This document shows positions 1-64,000 of a stretch of DNA of 64,000 nucleotides, piece after piece. The notes below the pieces were generated by a model that was not told the DNA's origin, searched no databases, and worked only from the letters and a program-made list of their open reading frames with translations. Made by a program: the position numbers and the translations under genes. The stretch's first letter is position 1. The number at the start of each line of letters is the position of its first letter. The stretch lies in assembly GCF_010499455.1 (NCBI RefSeq), contig NZ_JAAGOH010000008.1, positions 1 through 64,000 of the forward strand, written 5' to 3'. Source of the stretch: Ideonella livida (GTDB lineage Bacteria > Pseudomonadota > Gammaproteobacteria > Burkholderiales > Burkholderiaceae_C).

Positions 1-464
1 GCGCCATCGGCACAGCCGTTGAGCGCTACAGCCGCTTTGTGCTGCTCACGCAGATGAACGGCTGCACCGCCGCACATGCCCTCGAAGGCTTCAGCCGGCG
101 CTTCAAGACCGTCATGCCCGAACTGCGACTGAGTCTGACCTACGACCGTGGCAGCGAGATGGCCCGCCACGAAGAGTTCACCCAAGCCACAGGCATGCCG
201 GTCTACTTCTGCGAGCCCTACTCCCCGTGGCAGCGCGGCTCCAACGAGAACATGAACGGCCTGGTACGTCAGTTCCTGCCCAAGGGCACCGATCTGTCCA
301 CAGTGACGCCCCAGAAGCTGGCCTACATCGAGGCCATGCTCAACGACCGCCCCCGCAAGATCCTCGACTTCCGAACGCCCCGCGAGGTGTTCATGGAAAT
401 CGTCGAGGCCGAGCGATTCAAGCGCCTGCATGGGTCGGGGCTCGGTGTTGCACTTCAGGGTTGA
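1..464 (+). CDS. IS30-family transposase, C-terminal part (runs off left edge)
   Basis: The reading frame is open from base 3 through a TGA at 462-464, so the gene starts before the window; the apparent GTG start at 39 is internal. The visible residues are the C-terminal part of an rve/DDE integrase core, with the acidic residue in TYDRGSEM and the IS30 hallmark SPWQRGSNENMNG followed by FLPKGTDLS. The catalytic glutamate is the E of the NEN motif. IS30 transposases cut and join element ends and generally use palindromic targets. The next gene starts only 11 bp after the stop, so the right inverted repeat must overlap that junction. The call rests on the motif string and is strong. Whether the element is intact cannot be judged here. 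Confidence 0.9.
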   Translation, partial: AIGTAVERYSRFVLLTQMNGCTAAHALEGFSRRFKTVMPELRLSLTYDRGSEMARHEEFTQATGMPVYFCEPYSPWQRGSNENMNGLVRQFLPKGTDLSTVTPQKLAYIEAMLNDRPRKILDFRTPREVFMEIVEAERFKRLHGSGLGVALQG

Positions 465-475
465 CACCACCACCT

Positions 476-1195
476 ATGCAAATGCACATCGCGCGCCGAT
501 TGTCAGAAGCAATCGGTAGCTGGCTTCATTATGAGTTTTGTTGCTATAGAGCTGGTCTCTTTTCAGAAGACTCCCTAAAGGCCGCAGTAGGTGGCGTTTT
601 GAGTTCATTTCCGATAATTACGAAGGGCGCAAGAGTCTACGCAAATTTTCCTCATGAATCTCTTAATCCACTTCGAAAAGCTGGACGTAAGCGTGAGGTG
701 GACTTTGCACTAATACTTGCCGGAGCAGGTCTTCCAAAAAAGGGAGCTCAGATTGTTGTGGAGACAAAATGGGCAGGATCAAGCCACTGCCGTCCTGAAA
801 ACATATTTCAAGACTTCCTTCGTCTTGCAGCGATCAAGCGTGATGATCCGAATGCAACCTGCATTTTCCTACTTGCTGGAAACGAAAGGGACGTTAGCTC
901 AGTACTTCAGAATATGCCCTTCCGAAGTGAGGGTAAGACGAATTGCGGAATTCGCTCATCGGGACGTAATTGCCGTCTGACATTAGATCCTTCAAATACA
1001 TCTCATCGCTCCTACTTTGGCGATGTAATTGGCGGCCTTTCTAGCGATGGATTTAAAGTTCCGGAATCATTCGTTAGCCGAGCACACGGCTTACATCCGA
1101 GACAGACAGATGTGGGTACGGTGGACTTTCAAGCAATTGCTTGGGAAGTTCTTGAAATTTCTTCACAATTCATCAATCCAACGCTGTGGTCGTGA
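476..1195 (+). CDS. PD-(D/E)XK nuclease-like protein of unknown specificity, low GC
   Basis: This 239-residue ORF starts at ATG 476. Two sampled 60-bp stretches are 42-48% GC, far below the surrounding genes, and codon use is clearly foreign. Residues 74-98 show the arrangement expected of a PD-(D/E)XK nuclease core: an EVD with Asp76, a hydrophobic strand, then VVETK with Glu96 and Lys98, plus an upstream Glu20 in the first helix. The segment after it (about 99-135) continues as helix then strand, ending in a FLLAG motif. It could be a solitary restriction endonuclease or another defence or repair nuclease. No methyltransferase or partner gene is adjacent. It directly abuts the IS30 element, so it may be N-terminally truncated or may have moved in with it. 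The fold is inferred from the motif only. Confidence 0.5.
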   Translation: MQMHIARRLSEAIGSWLHYEFCCYRAGLFSEDSLKAAVGGVLSSFPIITKGARVYANFPHESLNPLRKAGRKREVDFALILAGAGLPKKGAQIVVETKWAGSSHCRPENIFQDFLRLAAIKRDDPNATCIFLLAGNERDVSSVLQNMPFRSEGKTNCGIRSSGRNCRLTLDPSNTSHRSYFGDVIGGLSSDGFKVPESFVSRAHGLHPRQTDVGTVDFQAIAWEVLEISSQFINPTLWS

Positions 1196-1421
1196 CAAGA
1201 AAATGCCGCCTGGCCCATCTGGTAAGAATTCCTGGCGAGTCAATAAAAACCTGGCAGGCCCCCCCTTCTAAAGCGGCTTTTGGACTTGGTGAACCGGTGT
1301 GCCGATGAGCCGGGCTCCATTCACTCGGTGTGACCTTGGGTTCGAAGAAGGGTTATCGAGTTTTCCTCCAGCCGATCTGACCTGGCAGTGCATCCTTGTG
1401 CACACGCCCGTCAAGATCAAT

Positions 1422-1937
1422 TCACAGGGCTGGTGTCAGCGCTCTTGCAACGGCCGTGGCGGCTCCACCCATCCCCTCCGCCTGCCGTGCCCGCGCATGC
1501 CCCAACCCCGTGCGCAACGCCAGCAGGTAGCTGTCCACCCCAAAGCCGGCGATTTGGCCTTGCACGATGTCGGCGAAGACGGAGTGGTGGCGGAAGGGTT
1601 CGCGGGCGTGGATGTTGGACATGTGCAGCTCGACGATGGGGCAGGTGAGGATGGCCAGGGCGTCGCGGATGCCGTAGCTGTAGTGGGTCCAGGCACCGGC
1701 GTTGATCAGCACGGCGTCCACGCCGTCGAAGTAGGCCTGGTGGATGCGCTCCACCATCTCGCCTTCGTGGTTGGTCTGGAAGGCCTGCAGCTCAGCGCCT
1801 AGGCTGTGGGCCAGGGCCTGGAGCTGGGCGTTGATCTCGTCGAGGGTGGTGGTGCCGTATTGCCGTGGGTCGCGGCGGCCGAACATGTTGTGGTTGATGC
1901 CGTGCAGCATCAGCACGCGTGGGGTGGGGGCGGTCAT
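1422..1937 (-). CDS. aroQ: type II 3-dehydroquinate dehydratase
   Basis: AroQ enzymes dehydrate 3-dehydroquinate to 3-dehydroshikimate in the shikimate pathway, and in reverse context in quinate catabolism. The product is 171 residues from ATG 1937; a TTG seven codons earlier is also possible. The family signature is clear: a QYG segment carrying the catalytic tyrosine, NAGAWTHYSYGIRDAL, and the ELHMSNIHAREPFRHHS block with the active-site histidine and substrate-binding residues. The N-terminal loop reads LHGINHNMFG where most family members have GPNLNLLG, which marks a divergent subgroup. It is the last gene of a six-gene operon, 54 bp after aroE and with CoA-dependent catabolic genes upstream. 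That context argues for a catabolic rather than housekeeping role. Confidence 0.85.
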   Translation of the reverse strand: MTAPTPRVLMLHGINHNMFGRRDPRQYGTTTLDEINAQLQALAHSLGAELQAFQTNHEGEMVERIHQAYFDGVDAVLINAGAWTHYSYGIRDALAILTCPIVELHMSNIHAREPFRHHSVFADIVQGQIAGFGVDSYLLALRTGLGHARARQAEGMGGAATAVARALTPAL

Positions 1938-1991
1938 GGTGGGGTGGGGGTCAGGCAAGGGCGGCGCGGTGCGCGGGCAGGGGGCAGCGCG

Positions 1992-2825
1992 TCACTCCAG
2001 CGGTACAGTCAGGCGGTCGATGACGGCGGTGGTGGCGGGGCGCACGCCGCGCCACCAGGCAAAGGCTTCGGCGGCTTGTTCCACCAGCATGCCCACGCCG
2101 TCGGCCACGCCGCGCACGCCGGCTTGGCGGGCCAGTTTCAGGAAGGGCGTGAGGCCTTTGCCGTAGGCCAGTTCGTAGGCGGTGCCGGTGGGGCTGAACA
2201 CGCTGGCGGGCACGGGCGGCAGTTGGCCGCTCAAGCTGGCGGAGGTGGCGTTGACGACCAGGTCAAAGCGGCCCTCGGCGGCCAGCGCGGCATAGGGGCG
2301 GCTGCGCAGCGGGCCGCGGCCGGCCAGTTCCGCCACCAGCGCCTGGGCTTTGGCCTCGTCGCGGTTGGTCAGCACCAGCTCGGCCGGGCCGGCGTGCAGA
2401 AAAGGCAGCAAGGCGCCCCGGGCGGCGCCGCCGGCCCCCAGCAGCAGCACGCGGCGGCCGGCCAGGGGGCATTGCAGGTTGACCTCGATGTCGCGGCGCA
2501 GGCCGATGCCGTCGAAGTTCTCGGCCAGGATGCGGCCGCCCTCGAACTTGAGCGCGTTGGCGGCGCCGGCCAGGGTGGCGCGTTCGCTGCGCTCGTCGGC
2601 CAGGGCAAAGGCGCGCAGCTTGAATGGGGCGGTGATGTTCAGGCCCAGGCCGCCCTGGGCGCGGAAGTCGTGCACCAGGCGCTCAAAACCATCGGCCGGG
2701 GTGAGTGGGCCTTCCAGCGCCTCGTAGCGCAGGGTGTGGCCACAGGCCTGGGCGAACAGGCCGTGGATGAGCGGGGACTTGCTGTGGCCGATGGGGTGGC
2801 CGATGACGGCGTAGCGGTCGGTCAT
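1992..2825 (-). CDS. aroE: shikimate/quinate dehydrogenase family (AroE-like)
   Basis: This 277-residue NAD(P)-dependent dehydrogenase interconverts a 3-dehydro acid and shikimate or quinate. The N-terminal substrate domain has IGHPIGHSKSPLIHG, and NITAPFK holds the catalytic lysine near residue 70. The acidic partner sits in ENFDGIGL, where the usual NTDG has Phe in place of Thr. The nucleotide domain follows with the glycine-rich loop LLGAGGAARGALLP around residues 124-137. Length and domain order match AroE. It lies 54 bp upstream of aroQ and 65 bp downstream of a CaiB-type CoA-transferase on the same strand. A second, more divergent paralogue lies at 27.7-28.5 kb, so at least one copy is probably catabolic. 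Substrate and cofactor preference cannot be read from sequence alone. Confidence 0.85.
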   Translation of the reverse strand: MTDRYAVIGHPIGHSKSPLIHGLFAQACGHTLRYEALEGPLTPADGFERLVHDFRAQGGLGLNITAPFKLRAFALADERSERATLAGAANALKFEGGRILAENFDGIGLRRDIEVNLQCPLAGRRVLLLGAGGAARGALLPFLHAGPAELVLTNRDEAKAQALVAELAGRGPLRSRPYAALAAEGRFDLVVNATSASLSGQLPPVPASVFSPTGTAYELAYGKGLTPFLKLARQAGVRGVADGVGMLVEQAAEAFAWWRGVRPATTAVIDRLTVPLE

Positions 2826-2863
2826 GAAAGGGCTCCGGGTGACGGGTCAATGGCAGGCCAGTA

Positions 2864-2902
2864 GCGGGTCAGTGGCGGGTCAGTGGCGGGTCAGTGGCGG
2901 GC
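2864..2902. repeat. 11-bp tandem repeat across the CoA-transferase stop codon
   Basis: The unit GCGGGTCAGTG occurs three times in perfect tandem (2864-2874, 2875-2885, 2886-2896), followed by a partial unit. Degenerate copies extend left to about 2846. The repeat starts inside the CaiB-type gene, whose TGA is read from 2891-2893 on the minus strand, and fills much of the 65-bp gap before aroE. Because 11 is not a multiple of three, changes in copy number would move or remove the stop codon. Confidence 0.8.
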
Positions 2903-4114
2903 CAGCACGCCGGCGGCTTGCAGCGCGGCAATTTCGGCGTCGTCATAGCCCAGGCCGCGGGCCACCTGGGCGTTGTGTTCGCCCAGGTCGGGGGCGACCT
3001 GGCGCACGGTGGTGTCGCAGTCGCTGAAGCGGAAGGGCAGGTTGGGCAGGCGCAGGGTGCCGTAGCGGGGGTGCTGCTGCTCCAGCACCATGCCGCGGGC
3101 CTGGATCTGCGGGTCGGCCAGCACCTCGTCAATGCGCTGCACCTTGGCGGCGGGCACGTCGATGCTGTCCAGCAGGGCCAGCAGCTCGGCCACGCTGCGG
3201 GCGGCCACCCAGGGTTTCACCACCGCCAGGATGTGTTCACGCGCCGCATTGCGGCCGGTGCTGGTGTGCAGGCGGGTGTCTGAGCCAAAGCCGGCCGGGC
3301 CGCCGTGGGCTTCCACCAGCGCGGCAAAGCGTTTCCAGGCGTCGTCCACCTGGGCGGCGATCACCAGGTCGCCGTCGGCTGCACGGAACACGCCGTAAAG
3401 CGTGCTGGTGGGCATGTCGTGGCCGGTCTGCACGGGTAGCGCACCGGTGAGGGTGTAGTTCTGCACCGCATATTCGTGCATGGACACCAGGGTGTCGTAC
3501 AGCGCCATGTCGATGTGCTGGCCACGGCCCGAGCGTTCACGCCCCAGCAGCGCGGCGTTGATGGCGGCCACGGCGTGGATGCCGGTGTACATGTCGCCTA
3601 GCGAGATGCGCAGCAGGGGCGGCGCCTCGCCGGGCGTGCCCACCATCTGCATGATGCCGCTCTTGGCCTCGGCGATCAGGCCGAAGCCGGCGCGGTGGGC
3701 GTCGGGCCCGGTGTGGCCGTAGGCCGAGATGCTGCAGTACACCAGCCGGGGGTTGCGCGTGCGCAGCTCGGCCTGGCCCAGGCCGAGTTTGTCCAGCGCG
3801 CCGGGGCGGTAGTTCTCAATGAACACGTCGGCTGAGTCGCAGAGTTTTTGCATGAAGGCCCGGCCACGCGGGTCTTTCATGTTGACGCTCACGCCCTGCT
3901 TGCCCATGTTGAGCTGCAGGAAGTAGCCGCTGCTTTGCTCGTCCAGCACGGTGGCGTGCTGGCGGCCGGCGTCACCACTGCCCGGGCGCTCCACCTTGAT
4001 GACCTCGGCGCCAAGCGCCGCCAGGCAGCGGCCCACATAGGGGCCGGCCAGGAAGTGCGAGTAGTCGATGACGCGGATGCCCTGCAGCGGCAGGTCTTGG
4101 GTGGGCGTGCTCAT
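2891..4114 (-). CDS. CaiB/BaiF (class III) acyl-CoA transferase
   Basis: Class III CoA-transferases move CoA between carboxylic acids, usually activating a substrate for degradation. The 407-residue length is typical. The N-terminus has the family core LAGPYVGRCLAALGAEVIKVERPGSGD. The catalytic aspartate lies in RISLGDMYTG near residue 170, followed by RGQHIDMALYD. The start ATG overlaps the end of the preceding MaoC gene by 4 bp, indicating translational coupling. In this operon it would attach CoA to the acid that is then hydrated or dehydrated by the MaoC protein. The acyl substrate is unknown; a hydroaromatic acid is an inference from neighbouring aroE and aroQ. The stop codon lies inside an 11-bp tandem repeat. 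Confidence 0.9.
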   Translation of the reverse strand: MSTPTQDLPLQGIRVIDYSHFLAGPYVGRCLAALGAEVIKVERPGSGDAGRQHATVLDEQSSGYFLQLNMGKQGVSVNMKDPRGRAFMQKLCDSADVFIENYRPGALDKLGLGQAELRTRNPRLVYCSISAYGHTGPDAHRAGFGLIAEAKSGIMQMVGTPGEAPPLLRISLGDMYTGIHAVAAINAALLGRERSGRGQHIDMALYDTLVSMHEYAVQNYTLTGALPVQTGHDMPTSTLYGVFRAADGDLVIAAQVDDAWKRFAALVEAHGGPAGFGSDTRLHTSTGRNAAREHILAVVKPWVAARSVAELLALLDSIDVPAAKVQRIDEVLADPQIQARGMVLEQQHPRYGTLRLPNLPFRFSDCDTTVRQVAPDLGEHNAQVARGLGYDDAEIAALQAAGVLARH

Positions 4115-4620
4115 GCCGAGGCCTCCGGGGTGGCGATGTCGGCGACCTCGGCGTGTGCAGCGGCGCCCGGGCGGCGCGGCACCATCAGCCGGTGTTCGCC
4201 CTTTTGCACCACCTGGCCGTGCTGGTTGATCAGCTCGCTGGGCAGCACCACGATGCCCCAGCCCGGTTTGCTGCGGCTGGCGCGCAGGGTGCCGACGCTG
4301 AACTTCACATGCAGCACGTCGTTCACCTTGATGGGCAGCAGGAAGTCCCAGGTCCAGCCCAGGGACATGCCGGGCAGGAAGCGGTAGTCGCTCTGGGTCT
4401 TGAGGCCGTCGGCGATGGACTGGCCGAACAGGCCGTGCGCCACCAGGCAGCCAAAGTGGCTGGCGTTCGCGTAGGCCTCGTCCACATGCACGGGGGTGTG
4501 GTCGCCGGTCAGGTCGGCATAGGCCTGGATGCGTTCCCGGGTGACGACGTAGCTGGGGCTGATGCAGGTATCGCCCAGGCGGGCGTCGTCCCAGTATTTC
4601 TCAGGGCTGAGGGGGTTCAT
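4111..4620 (-). CDS. MaoC-like hot-dog dehydratase
   Basis: This 169-residue single hot-dog domain protein belongs to the MaoC / (R)-specific enoyl-CoA hydratase group. The active-site segment DLTGDHTPVHVDEAYA near residues 37-52 carries the Asp and His expected for hydration of an enoyl-CoA, followed by the conserved VAHGLFGQSIADG helix. The start ATG at 4620 is 28 bp after the VOC gene, and the stop overlaps the CaiB-type start by 4 bp. Pairing of a class III CoA-transferase with a MaoC hydratase is common in degradation of branched or dicarboxylic acids such as mesaconyl-type compounds. The true substrate here is not known. Confidence 0.85.
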   Translation of the reverse strand: MNPLSPEKYWDDARLGDTCISPSYVVTRERIQAYADLTGDHTPVHVDEAYANASHFGCLVAHGLFGQSIADGLKTQSDYRFLPGMSLGWTWDFLLPIKVNDVLHVKFSVGTLRASRSKPGWGIVVLPSELINQHGQVVQKGEHRLMVPRRPGAAAHAEVADIATPEASA

Positions 4621-4648
4621 GGCGGCGGTGCGGGCAGGTGGGGGGCGC

Positions 4649-5032
4649 TCAGGCGCGCGGGTTGACGGCCAGGGCCTGGGCCACGGCGCTGGCCGGGCGG
4701 GCCTGGATGAGTTCCACGGCCAGGCCGTCGGGCAGGCGCAGCCAGTTGCGGCCCTGGGGCATCTCGGTCACGCCAAAGGCCTGGGCGGCGGCCAGGGCGG
4801 CCTCCAGGTCTTCGCACATCACGCCCAGGTGGCCCAGGCGGCCTTCAGGGCCGGCAAAGTCAGGCTGGGCCATGAACTGCAGGCCGCCCAGCGTCCAGTA
4901 CTGCACGGGGTTCTCGATCGTGCCCTGCACCTCGCGCATCGTCATGCCCAGCACGTCATGGAAGAAGCGGATGTGCCAGTGGATGTCCTTCACCCAGATG
5001 GCGACGTGTTCCAGGTAAGCCCGGGTGCTCAT
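4649..5032 (-). CDS. VOC-family (glyoxalase/dioxygenase fold) protein
   Basis: This 127-residue protein is one pair of beta-alpha-beta-beta-beta modules of the vicinal oxygen chelate fold. Likely metal ligands are His9 in LEHVAIWVKD, the histidine of RLGHLGVMCEDL in the second module, and the glutamate of LAVELIQA near the C-terminus. VOC enzymes include glyoxalases, epimerases such as methylmalonyl-CoA epimerase, and extradiol dioxygenases. In a CoA-based operon an epimerase or isomerase is attractive but unproven. Its start overlaps the stop of the upstream ketopantoate-reductase-like gene by 4 bp, so the two are probably translated together. Confidence 0.8.
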   Translation of the reverse strand: MSTRAYLEHVAIWVKDIHWHIRFFHDVLGMTMREVQGTIENPVQYWTLGGLQFMAQPDFAGPEGRLGHLGVMCEDLEAALAAAQAFGVTEMPQGRNWLRLPDGLAVELIQARPASAVAQALAVNPRA

Positions 5033-5979
5033 GCGGCGGTCTCCTCGTGTTGTCGGTCGGTCATGGCGCGCTCAATGCCCTTGATGCAGGCCACCAGCGT
5101 GCGGTTGACGGGGGTGGGCACGCCCAGGCGCTCGCCCTGGCGCACCACGGCGCCGTTGATGAAGTCGATCTCGGTCAGCGCGCCCTTTTCCAGGCTTTGC
5201 AGCATCGAGGTCTTGAAGGCGGGTGAGAGGCCGGCGCGGGCCAGTTGCCAGGCCTGCTCGGGCTCGGTCAGGCTCAGGCTGACGCCGGCGGCCCGGGCCA
5301 CGGCGATGGCTTCGGCCACGGCGGCCTGGGCGGTGGCGGCCAGCGCGGGCTCGTCATAAAGCTGGCCGTAGCGCAGGCGGGTGATGCCGGTGAGCGCGCC
5401 GGTGGCCACGTTGACCAGCAGCTTGTCCCACAGGGTGCCCATGATGTTGGTGCTGACGGTGGTGTGGGCGCCGGCGGCCGTCAGGGCTTGGGCGATGGCC
5501 TGCACGCGGGGGGTGAGCTGGCCGTCCAGCTCGCCAATGTGGGTGGCCTTGCCGCGCAGGCCGGCCTGGATGTGGCCCGGGCCGTGCAGCACGCCGCCCA
5601 CATAGGTCTTGCCGGCCAGCACGCGCTCGCGGCCCACCAGGGCGGCCAGCAGGTCTTCATGGCCCAGGCCGTTTTGCAGCGAGAGCACCACCGTGTGCGG
5701 CCCCACCAGGGCCAGCGCGCCGCGCAGGGCCGATTCGGTTTGTGGCGACTTCACCAGCACGATCACCAGCTCGCTGACCCCCACTTCGGCGGCTGAGGCG
5801 CTGGCGCGCACCGGCAGCACGCGGCTGCCGTGGTCGTCGTCCACCCGCAGGCCGTGGGCGCGCAGCGCCGCCACGGCGTTGGCGTTGCGGTGCAGCAGCC
5901 ACACCTCGTGGCCGGCTTCGGTCAAGGCGGCACCGAACACGCACCCCAGTGCGCCGGCGCCCAAGATCGTGATCTTCAA
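5029..5979 (-). CDS. ketopantoate reductase family (ApbA/PanE-like) oxidoreductase
   Basis: Members reduce 2-oxo acids such as 2-dehydropantoate with NADPH. The product is 316 residues if it starts at TTG 5979, which I prefer because an AGGAGA lies 6-7 nt upstream; a TTG at 6003 adds eight residues. It begins with a Rossmann loop, ILGAGALGCVFGAAL. The family motif SLQNGLGHEDLL follows, then the catalytic lysine in LWDKLLVNVATGALTGI and the C-terminal TEIDFINGAVVRQGERLGVPTPVN. It leads a six-gene operon and is divergent from a LysR regulator. In this catabolic setting a role as a general 2-hydroxy acid dehydrogenase is more likely than pantothenate synthesis, but this is inferred. Confidence 0.8.
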   Translation of the reverse strand: MKITILGAGALGCVFGAALTEAGHEVWLLHRNANAVAALRAHGLRVDDDHGSRVLPVRASASAAEVGVSELVIVLVKSPQTESALRGALALVGPHTVVLSLQNGLGHEDLLAALVGRERVLAGKTYVGGVLHGPGHIQAGLRGKATHIGELDGQLTPRVQAIAQALTAAGAHTTVSTNIMGTLWDKLLVNVATGALTGITRLRYGQLYDEPALAATAQAAVAEAIAVARAAGVSLSLTEPEQAWQLARAGLSPAFKTSMLQSLEKGALTEIDFINGAVVRQGERLGVPTPVNRTLVACIKGIERAMTDRQHEETAA

Positions 5980-6032
5980 GCTCTTCTCCTGGCAAGGCCG
6001 CAACCTTAGGCACGGGGCAGAATTCGCTCAAT

Positions 6033-6067
6033 GCAATGGTGGCAATAGCGCCATTGCGATTGGCAAT
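6033..6067. promoter_or_regulatory. LysR-type operator in the divergent promoter
   Basis: GCAATGG at 6033-6039 and CCATTGC at 6051-6057 form a perfect inverted repeat with an 11-bp spacer, the geometry typical of LysR sites. A second overlapping dyad, ATTGC-N5-GCAAT, spans 6053-6067. Both lie in the 121-bp gap between the minus-strand operon and the LysR gene, so the site likely serves both autoregulation and operon activation. Confidence 0.65.
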
Positions 6068-6100
6068 ACAGGGGCCATGCCCCGCCTTCCAGGCCAGACC

Positions 6101-7033
6101 ATGACCACCAACGCCCTGCCCGAGCTGAAACTGCTGCAGCTCTTTGACGTGCTCTACGACACCCGCAGCGTGACCCGCGCGGCCGAGGCCCTGGGCCAGA
6201 GCCAGCCCACGGTGAGCATCTGGTTGGGCCGCCTGCGTGAGCAGCTGCACGACCCGCTGTTTGTGCGCACCCCCGCCGGCATGACGCCCACGCCGCAGGC
6301 CGAGGCCATGATCGGCCCCTGCCGCGAGGTGCTGGAGGGCCTGCGACGCCTGGCCGCCTGGGAGACGGGCTTTGACCCCGCCACCGCGCGGCGGCGCCTG
6401 CGCATCTGCATGACCGACGCCAGCCACATCACCCTGCTGCCGCGTCTGCTGGCCGCGGTGCGGCGGCAGGCCCCCGGCGTGCGGCTGGAGGCCGCGCGCA
6501 TCGACGGCAACACCGAGCGTGCGCTGGAGTCGGGTGAGGCGGACCTGGCCATTGGCTACGTGCCCTGGCTGGGCGGTGGCATCTACCAGCAGCAGCTGTT
6601 CACGCAGGACTGGGTGTGCCTGTCCTGCGCCGGCCATCCGCGGGTGCAGGGGGGCGAGGGACAGGACGTGGCGCGGGACGTGGCGCTGGACGTAGCGCGT
6701 TACCAGGCCGAGGCCCATGTGGTGGTGGCCGCCGGCACCGGCGCGCAGCTGCTGGAGCAGGCCTTGCTGCGCTCACGCATCGAGCGCCAGGTGGCGCTGG
6801 AGCTGCCGGGTTTTCTGGGCCTGGGCGCCATCGTGCAGAGCACCGAGCTGCTGGCCACGCTGCCGCGCCACATTGGCAGCGTCTTGGCGGCCACGCACGG
6901 GCTGACGCTGCAGGACTGCCCGTTTCCGGTGGAAGGCTTTGCGGTGCGCCAGCACTGGCACCCGCGCTTTCACCAGGAGCCGGGCCACCGCTGGCTGCGG
7001 GGGCTGGTGGCCCAGCTCTTTGGCCTCACTTGA
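6101..7033 (+). CDS. LysR-family transcriptional regulator
   Basis: From ATG 6101 the product has 310 residues, the usual LysR length; ATG 6077 would add eight. Residues 8-67 form the winged helix-turn-helix, with [45 protein letters not shown]. The rest is a periplasmic-binding-protein-like effector domain, including [20 protein letters not shown] and GEADLAIGY. The gene is divergent from the aroE/aroQ/CoA-transferase operon, with an inverted repeat of LysR geometry in the gap, so it is the best candidate regulator of that operon. Its 3' end overlaps the convergent ttdB by 8 bp, so it could alternatively sense tartrate. The effector is unknown. Confidence 0.9.
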
Positions 7034-7652
7034 TGAAGCGCACCTGCTCGTGGATCTTCTTGAGGATGGGCTTCTTCTTCTCGGCGAAGGCGGCCTTGTT
7101 CTCGTCGATCAGGTTGCGGCCCTTGGTGTCGATGGAGATGATGAGCGGGCCGAACTCGCGCACCCGGTTGACCCACAGGGTCTCGGGCATGCCCAGGTCC
7201 TTCCACTGCGCGTCTTCAATCTTCTCCACCTGGGTGGCGGCCAGCACGGCACAGCCGCCCGGGAAGATGGCGTGCACGGCCTTGTTCTCCACGCAGCCGG
7301 CGGCGGTTTCGGCGCCCATGCCGCCCTTGCCCACCACCAGCTTCACGCCGGTCTGCTGGATGAAGTCACGCTCGAACTTCTCCATGCGCATGGAGGTGGT
7401 CGGGCCGATGGAGACCATCTCGTAGCTGCCGTCGTCCTTCTGCTTGACGATGGGGCCGGCGTGGAAGATGGCGCCGCCCTGCAGGTTGACGGGCAGCTCG
7501 CGGCCCAGCTCGATCAGGCGGCGGTGGGCCACGTCGCGGCAGGTCACCAGGGTGCCGGTGAGGTAGACCACGTCACCGGCGTTCAGTTCGGCCAGGTCCT
7601 CGTCCCGGATGGGGGTGGTGAGGATCTTCTTCTGGGGGGTGGGGGTCGTCAT
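7026..7652 (-). CDS. ttdB: L(+)-tartrate dehydratase, beta subunit
   Basis: TtdB is the smaller subunit of the iron-sulfur enzyme that dehydrates L-tartrate to oxaloacetate; the family is shared with class I fumarase C-terminal domains. The 208-residue product from ATG 7652 follows the known subunit closely: [69 protein letters not shown] and [13 protein letters not shown]. It starts 17 bp after ttdA. A two-subunit fumarase is the main alternative, but the match to TtdB in length and motifs is better. The stop overlaps the end of the convergent LysR gene. Confidence 0.85.
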
Positions 7653-7669
7653 GGTGGGGGCTCCGGCGG

Positions 7670-8623
7670 TCACAGCGCGACGTTGTCGTGGGAGAGGATC
7701 TCGTGGCTCAGGTCGGCCTTGATGCGGATGCGGCCACGGCGGTGCGCCCAGCACCCGGTGGACACCGCCACGCCGATGGTGGAGGGGTGGCGGGCGGAGG
7801 ATTCGATGTTCACGCCCATCACGCTGGCGTTGCCGGTCAGGCCCTGCGGGCCCAGGCCCACCTCGTTGAGGCCTTCTTCCAGCAGCTCCTCCATGCGGGC
7901 GGCGTTGCTGTTGGGGTGGCGTGAGCCCACCGGGCGCAGGATGGCCTTTTTGGACAGGCGTGCGGCCGTCTCGGCCGAGGTGGACACGCCCACGCCCACC
8001 AGCATGGGCGGGCAGGCGTTGACGCCGCGCTGGGTGATGACGTCGAACACGAAGTCGGCCACGCCTTCGTAGCCCTCGCCGGGCATCAGCACCTTGGCGG
8101 CGCCGGGCAGGGTGCAGCCGCCGCCGGCCATGTAGACGTCGATGATGCAGTCCTCACCCTTGGGGTCGATCTCCCAGTCCAGCCAGGGGATCTTGCTGCC
8201 GGTGTTGGTGCCGGTGTTCTTCTCGTCAAAGGTCTCCACCGCGTTGTGGCGCAGCGGGCCGTGCACGGTGGCCAGGCGGGTGGCTTCGGCCAGGATCTCC
8301 TCCAGCTCGCCCAGCATGGGAAAGCGCGCGCCGGCGGTGATGAAGTACTGGATGACGCCGGTGTCCTGGCAGCTGGGGCGGTTCAGGCGGTCGGCCGCCT
8401 CCTGGTTGTCGGCCATGCTCTGGTAGATGGCCTGGGCCAGCGGGTGGGTCTCGGCCTGGCGCAGGTCGGCCAGCTTGTGGGACACGTCGGTGGGCAGGCG
8501 CTTGCCCACGTGGGCGGTGAACTTCCACATCACGTCGGTGAGCTGGCGCACGGCCTCGTCGCGCGGAAGAGTGTCGAGGGAGGGGGTCATGGTCATGTGG
8601 GGGGCAGGGTCCGGAAGGTTCAT
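7670..8623 (-). CDS. ttdA: L(+)-tartrate dehydratase, alpha subunit
   Basis: This is the catalytic [4Fe-4S] subunit. The 317-residue product has [13 protein letters not shown] with the first cluster cysteine, [39 protein letters not shown] with a second cysteine, and the long terminal block [23 protein letters not shown] followed by [14 protein letters not shown]. These correspond to TtdA rather than to longer one-chain fumarases. The ATG at 8623 overlaps the TGA of the Bug receptor gene in an ATGA; ATGs at 8596 and 8590 are possible alternative starts. Context (receptor, alpha, beta) fits uptake and dehydration of tartrate or a related hydroxy diacid to an oxo diacid. Confidence 0.88.
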
Positions 8624-9645
8624 TCGAGGGTGACGCGGGCGTCTTTGACGGCCTTGGCAAAGCGCGCGGTGTCTTCGGCGATCAGGCGGGCCATGGCCTC
8701 GGGGGTGTCGCCCACGGGCTCGGCGCCAATCTCATCAAAGCGCTTGCGCAGCTCGGGCGACTGCAGGGCCTTGACGATCTCCGCGTTCAGGCGGGTGGTG
8801 ATGTCTTTGGGCGTGGCCACCGGGGCCAGCACGCCAAACCAGGTGCCAATGCGCACGCCCTTGACGCCGGCTTCTTCCAGCGTGGGCACATCGGGCAGGG
8901 CAGGGGAGCGCTTGCCCGTGGTCACGGCCAGGGCCTTGAGCTTGCCGGCCTTGATGTGCTGCAGCAGCGGGGTGGCGGTGTCAAAGCTCATGTCCACCTG
9001 GCCGCCCAGCAGGTCGGTGGTCAGGGGGCCGCTGCCCTTGTAGGGCACGTGCACCAGGTCGGTGGCGGTCAGGTTCTCAAACTGCGTGCCGATCAGGTGC
9101 TGGGCGGTGCCGTTGCCGTTGGAGCCGTAGGTCATCTGCCCGGGCTTGGCCTTGATCTGCGCCACCAGTTCGGCCACGTTGCGCGCCGGGTTGCGGGCAT
9201 TGACCACCAGCACATTGGGCACCAGGGCCACGGTGGCCACCGGGGCCAGGTCTTTCTGGAAGTCGTAGGGCAGTTTCTTGAACACGCTGCCGGCGATGGT
9301 GTGGTGCACCGCGCCCATCAGCAGGGTGTAGCCGTCGGGCTTGGCCTTGGCCACCATGTCGGCGCCCAGCGTGGCGCCGGCGCCGGGCTTGCTCTCCACG
9401 ATCACCGTCTGCCCCAGGGCCACGCCCAGGCGCTCGGCCAGGGTGCGGGCCACCACATCGGTGGTGCCACCGGCGGCAAAGGGCACCACCAGGGTGATGG
9501 GCTTGGTGGGCCAGGCGGGGGTCTGCGCTGTGGCCAAACCGGTCAGGCCGGCCAGGCCCAGGGCGGTGCACAGCATGCGGCGGCGGTGCCCGCGGCGCTG
9601 GGGGGAAAGGCCTGCGGCGCGGGCCGCGCCGTGGGGTTTCAACAT
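8620..9645 (-). CDS. Bug-family tripartite tricarboxylate solute-binding receptor
   Basis: Bug proteins are periplasmic receptors, very numerous in Burkholderiales, that bind carboxylates and other small molecules for TTT-type transport or signalling. The 341-residue product has a signal sequence with a basic stretch (about residues 17-23), hydrophobic [17 protein letters not shown] and cleavage near residue 41. The mature start [26 protein letters not shown] is the family signature. [29 protein letters not shown] and [23 protein letters not shown] are also diagnostic. No TctA/TctB membrane genes are nearby, as is usual for orphan Bug receptors. Linkage and 4-bp overlap with ttdA suggest that its ligand is the hydroxy diacid substrate. 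Confidence 0.92.
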
Positions 9646-9705
9646 GGCAGTCTCCAGGGTGGTCTTGGTGTGAGACGCACTCTAGAGGCCCCCATGGCAG
9701 GGGAA

Positions 9706-9726
9706 ATGCCTTGAGCTTCAAGGCAT
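9706..9726. promoter_or_regulatory. long palindrome upstream of the Bug-ttdAB operon
   Basis: Arms ATGCCTTGA (9706-9714) and TCAAGGCAT (9718-9726) are perfect 9-bp inverted repeats around GCT. The palindrome lies 60 bp before the Bug start and 14 bp after the SDR gene. No U-tract follows in either direction, so an operator is more likely than a terminator. Just beyond it, GTTGACTTCAAGTTAAC at 9727-9743 is an imperfect second dyad. Confidence 0.55.
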
Positions 9727-9739
9727 TGTTGACTTCAAG

Positions 9740-10633
9740 TTAACTATTTGGCGGCGTCTCGCCCAGCTGCGCCAGGCTCCAGTCCCACAGGGCGCGGGCC
9801 GTGGCCTCGTCGCGCGCGGCCGGGCAAGGCAGCTGGGCCTGACCGTCCCGCCAATACAGGCCCGTCTGGGCCGACAGCGCCGGATCGGTGGCGCAGCGCA
9901 GCGGCGTGCGCGCGCCCTCCTCGGGCGTGACCATCCGGGCAAAGTGCCGCAGCAGCCACTGCACCGGCCCCGGGGCATGGCGCCAGATCTCGGTGGCCAC
10001 CACGCCAGGGTGCACGGCGTAGGTGCTCACCCCGCTGCCTGCCAGCTCCCGGGCCAGCTGCGCACTGAACAGGATGTTGGCCAGTTTGGACACCGCGTAC
10101 TCCGGCAGCCCCAGCGGGCTGCGGGTGCGCCGGCGCAGCCGCTCCCAGTCGGGCAGGCCCCGCACATGCCGGTGCGCCGCGCTGGCCACCGTGACCACAC
10201 GCGCCGGCGTGCTGGTCAGCAGGTGCGGCAGCAGCAGGCGTGTCAGCAGGAAGTGCCCCATGTGGTTCACCCCGAAGGCCAGCTCAAAGCCCGAGGCCGT
10301 CAAGCCGCGGCGCCCCGCCACCCCGGCGTTGTTGATCAGCAGGTGCAGCGGCAGGCCCAGGGCCTGGAAGTGCGCTGCGCAGCGCCGCACCGACTCGAAG
10401 TCCCCCAGGTCCAGCGACAGGAAGATGCCCGCTGGCGCCCCCGGCAGCAGCCGGATGTCGTCCAGCACCGCCTGTGTGCGCGCCAGGCTGCGCCCCGCCA
10501 GCACCACACGCCAGCCCTGGCGCGCCAGCTCCAGCGCGGTGATCCGGCCAATGCCGGTGTTGGCCCCGGTGATGAGGGCGACGGGGGGCGCGGCCGTGAG
10601 GGGTGGCCAGGCATCGGAGACGGAGAAGGGCAT
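9740..10633 (-). CDS. short-chain dehydrogenase/reductase (retinol-dehydrogenase-like)
   Basis: The 297-residue product is a classical SDR with an NAD(P) site ALITGANTGIGRITALELARQG near residue 18, LINNAGVAG, the catalytic serine in VVTVASAAH, and YAVSK with the active Tyr and Lys, then VHPGVVATEIWRHAP. The C-terminal extension with LYWRDGQ resembles the RDH/WW-oxidoreductase-like bacterial group. It stands alone on the minus strand upstream of the Bug operon but separated from it by a palindrome, so co-transcription is uncertain. Substrate unknown. Confidence 0.85.
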   Translation of the reverse strand: MPFSVSDAWPPLTAAPPVALITGANTGIGRITALELARQGWRVVLAGRSLARTQAVLDDIRLLPGAPAGIFLSLDLGDFESVRRCAAHFQALGLPLHLLINNAGVAGRRGLTASGFELAFGVNHMGHFLLTRLLLPHLLTSTPARVVTVASAAHRHVRGLPDWERLRRRTRSPLGLPEYAVSKLANILFSAQLARELAGSGVSTYAVHPGVVATEIWRHAPGPVQWLLRHFARMVTPEEGARTPLRCATDPALSAQTGLYWRDGQAQLPCPAARDEATARALWDWSLAQLGETPPNS

Positions 10634-10796
10634 GGAGCGCGCACGCAGACAAAGGGCCGCGAGCTTAGCGCGCGGCGCGGCGTTGGCGTGTGACGCAGCA
10701 GGACCAGCGCCCTGCGGGACGCCACCTCAACTGCCGCGCATGGGCTGTGATGCGCAAACCCACGAGCAGACGCCATGACCCCAGCCCCGGATGGAC

Positions 10797-11002
10797 TCAT
10801 GCCGCGGCGGCCACCGGCACGGTCTGCGGCCGGCCGAGTGGACTGAAGCGGTTGAGCACGGCCACGCGCAGATGCAACTCGACCACCTGGCGCTCGAACG
10901 TGCGCGCCGTGACACCAGCCCCAACGTCTGACGCAACGCCCGCCCGAACAAGCACGTGATGCTCAGGCAGAACTGGATCGTCGCGTCCGGGAAGGTCTGG
11001 CT
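10797..11002 (-). pseudogene. IS5-family transposase remnant with internal deletion
   Basis: Two pieces of one transposase lie head to tail on the minus strand in different frames. At 11002-10916 the frame encodes SQTFPDATIQFCLSITCLFG then RALRQTLGLV, the N-terminal DUF4372-like block of IS5-type transposases (compare PDAAIQFCLTIK). Directly after it, 10913-10797 encodes RTFERQVVELHLRVAVLNRF then SPLGRPQTVPVA and a stop, the C-terminal end of the same family. The whole catalytic DDE region between them is missing. This is a dead element; the family call is from motif memory. Confidence 0.65.
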
Positions 11003-11194
11003 GTGTGCAACGGAGCCGGTGAGCTGACCAACGCCATCATCGACGCCTTTGACGCCCACAGCACCATGAGCCGCCAGGCCCTGGATTCAGAGCGCGTGCG
11101 CAGCGGCCTCAAACACCTGCTGCTGGGGCCGGCGGGGCTGTACGAGGCACTGCGGCGGCGGGGGAGTGGCCAAGACATGCGGCCCGCACCGTGA
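11003..11194 (+). pseudogene. type I restriction subunit R (HsdR) C-terminal remnant
   Basis: A 63-codon frame encodes GELTNAIIDAFDAHSTMSRQ then ALDSERVRSGLKHLLLGPAG and LYEALRRRG, which matches the conserved C-terminal tail of HsdR proteins (NAI.DA.DAH..MS.QAL.SE.VR.GL...LLGPA.LYEALR). Nothing of the helicase or nuclease domains precedes it; the upstream bases are the IS5-type remnant on the other strand. It is therefore the scar of a lost type I restriction locus. Confidence is limited because the fragment is short. Confidence 0.55.
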
Positions 11195-11288
11195 CTAGGC
11201 CACAAAATCGGGAATGTTGCTGCTGGCTTTCGTCACAGAATCCCCGATGTGCCTGGATGATGGCGTACTAGACCCCGAGGACCATGAC

Positions 11289-11540
11289 ATGACGCTTCCC
11301 ACCGTGCCGCTGAGCGAGTCTGCCATGCAGAGTTTGGAGGCCCACATCCCTGAGCTGGCAGAGGGCGCTTTCAAACAAGCGTATCTGCAGGCTTTGACGG
11401 TGGGTGGCAAAGCACTGTTGGCCCGCGATGGGCAACTGGTGGAGGCGAAGGCCGACGGCACCGAGCGAGTCATCCGTTCACTGGCCAAGCCCACTGCCGT
11501 GACGCCGGGAACTCAGCGACTTCTGCGCCGGCAGGGGTGA
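11289..11540 (+). CDS. small protein paired with zeta-like kinase (candidate antitoxin)
   Basis: The 83-residue product starts at ATG 11289 with a GAGG 8 nt upstream; an upstream in-frame start at 11214 has less support. It reads as a short helical N-terminus (SESAMQSLEAHIPELAEGAFKQAY) followed by LLARDGQLVEAKADGTERVI and a basic, proline-containing tail ending RLLRRQG. No transmembrane or signal segment is visible. Its TGA overlaps the ATG of the next gene (TGATG), so the two are translationally coupled, with the small gene first as in type II toxin-antitoxin modules. I do not recognise a named antitoxin family. Confidence 0.6.
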   Translation: MTLPTVPLSESAMQSLEAHIPELAEGAFKQAYLQALTVGGKALLARDGQLVEAKADGTERVIRSLAKPTAVTPGTQRLLRRQG

Positions 11541-12286
11541 TGTCCAGCGCCGTCCCCAGGGTCCGAATGTTTGCTGGGCCCAATGGCTCGGGCAAAAGCA
11601 CACTGAAGGACATGCTGCCAGCGCCCTGGTTGGGCGTGTATGTGAATGCCGACGAGTTGGAGAAGAGCCTGCGGGAAGCGGGGCGGATCAACCTTGCGGC
11701 ATTCGGGCTAGAGACCACTGCGGAGGGACTCCGGACGGCTTTGTCGGCTTCCACCTTGCTGGCCAAGGCCGGGTTGTTGGACTCACTGCGCCATGTGCAA
11801 GTGCAGGGCACTTGGGCGTTGCTGCCCGGTGTGGAGATCAACTCTTACTGGGCTTCGGCGCTGGCAGATGTCATCCGGCACCGCCTGATGGCGGCACGGG
11901 TGACGTTCACGTTTGAGACCGTGATGTCCTCACCAGACAAGGTGACGTTCTTGCGAAAGGCGCGGGAAGCGGGCTACCGAACCTATCTGTACTTCGTGGC
12001 GACAGAAGATCCGGACATCAATGTGGCGCGGGTGCAGTACCGGGTTCAGACGGGTGGGCATCCGGTGGCGGAAGACAAGATCCGCAGCCGCTACACCCGC
12101 TCGCTGGCCTTGTTGGCGGATGCGCTGGGTGCTGCAGACCGAGCCTACCTGTTTGACAACTCCGGTGCAGAGCGGGTGTGGGTGGCCGAGTCCACCGGCA
12201 CGCCAGAGGGCGCCGAAGTGGCCATGCGCACCCATGCCATGCCTGCATGGTTCAAGTCAGCGGTTTGGGATCAGATGGAAGGCTGA
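11540..12286 (+). CDS. zeta-toxin-like P-loop kinase
   Basis: Zeta toxins are P-loop kinases that phosphorylate UDP-N-acetylglucosamine-type substrates and block wall synthesis. The 248-residue product has a Walker A loop GPNGSGKST at residues 13-21, VNADELEKSLREAG after it, and TFTFETVMSS, equivalent to the substrate-binding segment of zeta. GYRTYLYFVATEDPDINVAR then VQYRVQTGGHPV follows, with DKIRSRYTRSL as the arginine-rich lid. GTG 11537 is an alternative start. The short coding gene immediately upstream fits an antitoxin. The alternative is a non-toxic kinase of the same fold. It lies just after eroded restriction and transposase remnants, a typical location for such modules. Confidence 0.7.
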   Translation: MSSAVPRVRMFAGPNGSGKSTLKDMLPAPWLGVYVNADELEKSLREAGRINLAAFGLETTAEGLRTALSASTLLAKAGLLDSLRHVQVQGTWALLPGVEINSYWASALADVIRHRLMAARVTFTFETVMSSPDKVTFLRKAREAGYRTYLYFVATEDPDINVARVQYRVQTGGHPVAEDKIRSRYTRSLALLADALGAADRAYLFDNSGAERVWVAESTGTPEGAEVAMRTHAMPAWFKSAVWDQMEG

Positions 12287-12316
12287 GGGCTGACTTTTAA
12301 GCGCTGCTCTGCGGGG

Positions 12317-13489
<1,173 letters not shown>

Positions 13490-13509
13490 GGGAGGTCTCC
13501 GGGGTGAAT

Positions 13510-14688
13510 TCAAAGCACTTCAAACAGGCCGGCGGCGCCTTGGCCACCGCCAATGCACATGCTCACGCCCACAAAACGCGCGCCTCGGCGCTTGCCTTCA
13601 ATCAGCGCATGGCCCACCAGGCGGCTGCCTGACACGCCGTAGGGGTGGCCCACGGCGATGGCGCCGCCGTTGACGTTCAGGCGCTCGTCGGGGATGCCGA
13701 GTTGGTCGCGGCAGTACAGCACCTGCACGGCAAAGGCCTCGTTCAGCTCCCACAGGTCCACATCGCTCAGGCTGAAGCCGGTTTGTTTGAGCAGCTTGGG
13801 GATGGCAAGGACCGGGCCGATGCCCATTTCGTCGGGCTCGCAGCCGGCCACGGCAAAGCCGACAAAGCGGCCCAGCGGCTGCAGGCCGCGCTGGCGGGCT
13901 TGCTCGGCCTCCATCAGCACGCAGAAGGAGGCGCCGTCAGAGAACTGGCTGGCATTGCCGGCGGTGACCACACCGCCGGGCAGGGCGGGGCGGATCTTCT
14001 GCACGCCGTCCAGCGTGGTGTCGTCGCGGATGCCTTCGTCGTGGCTGACGGTGACTTCACGCAGCGTGGTGGCGCCGGTGCGGGCATCCACCTGGGCCAT
14101 GGTGGTGGTGACGGGCACGATCTCGGCGTCAAAACGGCCGGCGGCGCGGGCGGCGGCGGCGCGCTGCTGGCTGCGCACGCCGTATTCGTCTTGTGCCAGT
14201 TTGGAGATGCCGTAGCGCTGGGCCACGCATTCGGCGGTTTCCACCATGCCTTGGTACAGCGCGGGGCGCTGGGCGGCCAGCGTGGCCTCTTCCAGCATGA
14301 AGGTGTTGAGGTGGCCTTGCACCAGGGTGATGGATTCCACCCCGCCGGCGGCCAGCACCTGGGCCTCGCCGCACTGGATGCGCTGGGCGGCCAGGGCGAT
14401 GGCCTGTAGGCCCGAGGCGCAGAAGCGGTTGACGCTGAAGCCGGCCGTGGTGACGGGGCAGCCGGCGCGCAGCGCGATGAGGCGGGCCACGTTCAGGCCG
14501 GTGGCGCCTTCCAGGAAGGCGGAGCCGGCGATCACGTCTTCCACCTCACCGGGCTGGATGCCGGCGCGTTGGATGGCGTGCTGCAGGGCGTGGGCGCCCA
14601 GCGTGACCGGGTGGGTCATGTTGAAGCTGCCGCGGTAGGACTTGGCCAGCGGGGTGCGGGCGGTGGAGACGATGACGGCGTCGTGCAT
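13510..14688 (-). CDS. acetyl-CoA acyltransferase (thiolase)
   Basis: Thiolases cleave 3-ketoacyl-CoA with CoA. From ATG 14688 the product is 392 residues, the standard length. The acyl-carrying cysteine is in [20 protein letters not shown] near residue 88. The distal catalytic His and Cys occur in [20 protein letters not shown] and [17 protein letters not shown]. It follows the FadB-like gene by 14 bp and precedes the acyl-CoA dehydrogenase, so the operon encodes all steps of one beta-oxidation round. Its role may be fatty-acid-like or the final cleavage of a ring-derived oxoacyl-CoA. Confidence 0.93.
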
Positions 14689-14702
14689 GGTGGGCGGCCG
14701 GT

Positions 14703-16835
14703 TCAAGAAGGCGTGTAGGCGGTGAGCGGGGCGCCGGATTCGGCCAGTTGCACCAGCAGGGGCGCAGGCGTCCAGAAGGCGGTGGCGTTTTGGTAGGCCG
14801 GGCCGCGGGCATGGCGGCGCATGGCTTGCAGCACGCCGGGCAGGCCCAGGCGTTCGGCTTGCCACATGGGCCCACCGCGCCAGCGGGCAAAGCCGTAGCC
14901 GTGCAGGTAGACCACGTCGATGTCGGCGCCCCGGCGGGCGATGCCTTCGGCCAGCAGCTTGGCGCCTTCGTTGACCAGGGCCAGCAGCAGGCGCTCGACG
15001 ATCTCGTCGTCAGCGATGGCGCGGCGCGTCAGGCCCAGGCGGGTGGATTCGGCCTCGATGAGTTGCTGCACCTCGGCGCTGGGGCGTGGGCGCTTCTCGC
15101 CGGGCACATGGTCGTACCAGCCCTTGCCGTTCTTCTGGCCCAGGCGGCCGGCTTCAAACACCAGGTCGGCGGTGCGCGAGAAGGTGAGATCCGGGTGCTC
15201 GGCTTGGCGGCGGCGGCGGATGAAGGCGCCCACGTCGTGCCCGGCCAAGTCGCTCATGCGGAAGGGGCCCATGGCCATGCCCCAGCGCTCCATGGCGCCG
15301 TCCACCTGGGCGGGGGTGGCGCCTTCGTCCAGCAAGAAGCCGGCTTGGCGCAGGTAGGGCTCCAGCATGCGGTTGCCGATGAAGCCGTCGCACACCCGCG
15401 AGACCACGCCCACCTTGCCGATGCGCTTGGCCAGGGCCAGGGCGGTGGCCAGGGCGTCGGGCGCGGTGTGCTGGCATTCGATGATTTCCAGCAGCGGCAT
15501 CAGCTGCGCCGGGCTGAAGAAGTGCAGGCCCAGCACGTCTTGCGGGCGCTGGGTGAAGGCGGCCACGCGGTTCAGGTCCAGCGTGGAGGTGTTGCTGGCC
15601 AGCAGGGCGCCGGGCTTGGCCACGGCGTCCAGGCGGCGGAAGACGGCCTCTTTGACGGCCCAGTCCTCGAACACGGCTTCAATGAGGAGGTCGGCGTCGG
15701 CCAGGTCGGCATCGGCGGTGGTGCCGTGCAGACGGGCGAGGTGGGCAGCGGCCTGCTCGGGCTTGAGGCGGCCCTTGGCCACGGCGCCGTCAAAGTGGGC
15801 GCGGATGTTGGCCAGGCCACGCGCCAGCGCCTCGGGGGTTTGCTCCAGCACGGTCACGCTCAGGCCGGCCTGCAGCAGGCAGATGGCAATGCCGCAGCCC
15901 ATGGTGCCGGCGCCCACCACGGCGGTGCGTTCCACGGGGCGGGTGGGGGTGGCCGGGTCCAGGCCGGGCAGCTTGGCCACGGCCTTTTCGGCAAAGAAGG
16001 CGTGGCGCAGGCCGGCGGAGGCTTCGCCATGCACCAGCTGCACAAAGGCCTCGGCTTCTTGCGCCAGGCCCTTGGCCAGAGGTTGGGTGACGGCGGCTTC
16101 CACCAGGTCGATCACCTTCAGGGCAGCGGCGTTGGCGGGGCGGCCTTGCGCAGCGCCGCGTGCGGCGGCAAAGAAGCCGGCGGCATTCGCCAGGGCCGGG
16201 CGGCGGGCGCCGGTGCGGGGCAGGGGCTGGCCGGCGGCCAGCGCGTCGGCCAGCTGGGCCGCCAGAGTGGTGGCGGCGGGCAGGGGGTCGCCCTCGGTCA
16301 CGGTGTTGAACAGGCCGCTTTCTGCCAGGGCCCGGGCGGGCTGGGTCTTGCCTTGCAGGATGAGGTTGAGCGCCAGATCTGCCGCCACCAGGCGCGGCAG
16401 GCGCTGGGTGCCGCCGGCGCCGGGCAGCAGGCCCAGGTGGATCTCGGGCAGGCCCACGGTGCAGGCGCCCTCGGCCACGCGGCCGTGGCAGGCCAGGGCC
16501 AGCTCCAGCCCGCCGCCCAGGGCCAGGCCTTGCAGCGCGGCCACCACGGGTTTGGCGAAGTGTTCCAGGCGGTTGCAGAGGTCGGGCGGCGTGGGCGCCC
16601 AGGTCATGGCGGGCTGGCCGAATTCACCAATTTCGCCGCCGCCGCAGAAGGCCTTGGCGTGGGCGCCGGTCAGCACCAGGGCGCGGATGGCGGGGTCGGC
16701 CGCGGCGGCGTCCAGCGCGTCGGCCAGGGCCACGCGCAGCGGCAGGCCCAGGGTGTTCAAGGGGGGGCTGTTCAGGCGCAGCACGGCCACGCCCTGGGCA
16801 TTGGGCGCGTCAAGCAGGACAAGGGTTTGAGGCAT
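14703..16835 (-). CDS. bifunctional enoyl-CoA hydratase / 3-hydroxyacyl-CoA dehydrogenase
   Basis: The 710-residue protein is a FadB/FadJ-type fusion. The N-terminal crotonase domain (about 1-200) has [13 protein letters not shown] and [19 protein letters not shown], with the catalytic glutamate position in [19 protein letters not shown]. The NAD domain begins near residue 305 with [20 protein letters not shown], followed by [32 protein letters not shown] and the HAD C-terminal repeats. It leads the operon facing an IclR regulator. An IclR-type box lies about 137 bp upstream. Expected partner steps are supplied by the downstream thiolase and acyl-CoA dehydrogenase. Confidence 0.93.
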
Positions 16836-16952
16836 GGCAAGCAGGAGTCGGGAGTCGGGGCGGCTGTGGCCGCCGATCGGGACGCGCCGCGCCAGCCCTC
16901 ACAGGCCCGCGCCGCACAGCACCGGGACACGGCATGGTCGTTCCCATAATGT

Positions 16953-17029
16953 CAATTATCTTGACTTTAATTGGATCGTCAATCCACCTGACATGCGGTC
17001 ATCCCGAGCGCAGGCCTTCCGTTTCGGAA
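16953..17029. promoter_or_regulatory. cluster of operator-like dyads between fadB-like and iclR genes
   Basis: The 303-bp divergent gap holds three inverted repeats: CAATTA-N9-TAATTG at 16953-16973, TGGAT-N5-ATCCA at 16972-16986, and TTCCGTTTCGGAA at 17017-17029. The second has the TGGAW-N5-WTCCA layout of IclR-family sites and resembles the box at 28574-28588. The AT-rich stretch around the first (16945-16985) is the likely core promoter zone. Confidence 0.6.
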
Positions 17030-17138
17030 TGGCCGTCCAACCTGGAAGTTGTCGCCGCCAACGGTATGCTTGGCAGGCACGGACCGGCGGCCGGACCGGC
17101 GGCCGGGCCGTGCGACGAGACCACACAGGAGATGTCCC

Positions 17139-17933
17139 ATGTCGGGCGTGATGGAGAGAACCCTGGCCCTGCTGGAGCGGCTGGCCGAAGACGTGCGCGG
17201 CGTGCCGCTGGCCACCCTGTCTGACGAGCTGGACATACCGCGCAGTGCCACGCACCGCTTGCTGGCCGACCTGGCGGCCCTGGGCTATGTTCGCCAGACC
17301 CGGGAGCGGGGCGACTATGTGCTCACCACCAAGTTGGTGTCGCTGGGGCTGAACTACCTCAAGCACTCCGGGGTGGTGGACCTGTGCCAGCCCATCCTGG
17401 ACCGGCTGGCGGAGACCGCCGGCGAGCTGGTGCGTCTGGGCGTGGTCGACGTGGACCACATCACCTGGGTGGCCCTGAGCCAGGGCGCGCGTGCCGGCCT
17501 GCGCTACGACCCGGACATGGGCCTGGACGTCAAGCTGTCCTGCACCTCCTCGGGCCACGCCTGGCTGGCCACGCTGGAAGAGGACGACGCCATCGCCCTG
17601 CTCACCCGGCAGGGCTTGGGCAAGCCGCCGGAATATGGTCCCAAGGCGCCAGCCACCATCGCGGCGGTGATGAAGGCCGTGGCCCAGGCCAGGCGCCAGG
17701 GCTGGGCGCTGACGCTGGAGACCTATGCCCCCGGGCTCTCCGCCCTGTCCACCCCCATCCGGCCGGCCGGCCGTGGCGCGGTGGGGGTGCTGGCCATCTC
17801 GGGCCCGACGGTGCGCCTGAGCGAGGAGCGCCTGCGCGCCCTGGTGCCTGAGCTGCTGGCCGCTGCAGCCGACATTGCCCACGTCAGCGCCGCCTCGCCG
17901 CTGTTTGACCGGGCCTACAACCGCGTGGGCTGA
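17139..17933 (+). CDS. IclR-family transcriptional regulator
   Basis: From ATG 17139, preceded by AGGAG, the product is 264 residues. The N-terminal winged helix (about 1-65) includes MERTLALLERLAEDVRGVPL and LDIPRSATHRLLADLAALGYV. The effector domain has GGVVDVDHITWVALSQ-like strands, SCTSSGHAWLATL, and AGRGAVGVLAISGP near the C-terminus. It is divergent from the FadB-like, thiolase and acyl-CoA dehydrogenase operon, with an IclR-type box between, so autoregulation and control of that operon are expected. A similar box in front of the 28-kb cluster suggests a wider regulon. The effector is probably an aromatic or acyl catabolite, but this is inferred from the family. Confidence 0.92.
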   Translation: MSGVMERTLALLERLAEDVRGVPLATLSDELDIPRSATHRLLADLAALGYVRQTRERGDYVLTTKLVSLGLNYLKHSGVVDLCQPILDRLAETAGELVRLGVVDVDHITWVALSQGARAGLRYDPDMGLDVKLSCTSSGHAWLATLEEDDAIALLTRQGLGKPPEYGPKAPATIAAVMKAVAQARRQGWALTLETYAPGLSALSTPIRPAGRGAVGVLAISGPTVRLSEERLRALVPELLAAAADIAHVSAASPLFDRAYNRVG

Positions 17934-17953
17934 GTCCCGGGCGCTCGGCCCCC

Positions 17954-18601
17954 TCAGTACGGCTTGGGCACGAAGCGCAGGCGCCGCAGGCGATCGTCCT
18001 CCCAGACAAACCAGTGGATGCCGCGGTGGCCCGCTTCGAAGTTGAGGCCGCCGTAGACCACGATCAGCCGGCTGTCCGGGCGGGTGCGCCAGGGCACATC
18101 CGCGTTGTCCGTGGGCACGTCGCCCAGGTAGTTGCGGTCAATGCCCAGCAGGGCCGGCGGGTGGTGCACCGCGCCGGTCTTCAGGTCGACGATGGCCATC
18201 TCCAGGCAGGCGGTGCCGCAGCCCCAGCTGACCAGGGTGTAGTGGCCGGCAAAGACCTGGCCGCGGCGGGCGCCTTCGCGCAGGCGGGTGCGGAACTCCC
18301 GCGAGCGCGGGTGGCTGTCCACATCGGGCACGGCCCGGCGGCCCTGCCAGCGCTCGGCCGGATGGTCTTCAAACCGCGGCGCGTCGCGGGGCAGGTCGCG
18401 CCGCGTGAGGGTGATGCGGCGCAGGTCGGCCGCGGCCGAGGCCGGCGTGTCTTCGATGGTGTCGGTCGCCGCCGGCGGCGCTGAAGGGCCGGGCGCACCC
18501 GGCGCGGCAGCGCCAGGAGACGCGGCCAGCGCCAGCGACAGGGCCAGCCACAGGGCCGGGGCGGCCACGGTGTGGCGCGACAGGAGATGGGGCAAGGGCA
18601 T
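17954..18601 (-). CDS. exported protein of unknown function
   Basis: From ATG 18601 the product is 215 residues with a signal peptide: hydrophobic ALWLALSLALAASPGAAA and cleavage near residue 32. The mature part is mostly beta-rich, with FAGHYTLVSWGCGTACLEMA then IVDLKTGAVHHPP, and RLIVVYGGLNFEAGHRGIHW then FVWEDDRLRRL near the end. Two cysteines (CGTAC) could form a disulfide. I recognise no enzymatic motif; such proteins are common periplasmic unknowns. It lies convergent to the IclR gene with only 20 bp between stops. The open frame continues upstream of 18601 to 19312 but loses coding character. Confidence 0.65.
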   Translation of the reverse strand: MPLPHLLSRHTVAAPALWLALSLALAASPGAAAPGAPGPSAPPAATDTIEDTPASAAADLRRITLTRRDLPRDAPRFEDHPAERWQGRRAVPDVDSHPRSREFRTRLREGARRGQVFAGHYTLVSWGCGTACLEMAIVDLKTGAVHHPPALLGIDRNYLGDVPTDNADVPWRTRPDSRLIVVYGGLNFEAGHRGIHWFVWEDDRLRRLRFVPKPY

Positions 18602-18955
18602 GGCGTGAGGATAGGGGCAGGGCGTGGACAGGGCGTGGTCAGGGCACAGCGTGGGGCTCGCCGACCTTCTTGCCTGTATACGCCGCAGGGCGGCCGCCCA
18701 CGGCTCATGACGCCCGCACCAGCCGCATGAAACACCGCCTGGTACCCGGGCTGGGTACTGCGTGCCACAGGCGCAGCCAGGGCGCATCGCAAAGATTCGC
18801 CCCCCGGACAACCCGGGTGCAGGGGTGAGCCCGGTGGCGGCCGGCCGGGGGCTCTGCAAGACTGGCGCCGGCCCCCGGAGCCCGCCGCCGGGGAATGGAT
18901 CTTGCACGCCGCCGGCCCAGGCCACCGACGAGTGGCCCTTACCCACCCGGTCCCC
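18602..18955. other. 354-bp intergenic region before the araC-type gene
   Basis: No gene is supported here. It holds a perfect dyad GTACCC-N5-GGGTAC at 18742-18758, a plausible operator for one of the divergent genes. It also holds an 8-bp inverted repeat, CCGGGGGC (18843-18850) and GCCCCCGG (18869-18876), that could form a hairpin in the AraC transcript leader. Confidence 0.45.
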
Positions 18956-20014
18956 ATGTCGTCCACCTCTTGCCTTGCCGGCGCCGCCGTGGCGGCCGCG
19001 CCGCTGCCGCCCTGGTCGCCCCGCCAGGCCCATTGCCGTCGCCTGCAGGCCCAGGATGTGGACGAGCATGCCCAGGCCATCGGGTCCTGGGACCTGCGCT
19101 ACGACCAACTGGGCGCCGGGCGTTTCCAGGCTGGCTTTTTCGAGCTGCGGCTGCCCGGCCTGCAGGTGTTTGCCGAGCACACCCGCCAGGCGGTGCGCCA
19201 GCGCGGCAGCCTGGGCCAGGGCCGGCTGGGGGCGGCCTTCATGCGCCGTGGCCAGGGCGAGGGCAGCTGCAACGGCCAGGCTTTCGGCCATGGCGAGGTG
19301 CTGGCCTGGCATGACGCCGAGCTGGACCTGCGCACCCCCGATGGTTGCCAGCTGGCCGGGGTGGTGTTGGAGCCCGACCTGCTGCCGTCCCAGGGACTGG
19401 CCCTGCCCCGGCTCTCACAGCCCTTGAGCGGGCAGGCCGCGGCCGTGCGGCGCCTGCACCGCCTGGTGCTCGACAGCCTGGTGTTGGCGCGCCGCCTCAG
19501 CCACCGGGCCGACGTCCCGGGGGGGGCGGTTGGCCGGGCCGCCCAGTGGGCTGACGCCCTGGCGGTGGCGCAGTGGCGCGACGACCTGGTGGACGCCTGC
19601 GTGGCCGCGGTGCACCGTGCGCCCACGGTGGGCGACCCGCTGCGGGCGCAGCGCCGCGCCGCCCTGGTGGAGCGGGCCTGCGCGCGCATGCTGGCGCAGG
19701 TGGAGCAGCAGGAGAGCATCTCCCAGGTGGCCCTGTGCCAGGCGCTGGGCACCAGCGTGCGCAACCTGGCCTATGCCTTCCAGACCGTGCTGGGCCTGTC
19801 CCCGCTGGCCTGGCTGCGTGTGGTGCGCCTGGGCGAGGCGCGCCGCACCCTGCGGCGCATGGCCGCCGGGCAGGAGGCGCCGCAGAGCATCTACGCCGTG
19901 GCCACCCGCCACGGCTTCTGGCATCTGGGGCGCTTTGCGGTGGAGTACCGCCAGCAGTTCGGTGAGCGGCCCTCCGACACCCTGGGCCGTCCGGCCCGCG
20001 AACGGATCGGCTGA
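18956..20014 (+). CDS. AraC-family regulator, likely of the amine dehydrogenase operon
   Basis: From ATG 18956 the product is 352 residues. The N-terminal 220 residues are a variable sensing domain, beginning about residue 35 with QAQDVDEHAQAIGSWDLRYD and containing FFELRLPGLQVF. The C-terminal 100 residues hold two helix-turn-helix motifs: ISQVALCQALGTSVRNLAYAFQTVLGLSPLAWL and YAVATRHGFWHLGRFAVEYRQQFGERPSD. The layout resembles EutR-like activators of amine catabolism. It is immediately upstream of, and co-directional with, the aau operon (187-bp gap containing direct repeats spaced 21 bp), which makes it the probable amine-responsive activator. Direct evidence for the effector is lacking. 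Confidence 0.88.
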   Translation: MSSTSCLAGAAVAAAPLPPWSPRQAHCRRLQAQDVDEHAQAIGSWDLRYDQLGAGRFQAGFFELRLPGLQVFAEHTRQAVRQRGSLGQGRLGAAFMRRGQGEGSCNGQAFGHGEVLAWHDAELDLRTPDGCQLAGVVLEPDLLPSQGLALPRLSQPLSGQAAAVRRLHRLVLDSLVLARRLSHRADVPGGAVGRAAQWADALAVAQWRDDLVDACVAAVHRAPTVGDPLRAQRRAALVERACARMLAQVEQQESISQVALCQALGTSVRNLAYAFQTVLGLSPLAWLRVVRLGEARRTLRRMAAGQEAPQSIYAVATRHGFWHLGRFAVEYRQQFGERPSDTLGRPARERIG

Positions 20015-20104
20015 GCCCGGCGGGGCCGCGGACGCACCGGGCCGGGCCCCGGTGCACCGGGCCGTGCGCACGGGCACCCGGCTGGGGCGCGGTCTTGCCA
20101 AATC

Positions 20105-20135
20105 CGGATAACGCTTTGCGGGATGCGGACAGCGC
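20105..20135 (+). promoter_or_regulatory. direct repeats of AraC-site spacing upstream of aauB
   Basis: CGGATAACGC at 20105-20114 and CGGACAGCGC at 20126-20135 match at 8 of 10 positions and start 21 bp apart, two helical turns, as AraC-family half-sites do. They lie 67-97 bp before the aauB start. Confidence 0.45.
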
Positions 20136-20201
20136 GGCAGGCGGCTGTTTTTGAGAATTTCCGGCACGGGCCACCACGGTCCGCTCCCCGGAGATTCCCA
20201 C

Positions 20202-21398
20202 ATGCCCACCTCCCCAAGTTCACACCGTACGCCTGCGGCGCCGCCCCGCCGCCTGGCGCGCCTGCCGCAGGCCTTGGGTCTGCTGCTGGCCGCCGGCCTG
20301 GGCCTTGCCCAGGCGGAGCTGCCCGTCGAGCAGACCCGCATCGAGCCGCTGGCCCCGGCCACGCCTGAGCGGATCTACCTGACCGATCCGGTCATGCCGC
20401 ACCTGGTCGACGGCCGGGTGATCGTGATCGATGGCCAGAAGATGAAGCGCCTGGCCGTCATCGGCTCGGGCTTTTCGGCGCTCACCACCCTGTCGCCCGA
20501 CCGGCAGTGGCTGTATGTGGCCACCACCTACCACAGCCGCCTGCAGCGCGGCACCCGCACCGACGTGGTGGAGGTCTACCGCACCGACGACCTGACCTTC
20601 TCGCACGAGATCGAGATTCCGCCCAAGCATGCGCAGGGTCTGCCCATCAAGGCGCTGATGCAGACCAGCGCCGATGGCCGCTTCCTGCTCATCCAGAACG
20701 CCACGCCGGCCACCTCGGTGACGGTGGTGGACACCCAGGCGCGCAAGGTGACGGCCGAGATCGCCAACCCCGGCTGCTGGGGCGCCATCCCCTGGCCCCA
20801 AGCCAGCACGCGCTTTTCCACCGTCTGCGGTGACGGCACGCTGCAAACCTTTGACCTGAGCGCCACCGGCACCCCGGCCGGCAGCCAGCGCAGTGCCCGC
20901 TTCTTTGACCCCGACAAGGAGCCGCTGTTCATGCACTACAGCCTGCAGGGCAGCACCATGACGATGGTGGGCTTCTACGGCGCGGTGCAGCAGATCACCC
21001 TGGAGGGCGATGCCCCACGTTTTGCCACGCCCTGGAACTTCATCCGCGAGGCCGACCGCAAGCAAGGCTGGCGCCCCAGCGGCTTCCAGCTCTTTGAGGT
21101 GGTGGGCGGCCAGCTCATCGTGGGCATGCACCCGCAGGGCGCGGAGGGCACGCACAAAAACCCCGCCGAGCAGCTCTGGACGGTGGACCTGACCACCCGC
21201 ACCCGCGTGGCCCGCACGCCGGGCTTTGGCACCTTGTCCATGACCCAAACGCGTGAGGCCCAGCCCAAGCTGGTGCTGCTGAGCGCGCTGGACAACACGC
21301 TGCGCGTGCTGGACCCCGCCAAGCCCGCCACCATGGGCAAGCCGCTGCGCCACTCCGAGCCCATGGGCGAGACGCCCGTGTACCTGGAGACGCACTGA
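20202..21398 (+). CDS. aauB: aromatic amine dehydrogenase, heavy (alpha) subunit
   Basis: This is the beta-propeller subunit of a periplasmic TTQ enzyme that oxidises primary amines to aldehydes and ammonia. ATG 20202 follows a GGAG. The 398-residue product has a signal sequence ending near the AQA at residues 37-39, then the propeller start RIYLTDPVMPHLVDGRVIVI. Repeated blades include LTTLSPDRQWLYVATTYHSR, RGTRTDVVEVYRTDDLTFSHEIEIP, and the terminal LSALDNTLRVLDPAKP. Family length is about 390-430. The stop overlaps the aauE ATG. Downstream aauE, aauD and aauA complete the standard order of aau/mau clusters. The light-chain sequence makes an aromatic amine dehydrogenase more likely than methylamine dehydrogenase. 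Confidence 0.9.
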   Translation: MPTSPSSHRTPAAPPRRLARLPQALGLLLAAGLGLAQAELPVEQTRIEPLAPATPERIYLTDPVMPHLVDGRVIVIDGQKMKRLAVIGSGFSALTTLSPDRQWLYVATTYHSRLQRGTRTDVVEVYRTDDLTFSHEIEIPPKHAQGLPIKALMQTSADGRFLLIQNATPATSVTVVDTQARKVTAEIANPGCWGAIPWPQASTRFSTVCGDGTLQTFDLSATGTPAGSQRSARFFDPDKEPLFMHYSLQGSTMTMVGFYGAVQQITLEGDAPRFATPWNFIREADRKQGWRPSGFQLFEVVGGQLIVGMHPQGAEGTHKNPAEQLWTVDLTTRTRVARTPGFGTLSMTQTREAQPKLVLLSALDNTLRVLDPAKPATMGKPLRHSEPMGETPVYLETH

Positions 21399-21952
21399 TG
21401 GCCGCCGAGCTCATCACCCTCGACCCCGTGCTCGGCCACGCCGCCGCCGCCAGCGTGGGCGCGGTGCTGCTGACCGGGGCGTGGGCCAAGTTGAAGGATG
21501 TGGCGCTGTTCCGCGCCGCGCTCGACAACTACCGCCTGCTGCCCGATGCCGCCCTGGCCCCCGCCGCGCTGGCGCTGCCGCTGCTGGAGGCCGCCGCCGG
21601 CGCCCTGCTGCTGCCGCTGTCCACCCGGGCGTTGGGCGCCGTGCTGGCCCTGGCCCTGCTGGCCCTGGTGACCGCGGCCGTGGCCCTGCGCCTGGCCCGT
21701 GGCGCCGGCCGCATGGACTGCGGCTGCGGCGGCAGCACCGAGGTGCCGCTCTCGCGCGGCCTGCTGGCCCGCAACGTGGTGCTCATGGCCGTCACCGCCC
21801 TGGCCGCGCTGCCCGCCGGCGACCGGCCCACCGTGTGGCTGGATGCCGTGGCCGCCCTGCTCACCACCCTGTTTGCCCTGGGCCTGTACCACGCCGCCAA
21901 CCTGTGGCTGGCCCATCAACCCAAGCTTCTTGAACTGAGGAACGCCCCATGA
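21398..21952 (+). CDS. aauE: amine dehydrogenase maturation membrane protein (MauE-like)
   Basis: MauE and AauE are inner-membrane proteins needed, with MauD, for disulfide formation and stability of the light chain; they are related to DoxX/VKOR-like redox proteins. The 184-residue product has four hydrophobic segments (about 12-30, 52-70, 78-98, 125-160). A MDCGCGG motif near residue 107, containing the presumed redox cysteine pair, lies between the third and fourth. It overlaps aauB by 1 bp and aauD by 4 bp, so the operon is translationally coupled. Confidence 0.88.
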   Translation: MAAELITLDPVLGHAAAASVGAVLLTGAWAKLKDVALFRAALDNYRLLPDAALAPAALALPLLEAAAGALLLPLSTRALGAVLALALLALVTAAVALRLARGAGRMDCGCGGSTEVPLSRGLLARNVVLMAVTALAALPAGDRPTVWLDAVAALLTTLFALGLYHAANLWLAHQPKLLELRNAP

Positions 21953-22587
21953 CCGATGCCCTCGTCGTCTCCAACATCGTGCTCTGGGGGGCCGTGCTGG
22001 CCCTGCTGGTGGCGGTGATCGCCCTGTCCCGCCAAATCGGCATCCTGTATGAGCGCGTGGCCCCCATGGGCGCGCTGATGATGGACACCGGCCCCAAGGT
22101 GGGCGAAGCCGCCCCCGTGTTCGACCTGCCCAGCCTGGGCGGCGGTCACGTCACCGTGGGTGGCCCGGCCGCCCGCAGCACGCTGCTGTTCTTCCTCTCG
22201 CCCACCTGCCCGGTGTGCAAGAAGCTGCTGCCGGTGCTGCAGTCGATCCATGCGGCCGAGCGCCAGACGCTCAACCTGGTGTTCGCCTCCGACGGCGAGA
22301 CGCCCGAGCACGCCGAGTTCCGCCAGCGTGCCGGCCTGGGCGCCTTCCCCTACGTGCTGTCGGCCGAGCTGGGCATGACCTGGCGCATCAGCAAGCTGCC
22401 CTATGCGGTGCTCATCGACGAGCGCGGCATTGTGCGTGGCAAGGGCCTGGTGAACAGCCGCGAGCAGATCGACAGCCTCTTTGCCGCCCGCGACATGGGC
22501 CTGACCTCGGTGCAGGAGTACATGGACCGCAAGATCGCCGCCCACGCCGGGCATGACCACGCATTCGCTCACAAGGAGGCCGCATGA
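21949..22587 (+). CDS. aauD: amine dehydrogenase maturation thioredoxin-like protein (MauD-like)
   Basis: The 212-residue protein has an N-terminal membrane anchor (about residues 5-27) and a periplasmic thioredoxin-like domain with the active site SPTCPVCKK (Cys87 and Cys90) and cis-proline region ISKLPYAVLIDERG. MauD-type proteins isomerise or form the many disulfides of the light chain. A histidine-rich C-terminus, HAGHDHAFAH, is unusual and might bind metal. It overlaps both neighbours by 4 bp. Confidence 0.92.
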   Translation: MTDALVVSNIVLWGAVLALLVAVIALSRQIGILYERVAPMGALMMDTGPKVGEAAPVFDLPSLGGGHVTVGGPAARSTLLFFLSPTCPVCKKLLPVLQSIHAAERQTLNLVFASDGETPEHAEFRQRAGLGAFPYVLSAELGMTWRISKLPYAVLIDERGIVRGKGLVNSREQIDSLFAARDMGLTSVQEYMDRKIAAHAGHDHAFAHKEAA

Positions 22588-23132
22588 ACGCGCTCTGGAA
22601 CTGGCTGGACCGCGCCGCTGAGCGCCGTGCCCGCCGCCTGGCCCAAACCACCTCGCGCCGCAGCCTGCTGGTGGGCGTGGGCAAGACCCTGGTGGCCTCG
22701 GCCTTCACGCTGCCAGTGCTGCCGTTTGACCGCACCGGCCAGGCGCTGGCCGCCGGGGGCGGCCACGGCGCGGCCGCCAAGAAGAAGGGCGCCCCCACCG
22801 ACACCGACTGCGACTACTGGCGCTACTGCTCGGTGGACGGTTTTCTGTGTTCCTGCTGCGGCGGCTCGGCCACCAGCTGCCCGCCGGGCAGCACGGCGTC
22901 CAAGGTGGCCTGGGTGGGCACCTGCCTGAACCCGGCCGACGGCAAGAACTACCTGGTCAGCTACACCGACTGCTGCGGCCGCACACCCTGCGGCTCCTGC
23001 TTCTGCAACACCAACCACGGCGACCGGCCGGGCTACCGCCTGGGTGTGCACAACGACGTGAACTGGTGCATGGCCAACGACAGCTCGGTGTACCACTGCA
23101 CCGTGTCCGTCATCGTCGGGGTGGCCGACTGA
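22584..23132 (+). CDS. aauA: aromatic amine dehydrogenase, light (beta) subunit, TTQ-bearing
   Basis: The 182-residue precursor has a twin-arginine signal (TSRRSLLVGVGKTL, residues 23-36), as expected for this folded, cofactor-bearing subunit. The mature part has 14 cysteines, beginning with CDYWRYCSVDGFLCSCCGG. The two tryptophans that become tryptophan tryptophylquinone are Trp110 (VAWVGTC) and Trp161 (HNDVNWCMAN). Their 51-residue spacing equals that of Trp57 and Trp108 in methylamine dehydrogenase. SCCGG, CPPGST and HNDVNWCMAN match aromatic amine dehydrogenase better than methylamine dehydrogenase. The N-terminal linker before CDYW is short. Gene order BEDA and coupling to the two following cytochrome genes support function. 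Confidence 0.95.
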   Translation: MNALWNWLDRAAERRARRLAQTTSRRSLLVGVGKTLVASAFTLPVLPFDRTGQALAAGGGHGAAAKKKGAPTDTDCDYWRYCSVDGFLCSCCGGSATSCPPGSTASKVAWVGTCLNPADGKNYLVSYTDCCGRTPCGSCFCNTNHGDRPGYRLGVHNDVNWCMANDSSVYHCTVSVIVGVAD

Positions 23133-23653
23133 TGGGCGCCCGGTCACGCTTGGGTCCGCGCCGCTGGCGCGGTCTCTCGGCTGGGCTGGGCCTGGCCGCC
23201 CTGTGCGCCGGCGGGGGGGTGCCCGCCGCCGCCCAGCCCGCCCTGGTGCCGGCCTCCCCCCAAGCGTTGGCGCGGGGAGCCGAGGTGTTTGGCGGCGTCT
23301 GCTTGGCCTGCCACGGCGCCCAGGGGCAGGGCACCGCCGGCCTGGCCCCGGCGTTGGCCGGGCCCCTGGCGCCGGCCTTGGCCAGTGCGGAAGGCCGAGG
23401 CTACGTGCTGCGCGTGCTGCTGCACGGCCTGAGCGGGCGCATCGTCTCGCAAGGCCAAACCTTCATGGGGGCCATGCCCGCACAAAGCAACTTCCATGAC
23501 GAAGACCTGGCCGCCGTGGGCGCCCACCTGGCGCGGCTCAATGGGCTGGAGGGGGCGCCGTTCACCGCCACCGAGGTGGCCACTGCGCGGGCAGAACGGC
23601 CCGCACCCACCCACAAGGCCCTGCGCGAGCTGCGCGCCAAGGTGATGCCATGA
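23132..23653 (+). CDS. periplasmic monohaem cytochrome c
   Basis: The 173-residue product has a signal peptide (hydrophobic about 13-34, ending near AAAQ) and one haem-binding motif CLACH at residues 57-61. Possible distal methionines are in FMGAMP near residues 112-115. It resembles the cytochrome c class I/c551-552 type. Its ATG overlaps the aauA stop (TGATG) and its end overlaps the next cytochrome by 4 bp. It is a strong candidate for electron acceptor from the TTQ enzyme, taking the place of the azurin or amicyanin gene found with some other amine dehydrogenases. A role in TTQ biogenesis is also conceivable because no mauG-type dihaem gene is in the window. Confidence 0.9.
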   Translation: MGARSRLGPRRWRGLSAGLGLAALCAGGGVPAAAQPALVPASPQALARGAEVFGGVCLACHGAQGQGTAGLAPALAGPLAPALASAEGRGYVLRVLLHGLSGRIVSQGQTFMGAMPAQSNFHDEDLAAVGAHLARLNGLEGAPFTATEVATARAERPAPTHKALRELRAKVMP

Positions 23654-24186
23654 GGCCGCCCCGCCACCTGCGCCCGTTGCTGCTGGCGCTGTGTGCCGCC
23701 GTGGCCGGCGCCACCGGCGTGGCTGGGGCCCTGGCGGCCCCCGAGGTGCCGCCCAGCGTGCCGCCCCCGGCACCGGCCGGGGCACAGGCGGTGGCCCCCG
23801 CCCTGGCGCTCACCCCCCGTCAGGTGGCGCAGTCCCGCCTGCACTACATGCAGCACTGCATGGGCTGCCACCTGGCCGACGGCAGCGGCGCGCCTGACAA
23901 GGGCATTCCCAGCATGCAAGGCGCGCTGGGGCGCTTTCTGGCCGTGCCTGGCGGGCGCGAGTTCATCGTGCAGGTGCCCGGCGTGATGAATGCCGCGCTG
24001 ACCGATGCCGAAGTGGCCCAGCTCATGAACTGGCTGCTGCCCCAGGTGTCCGTCAGCACGTTGCCGCCGGACACCGCGGCCTACACCGCCGCCGAAATCT
24101 CCCGCCTGCGCCAAACCCGGCCGCTGGACGTGCCGGCTGCCCGCGCCGCCCTGGTGGCGCAGTGGGCGGTGGAGGTGGCGCGCTGA
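23650..24186 (+). CDS. second monohaem cytochrome c of the amine dehydrogenase operon
   Basis: The 178-residue product has a signal peptide (about 1-30), a proline/alanine-rich linker (31-52) and one CMGCH motif at residues 70-74 in YMQHCMGCHLADGSGAPDKGIP. No second CxxCH is present. It overlaps the first cytochrome by 4 bp, so six genes from aauB on form a single coupled unit. Downstream, the GC-rich inverted repeat GGGCGGCG (24193-24200) and CGCCGCCC (24213-24220) may terminate the transcript before the convergent NIPSNAP gene. Confidence 0.9.
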   Translation: MRPPRHLRPLLLALCAAVAGATGVAGALAAPEVPPSVPPPAPAGAQAVAPALALTPRQVAQSRLHYMQHCMGCHLADGSGAPDKGIPSMQGALGRFLAVPGGREFIVQVPGVMNAALTDAEVAQLMNWLLPQVSVSTLPPDTAAYTAAEISRLRQTRPLDVPAARAALVAQWAVEVAR

Positions 24187-24228
24187 GCCGTGGGGCGGCG
24201 GGCACCGCGGCGCGCCGCCCGGTCCCAC

Positions 24229-24870
24229 TCACCTCAACGGCGAAAACGGCAGCGGCACGCACAGCTGCGAGTGCATCTTGGCCAGTGAGGCCGGGCCGCC
24301 CTTGGGGGGCCAGATGCCTGTTTGCACGGCCTCGCCGCGGATGCGGGCGCGTTCGTCCAGGCTGGCGTAGGCCCAGATGTTGAGAAAGCGCGGTTGCTCG
24401 CCGCCGTCCAGCGCGGTGAAGGCGCCCACAAAGGGGGAGAGCGCTTCGCGGGCCGGAATGGCCTCTTCCCAGGCAGCAATGGTTTGCGCGAGCAGGCCGG
24501 TTTTCAGGCCGTAGGTGCGCAGCTCGTACCACTTGCCCAGCTCGGCCGGGGCCGGCTTGGGGAGGAAGGGGAAGCGTTTGTAGGCGCCGGACTTCAGGCT
24601 CACCAGCCACTCGGCGCAGCCCAGCGGGTTGGTGGCCAGCAGCAGGTGCTCACGCGCGGCGGCCAGGGCGTTGGCATCGGCAAACTCGCGCAGGATCTGC
24701 ACCTGGCTCAGGTCGCCAAAGTCAGAGGCCCAGGCGCCCACCAGGGTGCCGCCGGCGGCGGGCAGGTGGTCTTGCAAGGCGGCATAGACCTTGGCGTTGC
24801 TGAAGACGGCGATCTCCAGCGTGGTGAGTTCGTAGACGGTGGGGTCGGTGGACTGGACGGGGGTGGCCAT
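24229..24870 (-). CDS. NIPSNAP-family protein
   Basis: NIPSNAP proteins have ferredoxin-like alpha-beta barrel repeats, and their catalytic roles are mostly unknown; in bacteria they often sit in catabolic clusters. The 213-residue product shows two such repeats: YELTTLEIAVFSNAKVYAAL with LVGAWASDFGDLSQVQILRE, and YELRTYGLKTGLLAQTIAAW with LNIWAYASLDERARIR. It is the last gene of a four-gene minus-strand operon, 57 bp after the CoA-transferase. Confidence 0.85.
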   Translation of the reverse strand: MATPVQSTDPTVYELTTLEIAVFSNAKVYAALQDHLPAAGGTLVGAWASDFGDLSQVQILREFADANALAAAREHLLLATNPLGCAEWLVSLKSGAYKRFPFLPKPAPAELGKWYELRTYGLKTGLLAQTIAAWEEAIPAREALSPFVGAFTALDGGEQPRFLNIWAYASLDERARIRGEAVQTGIWPPKGGPASLAKMHSQLCVPLPFSPLR

Positions 24871-24927
24871 GCGGGCTCCGGGGGGGGCAAAGGAGGAATG
24901 GGCTCAACGGCGCTTTCAACGGCGCGT

Positions 24928-26502
24928 TCAACGACGGTTCGTCAGCGCGCCCAGCCCGTCGTCCTCACGCCGGTAGTGCGAGGCGGGCAGCACGCGCAGG
25001 TCAGGCGCGATGCGGGGGGCAAAGTCCATCTGGTCCAGGATGTCGCGCTGCAGGTCAATGCCCGGGGCGATTTCAAACAGCTCCAGCCCTTCGCGGGTCA
25101 GGCGGAAGCTGCCGCGTTCGGTCAGGTAGAGCGCGGTTTGGCCGCGCTCCAGGCTTTGCGGGCCGCTGAAGGTGACTTGGTCCACCTGCTGCACCAGCTT
25201 GTTCACGGCGCCTTGGCGCAGCACGCGCATCTGCCCGTCGCCGGTGGCCAGCTGCACGCCCTTGGCCGCGAAGGTGCCGCAGAACACCACGGTGCGGGCG
25301 TTTTGGGCGATGTCGATGAAGCCGCCGGGGCCCACCGTGAGCCCACCCAGGCGCGACACGTTCACGTTGCCGGCGGCGTCCAGCTCGCCAAACCCCAAGA
25401 AGGCCAGGTCCAGGCCGCCGCCGCCGTAAAAGTCGAACTGCGTGGGCGCGTCCAGCATGGCGCTGGCGTTGCGGGCGTAGCCAAAGAGCACGCCATCCAG
25501 CAGGCTGCCGCCGTAGGTGCCGTGCTCAATGGTTTGGTAGATGCGGTGCAGCTCGCCGCGGCGCACCACCAGCTTGGCCACGGCGTCGGGGATGCCCACG
25601 CCGTAGTTCACCACTGCGCCTTCAAACAGCTCGCAGGCGGCACGGCGTGCCACCGCTTGGCGCTCGTCAAACTCGCCCAGCTCGGGCAGCGCCTCGGCGG
25701 CGCGCTCGGCGCCCGTCAGCTCGCCGGAGAGGCTGGGGTCAAAGGGGATGTCATAGCTGGTGCGCTGCTCAGGGTCCACCACCACGGCGTCCACCCAGGC
25801 GGCGGGGATGCGCACCTCACGCGCCTTGAGCGCGCCGCGTGGCAGCTTTTCTTTGACCTGCACGATGACGGTGCCGCCGCTGGTGCGGGCGGCCAGCGCG
25901 ATGTGTGCGGCGTCCAGGTTGGCGGCCTCGTGCTCCAAGCTGATGTTGCCGTCTTCATCGGCGGCCGAGGCGCGCACCAGCGCCACGTCCACCGGGTAGG
26001 GCTTGTAGCGCAGGTACTCGCGGCCCTCCACCTGCACCACCTCGGCCAAGTCGTCTTGGGCCGCCTCGTTCATGCGGCCGCCGCCTTGGCGCGGGTCGCA
26101 CACGGTGCCCAGGCCCACATGGGTGAACAGGCCCGGCCGCCCGGCGCCAATCTCACGGAACAGTTGCGAGGACACACCGCCGGGCAGGATGTAGGCCTCG
26201 ATCTTGTTCTCGCGCGCCAGCTGCTGCATGCGTGGGCTCCACACCCAATGGCCGCCCACCACCTTGCGCACCAGGCCCTCGTGGGCAAAGCAGTTCATGC
26301 CGCGTGAGCCCTTGTCACCAATGCCCAGGGCGTGCACCACCGTCAGCGCCCGGGGCGCTTGCGTGGCCAGAAAGCGGCGCTCCACCGCTTGAAACAGCGT
26401 GGTGGCCTCCATCAGGCCACCACCGCCACCCATCAGGGCCACGGTGTCGCCATCGCGGATCAGGGCCGCGGCCTCATCGGCGGAGATGAATTTGTTCTTC
26501 AT
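24928..26502 (-). CDS. acyl-CoA:acetate/3-ketoacid CoA-transferase (fused alpha-beta, class I)
   Basis: The 524-residue product joins the two halves that are separate in AtoD/AtoA, as in propionate CoA-transferases. The N-terminal half has FISADEAAALIRDGDTVALMGGGGGL and INCFAHEGLV-like substrate segments. The C-terminal half has VNYGVGIPDAVAKLV and YQTIEHGTYGG with the probable catalytic glutamate. It moves CoA between acetyl-CoA or succinyl-CoA and a carboxylic acid. It lies 10 bp after an acyl-CoA dehydrogenase gene, consistent with activation of the acid that the dehydrogenase then oxidises. Confidence 0.9.
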   Translation of the reverse strand: MKNKFISADEAAALIRDGDTVALMGGGGGLMEATTLFQAVERRFLATQAPRALTVVHALGIGDKGSRGMNCFAHEGLVRKVVGGHWVWSPRMQQLARENKIEAYILPGGVSSQLFREIGAGRPGLFTHVGLGTVCDPRQGGGRMNEAAQDDLAEVVQVEGREYLRYKPYPVDVALVRASAADEDGNISLEHEAANLDAAHIALAARTSGGTVIVQVKEKLPRGALKAREVRIPAAWVDAVVVDPEQRTSYDIPFDPSLSGELTGAERAAEALPELGEFDERQAVARRAACELFEGAVVNYGVGIPDAVAKLVVRRGELHRIYQTIEHGTYGGSLLDGVLFGYARNASAMLDAPTQFDFYGGGGLDLAFLGFGELDAAGNVNVSRLGGLTVGPGGFIDIAQNARTVVFCGTFAAKGVQLATGDGQMRVLRQGAVNKLVQQVDQVTFSGPQSLERGQTALYLTERGSFRLTREGLELFEIAPGIDLQRDILDQMDFAPRIAPDLRVLPASHYRREDDGLGALTNRR

Positions 26503-26512
26503 GGCGCCGGCC

Positions 26513-27676
26513 TTATCGGTGGAGGTCGTGGAGCGCGGCGCCTTGTTTCATCACCGTCTTGGCAATCACGCCACGGTGTATCTCGGAGGTGCCGTCAAAG
26601 ATGCGGTAGATGCGGGCGTCGCGGTAGTAGCGCTCAATGGGCAGTTCCTTGCAGAAGCCCATGCCGCCAAACACCTGCACCGCGCGGTCCACCACGCGGC
26701 CCAGGGTTTCGGCGGCATGCACCTTGACCATGGCGATGTGGGTGCGGGCGTCCAAGCCGGCGTCGATCATCCAGGCGGCGTGCAGCACCATCCAGCGGGC
26801 GGCGTTCACCTCGATCACGCTGTCGGCCAGCATCTGCTGGACCATCTGAAAGTCACCAATGCGCTGGCCGAACTGCTGGCGGTCTTGCACGTAGGCGCTC
26901 ATCTTTTCCAGCACATGGCTGGCCTTGCCCACGGCGCGGGCGCCCACCTGGGCCAGGCGCACCACGTTCAGCGCACCCATGGCCAGCTTGAAGCCCTGGC
27001 CGCGCTGGCCCAGCAGGGTCAGGGGCTCCAGCACCACGTGGTCAAAAAACAGCTCCACATGGGGCGTGCCGCGCAGGCCCATCATCTTTTGGTCTTTGCC
27101 CACGGTGAAACCGGGCAGGCCCTTGTCCACCATGAACATGCTGATTTCTCTCTCCCCCGTCTTGGCCGACACGAGGAAGAAGTCGCTCCACTCGCCGTCG
27201 CTGATGAAGTGCTTGCTGCCGTTGAGCACCCAGCGGCCGTCTTCACGTTGTGTGGCGCGGGTTTTGATGCCCTGGGCGTCTGAGCCGGCGCCGGGTTCGG
27301 TGATGGCAATGGCGCAGGTGCGTTGGCCCTGCACGGTGGGCGTCAGCCAGCGGGCGATCTGCTCGCCCTGGCATTCCAGCAGCGGCTCATAGACGTTGCC
27401 AAAGGCGCGGCGGATCAGGATGTCGGTGGTGTGGCCGAACTGCTCTTCGCACAGCATGCGGTCCACCGCCGAGAGCCCGCCGCCGCCCAGCGCCTCAGGG
27501 ATGTTCAGCGCGTACAGGCCCAGGGCCTTGGCCTTCTCGTGCACCGCCAGCGCGGTGTCACGCGGCAGCTCGCCACGGTCTTCCACCGCGTCTTCCAAGG
27601 GCTGCAGTTCTTCGCGGATGAAGCGGCGCACGGTGTCAAGCAGCATCTTCTGCTCGTCGGAAAGGGCGAAATCCAT
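26513..27676 (-). CDS. acyl-CoA dehydrogenase
   Basis: From ATG 27676 the 387-residue product has the N-terminal MDFALSDEQKMLLDTVRRFI, AIAITEPGAGSDAQGIKTRA, WVLNGSKHFISDG, and the C-terminal VFGGMGFCKELPIERYYRDA with YRIFDGTSEIHRGVI. It is a second, clearly different paralogue of the enzyme at 12.3 kb. In some family members acting on ring acyl-CoAs the catalytic base has shifted; that cannot be settled here. It is flanked by the CoA-transferase and the AroE-like gene in the same operon. Confidence 0.92.
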   Translation of the reverse strand: MDFALSDEQKMLLDTVRRFIREELQPLEDAVEDRGELPRDTALAVHEKAKALGLYALNIPEALGGGGLSAVDRMLCEEQFGHTTDILIRRAFGNVYEPLLECQGEQIARWLTPTVQGQRTCAIAITEPGAGSDAQGIKTRATQREDGRWVLNGSKHFISDGEWSDFFLVSAKTGEREISMFMVDKGLPGFTVGKDQKMMGLRGTPHVELFFDHVVLEPLTLLGQRGQGFKLAMGALNVVRLAQVGARAVGKASHVLEKMSAYVQDRQQFGQRIGDFQMVQQMLADSVIEVNAARWMVLHAAWMIDAGLDARTHIAMVKVHAAETLGRVVDRAVQVFGGMGFCKELPIERYYRDARIYRIFDGTSEIHRGVIAKTVMKQGAALHDLHR

Positions 27677-27720
27677 GGCGGTGGGGGTCTGTGGAAGGGG
27701 AGGGGAAAAAGGGGGCGGGT

Positions 27721-28527
27721 TCAGGCCAGGTAGAAATCCACCAGCCGGTCGCACACGGCGGCAAACATGCCGGCGCCGGTCATGGTGGACAGGCCCTGGG
27801 CGCGGGCGGCCTCAATCAGCGGCGGCACGGCGGGTTGGGTGACCACGCAGCCGACAAAGGTGCCGGGCGCCAGGCGGCTGGCGTCCAGCGGCAGCGGGTC
27901 GGTGGGCTGCATGCCCATGGGGGTGGCGTTGATCACCAGGTCAAAGCCGCTGGGGTCGGCGCTGCCCACCTCCGGCGGCACCGGGTGGCCCACCTGCGGG
28001 CCGTAGGCGCGCAGCTTGGTGGCCAGGGCCTCGCGGCGGGTGGTGTCGGCCTCTTGCAGGGCCAGGCGGGCCACGCCGGCGTCCAGCAGGGCGTGGGCGA
28101 TGGCGGAGCCGGCGCCGCCGGCACCCACCAGCAGGGCGCATTTGCCGCGCGGCTCGCAGCCGGCGGCGCGCAGGCCGGCCACATAACCTTCACCGTCGCA
28201 CATGTCACCCAGCCAGCCGCCCGTGGCCGAGCGGCGGATGGCGTTGGCCGCGCCAATGGAGCGGGCGCGGGGCGTGGCCTCATCGCACAGGGCCAGGGCG
28301 TCAAACTTGTGCGGCACGGTGACGATGACACCGTCCACATTGGGCATGCGGCGCACGGCGTCCATCCACAAGGGCAGATCGGCCGGGTGCACGTGGGCCG
28401 GCACGACGATGGCGTCCGCCCCGCGTTCACGCAGCAGGCGGGTCACACCGGCGGGGGATTTGACCTGGGCGATGGGGTCGCCCACGATGAAGATCACGCG
28501 GGTGGCACCGCTGTAGCTGTCGAGCAC
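27721..28527 (-). CDS. divergent shikimate dehydrogenase paralogue
   Basis: I choose GTG 28527 (GGAG 8 nt upstream), giving 268 residues; the open frame reaches 28632 but runs through the IclR-type box. The AroE fold is clear: IVGDPIAQVKSPAGVTRLL, the catalytic lysine in VIVTVPHKFDALALCD, GAGGAGSAIAHALLDAG and NATPMGMQ. The usual NTDG substrate motif is replaced by MCDGEG, keeping the aspartate but changing the environment. Together with its location in an acyl-CoA operon, this suggests a non-shikimate hydroxy or oxo cyclic acid as substrate. It shares the divergent promoter with the FAD dehydrogenase. Confidence 0.82.
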   Translation of the reverse strand: MLDSYSGATRVIFIVGDPIAQVKSPAGVTRLLRERGADAIVVPAHVHPADLPLWMDAVRRMPNVDGVIVTVPHKFDALALCDEATPRARSIGAANAIRRSATGGWLGDMCDGEGYVAGLRAAGCEPRGKCALLVGAGGAGSAIAHALLDAGVARLALQEADTTRREALATKLRAYGPQVGHPVPPEVGSADPSGFDLVINATPMGMQPTDPLPLDASRLAPGTFVGCVVTQPAVPPLIEAARAQGLSTMTGAGMFAAVCDRLVDFYLA

Positions 28528-28573
28528 GGGACGAAGTCTCCGGTGAGGGAATGGCCGGCATTCTGACTCAAAA

Positions 28574-28588
28574 TGGAATAGAGTTCCA
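28574..28588. promoter_or_regulatory. IclR-type operator between aroE-like and FAD-dehydrogenase genes
   Basis: TGGAATAGAGTTCCA is a perfect TGGAA-N5-TTCCA dyad, the arrangement of IclR-family operators, in an AT-rich stretch of a 110-bp divergent gap. It resembles the dyad at 16972-16986 beside the window's only iclR gene. Confidence 0.65.
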
Positions 28589-28637
28589 CAAAACAAACTT
28601 GTTCCGGATTTTGCCGACACTCCGGACCTCACCGTCG

Positions 28638-30530
28638 ATGCCTACCCCGTCTGCGCCGTCCGCACGGCCTTCCCCAGCGCCCACCACAGCGTCCAAACCC
28701 TTGCCCACGGTGTCACCCACCGCCACCCCTGAGTCCTGCGACCTGCTGGTCATTGGCTCGGGCGCCGGGGCGCTCAGCACCGCTGTCACCGCTGCCCACC
28801 TGGGCTTGAAGGTGGTGGTGATAGAGAAGGCGCCCGTGCTGGGCGGCACCACCGCTTGGAGTGGCGGTTGGATGTGGATCCCGCGCAACCCGCTGGCGGT
28901 GGCCGCAGGCATCACGGAAGACGCCGATGGCCCGCGCCGCTACCTGCGCGCCATCTTGGGTGATGCGGTGATGAACCACCCCGCCCAGCGCCGCCGGCTG
29001 GAGGCCTTTTTGCACCACGGCCCGGCCATGGTGCAGTTCCACCTGAACCACACCGCGCTGCGCTTTGTGGATGGCAACAGCATCCCGGATTTCCACGGCC
29101 GGGCCGAGGGCGCCCGCACCGGCGGCCGCTCGGTGTGCGCCGCGCCCTTTGATGCCGCGCGCCTGGGGGCCGACTGGTCGCTGCTGCGCCCGCCGCTGCC
29201 GCTGGTGGCGTGGCTGGGCCTGAGCATTGGCGGCGATTTGCGCCACTTTTTGCGTGCCAACCGGGCGCTGGATTCGGCGTGGTACGTGGGCCGGCGGGTG
29301 CTGCGCCAGTGGTGGGACCGCGCGGTGCACGGCCAAGGCCGCCAGCGCATGGCGGGCAATGCGCTGGTGGGGGCGCTGCTGCTCTCGGCCCGCCAGGCGG
29401 GGGTGACGCTGCTGCCGCGCCATGCGGCGGTGGGCTTGTTGACTGAACCGCCGGGGCAGGCAGGGGAGGTGGGCGGCCGCGTCACCGGTGCCCGGGTGCT
29501 CACGCCGCAGGGCGAGCGCGTGCTGCACGCCCGCTGCGGCGTGGTGTGTGCGGCCGGGGGTTTCCCGCACGACTTGGCACGCAAGGCGGCCTTGTTTGCG
29601 CACGCGCCCACCGGGGCCGAGCACCACAGCGCCGCGCCCGCCACCAACACCGGCGATGGCCTGCGCCTGGCCGAGGCCGCCGGCGCCACGGTGGACACCG
29701 CGCTGGCCGATGCCGGCGCGTGGTGCCCCGTGTCGCTGGTGCCGCTGCCGGCCGCCCAAGGCGGCGGCGTGCAGGCCTTTCCGCATTTGGCTGAGCGCGG
29801 CAAGCCCGGCCTGATCGCCGTGGACGCCCAGGCCCAGCGCTTTGTGGACGAGGCGGGCAACTACCACAGCGTCATGCGCGCGCTGTTCGCCCGCCACCCC
29901 GGGGCGGCCGCCCCGCACGCCTGGCTGCTGTGTGACGCGCGTTTCATCCGCCGCTGGGGCCTGGGCGTGGTGCGGCCCTGGCCGTTTCCGCACCGCCGCT
30001 GGCTGGCCAATGGCTACTTGAAGCGCGGCCGCACCCTGGCGGAACTGGCCGCCGCCTGTGGCCTGGACCCTTTGGCCTTGGCCGCCACCGTGGCGCGCTA
30101 CAACGCCGGCGCCGAGCGAGGGGAAGACCCCGACTTTGGCCGCGGCAGCACGCCCTATGACCGCCTGCAGGGCGATGCCGAGCACCCTGGCCCCAACCCC
30201 TGTGTGGCGCCGCTGGTGCAGGCGCCGTTTTATGCCGTGCGCATCGTGCCCGGCAGCCTGGGCACCTTTGCCGGCTTGGCGGGCAATGAGCATGGCCAGG
30301 TGCTGCGCCCGGACGGCCAGCCGCTGCCCGGCCTGTACGCCGCCGGCAACGACGCCGCCAGCGTGATGCGCGGCCACTACCCCAGCGGCGGCATCACCTT
30401 GGGGCCGGCCATGACTTTTGGCTACCTCATCGCCCACCATGCGGCGGGCCAGCCGCTGCCCACGCCCGCGTGGCCCGATGCCGAGCCGGAGCCCGAAGCC
30501 ACGCCCAAGCCGGTGTGGCCGGCGGCTTGA
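28638..30530 (+). CDS. FAD-dependent dehydrogenase (3-ketosteroid-delta1-dehydrogenase / fumarate-reductase flavoprotein fold)
   Basis: The 630-residue product from ATG 28638 starts with a low-complexity Ala/Pro/Ser tail (about 1-32). The FAD loop follows: CDLLVIGSGAGALSTAVTAA HLGLKVVVIEKAP, then GGTTAWSGGWMWIPRNP. The C-terminal FAD segment has GLYAAGNDAASVMRGHYPSG and GITLGPAMTFGYL, typical of KstD-type enzymes. These remove hydrogens next to a carbonyl in a ring, or act on fumarate-like substrates. The neighbours favour dehydrogenation of an oxo-ring carboxylic acid, but the substrate is unproven. Transcribed divergently from the AroE-like operon. Confidence 0.85.
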   Translation: MPTPSAPSARPSPAPTTASKPLPTVSPTATPESCDLLVIGSGAGALSTAVTAAHLGLKVVVIEKAPVLGGTTAWSGGWMWIPRNPLAVAAGITEDADGPRRYLRAILGDAVMNHPAQRRRLEAFLHHGPAMVQFHLNHTALRFVDGNSIPDFHGRAEGARTGGRSVCAAPFDAARLGADWSLLRPPLPLVAWLGLSIGGDLRHFLRANRALDSAWYVGRRVLRQWWDRAVHGQGRQRMAGNALVGALLLSARQAGVTLLPRHAAVGLLTEPPGQAGEVGGRVTGARVLTPQGERVLHARCGVVCAAGGFPHDLARKAALFAHAPTGAEHHSAAPATNTGDGLRLAEAAGATVDTALADAGAWCPVSLVPLPAAQGGGVQAFPHLAERGKPGLIAVDAQAQRFVDEAGNYHSVMRALFARHPGAAAPHAWLLCDARFIRRWGLGVVRPWPFPHRRWLANGYLKRGRTLAELAAACGLDPLALAATVARYNAGAERGEDPDFGRGSTPYDRLQGDAEHPGPNPCVAPLVQAPFYAVRIVPGSLGTFAGLAGNEHGQVLRPDGQPLPGLYAAGNDAASVMRGHYPSGGITLGPAMTFGYLIAHHAAGQPLPTPAWPDAEPEPEATPKPVWPAA

Positions 30531-30591
30531 GCGCGAGCCCATCTGACCCGATCCGCACCGCCCCCATCGCCCTCCACCCCATACCCCGTCG

Positions 30592-31407
30592 ATGATCTCC
30601 ACCCCCCGCACCCTCTCCCTGGCCCAGCTCATCGCGCTGCCCTACAACCCACCGCAGATGGTGGCCCTGGCGGCCGCCACCGGCTGCACCGGCGTGGGCC
30701 TGCGCCTGCTGCCCACGGCGCCCGGTGGCCGCCACTACCCGCTGATGGATGCCCCGGCCTTGCTGGCGGAGACCCTGGCCGCGCTGGCCGACACCGGCGT
30801 GCAGGTGATGGACCTGGAGGTGGTGCGCCTGGGGGAGGCGTTTGACGTGACGGCGTTTCTGCCCCTGTTCGATGTGGGCCAGCGCCTGGGCGCCCGTCAC
30901 CTGCTGGTGGCGGGCGATGACCCCGATGAAGCCCGCCTGACCGCCGCCTTCGCCACACTGTGCGAAGCCGCCGCGCCCTACGGCCTGACGGCCGACCTGG
31001 AGTTCATGCCCTGGACGGCGGTGCCCAACGTGAGCACGGCGGCGCGCATCGTGGCCGCCGTGGCCCAGCCCAATGCCGGCCTGCTGGTGGACGCCTTGCA
31101 CTTTGCCCGCAGCGCGTCCACGCTGGCCGAGGTGGCCGCCCTGCCGCGTGCCTGGCTGCACTACGCCCAGGTGTGTGATGGCCGGGTGCCGCCGCCCACC
31201 ACCGTGGAAGGCCTGATTTTTGACGCCCGCTGCGAGCGCCTGCTGCCCGGCGAGGGCGGCATTGACCTGCCCGGCCTGCTGGCCGCGCTGCCGGCGGACC
31301 TGCCACTGAGCATCGAGGTGCCCAGTGAGCGCCGCGCCCCCGCCATGGGCTACACCGCCTGGGCCGCCGCCGCCAAGGCGGCCACGCTGCGCCTGCTGGG
31401 TGGCTGA
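30592..31407 (+). CDS. sugar-phosphate isomerase/epimerase-like TIM-barrel protein
   Basis: The 271-residue product belongs to the AP-endonuclease-2/xylose-isomerase-like TIM-barrel superfamily. It has an early LIALPYNPPQMVALAAATGC then TGVGLRL, LEVVRLGEA, DLEFMPWTAVPNVSTAARIV with a metal-binding Glu, LLVDALHFARSAST with Asp and His, and SIEVPSERR. The family includes isomerases, epimerases and 3-dehydroshikimate dehydratases of the AsbF type. The neighbouring AroE paralogue makes the last worth testing. It follows the FAD dehydrogenase by 61 bp on the same strand. Confidence 0.82.
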   Translation: MISTPRTLSLAQLIALPYNPPQMVALAAATGCTGVGLRLLPTAPGGRHYPLMDAPALLAETLAALADTGVQVMDLEVVRLGEAFDVTAFLPLFDVGQRLGARHLLVAGDDPDEARLTAAFATLCEAAAPYGLTADLEFMPWTAVPNVSTAARIVAAVAQPNAGLLVDALHFARSASTLAEVAALPRAWLHYAQVCDGRVPPPTTVEGLIFDARCERLLPGEGGIDLPGLLAALPADLPLSIEVPSERRAPAMGYTAWAAAAKAATLRLLGG

Positions 31408-31676
31408 CGCCCGCGGGGCCGGTCGCTGTCCTCCGCGCAGGGCAGGTTCACCTTGCCCAGCGCGATGGAGCCGCTGGTGTCCCAGCGGCGCTCGCGCAGG
31501 GTGCCCACATGGCAGGGCTGGCCGCCGGTGGCCGGCACGCAATACACCAGGCCGGACATGCGGTCGGGCTGCCAGGGGGTCCGCAGCGGGTCCAGCAGCG
31601 GCGCGGGCTGGGCCACGGGCGCCAGCAGGCCCGGCGTGGCCAGTGCCAAGAGGCGGGCAAGACGGCAGACAGACAT
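31350..31676 (-). CDS. possible small exported protein
   Basis: The frame from ATG 31676 (or 31688) encodes about 108 residues beginning with a believable signal peptide, MSVCRLARLLALATPGLLAP, followed by a compact region with two cysteines (YCVPATGGQPCHVG) and GSIALGKVNLPC. Its 3' end overlaps the TIM-barrel gene antisense by 58 bp, and the tail there looks non-coding. No family is recognised. It would otherwise be a 364-bp gap without a gene. Confidence 0.35.
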   Translation of the reverse strand: MSVCRLARLLALATPGLLAPVAQPAPLLDPLRTPWQPDRMSGLVYCVPATGGQPCHVGTLRERRWDTSGSIALGKVNLPCAEDSDRPRGRQPPSRRSVAALAAAAQAV

Positions 31677-31771
31677 CGCGCGGCGCATGGGGGCGCCTGG
31701 GTCGGCGGCGCACCGTGCACCGCGGCGCCCTGATCGGCCCTGGGGACCCTTTCTTGAGCCCCGGCCTGTCC

Positions 31772-32863
31772 TCAGCGCGGCGCTGGCGGGTGCAGGGTCC
31801 AGGTGGCGCCGTGCGCCAGCAGGCGGAAGTCCTGGGGGGAGACGTTTTGCGTGGTCAGGGCGGCGGCCAGGTCGGCCTGGTTGCGTTCGGGGCCGTCATC
31901 GGCCAGGGCGAAGGTGCCCCAGTGGATGCCCAGGCTGTGGCGGGCGCCCAGCTCGCGGTGGATGCGCACCGCCTCCTCGGGGTCCACGTGCTGGTCCTTC
32001 ATGAAGTCCCGCGGCAGGTAGGCGCCCACCGGCAGCAGTGCCAGGTCGATGCCGGGGTGACGCTGGCCGATGGCCTGGAAGTCCGGGCTGTAGCCGGTGT
32101 CTCCGGCAAAGAAGACCTGGCGGCCGCCCCGGGCCAGCAGCCAGCCCGTCCAGTGGCTCTGGTGGCGGTCGGTCAGGCCGCGGCCGCTCCAGTGGCGTGC
32201 CGGCAGCGCGGTGACGGTGGCGCCTTCGGCCGTGGTCGACTGCCACCAGGCGGTGGTCTGCACCGGCCCCAGGCCTTCAGCTTCCAGCCAGGCCTGCAGG
32301 CCCGGTGGCGCCATGATCCGCGGCGGGCCACCGGCCTGGGCCTGCAGGGCGCGCAGACTGGGCAGGTCCAGGTGGTCGTAATGGTTGTGCGACAGCAGCA
32401 CCAGGTCGATGCGTGGCAGCTCGTGCAGTCCGTAGGCCGCCGGGGTGTAGCGCTTGCTGCCCAGCCAAGACAGCGGTCCGGCCCGCTCCGAGAACATGGG
32501 GTCGGTCAGGACGGTCAGTCCATCGACCCGTAGCAAGGCGGTGGCATGGCCGATCCAAGTGACCGAGAGCTCACCCGGGGCGGCGGGCGCGCGGCCCCGC
32601 GCCTCGTGCACCAGGGGCAGGGCTTGGGCGGGTTGGCCGGCGTCCGAGGGGCGTGAGACGTTCCAGTGCAGCACCTCCCACAGCGACTTGTCGATGCGGC
32701 CGCCATCGCTGTTGGCGTAGAGCTGCGCGGTGGCCAGCGCCAGGCCGGGCAGGGCCAGCCAGGGCAGGGCGCGCCACAGCCGCCGGGCAGGCCGGGGGCT
32801 TGGGTCTGAGGTGGTGGAGGCAGGGGCGGTGGACGCGGGGCGTCGGAAGGGGGACATGACCAT
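31772..32863 (-). CDS. MBL-fold metallohydrolase (UlaG/NAPE-PLD-like), membrane-anchored
   Basis: From ATG 32863 the 363-residue protein has an N-terminal hydrophobic segment (about 33-50) with a basic flank, then a metallo-beta-lactamase domain. Markers are VTWIGHATALLRVDGLTVLTDP, the zinc motif SHNHYDHLD, and later VFFAGDTGYSP and LGIHWGTFALADD. This subgroup includes N-acyl-phosphatidylethanolamine phospholipase D-like and lactonase-like enzymes. It may act at the periplasmic or outer-membrane face. Divergent from a marR gene, whose product may regulate it. Confidence 0.85.
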   Translation of the reverse strand: MVMSPFRRPASTAPASTTSDPSPRPARRLWRALPWLALPGLALATAQLYANSDGGRIDKSLWEVLHWNVSRPSDAGQPAQALPLVHEARGRAPAAPGELSVTWIGHATALLRVDGLTVLTDPMFSERAGPLSWLGSKRYTPAAYGLHELPRIDLVLLSHNHYDHLDLPSLRALQAQAGGPPRIMAPPGLQAWLEAEGLGPVQTTAWWQSTTAEGATVTALPARHWSGRGLTDRHQSHWTGWLLARGGRQVFFAGDTGYSPDFQAIGQRHPGIDLALLPVGAYLPRDFMKDQHVDPEEAVRIHRELGARHSLGIHWGTFALADDGPERNQADLAAALTTQNVSPQDFRLLAHGATWTLHPPAPR

Positions 32864-33111
32864 GCGCCGATTGTGTGCAGCCGGACAGGGCCTGGCAGCG
32901 GGCGGGGCGTAGCGGTGCGTCGCGCTGTTTGTCGTTTTGTATCGGCGGCACAGGCGCAAAGGCCCTGGCGCGGCGCTGGCAACCCCGGGGAGTCACTCAC
33001 TCCGGGGACTGGGCGGCCTGCCTACACTGCAGCGCAGCGGTGCGGGCCCGTCGGGTCCGCCATGTTGTTGGCCTGCCGCGGCCTTGCCGGGCGTTTTGCG
33101 CCCACCCACCC

Positions 33112-33615
33112 ATGCCCCGAGATCCCAAGCCAGCGCCAGTCGCCGCCGCCGGTGCGCCCAGTCCGGTGGACCTGTTGACCCATCGCCTGCATGTGCTGAG
33201 CAAGTTGACCGACCGGCTGAGCGACGCGCGTTGCCAGGCCGAGGTGGGCTTGCCGCTGGGCGAGGCCCGCTGCCTGGCGGTGGTGGGGTCCATGCAGCCG
33301 CTGTCAGTCAACCAGCTGGCCCAGCAGGTCAGCCTGGACAAGGCCCAGGCCAGCCGGGCCGCACAGAGCCTGTCCGACCAGGGGCTGCTGCGCAAGTTGC
33401 CGGCTGCGCATGATGCTCGCGGCGTGGAGCTCAAGCTCACCACCCGCGGCCGCTACCGTTGGCGCAAGCTGATGGCGGTGATCGAGCAGGGCAACGAGCA
33501 GCTCTTCAGCGTGCTGCCGCCCGACGACCGCGACCGCCTGGCCCAGGCGCTGGAGCAGCTGATCCAGCATGCCCGCCGCCAGTGCGCTGAGGCGGCGATG
33601 CTCGCGGGGCGCTGA
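33112..33615 (+). CDS. MarR-family transcriptional regulator
   Basis: From ATG 33112 the product has 167 residues with a winged helix: LGEARCLAVVGSMQPLSVNQLAQQVSLDKAQASRAAQSLSDQGLL followed by the wing DARGVELKLTTRGRYRW. It is divergent from the MBL-fold hydrolase. In the 248-bp gap a GGAGT-CACTC-ACTCC dyad at 32989-33003 is a weak operator candidate. Confidence 0.88.
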   Translation: MPRDPKPAPVAAAGAPSPVDLLTHRLHVLSKLTDRLSDARCQAEVGLPLGEARCLAVVGSMQPLSVNQLAQQVSLDKAQASRAAQSLSDQGLLRKLPAAHDARGVELKLTTRGRYRWRKLMAVIEQGNEQLFSVLPPDDRDRLAQALEQLIQHARRQCAEAAMLAGR

Positions 33616-33635
33616 GCCGCCGGCCGGTGGGCCGC

Positions 33636-36600
33636 TCAGGCGGCCGGGCGCTCCACGCCCAGCCAGGCGGCCAGGGTGTCGCATTGCGGCTCCAGGGTGG
33701 TGAGCAGCGCCTCCAGTGCCGGGGCGGCCGGTGCGGCGGCTGCCAGCGTCTCCTCCACCTGACGTGCGCGCTGTGCGGCCTCGCTCAGCCCCAGATTGCC
33801 CAGGCTGCCCTTGAGCTTGTGGGCGATGCGCCCCAGGTCGTCCGGCGGCGTGCCTTGCTGTTCCACCTGCGTGCGGGCCTGCTGCAAGGCCAGGCGCTGC
33901 CGCGGCCAGTCGGTGACGAACTGGCGCAGTACCTTGCGCAGCAGCTGCAAGGAGCCGCCGCAGCGTGAGAGGGCCGCGGGCAGGTCTGCGCCGGCCAGGG
34001 GCGGCAGGGTGTCCGGGTCCAGCGGAGCCGCGGGCGCGGCGGGCGCCGGTGCGAGTGCGGGCGCCGGCGCGAGTGCCGAGGCGTGGGCCGGACGCCGGGC
34101 ATGGCGGGCCAGGGTGTGCAGGACCTGCTGGGCCTCCATGGGTTTGGTGATGTGGGCGCACATGCCGGCCTGCAGGCAGCGGTCCCGCTCCTCGGGCAGG
34201 GCATGGGCGGTGAAGGCGATGACCGGCATGTCGGCCTCCAGCCCATGCACCAGTCGGGTGGCCTGAAAGCCGTCCATGCCCGGCATCTGCAGGTCCATGA
34301 TGATGGCGTGGAAGTGACCGCCGGGGCGCTGGCGCAGGGTCTGGATGGCCTGCTCGCCGCTGTCGGCCTCCTCGGCCAGGGCGCCGGCGCGGTGCAGCAC
34401 GTCCATCACCAGCTCGCGGTTGATGTCCACATCATCCACCACCAGCACCCGCAGGCCCTGCAGGTCCACGCTGGCGGCGGCGGCCACAGCGGCGCCAGGG
34501 TCGGCCTGTCCGCCAGCCGCCACCTCCAGCGGCACCGTCAGCCGGAAGGTGGAGCCTTGCCCCAGACGGCTGCGGGCGGTGATGTCGCCGCCCATGGCAC
34601 GGGCCAGCTTGCGGCTGATGCTCAGGCCCAGCCCGGTGCCGCCAAAGCGGCGCGAGGTGGAGCCATCGGCCTGCTCAAAGGCCTGGAAGATGCGTGGCAG
34701 GGCCTCCTCGGAGATGCCCACGCCGGTGTCGGTGACCTCGAAGACGAGCTGGTCGCCATCGGCCTGGAGCTGGGCGCCCACCCGCACGCAGACCTCGCCG
34801 GACTCGGTGAACTTGAGCGCATTACCCAGCAGGTTGACCAGCACTTGGCGCACGCGCTGACGGTCCAGCACCACCGCGTCGGGCAGGCTGGGGTCGCAGC
34901 TGACCCGCAGCGGCAGGCGCTTGGCCTCCGCACGCTCGCTCACCAGGTCCACCGCGCCGTGCACCAGGTGCGACAGGCTGCAGCACTGCGGGTCGAGCTG
35001 GATGTGACCGGATTCGACCTTGGCGTAGTCCAGGATGTCGTTGATGACGCCCAGCAGGTGCTCGCCCGCGCGCTCGATGCGCTTGAAGTCCTGGGCCGCA
35101 TGGGTGCCGGCCTGTTCGCGGCCCGAGCCACGGCGGGCCAGGCCGATGACCGAATTCAGCGGGGTGCGGATCTCATGGCTCATGTTGGCCAGAAAATCAG
35201 ACTTGGCGCGGGCCAGCTGCTGCGCCTGGTCGCGGGCGGATTCCAGCTCGCGCTGCAGCCGCTTCTGGGCGCTGATGTCGGTGCCCAGGTGCACGGTGGA
35301 TTGGGGGTGCCCCTGGGTGTCGGCCACCACCACGGTGGTCAGCAGGAAGTCGGCCTCCTGGCCATCGGCCAAGCGCACCGCCAGCTCCCGCGACTGTCGG
35401 ATGCCGGTGCCGTCCTGGACCTCCACTTCCAGGCACGACGGGGCCAGGGGGGTGTCCAGGTCCTGGCAGGTCTGGCCTTCCAGCTCGTCGCGGGCCCGGC
35501 CCAGCGCCGACTCGAAGCGCCGGTTTACCCGTTCCAGCCGGCCCTGGGCATCGCAGATGCCCAAGGTGATGGGCAGGGCCTCGAAGATGTCGCGCAGCCG
35601 GCGCTGCTCGTCCTGCAGCTCCCGGGTACGCTGCTGCACCGTGGCCTCCAGCACCTGTGCTTGGTGCTGGAGGGCTTCCTCGGCCTTGATGCGTCCGGTG
35701 ATGTCGTGGCCGAAACAGGCCACCTGCGCCTCGCCCTGGTGCTGGATGGCGTCGAACTTCATGTCCCACCAGATGGGCTCGCCGTTCACGTCACGGGTGC
35801 GCCAGGGCAGGACGCGGGTGCCGTGCTGGTGCACTTCCCGCAGCAGCAGGGTCAGGCGGTTGCGGTCGGCTTCGCCACCCGGGTAGAGCAGCTCGTCGGC
35901 CTCCAGCGGGCCCGGGGTGGTGGCCCCATGGCGCAGCACGGCCTGCTCGTTGGCGTAGCGCAGCTTGCCAGTGGTGGGCTCGAAGATCAGGATGGCGGTG
36001 GGCGAGCGGTCCAGCAGCACCGAGAGGGTGGCCTTTTTCTCGCTGAGGTGCATGGCTTGTCGCTGGGACTCGTCAGCGGCCACCCTCAGCGCCTCGTGGG
36101 CGGTGTTGATGCGGTCGATGGTGGTCCAGAACAGGCTGCCGTAGCGGTGGATCAGCCAGGCCACCAGCAGCAGGGTCAGGCCCCGCAGGACGAACTGGCT
36201 GCCCGGCGGCGGCGTGTTGTCCGCCGTCAGGCCGCTGATGACGCCCTGGGCCTCAGCGGCCCACAGCAAGGCCAGCCCGCCCAGCGCCGTGCCGGTGACC
36301 AGCAGCATGGCCCGCGTGCCGATCACCAGACCGGCGATGGCCACCAGGGCCACCAGGGGGTGCAGGCCCGAGCCCGACACCCCATTGCCCAGCCGGTAGA
36401 CCGCCAGCAGCAGGCCGATCAGCACGGCCATGGTGAAGAACAGGGCGGCGTCCCGCGTGCCTCGCCAGTGGCTCAGGACCAGGGCGATGCCCGCGGTGAG
36501 GAACACCGCGGCGGTGGGCACCATGCGCAGGGACAGGTCGGTCCGGTGCTCGCCGTGGTCCAGCAGCAGGGTCACGCCGTGCAGCAGCGCGGCACCCAGC

Positions 36601-36722
36601 GACAGGTACAGCAGCACCCGGAAGGCTTTCAGGATGGACTGATCCAGCTCCTGGCGGTACTTCCCCAGACTGGAACTGACTTGAGTGGCCGCCGCGGAGG
36701 CGGGGGCGTCCGACGCGCTCAT
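33636..36722 (-). CDS. hybrid sensor histidine kinase with PAS, receiver and Hpt domains
   Basis: From ATG 36722 the 1028-residue protein has about six membrane helices (residues 30-200), a coiled linker, two PAS domains (about 240-360 and 380-510) and a HisKA domain with FLANMSHEIRTPLNSVIG. The ATPase domain has NLLGNALKFT, DTGVGI and FGGTGLGLSI. A receiver follows with VVDDVDINRE, the phospho-accepting MDLQMPGMDG and KPM. The C-terminal Hpt has IAHKLKGSLGNLG. The layout is that of a BarA/TorS-like phosphorelay kinase. It is 14 bp downstream of the response-regulator gene, so the Hpt probably passes phosphate to that protein. The signal is unknown. Confidence 0.93.
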   Translation of the reverse strand: MSASDAPASAAATQVSSSLGKYRQELDQSILKAFRVLLYLSLGAALLHGVTLLLDHGEHRTDLSLRMVPTAAVFLTAGIALVLSHWRGTRDAALFFTMAVLIGLLLAVYRLGNGVSGSGLHPLVALVAIAGLVIGTRAMLLVTGTALGGLALLWAAEAQGVISGLTADNTPPPGSQFVLRGLTLLLVAWLIHRYGSLFWTTIDRINTAHEALRVAADESQRQAMHLSEKKATLSVLLDRSPTAILIFEPTTGKLRYANEQAVLRHGATTPGPLEADELLYPGGEADRNRLTLLLREVHQHGTRVLPWRTRDVNGEPIWWDMKFDAIQHQGEAQVACFGHDITGRIKAEEALQHQAQVLEATVQQRTRELQDEQRRLRDIFEALPITLGICDAQGRLERVNRRFESALGRARDELEGQTCQDLDTPLAPSCLEVEVQDGTGIRQSRELAVRLADGQEADFLLTTVVVADTQGHPQSTVHLGTDISAQKRLQRELESARDQAQQLARAKSDFLANMSHEIRTPLNSVIGLARRGSGREQAGTHAAQDFKRIERAGEHLLGVINDILDYAKVESGHIQLDPQCCSLSHLVHGAVDLVSERAEAKRLPLRVSCDPSLPDAVVLDRQRVRQVLVNLLGNALKFTESGEVCVRVGAQLQADGDQLVFEVTDTGVGISEEALPRIFQAFEQADGSTSRRFGGTGLGLSISRKLARAMGGDITARSRLGQGSTFRLTVPLEVAAGGQADPGAAVAAAASVDLQGLRVLVVDDVDINRELVMDVLHRAGALAEEADSGEQAIQTLRQRPGGHFHAIIMDLQMPGMDGFQATRLVHGLEADMPVIAFTAHALPEERDRCLQAGMCAHITKPMEAQQVLHTLARHARRPAHASALAPAPALAPAPAAPAAPLDPDTLPPLAGADLPAALSRCGGSLQLLRKVLRQFVTDWPRQRLALQQARTQVEQQGTPPDDLGRIAHKLKGSLGNLGLSEAAQRARQVEETLAAAAPAAPALEALLTTLEPQCDTLAAWLGVERPAA

Positions 36723-36736
36723 GGGTGCTTTCCGCG

Positions 36737-37897
36737 TCAGGCCGGGTTCGGGCTCAGGCGTTGGATCACCTGGCCCAATTCGCGCTCGACCACTTGGCTG
36801 GCGTCCAGGATCTCCATCACCTTGCCGCGGTGCTCGGCGATGATCTCGCTGAGGTGGTCCTCCTGCCCTGCCGTCAAGCCCAGGCTGAGGAAGGCGTTCT
36901 CCACATGGGAGGAGAGCCGCTCGAAGACGCCCAGCACCTGCAGCCGCTGGGTGTGGTTGCGCGCGGAGATGTCGGTCAGCGCGTCCCGGGTGAGCTGCAC
37001 CAGCTCCTGCGTACTGGCCAGCTGGCTGCGGGCCCACTGGGCCTCCAGCGCGGACAGCCGCGTCATGGCACCTTCCACCAGCAGGGCCACGTTGTCGATG
37101 TGACGTCCCATGCGCTCAGACTCCTGGCGGTCCATGGTGTCGGGCCGGTTCATCAGCAGTCCGCGCACGAAAACCAGCACCTGGCCGTAGCCAAAGCCAG
37201 TGTGCGGCCCCAGCGGGCGGATGCGCGGCCCCTCGCGCATGACCTGCAGGTGATCGAGGATGGAGTTCTCCAGCGCGCTGCATTCGCCCTTGGCGTTCAG
37301 CGAGATCTGCAATCCCGTGGCGCTGAGCCGCACACAGCCGTCGAGCCCGAAGCGCCCCAGCGACTCGAGGATGGCGACGGCCAGCGAGCGCAGGTCGTCG
37401 CACTGCGCCATCTGGCGCTGGAAGTCCAGCACCACGCCCGCTTCGCCCACCATGTCGGCCGAGCTGAGCACGGCGTTCATCATGTCGTCGAGCTGGCCGG
37501 CCATGTCCTTCTGGCGCAGGCGCTGGCCCAGCACCTTCTCGATCTTCACCTGCAGTTCGCTGGGCTCGAAGGGCTTGACCAGGAAGTCATCGCCTCCGGC
37601 CTCGTAGCCCTTGAGGCGCTCCTCGATCTGGGTGCGTGCGGAGTGGAAGATGACCGGCAGCTCTTGGCCTGCCGGGGTGGCCCGCAGGCGCCTGCAGGTC
37701 TCATAGCCGTCCAGGCCGGGCATCTCCACGTCCAGGATCACCAGGTCCCAGGGCTGGGACTCGATCAAGGCCAGTGCAGACTCGCCGTCGGGCGTGCCCT
37801 CCACATCGTGGCGCGCCTCCAGCGTGCCCTGCAGCATCATCCTCACCAAGTCGTCGTCATCGACCACCAGGATCCGGGTCCGGTTCTCTGCACTCAT
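36737..37897 (-). CDS. response regulator with uncharacterised C-terminal region
   Basis: The 386-residue protein has an N-terminal receiver (about 5-125): ILVVDDDDLVRMML, LVILDVEMPGLDGYETCRRL with the phospho-Asp, and VKPF. The rest contains no recognised DNA-binding, GGDEF, EAL or HD-GYP motif. Instead there is a coiled connector, a region like a sensor fold (LAVAILESLGRFGLDGCVRL), and a long C-terminal helix pair. It likely acts through protein contacts. It sits just upstream of the hybrid kinase in the same operon. Confidence 0.85.
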   Translation of the reverse strand: MSAENRTRILVVDDDDLVRMMLQGTLEARHDVEGTPDGESALALIESQPWDLVILDVEMPGLDGYETCRRLRATPAGQELPVIFHSARTQIEERLKGYEAGGDDFLVKPFEPSELQVKIEKVLGQRLRQKDMAGQLDDMMNAVLSSADMVGEAGVVLDFQRQMAQCDDLRSLAVAILESLGRFGLDGCVRLSATGLQISLNAKGECSALENSILDHLQVMREGPRIRPLGPHTGFGYGQVLVFVRGLLMNRPDTMDRQESERMGRHIDNVALLVEGAMTRLSALEAQWARSQLASTQELVQLTRDALTDISARNHTQRLQVLGVFERLSSHVENAFLSLGLTAGQEDHLSEIIAEHRGKVMEILDASQVVERELGQVIQRLSPNPA

Positions 37898-38004
37898 TGC
37901 AACTCCCTGGGCGCTCCAACGCCGTTGCGGGCTCTTTCGGCCATGGCTCGTTGCAGTTGAGGGGTTTCATGCCAGGAGGTTTTCCGTCCTTTGCGCCGGA
38001 CTTG

Positions 38005-38019
38005 ATCCGGGCCGGATCC
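38005..38019. promoter_or_regulatory. 15-bp dyad upstream of the aminotransferase gene
   Basis: GATCCG-GGC-CGGATC forms a perfect 6-bp dyad in the 208-bp gap between the response-regulator and aminotransferase genes, 87 bp before the latter's ATG. It could be an operator; no regulator is assigned. Confidence 0.3.
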
Positions 38020-38105
38020 ATCGGGCCGGACCCGCTGTTAAGCTGGTCCCGACCACCCGCCAGCGTGCGCGGTGTGGACCACAAGACCTTGCCGACGGAG
38101 ACACC

Positions 38106-39242
38106 ATGCCTGGACTGCTTCCCCACGTCGATCCCGACGGACTGCTCGAGTATTCGGTGGTGTACACCGACCGGGCGCTCAACCACATGTCAGCGCGTTT
38201 CCAGGGCGTGATGCGTGACATTTCTCACGTTCTGCGCGCAGCCTACCAGCCACACAGCGTGGCGGTGGTGCCGGGCAGCGGCACCTTTGGCATGGAGGCG
38301 GTGGCGCGGCAGTTTGCCCAGGACCGCCGTTGTCTGGTGCTGCGCCATGGCTGGTTCAGCTTCCGCTGGAGCCAGATACTGCAGATGGGCCGCATCAGCG
38401 ACCAGGTGCAGGTCCTCAAGGCGCGGCCCCAGGACCCGGCGGACAGCCAGTCGGCCTGGACGCCGGCCCCGCTCGAGGAAATCGTGGCCACCATCCTGCG
38501 CGATCGCCCTGAGGTGGTGTTCGCCCCCCACGTCGAGACCTCCAGCGGCATGATCCTGCCCGATGCTTGGTTGCAGGCCATCGGTCAGGCCACGCACGAG
38601 GCCGGGGGCCTGTTCGTGCTGGATTGCATCGCCTCTGGCGCAGTCTGGGTCGACATGGCCGCCCTGGCCGTGGACGTGCTGGTGAGCGCCCCGCAGAAGG
38701 GCTGGAGCGGCTCGCCCGGCTGTGCCTTCGTGATGCTCAGCGCCCGGGCGCGCGAGCGCCTGGAGGCCACCACCAGCACCAGCTTTGCCGCCGACCTCAA
38801 GAAGTGGGTCCAGGTCATGGAGACCTATGAGAGCGGCGCTCACACTTACCACGCCACCATGCCCACCGATGCGCTGACGCTCAGCCGGGCCGCGATGCTG
38901 CAGACTCAGGAGGCGGGCTTCGAACAGCTGCGCGACCGGCAATGGTCCTTGGGATCACGCGTCCGCGCGCTGATGGCCGAACTGGGCTGGCGCAGCGTGG
39001 CCGCGCCCGCCTTCGCGGCGCCCGGGGTGGTGGTCAGCCACACCCGGCACCCGGGCCTCTCCTCGGCCAAGGGCATGATCGCCCTGGGGCTGCAGACCGC
39101 CTCCGGCGTGCCGCTGCAGTGCGACGAGCCGGCCGACTTCCAGACCTTCCGCGTGGGGCTGTTCGGCCTGGACAAGCTGGCCGACATCGACCGCACGGTG
39201 GGCACGCTCGCCCAGGCCATGAGGGCCCTGCCGCCGGCCTGA
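38106..39242 (+). CDS. class V aminotransferase (alanine/serine-glyoxylate type)
   Basis: The 378-residue PLP enzyme has VVPGSGTFGMEAVARQF for the phosphate-binding loop, HVETSSGMILPD, DCIASGAVWVDM with the PLP-pyridine Asp, and the Schiff-base lysine at 198 in SAPQKGWSGSPG. The family includes serine-glyoxylate, alanine-glyoxylate and related transaminases. The insertion KKWVQVMETYESGAHTYHAT and the loop that follows it are typical of the bacterial subgroup used in photorespiration-like or purine-derived glyoxylate metabolism. It stands alone with its own promoter region. Confidence 0.88.
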   Translation: MPGLLPHVDPDGLLEYSVVYTDRALNHMSARFQGVMRDISHVLRAAYQPHSVAVVPGSGTFGMEAVARQFAQDRRCLVLRHGWFSFRWSQILQMGRISDQVQVLKARPQDPADSQSAWTPAPLEEIVATILRDRPEVVFAPHVETSSGMILPDAWLQAIGQATHEAGGLFVLDCIASGAVWVDMAALAVDVLVSAPQKGWSGSPGCAFVMLSARARERLEATTSTSFAADLKKWVQVMETYESGAHTYHATMPTDALTLSRAAMLQTQEAGFEQLRDRQWSLGSRVRALMAELGWRSVAAPAFAAPGVVVSHTRHPGLSSAKGMIALGLQTASGVPLQCDEPADFQTFRVGLFGLDKLADIDRTVGTLAQAMRALPPA

Positions 39243-39282
39243 AGCCGCGGCCCGGCACCAAGCGCCAGACGACCGGGCGGCC

Positions 39283-39843
39283 TCAGTACGGCCGGCGGCC
39301 CACGATGTTGCCGGCAGGCAGGTACTGGCAGACCCAGATCTGCGCCTGATCGGCGCACACCTGTCGGCCGCAGCCCAGCTCCTGGCTGTCGGCCCACACC
39401 ATTTGGGTGTAGTGGCCGCAGACCCGACCGGGCGCGCAATCGTTGGTCGCAGGGCGGTAATCCGCCGACTCTCCGCCCCACGCACTGGCCACCGCTGCAC
39501 CCGTCACCGGCTGCAGCTCCACACGACCATCGCTCCAGGTCAGGGGTCCACCCCAGTAGATGTTCTCGCCCTCCGCCCCGTGGCTATGTTGCAGCTGACA
39601 CCCCTGGGTGGCCAGGCGGGTGGCCCAGCGTTGGGCGCTGGCGGCCAGCGTCTCCGACCAGCGCAGCGGCGGCACGCCCACCCGGGTCCGCCACCGGTTG
39701 TGCTCTCCCACCAGATCCGCCCGCTGGGCGGTGCTCAGGCCCTGGGCGCCGGCGGTAGCCGGCAGGCTGGGTTGGGCGTGGGCGGCCGTGCTGGTCCACA
39801 GACAGAGCAGAAGGGCCAGGCAGGAGGTGGAGGGCAGGGTCAT
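39283..39843 (-). CDS. secreted CAP/SCP-domain protein
   Basis: From ATG 39843 the 186-residue product has a signal peptide ending near TAAHAQ (residue 24) and a CAP domain. The domain has LVGEHNRWRTRVGVPPLRWS, ENIYWG, CGHYTQMVWADSQELGCG with the conserved His and Glu, and a terminal IWVCQYLPAGNIVG. Bacterial CAP proteins are extracellular and mostly of unknown function, with lipid-binding or protease-like activities suggested. The gene stands alone on the minus strand. Confidence 0.9.
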   Translation of the reverse strand: MTLPSTSCLALLLCLWTSTAAHAQPSLPATAGAQGLSTAQRADLVGEHNRWRTRVGVPPLRWSETLAASAQRWATRLATQGCQLQHSHGAEGENIYWGGPLTWSDGRVELQPVTGAAVASAWGGESADYRPATNDCAPGRVCGHYTQMVWADSQELGCGRQVCADQAQIWVCQYLPAGNIVGRRPY

Positions 39844-39958
39844 GGCGGCGGGACTGAGAACGCAGCGCGGTGTCACGGCGCCGACCTCAGGCAGGCAAAA
39901 GTGATGGACCGGGAGCCTAGCACGCAGCATGGTGGTCGGAGAGTCCACGGCCGGAAAT

Positions 39959-39991
39959 GAAAAAAGGCCAGCGCGATGCGCTGGCCTTTTT
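39959..39991 (-). terminator. intrinsic terminator of tRNA-Leu copy 1
   Basis: A 9-bp perfect stem, GGCCAGCGC (39966-39974) and GCGCTGGCC (39978-39986), with loop GAT is flanked by an A-run and a T-run. It can therefore terminate both the tRNA on the minus strand and transcripts from the other side. Confidence 0.9.
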
Positions 39992-39995
39992 GGTT

Positions 39996-40080
<85 letters not shown>

Positions 40081-40147
40081 AGGTGCTTCGTCGTTGTTGA
40101 CAACTCAAGAAAGTCATCAGTGATCAGCGAAGACCACGACTATAGCA

Positions 40148-40446
40148 GAGAGCTTTTTCGGTGCGCAAGCATTTTTTGAAAAAAGTGCGTCCGCCGTTCT
40201 GTTGCATGCCGATGGTCCTTCAGGGGCGCCGCCGATCTCAGGGCCGCGGATGCGTGGTGTGGCCTTGCGAGGGCGGTGCGCAGGGTGTGGGTGGCGCAGA
40301 GACGCTCATGCGCTGAGCGCGTGAGCCGGTGCTCCGCTGCGGCGGCGCCCTCAGTGGCTGATCAAGCCCTCTGCTTGCGCGTGGCGGACCTGCCGCTGCC
40401 TCCAAGGTTCCACCAGCTCGGGACCTGACCCGGATTGCCAAAGGTG
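40148..40446. other. spacer between the two tRNA-Leu copies
   Basis: This 299-bp spacer contains the -35 and UP-like A/T tracts of copy 1 at its left end (to about 40186). The remainder is GC-rich with no supported gene; a 67-codon minus-strand frame at 40238-40441 shows no recognisable features. Confidence 0.6.
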
Positions 40447-40463
40447 GGCCGGAAATGAAAAAA

Positions 40464-40484
40464 GGCCAGCGCAGTGCGCTGGCC
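40464..40484 (-). terminator. intrinsic terminator of tRNA-Leu copy 2
   Basis: Stem GGCCAGCGC (40464-40472) and GCGCTGGCC (40476-40484) with loop AGT, flanked by A- and T-runs as in copy 1. The loop differs by a two-base change. Confidence 0.9.
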
Positions 40485-40493
40485 TTTTTGGTT

Positions 40494-40578
<85 letters not shown>

Positions 40579-40730
40579 AGGTGCTTCGTCGTCGTTGACA
40601 ACTCAAGAAAGTCATCAGTGATCAGCGAAGACCACGACTATAGCAAGCATCTGAGAGTTGATGCCAGCATTGTTGATAAAAAAAGTTGGTTATCAGGTGG
40701 TCGCGCCCGGTGGCATGATCCCTGGCCATC

Positions 40731-41471
40731 GTGAAACTTCCCACTCCGCCTCCAGTGGCCTGGTCTCCCCAATGGGAGTACACCCTGTCTCCGGTCACCG
40801 CCGACATCTGGATCGTCCGCCACCCGCTCATGGTCCGCGGTGTGGAGATCACCACCTGCATGACCGTGGTGCGCCTGCCGGAGGGCAGGCTGTGGCTCCA
40901 CTCGCCGGTTCCCATGGACGTGACCCTGCGCAGCCAGCTGGCCGGGCTGGGCCGGGTAAGCCATGTGGTGGCGCCCAACCGTCACCATCACCGCTTCGTC
41001 CGGCAGGCCTTGGCACACTGGCCCCAGGCCACCTTGCATGCCGCGCCCGGCCTGGGTCTGGACCATCCCGATCTGGCAGCTGCGCCGCTGCTTGGCGCGG
41101 CGAGTTCGCTGCACTGGGGGGCGGAGCTCTCCGCGTGGCCGATTGAGGGTCAGCCCGGTGTGGCCGAGACGGTGTTCTTCCATCACCCCAGCCGTACCCT
41201 CATCGTGACCGACCTCCTCACCTGGTTCGGACCCTGGGATGCCTGGCCGGTGCGTGCCTGGGCGCGTCTCCAGGGTTGCCTGGGTGAGCCTGCGGTGCCG
41301 CAGCGCCTGCGGCGGCACTACACCCAGCGCGCGGCCGCGGCCCGCAGCATCGCCCAGGTGCTGGCGCTGCAGCCGCGGCGCATCGTGCTGGGGCATGGCC
41401 CGGTGGTGCAGGCGCAGGCCACCGAGAGACTGGTGCGCGCTTTCGCCTGGTTGCCCGGGCTTGACCCCTGA
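40731..41471 (+). CDS. DUF4336-family MBL-like protein
   Basis: The 246-residue product (GTG start) has the outline of a metallo-beta-lactamase fold: ADIWIVRHPLMVRGVEITTC at the start, VVAPNRHHHRFVRQALAHWP in the place of the metal loop, and FHHPSRTLIVTDLLTWFGP and RIVLGHGPVV later. The canonical HxHxDH motif is reduced to NRHHHRF, as is typical of this uncharacterised family. No signal peptide. It stands alone, convergent with a tetR gene. Confidence 0.75.
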   Translation: MKLPTPPPVAWSPQWEYTLSPVTADIWIVRHPLMVRGVEITTCMTVVRLPEGRLWLHSPVPMDVTLRSQLAGLGRVSHVVAPNRHHHRFVRQALAHWPQATLHAAPGLGLDHPDLAAAPLLGAASSLHWGAELSAWPIEGQPGVAETVFFHHPSRTLIVTDLLTWFGPWDAWPVRAWARLQGCLGEPAVPQRLRRHYTQRAAAARSIAQVLALQPRRIVLGHGPVVQAQATERLVRAFAWLPGLDP

Positions 41472-41490
41472 GCCAGGGGGCGGCTCGGGC

Positions 41491-42219
41491 TCAGGTCTTG
41501 GCGACGAGCCGAAGGGTCATGGCGCAGACGTCGTCGGCGAACTGCTCCACGGCGATCTTCTTGTGGCGGTACTTCCAGCGCTTGACGTACCAGTCCTGCA
41601 TGGCCGCCACCGTGTGGCCAGCCAGCAGCTCGGCCTGTTCCGTTGCCAGTGCCCCGACGTCCCGCAGGAGTCCCGCAATGTCGGCATGCAGTTGGAGTTC
41701 GGCCGCCTTGGCCACCTGGCGCTGGCTGGCGTCGAGCATGCGCGACTCCATGAAGACGAAATAGAACCAGGGCTGCAGCAACTCGGTGAGGTAGATGTGC
41801 CCGCGCAGCGTGGCGTCCAGGCGGGCGTCGGCATCCTGGTGGTCGGTGAACCAGTGCGGGATGGCCCCTCCTAGCAGGTGGATCATGTCCTCGACCATGG
41901 CCGCCAGATCGTCCTTGCTGGCGATGTAGCCGTACAGGCCACCCATGGACAGACCCGTCTCCCGGCTGAGGTCGCGCAGGGTCATGCTGACAAAGCCCAC
42001 CTTGTTGGCCAGTCGGAAAGTGGCTTCTATCAGCTTGCGCAGGTTGTCCTGCGCCTTGTCTGCCCGGCGCACCGTCATGCGCTGCTGGTGGCGCTCCAGC
42101 ACCAGGTCCCAAATGCTTTGGCTGTCCACCGGAGCGGCCTTCCTGAAAGCCTGAAGGGTGAATTGCCGGGGCAGGCCCAGTGGCCTGCGCAGGTCGCCGA
42201 ACATCGCTTGACCGTCCAT
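41491..42219 (-). CDS. TetR-family transcriptional regulator
   Basis: The 242-residue product has an N-terminal extension (about 1-50) before the helix-turn-helix: KLIEATFRLANKVGFVSMTL then RDLSRETGLSMGGLYGYIAS and KDDLAAMVED. The C-terminal ligand domain ends with DDVCAMTLRL. A shorter start at ATG 42204 is possible. The 24-bp palindrome just upstream is its likely operator, shared with the divergent crp-type gene. Confidence 0.9.
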   Translation of the reverse strand: MDGQAMFGDLRRPLGLPRQFTLQAFRKAAPVDSQSIWDLVLERHQQRMTVRRADKAQDNLRKLIEATFRLANKVGFVSMTLRDLSRETGLSMGGLYGYIASKDDLAAMVEDMIHLLGGAIPHWFTDHQDADARLDATLRGHIYLTELLQPWFYFVFMESRMLDASQRQVAKAAELQLHADIAGLLRDVGALATEQAELLAGHTVAAMQDWYVKRWKYRHKKIAVEQFADDVCAMTLRLVAKT

Positions 42220-42241
42220 GGCGGCGAAGTATAGACTTCAG

Positions 42242-42265
42242 AAAACCGAGCGAGCGCTCGGTTTT
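42242..42265. promoter_or_regulatory. TetR-type operator
   Basis: AAAACCGAGC (42242-42251) and GCTCGGTTTT (42256-42265) are perfect 10-bp inverted repeats around GAGC, 23 bp before the tetR start. The CCGAGCG...CGCTCGG core is common for TetR-family sites. Confidence 0.75.
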
Positions 42266-42335
42266 TTACGCAAGGGATTTCCCGGATGCGCTCCGCTTTC
42301 GCACCCGGTCCAGCCGCCCCTTCAGAAGGAACAAG

Positions 42336-42452
42336 ATGCCGCGCCGAGACAACGCTTTCACCCGCCTGCGCCAAGTCGCCGGACGGTCCTTCTCGCCTGT
42401 GGGCCGTGCCGCGCAGGGCATCGCGTCCCGCATCGTCCGGGAGGCTGCATGA
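42336..42452 (+). CDS. 38-residue basic leader peptide or small protein
   Basis: ATG 42336 is preceded by an excellent ribosome-binding site, AGAAGGA, 6 nt upstream. The frame encodes MPRRDNAFTRLRQVAGRSFS then PVGRAAQGIASRIVREAA, rich in Arg and likely helical. Its TGA overlaps the ATG of the next gene (ATGA at 42449-42452), so it would couple translation of the Crp/Fnr regulator. It is absent from standard gene-size limits. Whether it is a functional peptide or only a coupling device is open. Confidence 0.5.
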   Translation: MPRRDNAFTRLRQVAGRSFSPVGRAAQGIASRIVREAA

Positions 42453-43273
42453 GCTGGAATCCCCACTTCACCACACCGGCCGCTGGTGGCACGCCTGTCA
42501 ATGGGCGCGTGCCGGTCACCACCTGGGCCCCCACCGGGGGTTACGGTCGGACGGCGATGCGGCCCGAGCCGGCGCTGCACCTGCATGAAGAGCGCGCGGT
42601 GGTCCAGAACCCCTGGTTCCAGGAACTGGGGGCAGACCTGCAGCGGGCCCTGATGGCCGCCTGTTCGGTGCGGCGGGTTCGGGCTGGCACGACGCTGTTG
42701 CGCAGCAATCTGCGTGCCGAGAGCTGGTACGGCCTGGCCCTGGGGGTGGTGCGCTTGTCCGTGCCGCTGGACAACGGACGGCACCTGACCTTGTCCCTGG
42801 TCCGCCCGGGGGAGTGGTTTGGCGACGTCTCCATGTTGGATGAGCGCTCACCCTGGGAGGCCGAGGCCCTGACCGACGTGACCCTGCTGTGGATGCCCCG
42901 GGCGGCCTTGCTGGACCTGTTGGAGCGCTTCCCGGCGTTCGGTCTGGCCCTCGCTCGCCTCAACAGCACCCGCACCCGGCAATTGACCCAGCTGCTCGCC
43001 GGGGCCGTGTCCCAGCCCTTGCGCCAGCGGGTCGCGCAACTGCTGGTCTATGTGGGCAAGCGCTTTGGCGTGCCCCATGCGGCAGGCACCCGGGTCACGC
43101 TCAAGCTGTCACAGCGCGATCTGGCCGATATGCTGGGCGTCTGCCGTCAGCGGGTCAACGTCTGCCTCAAGCGCATGGAGCGCGAGAGTTTGGTGCAGGT
43201 CGATGACGGGCATCTGGTGCTGCAGCTGACCGGGTTGCGCACGGTGGTGACCTCTCCACCCGACGCCAGCTGA
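42449..43273 (+). CDS. Crp/Fnr-family transcriptional regulator
   Basis: From ATG 42449 (GGGAGG upstream) the product has 274 residues: a 50-residue N-terminal extension, a cyclic-nucleotide-binding-like beta-barrel (about 60-175) with LVRPGEWFGDVSMLDERSPW, a dimer helix, and the winged helix LSQRDLADMLGVCRQRVNVCLKRMERESLV. It lacks the N-terminal four-cysteine cluster of true FNR, so it is not an oxygen sensor of that type. RPGEWFGD also deviates from the cAMP-binding RPGxxxGE. Its divergent promoter carries a TetR-type palindrome. Confidence 0.88.
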   Translation: MSWNPHFTTPAAGGTPVNGRVPVTTWAPTGGYGRTAMRPEPALHLHEERAVVQNPWFQELGADLQRALMAACSVRRVRAGTTLLRSNLRAESWYGLALGVVRLSVPLDNGRHLTLSLVRPGEWFGDVSMLDERSPWEAEALTDVTLLWMPRAALLDLLERFPAFGLALARLNSTRTRQLTQLLAGAVSQPLRQRVAQLLVYVGKRFGVPHAAGTRVTLKLSQRDLADMLGVCRQRVNVCLKRMERESLVQVDDGHLVLQLTGLRTVVTSPPDAS

Positions 43274-43318
43274 AGTCCGCTGGCGCCGGTGGCGGCCAAG
43301 CCGCCGCGCAGCCACGGC

Positions 43319-43738
43319 TCACCAGTTGCCGGTGTTGGGCATGGACACCCAGGGTTCCGCCGGGGCGAGTGCCGGGCCTGCCTGCAGCAGTTCGATGGAA
43401 ATCTGGTCGGGAGACCGGACGAACGCCATGCGACCGTCGCGTGGGGGCCGCAAGATGGCGACGCCGTGGGCCTGCAGCCGGGCGCAGGTGGCGTAGATGT
43501 CTTCGACCTCGAAGGCAATATGGCCAAAGTTGCGGCCACCGCCATAGTCTTCAGGGTCCCAGTTGTAGGTGAGCTCGACCTGAGCCTGCTCGTCGCCTGG
43601 CGCCGCCAGATAAACCAGGGTGAAGCGGCCCTGAGGGTATTCGTTGCGGCGCACCTCCACCAAGCCCAGGGCATCGCGGTAGAAGGCCAGTGAAGCATCG
43701 AGGTCGGTCACGCGGACCATGGTGTGCAGGTATTTCAT
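43319..43738 (-). CDS. gloA: lactoylglutathione lyase (glyoxalase I)
   Basis: Glyoxalase I converts the methylglyoxal-glutathione hemithioacetal to S-lactoylglutathione. From ATG 43738 the 139-residue product begins [20 protein letters not shown]. The metal ligands His5, Glu55 (QVELTYNW), His73 (FGHIAFEV) and Glu116 (SIELLQ) are at the positions expected for the nickel-type bacterial enzyme. Length fits. The C-terminal [10 protein letters not shown] is typical of betaproteobacterial copies. Confidence 0.93.
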
Positions 43739-44041
43739 GCCCGTCACTGTAGCCAGCGCCCGCTTGGAGGGCCGGGCGTAAAGACCCCCGCAGGCGCGGT
43801 GGCATGTCCGCGGGCGGGCCAGGCGGACCACCTGAGGGCCGGCGCCCGAAGGCGCCGGTCTCCCATCGCAGGACCGCAGCATGTGTTTTCCCTCCAACGC
43901 CTGGCACCGCGGAACATGCCAGACTCCCTTCGACGTCCTTCTGCCATCGGCGGCATCGGGCAGGAGGTGGCCGATGCCCTGGCATGGTCAGATGCTCTGA
44001 GCGTTCTGCGCCACGACAAGAAGGTGTAACCAATTCATGCT
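43739..44041. other. 303-bp intergenic region between gloA and htrA-type gene
   Basis: No gene is supported. A perfect hairpin, CCGGCGCC (43839-43846), loop CGAA, GGCGCCGG (43851-43858), lies in it but lacks a U-tract. The right part (about 43990-44041) is less GC-rich and is the probable promoter of the protease gene. Confidence 0.45.
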
Positions 44042-45199
44042 ATGCGAAACCTCTTGATACAAACAAGGGCGCGGGGGCATTACCCCTGTGATCAACAGGG
44101 GCAGCACATTGGTGCTGTGGTGGCGCGGCGGGTGGTGGTGGCCGCCATCGCCGGGTGGGTCGTGTGGCCCGGCCTGTTTTCGACGGCCATGGCGCAGACC
44201 CGCGAGGCCGCCGCCCCCCGTGCCGTGACGCCTCGTGGCCCCTTGGGTGCGCAGGAACTGCAGGTGGTCAGGCTCTTCGAGGACGCAGCACCCAGCGTGG
44301 CCTACATCACCAGCGAAACGGTGCAGGGCAACGCCTGGATGGGGGCCGAACTGGCCCAGTCCGCCGGGAGCGGCTTCGTGTGGGACACGCTGGGTCACAT
44401 CGTGAGCAATAACCATGTGGTCGAGGGCGCCCGCCGCTTGTGGGTGCGCCTGGATGGTGGGGCGCCCCTGGAGGCGCGCCTGGTGGGCCGCTCCCCAGAG
44501 TACGACCTCGCGGTGATACGGCTGCTGCGGCCGCCACGGGACCTGCGGCCTTTGCCGCTGGGCACGTCGCGAGACCTGCGCATCGGGCAGACCGTGTTCG
44601 CCATCGGCAACCCCTTCGGCCTGTCGCGCACCCTGACCCAAGGCCTGGTGAGTGCCCTGGACCGAGAGCTGCCGACCACCAACTACCGCGAGGTTGCGGG
44701 GGTGATCCAGACCGATGCGGCGATCAATCCCGGCAACTCCGGCGGTCCGCTGCTGGACAGCGCCGGGCGCCTGATTGGCGTCAACACCGCCATCCGGTCA
44801 GCCTCCGGCAGCTCCTCCGGCGTGGGATTCGCCATTCCGGCGGATCTGGTCAACCGGGTGGTGCCGGCCTTGATCAATCGGGGTGTGGCCCCCTTGCCGG
44901 GCATAGGCATCACGCCGGTCCGGCCGGACCTGGTAGCCCGGGCGGGCATCCAAGGGGTGGTGATCGCCGAGGTGGGGCGAGGAACGCCAGCGGCCGACGC
45001 GGGCCTGCGTGCCTACAACCGGCGGAGCGGCGAACTGGGCGATGTGATCACCGCCGTCAATGGCAAGCCCGTGGAAACCGTCTCAACCTTTGTGGCCGAG
45101 TTGGACCGCGCCGGCATTGACAACCTCGCCGAGCTGACCGTGGTGCGCGGCGAGCAGGCGCGAAAGGTGCGGGTGCGGGTGGTGGACATCACCCGATGA
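44042..45199 (+). CDS. HtrA/DegP-family periplasmic serine protease
   Basis: The 385-residue product has an N-terminal signal or anchor (hydrophobic about 31-50, AMAQ), a trypsin-like domain with His125 (SNNHVVEG), Asp155 (SPEYDLAV) and Ser233 (INPGNSGGPLLD), and one PDZ domain (about 290-380) with GVVIAEVGRGTPAADAGL and DVITAVNGKPVE. One PDZ domain is as in DegS-type members. It degrades misfolded envelope proteins or cleaves a regulatory substrate. It stands alone, convergent with the PEP-CTERM gene. Confidence 0.93.
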   Translation: MRNLLIQTRARGHYPCDQQGQHIGAVVARRVVVAAIAGWVVWPGLFSTAMAQTREAAAPRAVTPRGPLGAQELQVVRLFEDAAPSVAYITSETVQGNAWMGAELAQSAGSGFVWDTLGHIVSNNHVVEGARRLWVRLDGGAPLEARLVGRSPEYDLAVIRLLRPPRDLRPLPLGTSRDLRIGQTVFAIGNPFGLSRTLTQGLVSALDRELPTTNYREVAGVIQTDAAINPGNSGGPLLDSAGRLIGVNTAIRSASGSSSGVGFAIPADLVNRVVPALINRGVAPLPGIGITPVRPDLVARAGIQGVVIAEVGRGTPAADAGLRAYNRRSGELGDVITAVNGKPVETVSTFVAELDRAGIDNLAELTVVRGEQARKVRVRVVDITR

Positions 45200-45281
45200 A
45201 ACTGCGGAAGTGGCTGACGTGGGCCGTGCCCTGTCGTGATGCCGTGGCAGACCCCGCAGCGGCGTGGGTCGCGGGGCGCCC

Positions 45282-45953
45282 TCAGGCCGGTTGGCGGCTT
45301 GCCCGGGCTTGGCGACGGCGCCAGCCCAACAGGGCCAGGCCTGCGGCCAGCATCGCGGCGGGGGCGGGTTCGGGCACCACGGTGACCGGCGGATCCGGGG
45401 TCACGGGGATGGTGGCGCCGTACCAGGCCGAGGTGGTGTTGCCGTATTCAATGGCTTGCACGTGCAGGGCAAAGCCCAACCATTGACCGGCGCCGCCCAC
45501 CCACGTCCAGCTGGCAGACTCGCCGTCTTCCAGACGGGCGTTGCCGCCGTTGTCGTTGTTGCCCTTGCCCAGCGTGAAACGGAAATCCCAGTCACCGCCA
45601 GGACCGCCGCCGGCGCTGATCTTCACTTCCTTGAGGCCGCTGACGGTGCCCACCGAGCCCTGCGAACCGCCATCCTCCAGCATCACCGCCAGGCTGCCGA
45701 TGAAGTCGTTGGCACCGGCAAGTTGTTCCAAATTGCTGGCCACCAGGGTGAACTGCACGTCCTGATCCACCTCGTTGACCACCAGCGAGGCGAAGCTGGC
45801 GGTGGTGGGCGCGCCCGTTCCGCTGAGCAGCGTGCCGAAAGTGAAGGTCTGCGACGTGGCGCCAGCCGAGCCCATCGCCAACGCGGCACAGCCCGCGGCC
45901 AACAGGCGCAGGCTGGTCTTGGAGGTGCGGGGAACTGGGGCCGTGGAGGTCAT
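45282..45953 (-). CDS. PEP-CTERM sorting-domain exported protein
   Basis: From ATG 45953 the 223-residue product has a signal peptide (hydrophobic LRLLAAGCAALAMGSAGA), a beta-rich body with SGLKEVKISAGGGPGGDWDF and WTWVGGAGQWLGFALHVQAI, and a C-terminal sorting signal. The sorting signal is VVPEPAPAAMLAAGLALLGW ending in a basic cluster. Such proteins are processed by exosortase and often linked to exopolysaccharide and aggregation. No exosortase gene is in the window. Target proteins scattered around the genome are normal for this system. Confidence 0.92.
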   Translation of the reverse strand: MTSTAPVPRTSKTSLRLLAAGCAALAMGSAGATSQTFTFGTLLSGTGAPTTASFASLVVNEVDQDVQFTLVASNLEQLAGANDFIGSLAVMLEDGGSQGSVGTVSGLKEVKISAGGGPGGDWDFRFTLGKGNNDNGGNARLEDGESASWTWVGGAGQWLGFALHVQAIEYGNTTSAWYGATIPVTPDPPVTVVPEPAPAAMLAAGLALLGWRRRQARASRQPA

Positions 45954-46093
45954 GATGGTGTGGGTTCCGGTTGCAATCTGATGCGTGGGCGCCACAGGTT
46001 GGACTCAGAAGTAGTCCTATTGACGTGGCTCATATTGTAGGAGTCGGTTACGGGGTGATACGTTCCGAGGCCCCCCCTACAACGGGGGTTACC

Positions 46094-46825
46094 GTGCAGG
46101 CAAATGTGAAAAATTCCGCAGCTTCTCAGGGGCCAAGTCGCCGACCGGTTTGTCCACGCTGCCAGCGACCGCATCGCACCTGCTGCTGCACCTGGGTGCG
46201 CCCGGTGGCCAACGCGCTGCCGGTCTGGGTCTTCCAGCACCCTGAGGAGGTGGGCCAGGCCAAGGGCAGCCTGACGCTGCTGGCCCTGAGCCTGCAGGCC
46301 TGCCGTGTGGAGGTGGCCGAGAGGATTGATGCACAGGCCCTGGCCCGGGCTCGGGACTGGCTGGGCGCGCGCCCGCGGCTGCTCTACCCCCCGGCTGCCG
46401 TGGCGTCGTCTGAGGCCGCTGCTGGCGATTTGGAGTCAAGGCGGGAGCTCGTCCCGCCGGGGGAGGGGCCGCCCACCGGCCTGTTGGTGCTGGACGCCAC
46501 CTGGCGCAAGAGCCGCAAGATGCTCCACCTGAGCCCGGCGCTCGCGGCTTGGCCGCGCCTTTCGCTGCAGGCACCACCGGATTCGCGTTACGCCGGCCTG
46601 CGGCGGGCGCCGCAGCCGCAGGCGCAGCGATCCACCCTCGAGGCGACCTGCCTGGCCTTGGCAGACCTGTCGCAAGATGCCCGGCCCTATGCCGAGTTGC
46701 TGGCTGCCTTCGGACAATGGTGTGCGTGCCTGGCGGTCGATTTCAGGCCTGTGCCTCCGCGGCTGGCCGATGCGCCGCCAACGCCTGCGTCCCAGCCGCC
46801 GGTTGCCGACGCGGGCCAGGCCTGA
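46094..46825 (+). CDS. DTW-domain tRNA-uridine aminocarboxypropyltransferase
   Basis: DTW-domain enzymes (TapT/YfiP) transfer the aminocarboxypropyl group of SAM to uridine 47 of tRNA. The 243-residue product (GTG 46094 chosen after a GGGGG; GTG 46106 possible) has the N-terminal zinc cysteines CPRCQRPHRTCCCTW, VWVFQHPEEVGQAKGSLTLL, and the signature LVLDATWRKSRKML, where the family normally has DGTW. YAGLRRAPQPQAQRSTLEAT is also typical. It lies 51 bp upstream of the RlmN-like gene, so two RNA-modification genes are adjacent. Confidence 0.85.
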   Translation: MQANVKNSAASQGPSRRPVCPRCQRPHRTCCCTWVRPVANALPVWVFQHPEEVGQAKGSLTLLALSLQACRVEVAERIDAQALARARDWLGARPRLLYPPAAVASSEAAAGDLESRRELVPPGEGPPTGLLVLDATWRKSRKMLHLSPALAAWPRLSLQAPPDSRYAGLRRAPQPQAQRSTLEATCLALADLSQDARPYAELLAAFGQWCACLAVDFRPVPPRLADAPPTPASQPPVADAGQA

Positions 46826-46876
46826 ACGCCTACACTCCCGCGCCCCGCCGTTTCTGTCTTGCCTGCGCCCATCGCC

Positions 46877-47941
46877 ATGACCTCTGCCGAGCTCCAGCAT
46901 CTCCCGGCCCTGCAGGCGCGACTGCGCGCCCTGGGCGCCCAGCCGGTGCATGTCCAGCGCGTGCTGCGCCTGTGGACGCACGCGCTGCCGCTGGCGCAGG
47001 GCCGCCGCAAGGTGGAGCATTTCCTGCCCGCGCCTCTGCTGACGGCCCTGCCCACGCTGATGTCTGAGCTCCGGGGTCTGGTCCAGCTGCGCTCGCAGCA
47101 TGCCGGCGAGGATGGCTCCGCCCGGTTGCTGCTGGGACTGGGGGACGGCCAGACGGTGGAGACCGTGCTGCTGCCACGCGATGGGGTGTGCGTGTCCACC
47201 CAGGTGGGTTGTGCGGTAGGCTGCCGCTTCTGCATGACGGGGACTGAGGGACTGATCCGCCAGGTGGGCAGCAGCGAGATCGTGGCCCAGGTGGCCATGG
47301 CGCGTAGCCTGCGCCCGGTCAAGAAGGTGGTCTTCATGGGCATGGGGGAGCCGGCCCACAACTTGGAGGCGGTGCTCGACGCCATCGAACTGCTGGGTAC
47401 GGTGGGCCAGATCGGTCACAAGAACCTGGTGTTCTCCACCGTGGGCGACGAGCGGGCCTTTGCACGGTTGCCCCAGGGGAAAGTCAAGCCCGCGCTGGCC
47501 CTGTCCTTGCACACCACGCGTGAAGACCTGCGGGCCGAGCTGCTGCCCCGCGCGCCGCGCCTGTCGCCCCAGGCCCTGGTGGAGGCGGCCGATGCCTATG
47601 GCCGCGCCACCGGCTATCCCGTGCAGTACCAATGGACGCTGCTAGAAGGGGTGAATGACACCCCTGAGGAGATCGAGGGCATCGTGCGCCTGCTGGGTGG
47701 GCGCTACGGGGTGCTCAACATGATCCCCTACAACACGGTGGCATCGCTGCCGTACCGGCGCCCGTCCTGGGAGCGGGCCGCCGAGATCGCCCGCACCTTG
47801 CACCGTCGGGGCATCTTGACCAAGCTGCGTCATTCGGCCGGCCAGGATGTGGAGGGCGGCTGCGGCCAGCTGCGCGCCCGCGAGGCGGTGGGGCGCGAGG
47901 GCCGCGTCCGGCCGGTGGTGCCGCTGCGGCCGGTGGCCTGA
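46877..47941 (+). CDS. RlmN-family radical SAM RNA methyltransferase
   Basis: The 354-residue product (ATG 46877) has the radical SAM cluster motif GCAVGCRFCMTG with Cys112, Cys116 and Cys119. It also has VVFMGMGEPAHNLEAV, LALSLHTTREDLR, LLEGVNDT, NMIPYN and the C-terminal GQDVEGGCGQLR with the methyl-accepting cysteine. RlmN methylates C2 of A2503 in 23S rRNA and A37 of some tRNAs. The N-terminal accessory domain (about 1-75) is short and unlike the usual RlmN start, so this may be a paralogue with a different target rather than the housekeeping enzyme. Confidence 0.85.
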   Translation: MTSAELQHLPALQARLRALGAQPVHVQRVLRLWTHALPLAQGRRKVEHFLPAPLLTALPTLMSELRGLVQLRSQHAGEDGSARLLLGLGDGQTVETVLLPRDGVCVSTQVGCAVGCRFCMTGTEGLIRQVGSSEIVAQVAMARSLRPVKKVVFMGMGEPAHNLEAVLDAIELLGTVGQIGHKNLVFSTVGDERAFARLPQGKVKPALALSLHTTREDLRAELLPRAPRLSPQALVEAADAYGRATGYPVQYQWTLLEGVNDTPEEIEGIVRLLGGRYGVLNMIPYNTVASLPYRRPSWERAAEIARTLHRRGILTKLRHSAGQDVEGGCGQLRAREAVGREGRVRPVVPLRPVA

Positions 47942-48011
47942 CCTCTGTTTGGGCGGGCACCGCGCGGCGCTGGCGGGCCCGGCCGGCCGGGACCCACCGG
48001 CCCAGGCGGTT

Positions 48012-49439
48012 TCAGGCGCCCGACGCGTGCAGCGCGCCCCAACGGGTGGGATGGGTGGTCCGGGTGTCCACCCGCGCTTCCAGGCGCCGCAGCAGGTGGA
48101 GCAGCCCCAGCCAGGCCCGGTCAAAGCAGGCCAGTGTGACCGGCAGTTGTGCAATGGCCCGGGACAGCGGGGCCGCCTGGCGGTGGTCCGGCCAGCTGAG
48201 CGCGGGCAAGCGGCCAAAGTCGCAGCGGCCTTCGGCATCGACCAGGCGCCAAGGTGCCGTTTGCCAGGCCAGCAGCGGGTAGGCGGCGGGCCAGATCTGC
48301 TCCTGCACCTGGACGGCGTCCAGCCCGCCCCCAAACACCCCCAGGGCACCCCAGCCGTGGAGCAGCTGGGTGCCGGCTTGCGGTGGCAGGGGAGGGACGT
48401 CGGCCTGTCCGGTCGCGTCGCTGGCGCCCAGGGCCATGGTCGCACCGCTCCAGACCAGGCCCATGCCGGCCAGCAGGTCCGCCGAGATGGCTTGCGTGCA
48501 GCCGAAGTCCAGCCAGCCCAGCTCGACATCCGGGGCACCTTCATCGCCCGGGATGGCCATGTGGAACAGCAGGTTGCCCGGATGCAGGTCCGCATGGAAA
48601 CGGCCCATGCGCAGCACCATGTGCCAGAAGCCGTCCCAAAGCCGCTGGCCGGCGGCATCGCGCGCGGCGGCACCGGGCGACTGGGCCAGCCAGTCGTCCA
48701 GGTGCAGGCCGGGCAAGGCCTGCATGGTGAGGATGCCGGGCCGGCACAGCGTGGGCAGAGGGGCCGGCACCCGCTGGCCGGTGCAAGGGCCCATGCCCCG
48801 GGCGAAATGCGCCAGCGTCAGCGCTTCGGCCTCGTAATCCAGCTCCTCCTCGAGCTTGCCCCGAGCGCCGGCCAGCAACTGGCGGGCGTTGTCGGCCGAG
48901 GCCCCGGATTGCCGCACCAGCCATGGCAGCAGGGCGCCCAGCATCTGCAGGTCGCTGCGTAGCGCGCTGGCCACCCCGGGGTACTGCAGCTTGACGGCCA
49001 CCGCCTGGCCCTCCCAGGTGGTGGCGTGGTGCACCTGGCCCAAGCTGGCGGCGGCAAAGGCGACCGGCTCGAACCGCCGGAAGACCTGGCCAGGTGCCTG
49101 GCCAAAGGCCTGCAGGAACTGCTTGTGGACCAATGCACGGTTCAGGGGTGGACTCTGGTGGCAGGCGGTGGCCAGCTGCTCGCGCCAGCCCGGCGGCAGC
49201 CAGCCCGGTGGCAGCGCACCTTCCAGGCTGAGCAGCTGTGCCGCCTTGAGCGCCGGGCCCTTGAGCTGGTGCAGTGCCTGCATGAGCGGACCTGGATCGA
49301 CCGGCTGGCCCAGCAGGGCCGGCGCACCGGCGCGGGCGGCCGCCCAGCCCAGTCGGGCACCACGGGACAGCGGGTGGCCGGGCAGGGGGGCGGCCGGGGA
49401 CGCGTCCGCAGCGTGACGGGAGGCAAGTTCTGCGGTCAT
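48012..49439 (-). CDS. UbiB/ABC1-family atypical kinase
   Basis: From ATG 49439 the 475-residue protein has the ABC1 features: LKGPALKAAQLLSLEGALPP in place of the KxGQ motif, the alanine-rich loop AFAAASLGQVHHATTWEGQA with VKLQYPGV, the LEEELDYEAEAL segment, the catalytic FHADLHPGNLLFH and the metal-binding LDFGCTQ. The family supports ubiquinone synthesis and lipid-linked functions through ATPase activity. The KxGQ glycine is Ala here (KAAQ). The gene is coupled by 4 bp to a TetR regulator, so it is not the usual ubiB locus. Confidence 0.85.
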   Translation of the reverse strand: MTAELASRHAADASPAAPLPGHPLSRGARLGWAAARAGAPALLGQPVDPGPLMQALHQLKGPALKAAQLLSLEGALPPGWLPPGWREQLATACHQSPPLNRALVHKQFLQAFGQAPGQVFRRFEPVAFAAASLGQVHHATTWEGQAVAVKLQYPGVASALRSDLQMLGALLPWLVRQSGASADNARQLLAGARGKLEEELDYEAEALTLAHFARGMGPCTGQRVPAPLPTLCRPGILTMQALPGLHLDDWLAQSPGAAARDAAGQRLWDGFWHMVLRMGRFHADLHPGNLLFHMAIPGDEGAPDVELGWLDFGCTQAISADLLAGMGLVWSGATMALGASDATGQADVPPLPPQAGTQLLHGWGALGVFGGGLDAVQVQEQIWPAAYPLLAWQTAPWRLVDAEGRCDFGRLPALSWPDHRQAAPLSRAIAQLPVTLACFDRAWLGLLHLLRRLEARVDTRTTHPTRWGALHASGA

Positions 49440-50224
49440 GTCTGCTCCTGGGGGCGGTCGGCTTGTGGGGGTGGGGAGGGCATGTCGCGGCGGGGGCGGA
49501 CCCGCTGCACTGCGGCCAGGAGGTCCTCCAGACCCAGCCCGGGGCCTGGCCCCTGGCGCAGCCAGCGCTGCAGGCTGCCCCGCAGCACAAAGCCCAGCAG
49601 TTCGCCCGCGCGGCCCAGCAAGTCGCTGCGCAGCACCGAAAGGCCCAGGCCCAGGCTCATGTCGACCAGCCGTGTGGTCTGGGCGAATGCCTCGGAGTCG
49701 TCGTCCAGCCAGTAGGCCAGCACGCCCATGAGGTAGTCGCTGCCGGCCAGGCTGATCCAGCCTTTGAGGGGGCACGGCGGAATTTCCCCGCGCTGCTCGG
49801 CCTCGTCCAGCCACTGGCGCAGCTGCTGCTGCACGGCGGCCTGTCCGGGCAGGCCGTCGCGCAGGCTGAGCAAGGGCGAGCGGCGCACCAGTTCACGGCT
49901 GAGCTGGACGAACTCCCTGTCCGGCAGCAAACGCTCGAGCCAGGCATCGACCAGGCGTTGCAGGCGCTCCTGCAGGTCGAACGACGCCAGGTCCGGCGTG
50001 GCCAGGGTTTCGGCCAGCGCGTCCTCCAGCGCCTGTTCATGCCAGGCCATCACCAGCTTTTCCTTGGTGGTGAAGTACTTGTAGATGGTGGCATCCCCCA
50101 CCCCAGCCACACGGGCGATCTCCTTCATGGAGGTCGTCTCGTAGCCGTGGAGGGTCATCAAGTCGGCGGCGACCTGCAGCAGCTTGCGCCGGGTCTCGGC
50201 TTGCTGCGCCTTTGATACCTTCAT
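49436..50224 (-). CDS. TetR-family transcriptional regulator
   Basis: The 262-residue product has an N-terminal helix-turn-helix: RRKLLQVAADLMTLHGYETT then SMKEIARVAGVGDATIYKYF and TTKEKLVMAW. The C-terminal domain is longer than average. The stop overlaps the start of the UbiB-like gene. Its own promoter carries a long AT-rich inverted repeat, so autoregulation of the two-gene operon is likely. Confidence 0.92.
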   Translation of the reverse strand: MKVSKAQQAETRRKLLQVAADLMTLHGYETTSMKEIARVAGVGDATIYKYFTTKEKLVMAWHEQALEDALAETLATPDLASFDLQERLQRLVDAWLERLLPDREFVQLSRELVRRSPLLSLRDGLPGQAAVQQQLRQWLDEAEQRGEIPPCPLKGWISLAGSDYLMGVLAYWLDDDSEAFAQTTRLVDMSLGLGLSVLRSDLLGRAGELLGFVLRGSLQRWLRQGPGPGLGLEDLLAAVQRVRPRRDMPSPPPQADRPQEQT

Positions 50225-50231
50225 TGCTATC

Positions 50232-50260
50232 CAATAAAAAACAAAATATTTGCTTTATTG
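50232..50260. promoter_or_regulatory. AT-rich dyad, likely TetR operator
   Basis: CAATAAA (50232-50238) and TTTATTG (50254-50260) form a perfect 7-bp inverted repeat with a 15-bp spacer, 7 bp upstream of the tetR start, in the only strongly AT-rich patch of this region. Confidence 0.6.
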
Positions 50261-50394
50261 AATAGTAAGTTCAGTTTGATGGCAAGCCCGCCCAGCTCAG
50301 GGCGTGCCCGGTTCCCGTCGTGGACGGTCAGGTGGCGGGGTGGGGGGGATGAGCGGTGCAGTCGGCGCGGACCGTGCTGCACCGGCCATTCCGG

Positions 50395-51333
50395 TCAGAA
50401 GCGGGAAGGCTCGGCCTGCAGGGCCGCCAGGGCGGCGGCCTGTTCGCGTGCTGCCAGCCAGGTGCCCGCTACGCCGCCCAGGGCGATCAGGGCGACGCCC
50501 AGCACGGACAGGGCGTCGGGCACCTGCCCGAACAGCCACCAGCCGCCCAGCATGCCAAACCCGATCTGCAGGTAGAGGTAGGGCGTCAGGCGCGAGGCCG
50601 GAGCGTGCAGGTAGGCGACGGTCAGGAACCGGTGGCCCACCCAACCCATGAAACCCAGGGCGGCCAGCAGACCCCAGAGCCAGGGCTGCTGGCCGATGGC
50701 CGGACCCAAGCCGGTGAAGGGCAGCACCACGCTGGCTGCCCCCAGGCCGACCGCGCCCGTGAAGAACTGCATGGTGCCCGCGTTCTCTCCCAGCCGCGCC
50801 AGCCGACTGGTGAGCACCTGGTAGGCGGCATTGGCGGCTACCAAGCCCAGCGGATAGAGCAAGGCCCAGTTCACGTCGTCCCCTGTGGGCCGGATGACCA
50901 GCAACGCTCCGCCAAAGCCGGCGGCCACGCAGCCCCAGCGCAACACCGAGACCTGCTCGCCCAGTTGCAGTGCGGCCGCTGCGGTGATGACCAGCGGGGT
51001 CAGCATGACCACCGCGGTGAACTCTCCCACCGACATGTGCTGCAGGGCCAGAAAGCCGAACGCGCTGCAGGCCACCAGGCAGGCCCCGCGGGCCAACTGC
51101 AAGCCCAGATGGTGTGTGGCCCACAGGCCTCGCCCCCGTTGGGGCCATTGGGTCAGGCCGGTGGCGCCGGTCATCACCAGGTAGCGGGTCCAGATCACCA
51201 GGGCCAGGGGCAAGGTGGCGCTGGCGAGTTTGGTCAAGCTGTCCAGGGTGGCGAAGCTGGCGGTGGCCAGGATGACCGCGCCCAGGGCGCGGTGCCAGTG
51301 TTGTCGGGGGGTGAGGGCGTGGTCTTCGGACAC
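50395..51333 (-). CDS. EamA/DMT-family permease
   Basis: The 312-residue product from GTG 51333 has about ten hydrophobic segments in two repeated halves of the EamA type: LGAVILATASFATLDSLTKL to LVIRPTGDD, then WALLYPLGLVAANAAYQVL to LIALGGVAGTWLAA. Members export metabolites such as amino acids or other small solutes. An earlier frame opening to 51570 looks non-coding. No partner gene points to a substrate. Confidence 0.88.
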   Translation of the reverse strand: MSEDHALTPRQHWHRALGAVILATASFATLDSLTKLASATLPLALVIWTRYLVMTGATGLTQWPQRGRGLWATHHLGLQLARGACLVACSAFGFLALQHMSVGEFTAVVMLTPLVITAAAALQLGEQVSVLRWGCVAAGFGGALLVIRPTGDDVNWALLYPLGLVAANAAYQVLTSRLARLGENAGTMQFFTGAVGLGAASVVLPFTGLGPAIGQQPWLWGLLAALGFMGWVGHRFLTVAYLHAPASRLTPYLYLQIGFGMLGGWWLFGQVPDALSVLGVALIALGGVAGTWLAAREQAAALAALQAEPSRF

Positions 51334-51460
51334 GGTGGCGCAGGCGCGGGCGGTCCCATGGGAGGGACGGCCGGTCAAAGCGCTCGATTGTGGCGCCGCG
51401 GCCCTGCCCCGGGCCGCTGCCGGGCGGCGCGGTGGCTGCGCGCGCCTGCAAGGGGGTTGT

Positions 51461-51650
51461 GCAGTCCTGCAGCTTGGAGCGCAGGACTGCTTGTGCTTTT
51501 CCGCCCATCGGCCTGTGGGCCACCACGCCAAACTCGACAACCGTGCCGCGGTCTGCGTGTCGGACGGCACCGATCAAACGGCACCCGCCAGAAGCCATTG
51601 GCCGGTGGGTCCCGCGCACCCGGTGTCTTTCCGGGTGCGACGCCTTTTTC
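51461..51650 (+). ncRNA. candidate structured RNA or attenuator leader ending in an intrinsic terminator
   Basis: The 343-bp gap between the divergent permease and the next gene carries ordered inverted repeats on the plus strand: GCAGTCCTGC (51461-51470) with GCAGGACTGC (51481-51490), then GTGCCG (51543-51548) with CGGCAC (51565-51570). A terminator follows, CGCACCCGG (51615-51623) and CCGGGTGCG (51631-51639), with TTTTT from about 51644. The terminator ends about 30 nt before the ATG at 51677. No ORF of note lies inside. It may be a small RNA or a leader that attenuates the membrane-protein gene. I cannot match it to a known RNA family. Confidence 0.35.
51615..51648 (+). terminator. intrinsic terminator upstream of the membrane-protein gene
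   Basis: A 9-bp perfect stem (51615-51623 with 51631-51639), 7-nt loop, then ACGCC and a T5 run. No upstream coding gene on this strand needs a terminator, which is why a small transcript or attenuator is suspected. Confidence 0.65.
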
Positions 51651-51676
51651 CCTTGCCTTTCACGTCTCGACAGCCC

Positions 51677-52402
51677 ATGGTTTCCCCCGCTCCCTTGTCC
51701 ACGCTCACGCCGTCCGGTCGGGCCCCTGCTTACGGGCCGGAGGGGTCGGCGGATGTCCTGGCCCGTCGCGCGCGCTGGGAGCTGATGCTGCTGGGCGCTG
51801 CCGGGCTGGCCCTGGCGTTGGCGGGCGTGCTCGCCGGGCTGTGGACCTGGCCCGGGCCCTACGGCGCCCACCAGGAGTCCGGCACGGGAGGGGCATGGGG
51901 GGCAGGCCTGGCGGCCGTGCTGTATGCGCTGGCCTGGTGGGCCTGCGTGTGGCGCGCCGGGCGCCATGAGGCCACGCGCTGGATGTGGATGGGCATGGCC
52001 GTGCTGTTGCTGTGCCTGGCCATGGCCCTGCAGCTCCAGGGGCTGGAACGGCTGACTGGCAACGCCCGCGCGCTGGCCCATGCCGAGGGCTGGTACGCGC
52101 AACGCCGGCCCGTGCAGGCCGCGTTGCTGGTGGTGCTGGGGCTCGGGGTCTGGCGGGCGCGTCGCCTTCTGCCGCGGCTGGCCACCGCGACCGGTCCGCA
52201 GGACCGCGCTGCCGGCATGGCGGCCCTGCTGCTGGCGGTTTTCGTGCTGGGGCGGGCGATCTCGCTGCACCATGTGGACGCGGTGCTCCAGTGGCCACTG
52301 GGCCCCATGCCGCTGGGCGCCTGGCTGGAGAACGGCCTGCTGGCGGTGCTGGTGGCGCTGGGCCTTCGAGGGCCACCGGGCGCAAGGGGGCGTCAGCCCT
52401 GA
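51677..52402 (+). CDS. integral membrane protein of unknown function
   Basis: The 241-residue product from ATG 51677 has six hydrophobic stretches (about 36-55, 72-92, 103-120, 145-163, 178-195, 215-235) separated by short arginine-rich loops. A histidine pair occurs in AISLHHVDAVL. No family motif is recognised. It follows a terminator-like hairpin and precedes the SUV3-like helicase gene by 61 bp on the same strand, so the two may be co-transcribed. Confidence 0.7.
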   Translation: MVSPAPLSTLTPSGRAPAYGPEGSADVLARRARWELMLLGAAGLALALAGVLAGLWTWPGPYGAHQESGTGGAWGAGLAAVLYALAWWACVWRAGRHEATRWMWMGMAVLLLCLAMALQLQGLERLTGNARALAHAEGWYAQRRPVQAALLVVLGLGVWRARRLLPRLATATGPQDRAAGMAALLLAVFVLGRAISLHHVDAVLQWPLGPMPLGAWLENGLLAVLVALGLRGPPGARGRQP

Positions 52403-52463
52403 CAATGCGCCCTGCGTGCCCGCCGGGTACGCCCCTGATGCGCCCCGCGCGACTTTCTGTTCC

Positions 52464-54719
52464 ATGAGCCAAACGCCGCCCCCCGTCCGCCTGCCCGTTC
52501 CGTCCCATCTGCAGCGCCTGCCTCCCGAGGTGGCGCCGGAGCAGTTGGAGCGGGTGCGCCAGGGCGCCTACAACCTGCCTCAGGTGGTCAAGCCCGCCGA
52601 CTACCTGCCGGAGGACACCGCCGATTTCGAGACCCGCCTGGAGCGTGAAGGCCTGATCCTGTTACAAAAGGCGGTGCCGCATCAGCGGCCCAGCCGCTGG
52701 ATCAGCCCGCAGTTGGTGGTCAGCGCCCTGCAGCACCTGGAAGAGGTGGGCGTGGGTCGCGAGACCCGCGGGCTCATGGTGGAGCGTTATGCCACGCTGG
52801 AGGCCCTGGGCATCAGCCGCAGCGCCGACCCCTTGGCGGGAGGCTGGGAGCGGGTGCATCGTGTGCCGTTGACCCTGGGTTTTGAGGACTGGCGCCAGCC
52901 GGGCTTGCTGGGCGTGGTGTTCCGCGCGCCGGTGGCGGCCGAACCGGTGTGGGCCTTCTTCCGCCACGGCGACAAGCGCGCCCTGCTGGCGGCGCTGGGC
53001 CCCACGCCCCCGTACCCGCATGCGGCCGAGCTGGTGGCCCACCTGGACGCCCTGGCCGAGCGCAGTGCCTGGTGCGATGCCAAGGCCATGGACTCGCTGT
53101 TGCCCCGCCTGCAGGCCGAATGTCAGCGGCCGCAGACGCTGGAGGCCCTCAAGGCCGCCTGCACCCGCGCCCAGGACCGCTGGGAGCACCAGGTCAACGA
53201 GCAGCTCACCCTCTCGAGCCTGGGCCGCGAGCTGGCGTTCCAGGGCTACCCGGACAGCTTCGAGCAGGCTCGGCAGGTCGGCCGTCGCGTGACCCTGTTC
53301 GTCGGGCCGCCCAACAGCGGCAAGACCCATGCCGCCTTCGAGAAACTGGCCGGCGCGCTGGACGGGGCCTACCTGGCGCCACTGCGCCTGCTCGCCCTGG
53401 AGGGGCGCGACCGCCTGGTGGCCCGCGGCGTGCCCTGCAGCCTGCTGACCGGGGAGGAGAACGTGCCCGCGGACAACGCGCGGGTCATCAGCAGCACCAT
53501 CGAGATGGTCAACACCCGTGATGTGGTGGACGTGGCCGTGATCGACGAAGCGCAGATGATCTTCGACGGCTCGCGCGGCTGGGCCTGGACCCAGGCCATC
53601 GTCGGCGTGCCCGCCCGCGAGGTGATCATCATCTGCTCGGCCTATGCCGTGCCTGCCATCGAGAACTTGCTGGGCCTGTGCGGCGAGCAGGTGGTGGTGC
53701 GCCAATTCGAGCGCAAGCAACATGTGCAGCTGCTGCCGGGCCCGGTCGGCCTGGGTACCCTCAAGAAGGGCGATGCGGTGGTGGCCTTCAGCCGCCGCGA
53801 CGTGCTGATGCTGCGCGACCAGATCGCCGCCAATGGTCATCCGGTGTCGGTGGTGTACGGCGCTTTGCCACCGGAGGTGCGTCGGCGCGAGGCCGAGCGT
53901 TTCGCCAGCGGCGAGTCCCACCTCCTGGTGGCCACCGACGCCATCGGCATGGGTTTGAACCTGCCCATCCGGCGGGTGCTCTTTTCCACCCTCACCAAGT
54001 TCGATGGGGTGGGCGACCGCCCGCTCAACGAGAGCGAGGTGCACCAAATTGCCGGCCGCGCCGGCCGCTACGGCCTGCACGAGGAGGGCTTCACCGGGGT
54101 ACTGCACGAGGCCGAACCCACCGCCGCCCGCATGCTCAAGGAGCAGATGGCCCGCCAGCCCAAGGCGCCGCGCAACTTCAAGGCGCCGGTGGCGCCCAAC
54201 TGGTGGCACATCAGCACCATTGCCCAGCGCCTGGGCAAGCAGCAGCTGCACGACATCCTGCATGTCTTCATGGAGCAGCTGCGGCTGGATGATGCGCACT
54301 TCGAGGTGGCCGAACTGGAGCAGATGCTGGCGCTGGCCGCGGAGCTGGACCACAACGCCAGCGCCCTGAGTCTGCGCGAGCGCTTCACCTATGCCCAGGC
54401 ACCGGTGGACACGCGGACCGAGCAGTTGGTGCAGGACTTTTATGGCTGGGCCTGGGAGCACGCCCGCCATGGCAGCGTGAGCCGGCCCGAGTTCCTCGAC
54501 CACGTCGGGGCCAACAGCCGTTTGGAGCGCATGGAGCAGGTGCTGCGGGCCTGTACCCTGTGGCTGTGGCTGGACCTGCGTTTTCCTGGGGTCTACAGCG
54601 CACAGGACGAGGTGCTGGCCATGCGCAGCGTGCTCAACGACGGCATCGAGCGCCAGCTCAAGGCCAAGAAGCCGCTGTGGCAGGCCCGCGGTCGCCCCCG
54701 CCAGGGCGGGCGCCGCTGA
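52464..54719 (+). CDS. SUV3-like superfamily 2 RNA/DNA helicase
   Basis: The 751-residue product resembles the mitochondrial RNA helicase SUV3. After a 270-residue N-terminal domain it has Walker A GPPNSGKTH (281-289), LEGRDRLVARGVPCSLLTGE, motif II DEAQM, VVAFSRRDV, IGMGLNLPIRRVLFSTLTKF and motif VI HQIAGRAGRYG. A SUV3-type C-terminal region follows and a basic tail (RGRPRQGGRR). SUV3 works with an exoribonuclease in RNA decay in mitochondria; bacterial members are little studied. Downstream, a GC hairpin at 54786-54804 (8-bp stem TCCGGCCC/GGGCCGGA) may end the transcript. Confidence 0.88.
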   Translation: MSQTPPPVRLPVPSHLQRLPPEVAPEQLERVRQGAYNLPQVVKPADYLPEDTADFETRLEREGLILLQKAVPHQRPSRWISPQLVVSALQHLEEVGVGRETRGLMVERYATLEALGISRSADPLAGGWERVHRVPLTLGFEDWRQPGLLGVVFRAPVAAEPVWAFFRHGDKRALLAALGPTPPYPHAAELVAHLDALAERSAWCDAKAMDSLLPRLQAECQRPQTLEALKAACTRAQDRWEHQVNEQLTLSSLGRELAFQGYPDSFEQARQVGRRVTLFVGPPNSGKTHAAFEKLAGALDGAYLAPLRLLALEGRDRLVARGVPCSLLTGEENVPADNARVISSTIEMVNTRDVVDVAVIDEAQMIFDGSRGWAWTQAIVGVPAREVIIICSAYAVPAIENLLGLCGEQVVVRQFERKQHVQLLPGPVGLGTLKKGDAVVAFSRRDVLMLRDQIAANGHPVSVVYGALPPEVRRREAERFASGESHLLVATDAIGMGLNLPIRRVLFSTLTKFDGVGDRPLNESEVHQIAGRAGRYGLHEEGFTGVLHEAEPTAARMLKEQMARQPKAPRNFKAPVAPNWWHISTIAQRLGKQQLHDILHVFMEQLRLDDAHFEVAELEQMLALAAELDHNASALSLRERFTYAQAPVDTRTEQLVQDFYGWAWEHARHGSVSRPEFLDHVGANSRLERMEQVLRACTLWLWLDLRFPGVYSAQDEVLAMRSVLNDGIERQLKAKKPLWQARGRPRQGGRR

Positions 54720-54892
54720 GCGCCACCGCTGCCCGGCCAAGGCCAGCGCGCTGCGCCCCTGGACGGCCCTGGCCGCTTGGTGCTTTCCGGCCCCGCGGGC
54801 CGGACGCCACGGTTGTGAAAGCACTTGTAAGGCGATGCAAACACCTGTGAAGGGCTGGTTAACCTTCCGCCCGCACCAGATTCCGGTGCGTT

Positions 54893-56800
54893 TTGCGGTG
54901 GGCAGTTCCAGTGCGGCAACAGGTGGAAAAAATCAGACAAGCGGTGGGTGGCCCAGGGGCCTTGGCCACGGTGGGGGCGGGCGATCGGCGAGACGATGTC
55001 CCGCGGCATGGCAGGCCGGGCGCGCCGGTGTGGCGCCGGCTGCTGCAGGGCCTGGCCCTGACGGCCGGCCTGGCCTTGGCGGCCTGTGGTGGCGGCGGCG
55101 GTGGCTCGGAGGGCGCCCAGGAGCCTGCGGCCACGGACCCGGACCGCGTCACCGGCAAGCCGGCCACACGCGCTGAGGCCGCACGCTTTCTGGAACAGGC
55201 CACTTTCGGCCCCACAGCGGCCGACATCGATGCGGTGATGGCCCAAGGCTACGGCCCCTGGCTGGAGGCCCAGCTGGCCCTGCCGGCCACCGGAGGCGGC
55301 CACGTGGCCTACTGGGATGCACGCCAGGCGGCACTCAAGGCGGCCGGCAGCGGCGCCTACCAGTCCGAAGTGCTCGATGCCTTCTGGACCCGGGCACTGT
55401 CGGCCCCGGACCAGGTCCGGGCCCGGGTGGCCTTTGCCCTGAGCCAGATCTTCGTGATCTCCATGGTCGACGGCGGCGTGGGCAACTACCCGCGGGGCGC
55501 AGCCGGCTACCTGGACATGCTCAACCAGCAGGCCCTGGGCCGCTACCGGGACCTGCTGGAGTCGGTCTCCCTGCATCCGATGATGGGCCTGTACCTGTCG
55601 CACTTGGGCAACCAGCGCGAGAGCCCCAAGACCGGCCGTGTGCCCGACGAGAACTACGCCCGCGAGGTGATGCAGCTGTTCTCCATCGGCCTGCACGAGC
55701 TCAACGCCGATGGCACGCCACGCCTGGTCAACGGCCAGCCGGTGGAGACCTACGGGCAGCAGGACATCCAGGGCATGGCCCGGGTGTTCACCGGCTTCTC
55801 CTGGGCCTGCCAGGTCTCGGACGACAACTGCTTTTTCTGGGCCTCCAGCCGGGAAGGGGAGACCGAGGTCGACCGCGTCCTGCTGCCGATGCGGCCGTAC
55901 CCCCAGTTCCATGCCTTCCAGGAGAAGCGTTTCCTGGGGGTGACGGTGGCCGACCAAGGCAGCCGCGCCAATCCCGAGGCCAGCCTGAAGACGGCCCTGG
56001 ACACGCTGGCCGCGCATCCCAACGTCGCGCCCTTCCTGGCCCGCCAGCTGATCCAGCGCCTGGTGACCAGCAACCCCAGCACCGCCTACGTCGGCAGGGC
56101 CGCCGCCGCTTTCCAGCAAGGCGGTGGTGACCTCAAGGCCTTGGTGCGCGCCGTCCTGCTGGACAAGGAGGCCCGCGACAGCCGGCAAGCCGAGAGCCCC
56201 ACCTTCGGGCGCCTGCGGGAACCGGTGCTGCGCCTGAGCGCTTTCCTGCGCGCGATGGAGGCGGGCTCCGACAGCGGCGCCTGGCTGATCCGCAACACCG
56301 ATGACGCCGGCACCGCCCTGGGCATGAGCCCGCTGCGTGCGCCGTCGGTCTTCAATTTCTACCGTCCTGGTTATGTGCCGCCCGGCGGCGCGCTGGCCAG
56401 CGCCGGGCTGGTCATGCCGGAGATGCAGATCACCCACGAAACCTCGGTGGTGGGCTACGTCAACTACATGCGCTCGGGCATCCAATACGGCTTTGGCCAG
56501 AACGGCTTCGACTGGAAGGCCAGCCGCCGCGATGTGCAGCTGGCCCACAACCGCGGCGACAACAGCCTGCTCAACCTGGTGGAGACCCCCGAGGCCCTGG
56601 TGGAAGCGGTTGACCAGCGGTTGTTGCAAGGGCGCATGGGCGCGGCCCTGCGGGCTGAGATCGTGCAGGCGGTGGCCTCCATCGCCATCCCGGTGCGCAG
56701 CGGCGGCAACGACAGCTGGGTGGACGCCCAGCGGCGTAACCGCCTCTATGCCGCCCTGTTCCTGGCGTCCATCGCCCCCGAGTTCATCGTGCAGAAGTGA
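54893..56800 (+). CDS. DUF1800 exported lipoprotein
   Basis: DUF1800 proteins are typically found next to DUF1501 proteins, as here, and are exported. The start is uncertain: TTG 54893, GTG 54911 and GTG 55028 are in frame. The last gives a compact lipoprotein signal, RRLLQGLALTAGLALAACGG with a lipobox cysteine followed by a glycine-rich tether. Family motifs include AARFLEQATFGPTAADIDAV, LPDENYAREVMQLF-like PDENYAREVMQLFSIGLHEL, DIQGMARVFTGFSW and SVFNFYRPGYVPPG. The function of the pair is unknown. Confidence 0.85.
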   Translation: MRWAVPVRQQVEKIRQAVGGPGALATVGAGDRRDDVPRHGRPGAPVWRRLLQGLALTAGLALAACGGGGGGSEGAQEPAATDPDRVTGKPATRAEAARFLEQATFGPTAADIDAVMAQGYGPWLEAQLALPATGGGHVAYWDARQAALKAAGSGAYQSEVLDAFWTRALSAPDQVRARVAFALSQIFVISMVDGGVGNYPRGAAGYLDMLNQQALGRYRDLLESVSLHPMMGLYLSHLGNQRESPKTGRVPDENYAREVMQLFSIGLHELNADGTPRLVNGQPVETYGQQDIQGMARVFTGFSWACQVSDDNCFFWASSREGETEVDRVLLPMRPYPQFHAFQEKRFLGVTVADQGSRANPEASLKTALDTLAAHPNVAPFLARQLIQRLVTSNPSTAYVGRAAAAFQQGGGDLKALVRAVLLDKEARDSRQAESPTFGRLREPVLRLSAFLRAMEAGSDSGAWLIRNTDDAGTALGMSPLRAPSVFNFYRPGYVPPGGALASAGLVMPEMQITHETSVVGYVNYMRSGIQYGFGQNGFDWKASRRDVQLAHNRGDNSLLNLVETPEALVEAVDQRLLQGRMGAALRAEIVQAVASIAIPVRSGGNDSWVDAQRRNRLYAALFLASIAPEFIVQK

Positions 56801-56810
56801 GAGGTGCCGC

Positions 56811-58394
56811 ATGACACAGCACCGCGACAAATCCCTCCGCGCTGGCGTGCCGGCCAGCACCTTCGGTGCCGCCCGACGCCGTTTCCTGGCCCGCAGCGGC
56901 CGTTTTGCCGCCCTGGGCGCCGCCGCGCCGCTGGCCATGAACCTGGCCGTGCTGGGTGGCGCCTCCGCCCAGTCGGCTGGCGACTACAAGGCCCTCATCT
57001 GCCTGTTCCTGTATGGCGGCAACGACACCTTCAACACCGTGCTGCGCACCGACGGCGAGCATTGGGACCACTATGCCGAAGTGCGGGCCGCCGGCGGCAG
57101 CCTGGCCCTGCTGGCCCCGGGCACGGCGCGCAGTGGTGCCAGCGGCACCTCGCCCGAGGCCCTGGGCGGCGTGTTACCGCTGTCGGCCCTGGGCAGCCCG
57201 GCCGGCCAGCTGGCCCTGCATCCGGTGATGACCGGCGCCCAACGCCTGTTCAACACCGACCGCCGCCTGGCGGTGCTCAGCAACATCGGGCCGCTCAAGG
57301 TGCCCACCACCAAGGCCGACCTGGCGGTGAGCACCCATCCCCGGCCGGCCAAGCTCTACAGCCACAACGACCAGCAGGCCACCTGGATGGCGCTGGCACC
57401 GGAAGGGGCCACCCTGGGCTGGGGCGGACGGCTGGCCGACCGTCTGGTGGAGCTCAATGACGAGCCGATGTTCACCGCGATCACCGGCTCGGGCAATGCC
57501 GTGTGGCTGGCGGGGGACCAGGTGCGCCAGTACCAGATCGGCAGCAGTGGGGCGCTGCGCATGGGGGATCCGGACAGCAGCGACCGCATCTTCAATTCGA
57601 CTGAGGTGAGCGCGGCCATGCGCCGCATCGCACGCCAGTCCCGCAGTGCCCACGCGCTGGAGCTGGAGCATGTGGCGGTCAGCGGCCGCTCCATCGACGC
57701 CGAGGCCGCGCTGCGCAGCGCCCTCAAGCCGCCGGAGAACGCGCTGTTCGGCACCGCCCCGGTCAGCGGCAGCTACCGCGCCAGCGACGATCCCCGCCTG
57801 CAGTACACCAACCCCACCAACGGCCAGCCGGCCTACAGCAGCATGGCCCAACGGCTGCAGACGGTGGCGCGGCTGATCGAGGCCCATGCGGCCAGCGGCA
57901 TCGGCGCGCGGCGCCAGGTGTTCTTTGTGGCGGCCGATGGCGGCTACGACACCCACAGCAACCAGGGCGCCACACAGGCCGACAACCTGGCACGGCTGGA
58001 CCACGCCCTGCGCTACCTGGACGACACCCTGGGCCGCCTGGGGATGCGCGAGCAGGTCACCACCTTCACCGCCTCCGAGTTCGGCCGCACCTTCACCACC
58101 AACGGGGACGGCACCGACCACGGCTGGGGCGCCCACCACCTGGTGATGGGCGGTGCGGTGCGGGGCGGGCGGATCTTTGGTGAGCTGCCCACCCTGGGCA
58201 CGCGCAACGCGTCGAACAACCTGTTCGACAACAGTCCGGACCAGCTGGCCAACGGCGCCCTGCTGCCCACCACCAGCGTGGACCAGCTGGGGGCGACATT
58301 GGGCCGCTGGTGGGGCGTGGGCAATGCCGATTTGCTGGAGATCTTCTCCTCGCTGTCGGCCTTCTCCAGCCGCAATCTGGGCTTCATGGCCTGA
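56811..58394 (+). CDS. DUF1501 exported protein (Tat substrate)
   Basis: The 527-residue product, 10 bp after the DUF1800 gene, starts with a twin-arginine signal (ARRRFLARSGRFAALGAAAP, about residues 21-40). The DUF1501 (sulfatase/phosphatase-like) core follows: ALICLFLYGGNDTFNTVLRT, KLYSHNDQQATWMAL, FFVAADGGYDTHSNQ, TASEFGRTFTTNGDGTDHGW and AHHLVMGGAV. The conserved Asp and His residues could bind metal ions as in alkaline-phosphatase-like enzymes. The paired genes probably form one periplasmic or cell-surface system of unknown role. Confidence 0.9.
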   Translation: MTQHRDKSLRAGVPASTFGAARRRFLARSGRFAALGAAAPLAMNLAVLGGASAQSAGDYKALICLFLYGGNDTFNTVLRTDGEHWDHYAEVRAAGGSLALLAPGTARSGASGTSPEALGGVLPLSALGSPAGQLALHPVMTGAQRLFNTDRRLAVLSNIGPLKVPTTKADLAVSTHPRPAKLYSHNDQQATWMALAPEGATLGWGGRLADRLVELNDEPMFTAITGSGNAVWLAGDQVRQYQIGSSGALRMGDPDSSDRIFNSTEVSAAMRRIARQSRSAHALELEHVAVSGRSIDAEAALRSALKPPENALFGTAPVSGSYRASDDPRLQYTNPTNGQPAYSSMAQRLQTVARLIEAHAASGIGARRQVFFVAADGGYDTHSNQGATQADNLARLDHALRYLDDTLGRLGMREQVTTFTASEFGRTFTTNGDGTDHGWGAHHLVMGGAVRGGRIFGELPTLGTRNASNNLFDNSPDQLANGALLPTTSVDQLGATLGRWWGVGNADLLEIFSSLSAFSSRNLGFMA

Positions 58395-58448
58395 CGCCGC
58401 CGCGGCGACGGCGCTGGCGACGCGGTCGGCCCTCGGGCCGTCCAAACC

Positions 58449-59957
58449 TCAGCGCATGTGGCCGGTCTTGAGGTATCGGCCGTGCCAGCTCAGGGCCTCA
58501 TCCAGCAAGTGCGGGGTGTGCTGGCCCGATGCGCCGGCGCGGGCCCGCTCCAGGTAGTCCTGCAGCTCCGGACGGAAGCTGGGATGGGCGCAGTGCTGGA
58601 TGATCAGCTCTGCGCGCTTGCGCGGTGACTTGCCGCGCAGGTCGGCCAGGCCGTTCTCCGTCACCAGCACCTGCACATCGTGCTCGGTGTGGTCCACGTG
58701 GCTGACCATCGGCACCAGGGTGGAGATGGCGCCGCCCTTGGCAGTGGACGGGGCCATGAAGATCGACAGGTAGGCGTTTCGGGCGAAGTCCCCCGAGCCA
58801 CCGATGCCGTTCATGATCGACGAGCCCATCACATGGGTCGAGTTGACGTTGCCGTAGATGTCGGCCTCGATCATGCCGTTCATGGCGATGATGCCCAGGC
58901 GGCGGATCAGCTCCGGGTGGTTGCTGATTTCCTGCGGGCGCAGCACCACACGCCGGCGCCAGTGGTCCAGGTCGGCGTTGAATTCGGCCAGCGCGGCCGG
59001 GCTGAGCGCCAGCGCGGCCGAGGAGGCGCTGGCCAGCGTGCCGCTCTTGAGCATCTCCAGCATGCCGTCCTGCAGCACCTCGGTGTAGGCGGTCAGGCCC
59101 TTGAAGGGCCCGTTGTTCAGGCCCTCCAGCACCGCATTGGCGATGTTGCCCACGCCCGATTGCAGCGGCAGCAGCTCCGCCGGTAAGCGGCCGTGCTTCA
59201 CCTCGTGCTGCAGGAAATCGAGGATGTGGCCGGCGATGGCACGCGAGGTGGCATCGGGCGGGCTGAACTCGGCGCTTTTGTCGGCGTGGTGGGTTTCGAC
59301 CACGGCCACCACCTTGTCCAGGTCTACCTTCAGGTAGGGCTCGCCGATGCGGTCATTGGGATGCACCAGCGGGATGGGTTTGCGGTGTGGCGGGCGCTCG
59401 GTGCCGTAATACACGTCATGCATGCCCTCCAGCCCGGCGGGCTGCCAGCTGTTGACCTCCAGGATCACTTTGCCGGCCTGCTCCAGCCAGGTCTTGTTGT
59501 TGCCGATGGAGGTGGAGGGGATGAGCCGGCCGTCCTCCAGGATGCCCGCCACCTCCACCACGGCCACATCCAGCGGACCGAAGAAGCCGAACCACACGTA
59601 CTGGGCCACATGCGACAGATGCACGTCGATGTAGTCCATCTGACCGGCGTTGATGCGCGCGCGGCATTGGGGATCGCTCTGGTAGGGCAGGCGAAGGTCC
59701 ATGGCGTTGACCTTGGCCAAAGCACCGTCGAGTTCGGCTGAGGTGCTGGCGCCGGTCCACACACCGATGCGGAAGTGCTCGCCCCGGTGGTGCGCGTCGT
59801 CGATGCGGCGGGCCAGTGCCTGTGGCACGACCTTGGGCGAGCCCGAGCCGGTGAAGCCACTCATGCCGACGTTGTCGCCGTCGTGGATCAGGGCGGCGGC
59901 CAGGTCCGCCGACATGAGGCGGCCGCGCAGGCCGGGATGGAGGATGCGTGAGCTCAT
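58449..59957 (-). CDS. acetyl-CoA hydrolase / succinyl-CoA:acetate CoA-transferase family
   Basis: From ATG 59957 the 502-residue product belongs to the Cat1/ScpC/AarC group. N-terminal GMSGFTGSGSPKVVPQALAR, the central LQSGVGNIANAVLEGL and TAYTEVLQDGMLEM with the likely catalytic glutamate, HVMGSSIMNGIGGSGDFARN and the C-terminal LVTENGLADLRGKSP are diagnostic. It exchanges CoA between succinyl- or propionyl-CoA and acetate, or hydrolyses acetyl-CoA. It stands alone and faces the haem-oxygenase-like gene across a 401-bp gap with an FNR-type box. Confidence 0.92.
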   Translation of the reverse strand: MSSRILHPGLRGRLMSADLAAALIHDGDNVGMSGFTGSGSPKVVPQALARRIDDAHHRGEHFRIGVWTGASTSAELDGALAKVNAMDLRLPYQSDPQCRARINAGQMDYIDVHLSHVAQYVWFGFFGPLDVAVVEVAGILEDGRLIPSTSIGNNKTWLEQAGKVILEVNSWQPAGLEGMHDVYYGTERPPHRKPIPLVHPNDRIGEPYLKVDLDKVVAVVETHHADKSAEFSPPDATSRAIAGHILDFLQHEVKHGRLPAELLPLQSGVGNIANAVLEGLNNGPFKGLTAYTEVLQDGMLEMLKSGTLASASSAALALSPAALAEFNADLDHWRRRVVLRPQEISNHPELIRRLGIIAMNGMIEADIYGNVNSTHVMGSSIMNGIGGSGDFARNAYLSIFMAPSTAKGGAISTLVPMVSHVDHTEHDVQVLVTENGLADLRGKSPRKRAELIIQHCAHPSFRPELQDYLERARAGASGQHTPHLLDEALSWHGRYLKTGHMR

Positions 59958-60358
59958 CGGATAGGTGGCAGCGTAGGGATAGGCGCCAGCGGTGACCCGG
60001 TGGTCGGGGACCGGCGCGTGGGCCGGGCGGAGGGAAGGGCGCGGTGAAAGCGTCGAGGCGCCGCGTGGACGACACGCCATTCGCGGCCCATCATAGTGAA
60101 TCAAGGGTAAACCCTCGATGGAGACCGGGGGTGGCGGCAATGTCTCTTGATGCGCGTCAATGTGGGTGGCTTGGCCGCCGCCGTTTCAAGCCCTTGCCCC
60201 GTGCCACAGCTGCTTGCAAATGATCGGGAATTCCCTCACAGGATCTGCCCGGCCTCGTCACGCCAGGGACACGGCTTGTCAGCACAATGCAAGCCCATCC
60301 CCGACGCTGCCCTGTGTGCCGATGCCAGGGCCCGTTCACCCACTCGCCGGAGAGCCCC
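59958..60358. other. 401-bp divergent intergenic region
   Basis: No gene is supported. It contains an AGGGT-AA-ACCCT dyad near 60105-60116 and an FNR-type box at 60147-60160, described separately. The remainder is GC-rich leader sequence. Confidence 0.5.
60147..60160. promoter_or_regulatory. FNR/Anr-type box
   Basis: TTGAT-GCGC-GTCAA differs from the consensus TTGAT-N4-ATCAA at one position and is a form often seen in GC-rich betaproteobacteria. It lies 190 bp upstream of the CoA-transferase start and 199 bp upstream of the haem-oxygenase-like start. Confidence 0.55.
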
Positions 60359-61060
60359 ATGCTGACCACTCATGCTGCAGGTGCCCCCGTCATCCACGCT
60401 GCCATGTTGGAGGCGCGGCTGCCTGAGCAGCTGCCGAACAGGGCCGCCGAGGAGCTGCTTTTCTCGGGTTCGGAGGCCCTGCGGCTGGCCACCCGCGAAC
60501 GGCTAGTGGCCCTGGAGCATTCAGGCTTCTGGCAGTCGCTGCTGCATCCCGAACTGGACCGGCCCGCCTATGCCCAGCTGCTGCAGCAGCTTTCGGGAGT
60601 GTGGCCGCCCATCATGCGTGCCTTGCGCGAGCGTGCGGCGGCATTGGGCCGCGACGAATGGCTGCCGCCCACCGGGACCGCCCGCCTGCTGGCCGACTTG
60701 AGCTGCCTGCGGCGACTGGGCCATCTCTGCCCCGAGGCCGCACCCACGGCCCGCCGTCTGGAGCTGCCGCGCGGCGACCAGTCGCACCTGTTGGGCATGG
60801 CCGCCATGGTGGCCGAGCTGCTGGCCCAGGGCCAGCGGGTGGCGCCTCATGTGGATGCGCGCCTGGGGTTGTCCGGGGAAGGTCGCAGCTTCTTCCTGCC
60901 CAAGGACGGCCCGGTGGAGGGCTTGCGCAGCGCCTTGTGGCGCCATCGACTCGATCAGCAGCTGCGTACCCGCGCTGCCTGCGAGAGCGCCATCCGGGGG
61001 GCTGTCGGTCTGCTTGACCTGCTGCTGCAGCATCTGCGCAGCGCCTGGGTGCAGGCCTGA
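60359..61060 (+). CDS. haem-oxygenase-like protein
   Basis: The 233-residue all-helical product (ATG 60359) has an outline like bacterial biliverdin-producing haem oxygenases (BphO/PigA): LRLATRERLVALEHSGFWQS, YAQLLQQLSGVWPPIMRAL, ARLLADLSCLRRLG, GDQSHLLGMAAMVAELLAQG and a late ALWRHRLDQQL. The usual proximal-histidine helix (ATxxxH) is replaced by ATRERL, with the nearest histidine at HSGF further on, so haem turnover is uncertain. It stands alone. Alternatives are other members of the haem-oxygenase-like fold. Confidence 0.5.
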   Translation: MLTTHAAGAPVIHAAMLEARLPEQLPNRAAEELLFSGSEALRLATRERLVALEHSGFWQSLLHPELDRPAYAQLLQQLSGVWPPIMRALRERAAALGRDEWLPPTGTARLLADLSCLRRLGHLCPEAAPTARRLELPRGDQSHLLGMAAMVAELLAQGQRVAPHVDARLGLSGEGRSFFLPKDGPVEGLRSALWRHRLDQQLRTRAACESAIRGAVGLLDLLLQHLRSAWVQA

Positions 61061-61141
61061 GCCTCTTGCGCCGTCCGTGCGCCGTCCGGCGCCCTGGCAT
61101 GACAGGCCGCCACCGCAAGGGGTGTCACGGCCGCCCGGCCA

Positions 61142-62104
61142 TCAAAGATCGAGCACCAGGCGCGCTGACTTGGCGCGAGAGCAGCATGGCAAGAACTGGT
61201 CGTTGGCGGCCTGCTCCTCGGGTGTGAGGTACTGGTCGCGGTGGTCAGGGATGCCCTCGACCACCCGCGTCAGGCAGGTGCCGCAGATGCCTTGTTCGCA
61301 GGAGGTGGGCAGCAGCACGCCCGCGGCGTCCAAGGCCCGGGCCACCGTCTGGTCGGCCTCCACCCAGATGACCTTGCCGCTGCGTGCCAGTTCCACCTCG
61401 AAGGCCTGGTCACCGGCTTGTGGTGCCCCCTCGCCGGCAAACACCTCGCTGTGCAGACGGTCCTCGGGCCAGCCGGCCCGCCGTGCCGCGCCCAGCACCG
61501 CCTCCATGTAGCCCTTGGGCCCGCACACATAGAGGTGGGTGTCAGCCGGCGCACCGGCCAGCACCGCCGGCAGATCCAGTGCGGTCCCGGCCTCGTCGTC
61601 AAAGTGGTGTCGCACCTTGGTGCCCCAGGGCGACATGGCCATGCGGGCCAGGAAAGGGGTCTGCGTCCGGCTGCGGGTGCTGAAGTGCAGCGTGAAATCG
61701 TCACCTTGGCGGTGCAGGGCCTCTGCCATGGCCAGCAGCGGCGTCACGCCAATGCCCCCGGCCATCAGCAGGTGGTGGCCGGCGCCGGCCGCCAGCGGGA
61801 AGTGGTTGCGCGGCACGCTGATGGCCAGGGTGTCCTGTTCTTTCAGCAGCGTATGCACCGCAAGCGATCCGCCGCGCGAGTCCGGCGCCTGGAGCACGCC
61901 CAGCTGGTAGTGGTCCACCTGACCAGGCGCATTGCACAGCGAGTACTGGCGTACCAGCCCGTTGGGCAGGTGCACATCGATGTGGGCGCCGGCGGTGAAG
62001 TCGGGCAAGTGGGCGCCGGCCTGGGCGGGCACCAGGTCCAGGGTGCAGATGCTGTCGGTCTCGATGGCCTTGCGGGCAATGCGCACGGTCAGGGTGGCGG
62101 TCAT
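61142..62104 (-). CDS. vanB: vanillate O-demethylase oxidoreductase (class IA reductase)
   Basis: VanB passes electrons from NAD(P)H through FMN and a [2Fe-2S] centre to VanA. The 320-residue product has an N-terminal FMN-binding ferredoxin-reductase domain with RQYSLCNAPG, the NAD domain MAGGIGVTPLLAMAEAL and LYVCGPKGYMEAVL, and a C-terminal plant-type ferredoxin with SCEQGICGTCLTRVVEG plus a later CC. Domain order and length match VanB. It is divergent from vanA rather than downstream of it, the more usual order. Confidence 0.9.
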   Translation of the reverse strand: MTATLTVRIARKAIETDSICTLDLVPAQAGAHLPDFTAGAHIDVHLPNGLVRQYSLCNAPGQVDHYQLGVLQAPDSRGGSLAVHTLLKEQDTLAISVPRNHFPLAAGAGHHLLMAGGIGVTPLLAMAEALHRQGDDFTLHFSTRSRTQTPFLARMAMSPWGTKVRHHFDDEAGTALDLPAVLAGAPADTHLYVCGPKGYMEAVLGAARRAGWPEDRLHSEVFAGEGAPQAGDQAFEVELARSGKVIWVEADQTVARALDAAGVLLPTSCEQGICGTCLTRVVEGIPDHRDQYLTPEEQAANDQFLPCCSRAKSARLVLDL

Positions 62105-62190
62105 GCTGGTCTCCGTTTCAGGCCCCGCATGGGGGCTGTTTAGGATCCGATCATAGTGCCTGCATTGACGAAATTCCTCAATGGCATCCA

Positions 62191-62206
62191 AAATTGGATC
62201 CAATTT
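62191..62206. promoter_or_regulatory. VanR-type operator between vanB and vanA
   Basis: AAATTGGATCCAATTT is a perfect 16-bp palindrome containing ATTGGATCCAAT, the sequence known as the operator of the GntR-family vanillate repressor VanR in Caulobacter. It is centred in the 167-bp divergent gap, 65 bp before vanA. Confidence 0.8.
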
Positions 62207-62271
62207 GAGCCTTGGCGGTCCCTTTGGACCGGCTGTTGGCAGATTCAGGATCCCAACGTGAAGGAGACAGG

Positions 62272-63321
62272 ATGTTCCCCCGCAATGCCTGGTACGTGGC
62301 GGCCATGCCCGACGAGATCGCTGCCGACAAACCCCTGGGGCGCCGCATTTGCGGCGAGCCCATGGCCCTGTACCGTGACGAGCACGGCCTGGTGGCCGCC
62401 GTCGAGGATTTCTGTCCGCACCGCGGCGCACCGCTGTCGCTGGGTTTTGTGCAGTCCGGCAAGCTGGTCTGCGGCTACCACGGCCTGGCCATGGGCCGCG
62501 ACGGGCGCACCTGCAGCATGCCTTGCCAGCGGGTCAGGGGCTTTCCGGCCATCAAGGCCTATCCGGTGGCCGAGCGCTACGGCTTCGTCTGGGTCTGGCC
62601 TGGCGATCCTGCCCAGGCCCGGGAGCAGGACATTCCCGTGCCGATCTGGTGGGACAAGCCTGACTGGGCCTATGGCGGCGGGCTCTACCACATGAAGTGC
62701 GATTTCCGCCTCCTGGTGGACAACCTCATGGACCTTACCCATGAGACCTATGTGCACAGCACCAGCATCGGCCAGAAGGAGATCGATGAAGCCCCGGTGG
62801 CCACCCGCATGGAAGAGGGTGTGGTGGTGACCGAGCGCTACATGGAAAAGATCTACGCCCCCCCGTTCTGGCGCATGGCCATGCAGGCCAACGACCTGGA
62901 TCCGGACGCCCAGGTGGACCGCTGGCAGATCTGCCGTTTCGTGCCGCCCAGCAATGTGCTGATCGATGTGGGCGTGGCCCTGCAGGGCCACGGCGGCTTC
63001 CACGCCCCTGACGACAAGAAGGTCCATTCGGTGGTGGTGGACTACATCACCCCCGAGACAGAGACCAGCTGCTGGTACTTCTGGGGCATGGCGCGTCATT
63101 TCAAGGCCGATGATGCCGCCTTGACCGACACCATCCGCACCGGGCAAGGCAAGATCTTCGCCGAGGACCTGGAGATGCTCGAGCGCCAGCAGGCCAACCT
63201 GCTCCACTGGCCGCAACGGCAGCTGCTCAAGCTCAACATCGACACCGGTGGGGTGATGGCGCGCAAGATCGTGGACCAGCTCCTGGCCGCCGAGCGCCCT
63301 GGGGTTGGTGCACCGGCTTGA
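62272..63321 (+). CDS. vanA: vanillate O-demethylase oxygenase, Rieske subunit
   Basis: VanA demethylates vanillate to protocatechuate. The 349-residue product follows AAGGAGACAGG. The Rieske cluster uses Cys48, His50, Cys67 and His70 (FCPHRGAPLSLG and CGYHGLAMG). The mononuclear iron site lies in VDNLMDLTHETYVHSTSIGQ, a VanA-type signature. Length and MFPRNAWYVAAMPDEI start are typical. The related demethylases for other methoxybenzoates cannot be excluded. Confidence 0.93.
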   Translation: MFPRNAWYVAAMPDEIAADKPLGRRICGEPMALYRDEHGLVAAVEDFCPHRGAPLSLGFVQSGKLVCGYHGLAMGRDGRTCSMPCQRVRGFPAIKAYPVAERYGFVWVWPGDPAQAREQDIPVPIWWDKPDWAYGGGLYHMKCDFRLLVDNLMDLTHETYVHSTSIGQKEIDEAPVATRMEEGVVVTERYMEKIYAPPFWRMAMQANDLDPDAQVDRWQICRFVPPSNVLIDVGVALQGHGGFHAPDDKKVHSVVVDYITPETETSCWYFWGMARHFKADDAALTDTIRTGQGKIFAEDLEMLERQQANLLHWPQRQLLKLNIDTGGVMARKIVDQLLAAERPGVGAPA

Positions 63322-63447
63322 GGTGGCGCTGTCCCGGGTCGGGGTGGCGCGGCGGCCCGGCCGGCGACAATCCGCCCGCGCGTCGTTATAGATGGCGCGT
63401 GGCGCTCCCGGTGGGAGCTGCCCCCATGGCCTCTGCCGGAATTGCCC

Positions 63448-63816
63448 ATGTCCGTCGTTTCCCCCGAGGTGCTGGCCGCCATCCTCCGTTTCCGCGAGGA
63501 GCGCGATTGGCGCCAGTTCCACAACGCTCGCCACCAGGCGGCCGCCCTGGCCATCGAGGCCGGTGAGCTGCAGGAGCAGTTCCTCTGGCTGCGCGACGAC
63601 GAGCTGGCGGCCCGCTGGACCGAGCGCCGCGAAGACATCGAGGACGAGGTGGCCGATGTGGCCACCATGCTGGCCCTGTTCTGCCACGACCATGGCATCG
63701 ACCTGGATGCAGCCGTGCAGCGCAAGCTCGTCAAGGCCGCCGCCAAGTACCCGGTGGAACAGGCCCGCGGACGGCACCTGAAGTACGACCGCCTGGTCGG
63801 TCGGCAGGAGGACTGA
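63448..63816 (+). CDS. MazG-like nucleotide pyrophosphohydrolase
   Basis: The 122-residue product has the EAGELQEQFLWL and EDIEDEVADVATM motifs of MazG/dCTPase (RS21-C6-like) enzymes, whose acidic residues bind magnesium. It hydrolyses non-canonical or dCTP-type nucleotides. An in-frame TTG at 63442 is less likely than ATG 63448. The next gene starts 3 bp after its stop with a good AGGAGGA, so the two form an operon. Confidence 0.88.
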   Translation: MSVVSPEVLAAILRFREERDWRQFHNARHQAAALAIEAGELQEQFLWLRDDELAARWTERREDIEDEVADVATMLALFCHDHGIDLDAAVQRKLVKAAAKYPVEQARGRHLKYDRLVGRQED

Positions 63817-63819
63817 GCC

Positions 63820-64000
63820 GTGGAACCGCTGCGTTTTCTGGAGTTCGACTGCTCCGAAGACACCGAGGGCCGGCAGACCTGGGACGCCGTGGCCAGTGTC
63901 ACGCCTCGCCACTGGCCTGCCCTGCAGGGCGAGGTGGCCGGCTTGCTGGCCTGGCTGCACCGATGCTACGGCGACCGTCAGGGGCCGGCCGAGGACGGGG
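63820..64000 (+). CDS. conserved protein of unknown function, truncated by window end
   Basis: GTG 63820 is preceded by AGGAGGA 6-9 nt upstream. The 60 visible residues start VEPLRFLEFDCSEDTEGRQT and continue with WDAVASVTPRHWPALQGEVA. Small acidic proteins of this type follow mazG-like genes in Burkholderiales; function unknown. The end is not in the window. Confidence 0.65.
   Translation, partial: MEPLRFLEFDCSEDTEGRQTWDAVASVTPRHWPALQGEVAGLLAWLHRCYGDRQGPAEDG

Follow-up and report, generated by a model that had tools for sequence, protein, structure and literature searches.

The gene cluster at 24229..31407 of the window (the whole analysed stretch of 64,000 nucleotides from Ideonella livida), together with an IclR regulator and a second, unlinked flavoprotein, may form a regulon for the catabolism of a hydroaromatic acid by aromatisation of its ring, an interpretation which we regard as evenly balanced. 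The module is a conserved and apparently jointly regulated gene set.

Searches with Pfam and NCBIfam profiles confirmed the cluster, and its six genes sit where the earlier note had placed them, but the IclR gene and the second flavoprotein lie outside the range considered there. On the minus strand are found a NIPSNAP protein (24229..24870; Pfam PF07978, 99 bits), a FadX-like CoA-transferase (CoAT, 24928..26502; 362 bits against a FadX model cut-off of 750), the acyl-CoA dehydrogenase ACAD2 (26513..27676; Pfam and NCBIfam matches) and an AroE-like dehydrogenase of the shikimate dehydrogenase family (27721..28527). The plus strand carries the KstD/ChcC2-like flavoprotein FAD1 (28638..30530; Pfam FAD_binding_2, 296 bits) and a xylose-isomerase-like TIM barrel, a putative dehydratase or isomerase with profile and fold matches (30592..31407). 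The IclR gene is located at 17049..17933 on the plus strand (Pfam IclR_C and HTH_IclR), and FAD2, the second KstD-like flavoprotein, is unlinked in Ideonella livida, where it was matched at 63% identity (contig 41, 25071-26843). The reading frame of ACAD2 is open from 27754 and its start is probably 27676, judged from where the conserved protein begins. For the AroE-like gene, with a frame reaching to 28632, the GTG at 28527 is proposed as start; FAD1 (open from 28551) probably starts at 28638, and the true start of IclR is perhaps near 17139.

Of 451 relatives, the best 80 served as the synteny set that describes the conserved surroundings. Here AroE occurs in 80 loci, FAD2 in 68, IclR in 66, FAD1 in 60 and the TIM barrel in 55; some of the FAD matches have no more than about 48% identity and can represent other members of the family. 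NIPSNAP was counted in 52 of these best 80, GFO in 29, and CoAT and ACAD2 in 22 each. Because the module genes co-occur in these relatives, the cluster is not a product of chance. In the 36 full-length related loci NIPSNAP was detected 28 times, a GFO/MocA enzyme 17 times, and CoAT and ACAD2 16 times each. The conserved module thus consists of the AroE-like protein, the KstD-like FAD1, NIPSNAP and the TIM barrel, often accompanied by the acyl-CoA dehydrogenase and the CoA-transferase. A class-wide sample of 370 genomes contained no carrier besides the window's own genome (E 1e-60), and the associations reported below therefore cover the family only.

The AroE-like protein scores below the cut-off of every listed shikimate-dehydrogenase model (NCBIfam; best 125.6 of 200.2 bits). 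Its nearest solved structure by sequence, with moderate similarity (E 4.1e-44), is 4k28, which we take to be RifI2 of Pseudomonas putida. Both share the motif QVKSP, whereas the active-site motif is NVDG in 4k28 and MCDG in the AroE-like protein. The replacement of NTDG by MCDGEG had been read correctly before, yet it is a trait of the subfamily: among 19 aligned AroE-like sequences we find MFDG 14 times, MCDG twice, HFDG twice and HADG once. K109, N130 and D146 are invariant in all 19; we take K109 and D146 to be the catalytic Lys and Asp, and N130 the Asn, of AroE. The protein accordingly has the catalytic pair of the family, and lacks its NTD motif and a score above the NCBIfam cut-off. The QVKSP motif sits where AroE has its carboxylate-binding Ser, so the substrate may bind differently. 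Seven paralogues branch outside the module-copy clade in the AroE tree (from the Curvibacter island described below, contig 26 of the own genome, G105, and second copies in L116 and L135); as the tree has long branches, plasmid copies among them, it was used only for placement inside or outside this clade.

The flavoproteins match best to NF004789/PRK06134 and NF009477/PRK12843, which NCBIfam names just "FAD-dependent oxidoreductase"; FAD1 reaches 741 of 747 bits against NF004789. Both remain under the cut-offs of the two NCBIfam KstD models, with 439/789 and 407/788 bits for FAD1 and 442/789 and 409/788 bits for an example of FAD2 (L032). Y438, Y610 and G614 of FAD1 align with KstD Y318, Y487 and G491, and F181 aligns with Y119. 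According to PMC5348764, the source of the residue roles, the Tyr/Gly pair of KstD polarises the ketone. In FAD1 the equivalents of Y318, Y487 and G491 are each kept in 55/55 sequences, and Phe replaces Tyr119 in 55/55. In FAD2 the equivalents of Y119 and Y318 are present in 59/59 sequences, those of Y487 and G491 in 58/59. The tyrosine at position 119 is consequently found in FAD2 and not in FAD1. The retained KstD residues, and hydroaromatic and protocatechuate genes near the module in some relatives, favour the earlier suggestion that a flavoprotein of the ring-dehydrogenase type works with the AroE paralogue on an alicyclic acid.

Signs of joint regulation come from operator-like sites common to linked and unlinked module genes. 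The pattern TKGAAT-N3-ATTCMA has one site between the divergent operons, the proposed IclR-type operator TGGAATAGAGTTCCA (28574..28588), and one just before the unlinked FAD2. In 2,104,500 bases of the own genome (40% of the genome) these two module promoters hold the only two matches, compared to an expectation of 1.0 by shuffling, and 28574 is the sole match in the window. The best 80 of 451 relatives gave 113 matches inside module promoter windows, which total 68,224 bases, and 5 in 1,174,038 bases outside them, the pattern, the orthology threshold and the promoter windows having been chosen after part of the data had been seen. Of these 80 loci 19 have no match in the tested promoter windows, and 3 of the 19 have one elsewhere; among 21 family loci the operator was found in 14 and is absent in 7. 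In locus L044 one site lies at a transporter gene. Exact palindrome arms of six bases do not occur in the AroE/FAD1 gap of the window, where the site has one mismatched pair. IclR is the likely cognate regulator: 66 of the 80 synteny loci hold a relative of it together with the AroE-like gene, and we infer its binding to the sites.

For the remaining proteins the structural assignments stay at family level. The predicted NIPSNAP model (pLDDT 92.8) has two halves of the alpha/beta-barrel type, and its ten best fold matches, with merely 10–13% identity, include ABM-type monooxygenases, anthrone-oxidase-like proteins, chlorite-dismutase/coproheme-decarboxylase types and a marine protein. In the TIM barrel E137, D167, Q193 and E242 are invariant in 28 sequences, and its fold matches are IolI, Lmo2234 and the TIM/HPPD fusion 5hmq.

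Ring-cleavage genes were counted in genomes of the family. LigA, whose profile PF07746 may cover other extradiol enzymes too, occurs in 37/37 module-positive genomes compared to 131/238 tested without the module (22/22 versus 104/178 in the first set, 15/15 versus 27/60 in the repeat). PcaG occurs in 0/22 versus 26/178 and, in the repeat, 0/15 versus 8/60, and the control PaaA, first set only, in 12/22 versus 113/178. Fisher p-values overstate the LigA difference, since the gene is widespread across the family and the genomes are not independent of one another by descent. An association with QuiC in the first 200 genomes (10/22 versus 9/178) was not repeated (2/15 versus 3/60) and was dropped. 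With regard to linkage, lig genes lie near the module in 5 loci, which may stem from few lineages, and no operator match was found at the lig genes of these five. In 9 of the 19 genomes with QuiC, AroE paralogues of 34–46% identity are found no more than 5 kb from that gene. An island near the module in Curvibacter gracilis comprises AroQ, QuiC, two AroE paralogues and an ACAD2-CoAT pair, and a Paracoccus plasmid carries the module with a QuiC-like fusion gene nearby. Among the cultured carriers are Curvibacter gracilis and Pseudacidovorax intermedius.

From the gene set, its synteny, the residues, the shared operator-like sites and the co-occurrence, all obtained by computation, we infer every reaction, the substrate and the product of the following scheme. 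A hydroaromatic acid, here a ring-hydroxylated carboxylic acid of cyclohexane or cyclohexene, would be oxidised from ring alcohol to ketone by the AroE-like enzyme. FAD1 and FAD2 could then each abstract a proton from the alpha and a hydride from the beta position of the ketone, giving two ring double bonds, and tautomerisation would lead to a hydroxybenzoate, most likely protocatechuate, for 4,5-cleavage by LigAB. The TIM barrel might take away a ring hydroxyl or re-set it, and the CoA-transferase and acyl-CoA dehydrogenase might let saturated acids enter at the CoA level. If one alcohol dehydrogenase and two desaturases are assumed the redox sum fits, since 3,4-dihydroxycyclohexanecarboxylate (C7H12O4) minus 6 H equals protocatechuate (C7H6O4). 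Tentatively, we go one step further and propose an undescribed aerobic pathway under one IclR regulator, in which an AroE-type dehydrogenase and two specialised KstD-type desaturases, one with Phe119 and one with Tyr119, would convert saturated hydroaromatic acids, for example of the dihydroshikimate type, directly to protocatechuate, bypassing dehydration, with a patchy spread in Burkholderiales and some alphaproteobacterial plasmids. No account of the gene set was found in the open-licence literature.

Aerobic aromatisation of cyclohexanecarboxylate employs the desaturases ChcC1 and ChcC2 and an alcohol dehydrogenase to form a hydroxybenzoate. The genes of the module, with their shared operator-like sites, would suit this logic of one alcohol dehydrogenase and two desaturases if they have these activities, and a sparsely hydroxylated acid such as 4-hydroxycyclohexanecarboxylate could be converted to 4-hydroxybenzoate with the AroE-like protein as dehydrogenase and FAD1 and FAD2 as desaturases. 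We consider this unlikely: on the ChcC2 and ChcC1 models FAD1 obtains 467 and 304 bits and the FAD2 example 413 and 301, far under the cut-offs of 900 and 1000 and about equal to the KstD scores, and linked genes, where seen, are of the quinate/shikimate and protocatechuate type.

The earlier note had joined the cluster to the beta-oxidation genes at 12-17 kb and drawn a route in which the ring of an alicyclic acid is opened thiolytically. In this reading the acid would undergo CoA-linked beta-oxidation by the FadB, thiolase and acyl-CoA dehydrogenase (ACAD1) of that set. The CoA enzymes of the module, an own operator match at the ACAD2-CoAT pair of the Curvibacter gracilis island (L149:7110) and the fact that the IclR gene adjoins the 12-17 kb set in the window point in this direction. 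However, in the 111 stretches compared, several of them overlapping, no relative of FadB, thiolase or ACAD1 reaches 40–50% identity over half the protein length, CoAT and ACAD2 were detected in just 16 of the 36 full-length loci, and the 12-17 kb region has no operator match. This route is improbable; nothing was found in favour of thiolytic opening, and protocatechuate 4,5-cleavage fits better. Equally improbable is a cyclitol or sugar-acid pathway of GFO/MocA enzyme, TIM epimerase and AroE-like reductase, in which the flavoproteins would introduce double bonds into a keto-sugar-like ring that stays non-aromatic. The GFO/MocA enzyme in 17 of the 36 full-length loci, the resemblance of the TIM barrel to IolI and a 5-ketofructose reductase among the solved AroE relatives speak for it, but two KstD-type desaturases are not known to us from any cyclitol route, and LigA is present in all 37 module genomes. 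That the module degrades a ring fragment derived from a steroid or terpenoid is very improbable: the KstD-type family and residues would suit it, but an unsystematic look at the annotated genes of the window and its neighbours recognised no other steroid gene, and the AroE-like, QuiC and AroQ neighbours are out of place in such a pathway.

If the aromatising regulon is real, both flavoprotein families and one class of AroE paralogues would gain a function, the aerobic bacterial use of reduced plant-type ring acids would be explained, and the operator would mark the regulon. The fixed Tyr/Phe difference between two desaturases would be a ready system for bond choice in KstD-type enzymes.

Catabolism of quinate and shikimate leads via quinate/shikimate dehydrogenase, AroQ and QuiC to protocatechuate. 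The module resembles it in its AroE-family dehydrogenase, a TIM barrel fold akin to 5hmq and some neighbours, and differs by two flavoprotein desaturases, NIPSNAP and CoA enzymes; moreover, no full-length QuiC match was obtained in the own genome, where the one match spans profile positions 293-617 only. With the aerobic Chc pathway it would share two KstD-family flavoproteins and an alcohol dehydrogenase leading to a hydroxybenzoate, whereas the dehydrogenase is of the AroE type, the scores fall far short of the ChcC cut-offs, and what few downstream genes are linked belong to the protocatechuate type. The anaerobic bad-ali pathway of cyclohexanecarboxylate, which according to PMC9795900 converges on the benzoyl-CoA pathway, is likewise a catabolism of an alicyclic acid, a likeness at the level of the overall route. 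With KstD itself (7p18, 4c3x) the flavoproteins share the sequence family, the FAD-binding domain and the equivalents of Tyr318, Tyr487 and Gly491; they differ from it in the Phe at Tyr119 in FAD1, in scores under the NCBIfam KstD cut-offs, and in having module neighbours of the AroE type instead of the steroid type.

The module of an AroE-like gene, two KstD-like flavoproteins (FAD1 and FAD2; KstD is 3-ketosteroid delta1-dehydrogenase), NIPSNAP, a TIM barrel and an IclR regulator is genuine and apparently jointly regulated. The six genes named in the earlier note are all present in the window and clear in the profile search. On the minus strand the AroE-like gene, an acyl-CoA dehydrogenase (ACAD2), a CoA-transferase (CoAT) and NIPSNAP follow each other in tight, operon-like spacing, and on the plus strand FAD1 is followed by the TIM barrel. 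Alignment with orthologues places the start of the AroE-like gene near 28527 (GTG, minus strand) and that of FAD1 near 28638 (ATG, plus strand), so that the promoter region between them spans roughly 110 bases. The IclR gene lies at 17049-17933 (plus strand), separated from the module in this genome by a methylamine-dehydrogenase-like operon (20151-23653, plus strand) for heavy chain, MauE, thioredoxin-like protein, light chain and c-type cytochrome. An AraC-type HTH gene (18902-20014) lies ahead of this operon.

The AroE-like orthologues occur in 22 of 200 family genomes, the own genome included (E ≤ 6.5e-79, next match 2.6e-60), and above the same E-value gap in 37 of 399 genomes including these 200, the threshold having been fixed only after the gap was known. 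As none of the five congeners in the 399-genome sample has an orthologue, and only the own genome has one among 370 genomes sampled class-wide, the module is patchily distributed. In named genomes the scan gave 451 relatives, and we worked with the best 80; IclR relatives lie within the module locus in 66 of these 80. In the 36 full-stretch loci among them we detected AroE in 36, TIM barrel in 31, FAD1 in 31, IclR in 30, FAD2 in 30, NIPSNAP in 28, GFO/MocA in 17, CoAT in 16, ACAD2 in 16 and SDR in 10 cases; locus counts for FAD1 and FAD2 are slightly generous because they include matches of about 48% identity that may be other family members. In a frequent arrangement AroE-FAD2 and IclR-FAD1-NIPSNAP-TIM diverge, and in some loci ACAD2-CoAT come after the module. 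A Planctomycetales MAG contig carries an AroE-like relative (62%) with none of the other module genes detected; its single operator match does not fall in any of the promoter windows that were tested. Our searches of the open-licence literature found no description of the module.

The earlier note had also joined to the module a beta-oxidation set at 12317-16835 (minus strand, divergent from the IclR gene), which consists of an acyl-CoA dehydrogenase, a thiolase (NF005494 over cut-off) and a FadB/FadJ-like gene. This connection is not supported, since FadB, thiolase and this acyl-CoA dehydrogenase have no relative of at least 40, 50 and 45% identity, respectively, over half the length in 111 stretches extending approximately 10 kb to each side, several of which overlap. 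In a protein encoded nearby (11537-12286, plus strand), a zeta-toxin-like domain matches Pfam PF06414 at 36 bits.

FAD2 is present in most module loci, and all five examples scanned pass the NF009477 cut-off. In the own genome it is unlinked to the module (contig 41, 25071-26843; 63% identical). The same contig (stretch L056) carries two copies of a gene for a 164-residue protein (L056:5070-5564 and L056:13081-13575), identical over the first 120 residues and one of them directly upstream of FAD2, and an L-talarate/galactarate dehydratase near FAD2 (L056:14945-16234, minus strand; NF047820, 673 bits against a cut-off of 500).

An operator-like site is common to the module promoters; we derived its pattern, TKGAAT-N3-ATTCMA, from runs of the half-sites TKGAAT and ATTCMA, in a 9-base register, in orthologous promoters. 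At 28574-28588 the gap between AroE and FAD1 contains TGGAATAGAGTTCCA; a second site, TGGAATAATATTCCA, lies 23 bases ahead of the proposed GTG start of the unlinked FAD2. These are the only two matches in 2,104,500 bases (40%) of the own genome, both at module promoters; three shuffles of this sequence gave a mean of 1.0 match. In the 80 loci the pattern occurs 113 times in 68,224 bases of promoter windows (250 bases upstream of AroE, IclR, FAD1, GFO and FAD2) compared to 5 times in 1,174,038 other bases, with at least one promoter match in 61 loci. It is also found in 14 of 21 family loci, several of which are from the same genomes as the named loci. Module loci on plasmids have one match in Rhizobium sullae, two in Paraburkholderia largidicola and three in Burkholderia multivorans, there upstream of FAD1, GFO and FAD2; a Paracoccus alcaliphilus plasmid has module genes and no match. 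A match in one related locus (L044:15554-15568) stands 61 bases ahead of a gene similar to those for tripartite tricarboxylate transporter binding proteins, and this gene could be a member of the regulon that serves uptake. We infer that the IclR of the window binds the operator-like site.

In KstD, as described in PMC5348764, Tyr487 and Gly491 polarise the 3-ketone, Tyr318 and Tyr119 take the proton, and the hydride passes to FAD. Matches were found in 60 loci for FAD1 and 68 for FAD2, and of these 56 and 61 rows were well covered and had a usable frame; setting apart rows below 55% identity (2 and 3) and adding the window FAD1 and the own FAD2 gave 55 and 59. Tyr318, Tyr487 and Gly491 are present in all 55 FAD1 sequences, and Tyr119 is replaced by Phe in all 55. 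All 59 FAD2 sequences keep both Tyr119 and Tyr318, while Tyr487 and Gly491 are each present in 58. Judged by these retained residues both proteins should be desaturases acting beside a ring ketone, with one of the two tyrosines fixedly different. They score under the model cut-offs of KstD and ChcC and are therefore assigned to neither family.

The AroE-like protein has invariant K109, N130 and D146 (19 of 19 aligned sequences), and QVKSP and MCD/MFD at the positions of the AroE motifs HSKSP and NTD. The TIM barrel keeps E137, D167, Q193 and E242 in 28 of 28 sequences, and its fold resembles IolI, Lmo2234 and the TIM/HPPD fusion 5hmq. NIPSNAP is predicted as an alpha/beta barrel in two halves, weakly like ABM-type and chlorite-dismutase-type proteins.

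LigA (PF07746) of protocatechuate 4,5-cleavage occurs in 22 of 22 module genomes compared to 104 of 178 others in the first 200 family genomes. A second set, 75 of 199 further genomes (15 new carriers and every third of the others, 60), gave 15 of 15 compared to 27 of 60. PcaG is absent from module genomes in both sets (0/22 vs 26/178, p 0.085; 0/15 vs 8/60, p 0.35), neither being significant alone, and association p-values overstate because the genomes are related. The PaaA control, first set only, showed no association (12/22 vs 113/178). QuiC was enriched in the first set (10/22 vs 9/178), which was not repeated in the second (2/15 vs 3/60). Protocatechuate 4,5-cleavage genes lie close to the module in five loci (L042, L043, L080, L122, L128): LigK, LigA and LigB exceed profile cut-offs in L042, and those of the other four loci, which in L128 are limited to LigB and LigC at the end of a contig, were named by high identity to these. 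None of the five has an operator match at its lig genes.

Of the 19 genomes with a QuiC match above 600 bits (two of these matches partial), 9 have a more distant AroE paralogue (34-46%) no further than 5 kb from QuiC, which ties the wider AroE group to hydroaromatic acids. Split QuiC-like gene pairs occur in 7 distinct genomes among the module-locus stretches. One Rhizobium relative adjoining a QuiC-like gene has no FAD genes within its 20-kb stretch and no operator match. Curvibacter gracilis (G194, tied to the named record through an identical AroE row and stretch) combines within approximately 27 kb the module with further genes, among them a hydroaromatic-acid island (L149:25-16227) of a shikimate-transporter-like symporter, AroQ, two AroE paralogues, a GFO-like gene, full QuiC and ACAD2-CoAT; an operator match (L149:7110) precedes this last pair, which is some 11 kb away from the core of the module. 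A second AroE-like gene of the own genome (contig 26, L051:14608-15570; 40%, no operator match), whose neighbourhood groups with module-locus genes for GFO, IclR and ABC transporters, is possibly part of another hydroaromatic locus. Transporters near the module differ: TRAP, branched-chain-type ABC and metabolite/H+ symporter by profile, and the tripartite tricarboxylate type annotated in one plasmid and elsewhere by resemblance. These types are mostly organic-acid carriers.

We propose that the AroE-like enzyme would form a ring ketone, FAD2 and FAD1 would introduce two double bonds into the ring, and the product would tautomerise to a phenol. One alcohol oxidation and two desaturations would remove six hydrogens, which is exactly what separates 3,4-dihydroxycyclohexanecarboxylate from protocatechuate. 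The TIM barrel might serve to take off an additional hydroxyl or to move it, and for CoAT-ACAD2 a possible task is the desaturation of acids without ring oxygen near C1. The logic of the module resembles the aerobic aromatisation route of cyclohexanecarboxylate (Chc) as well as quinate catabolism.
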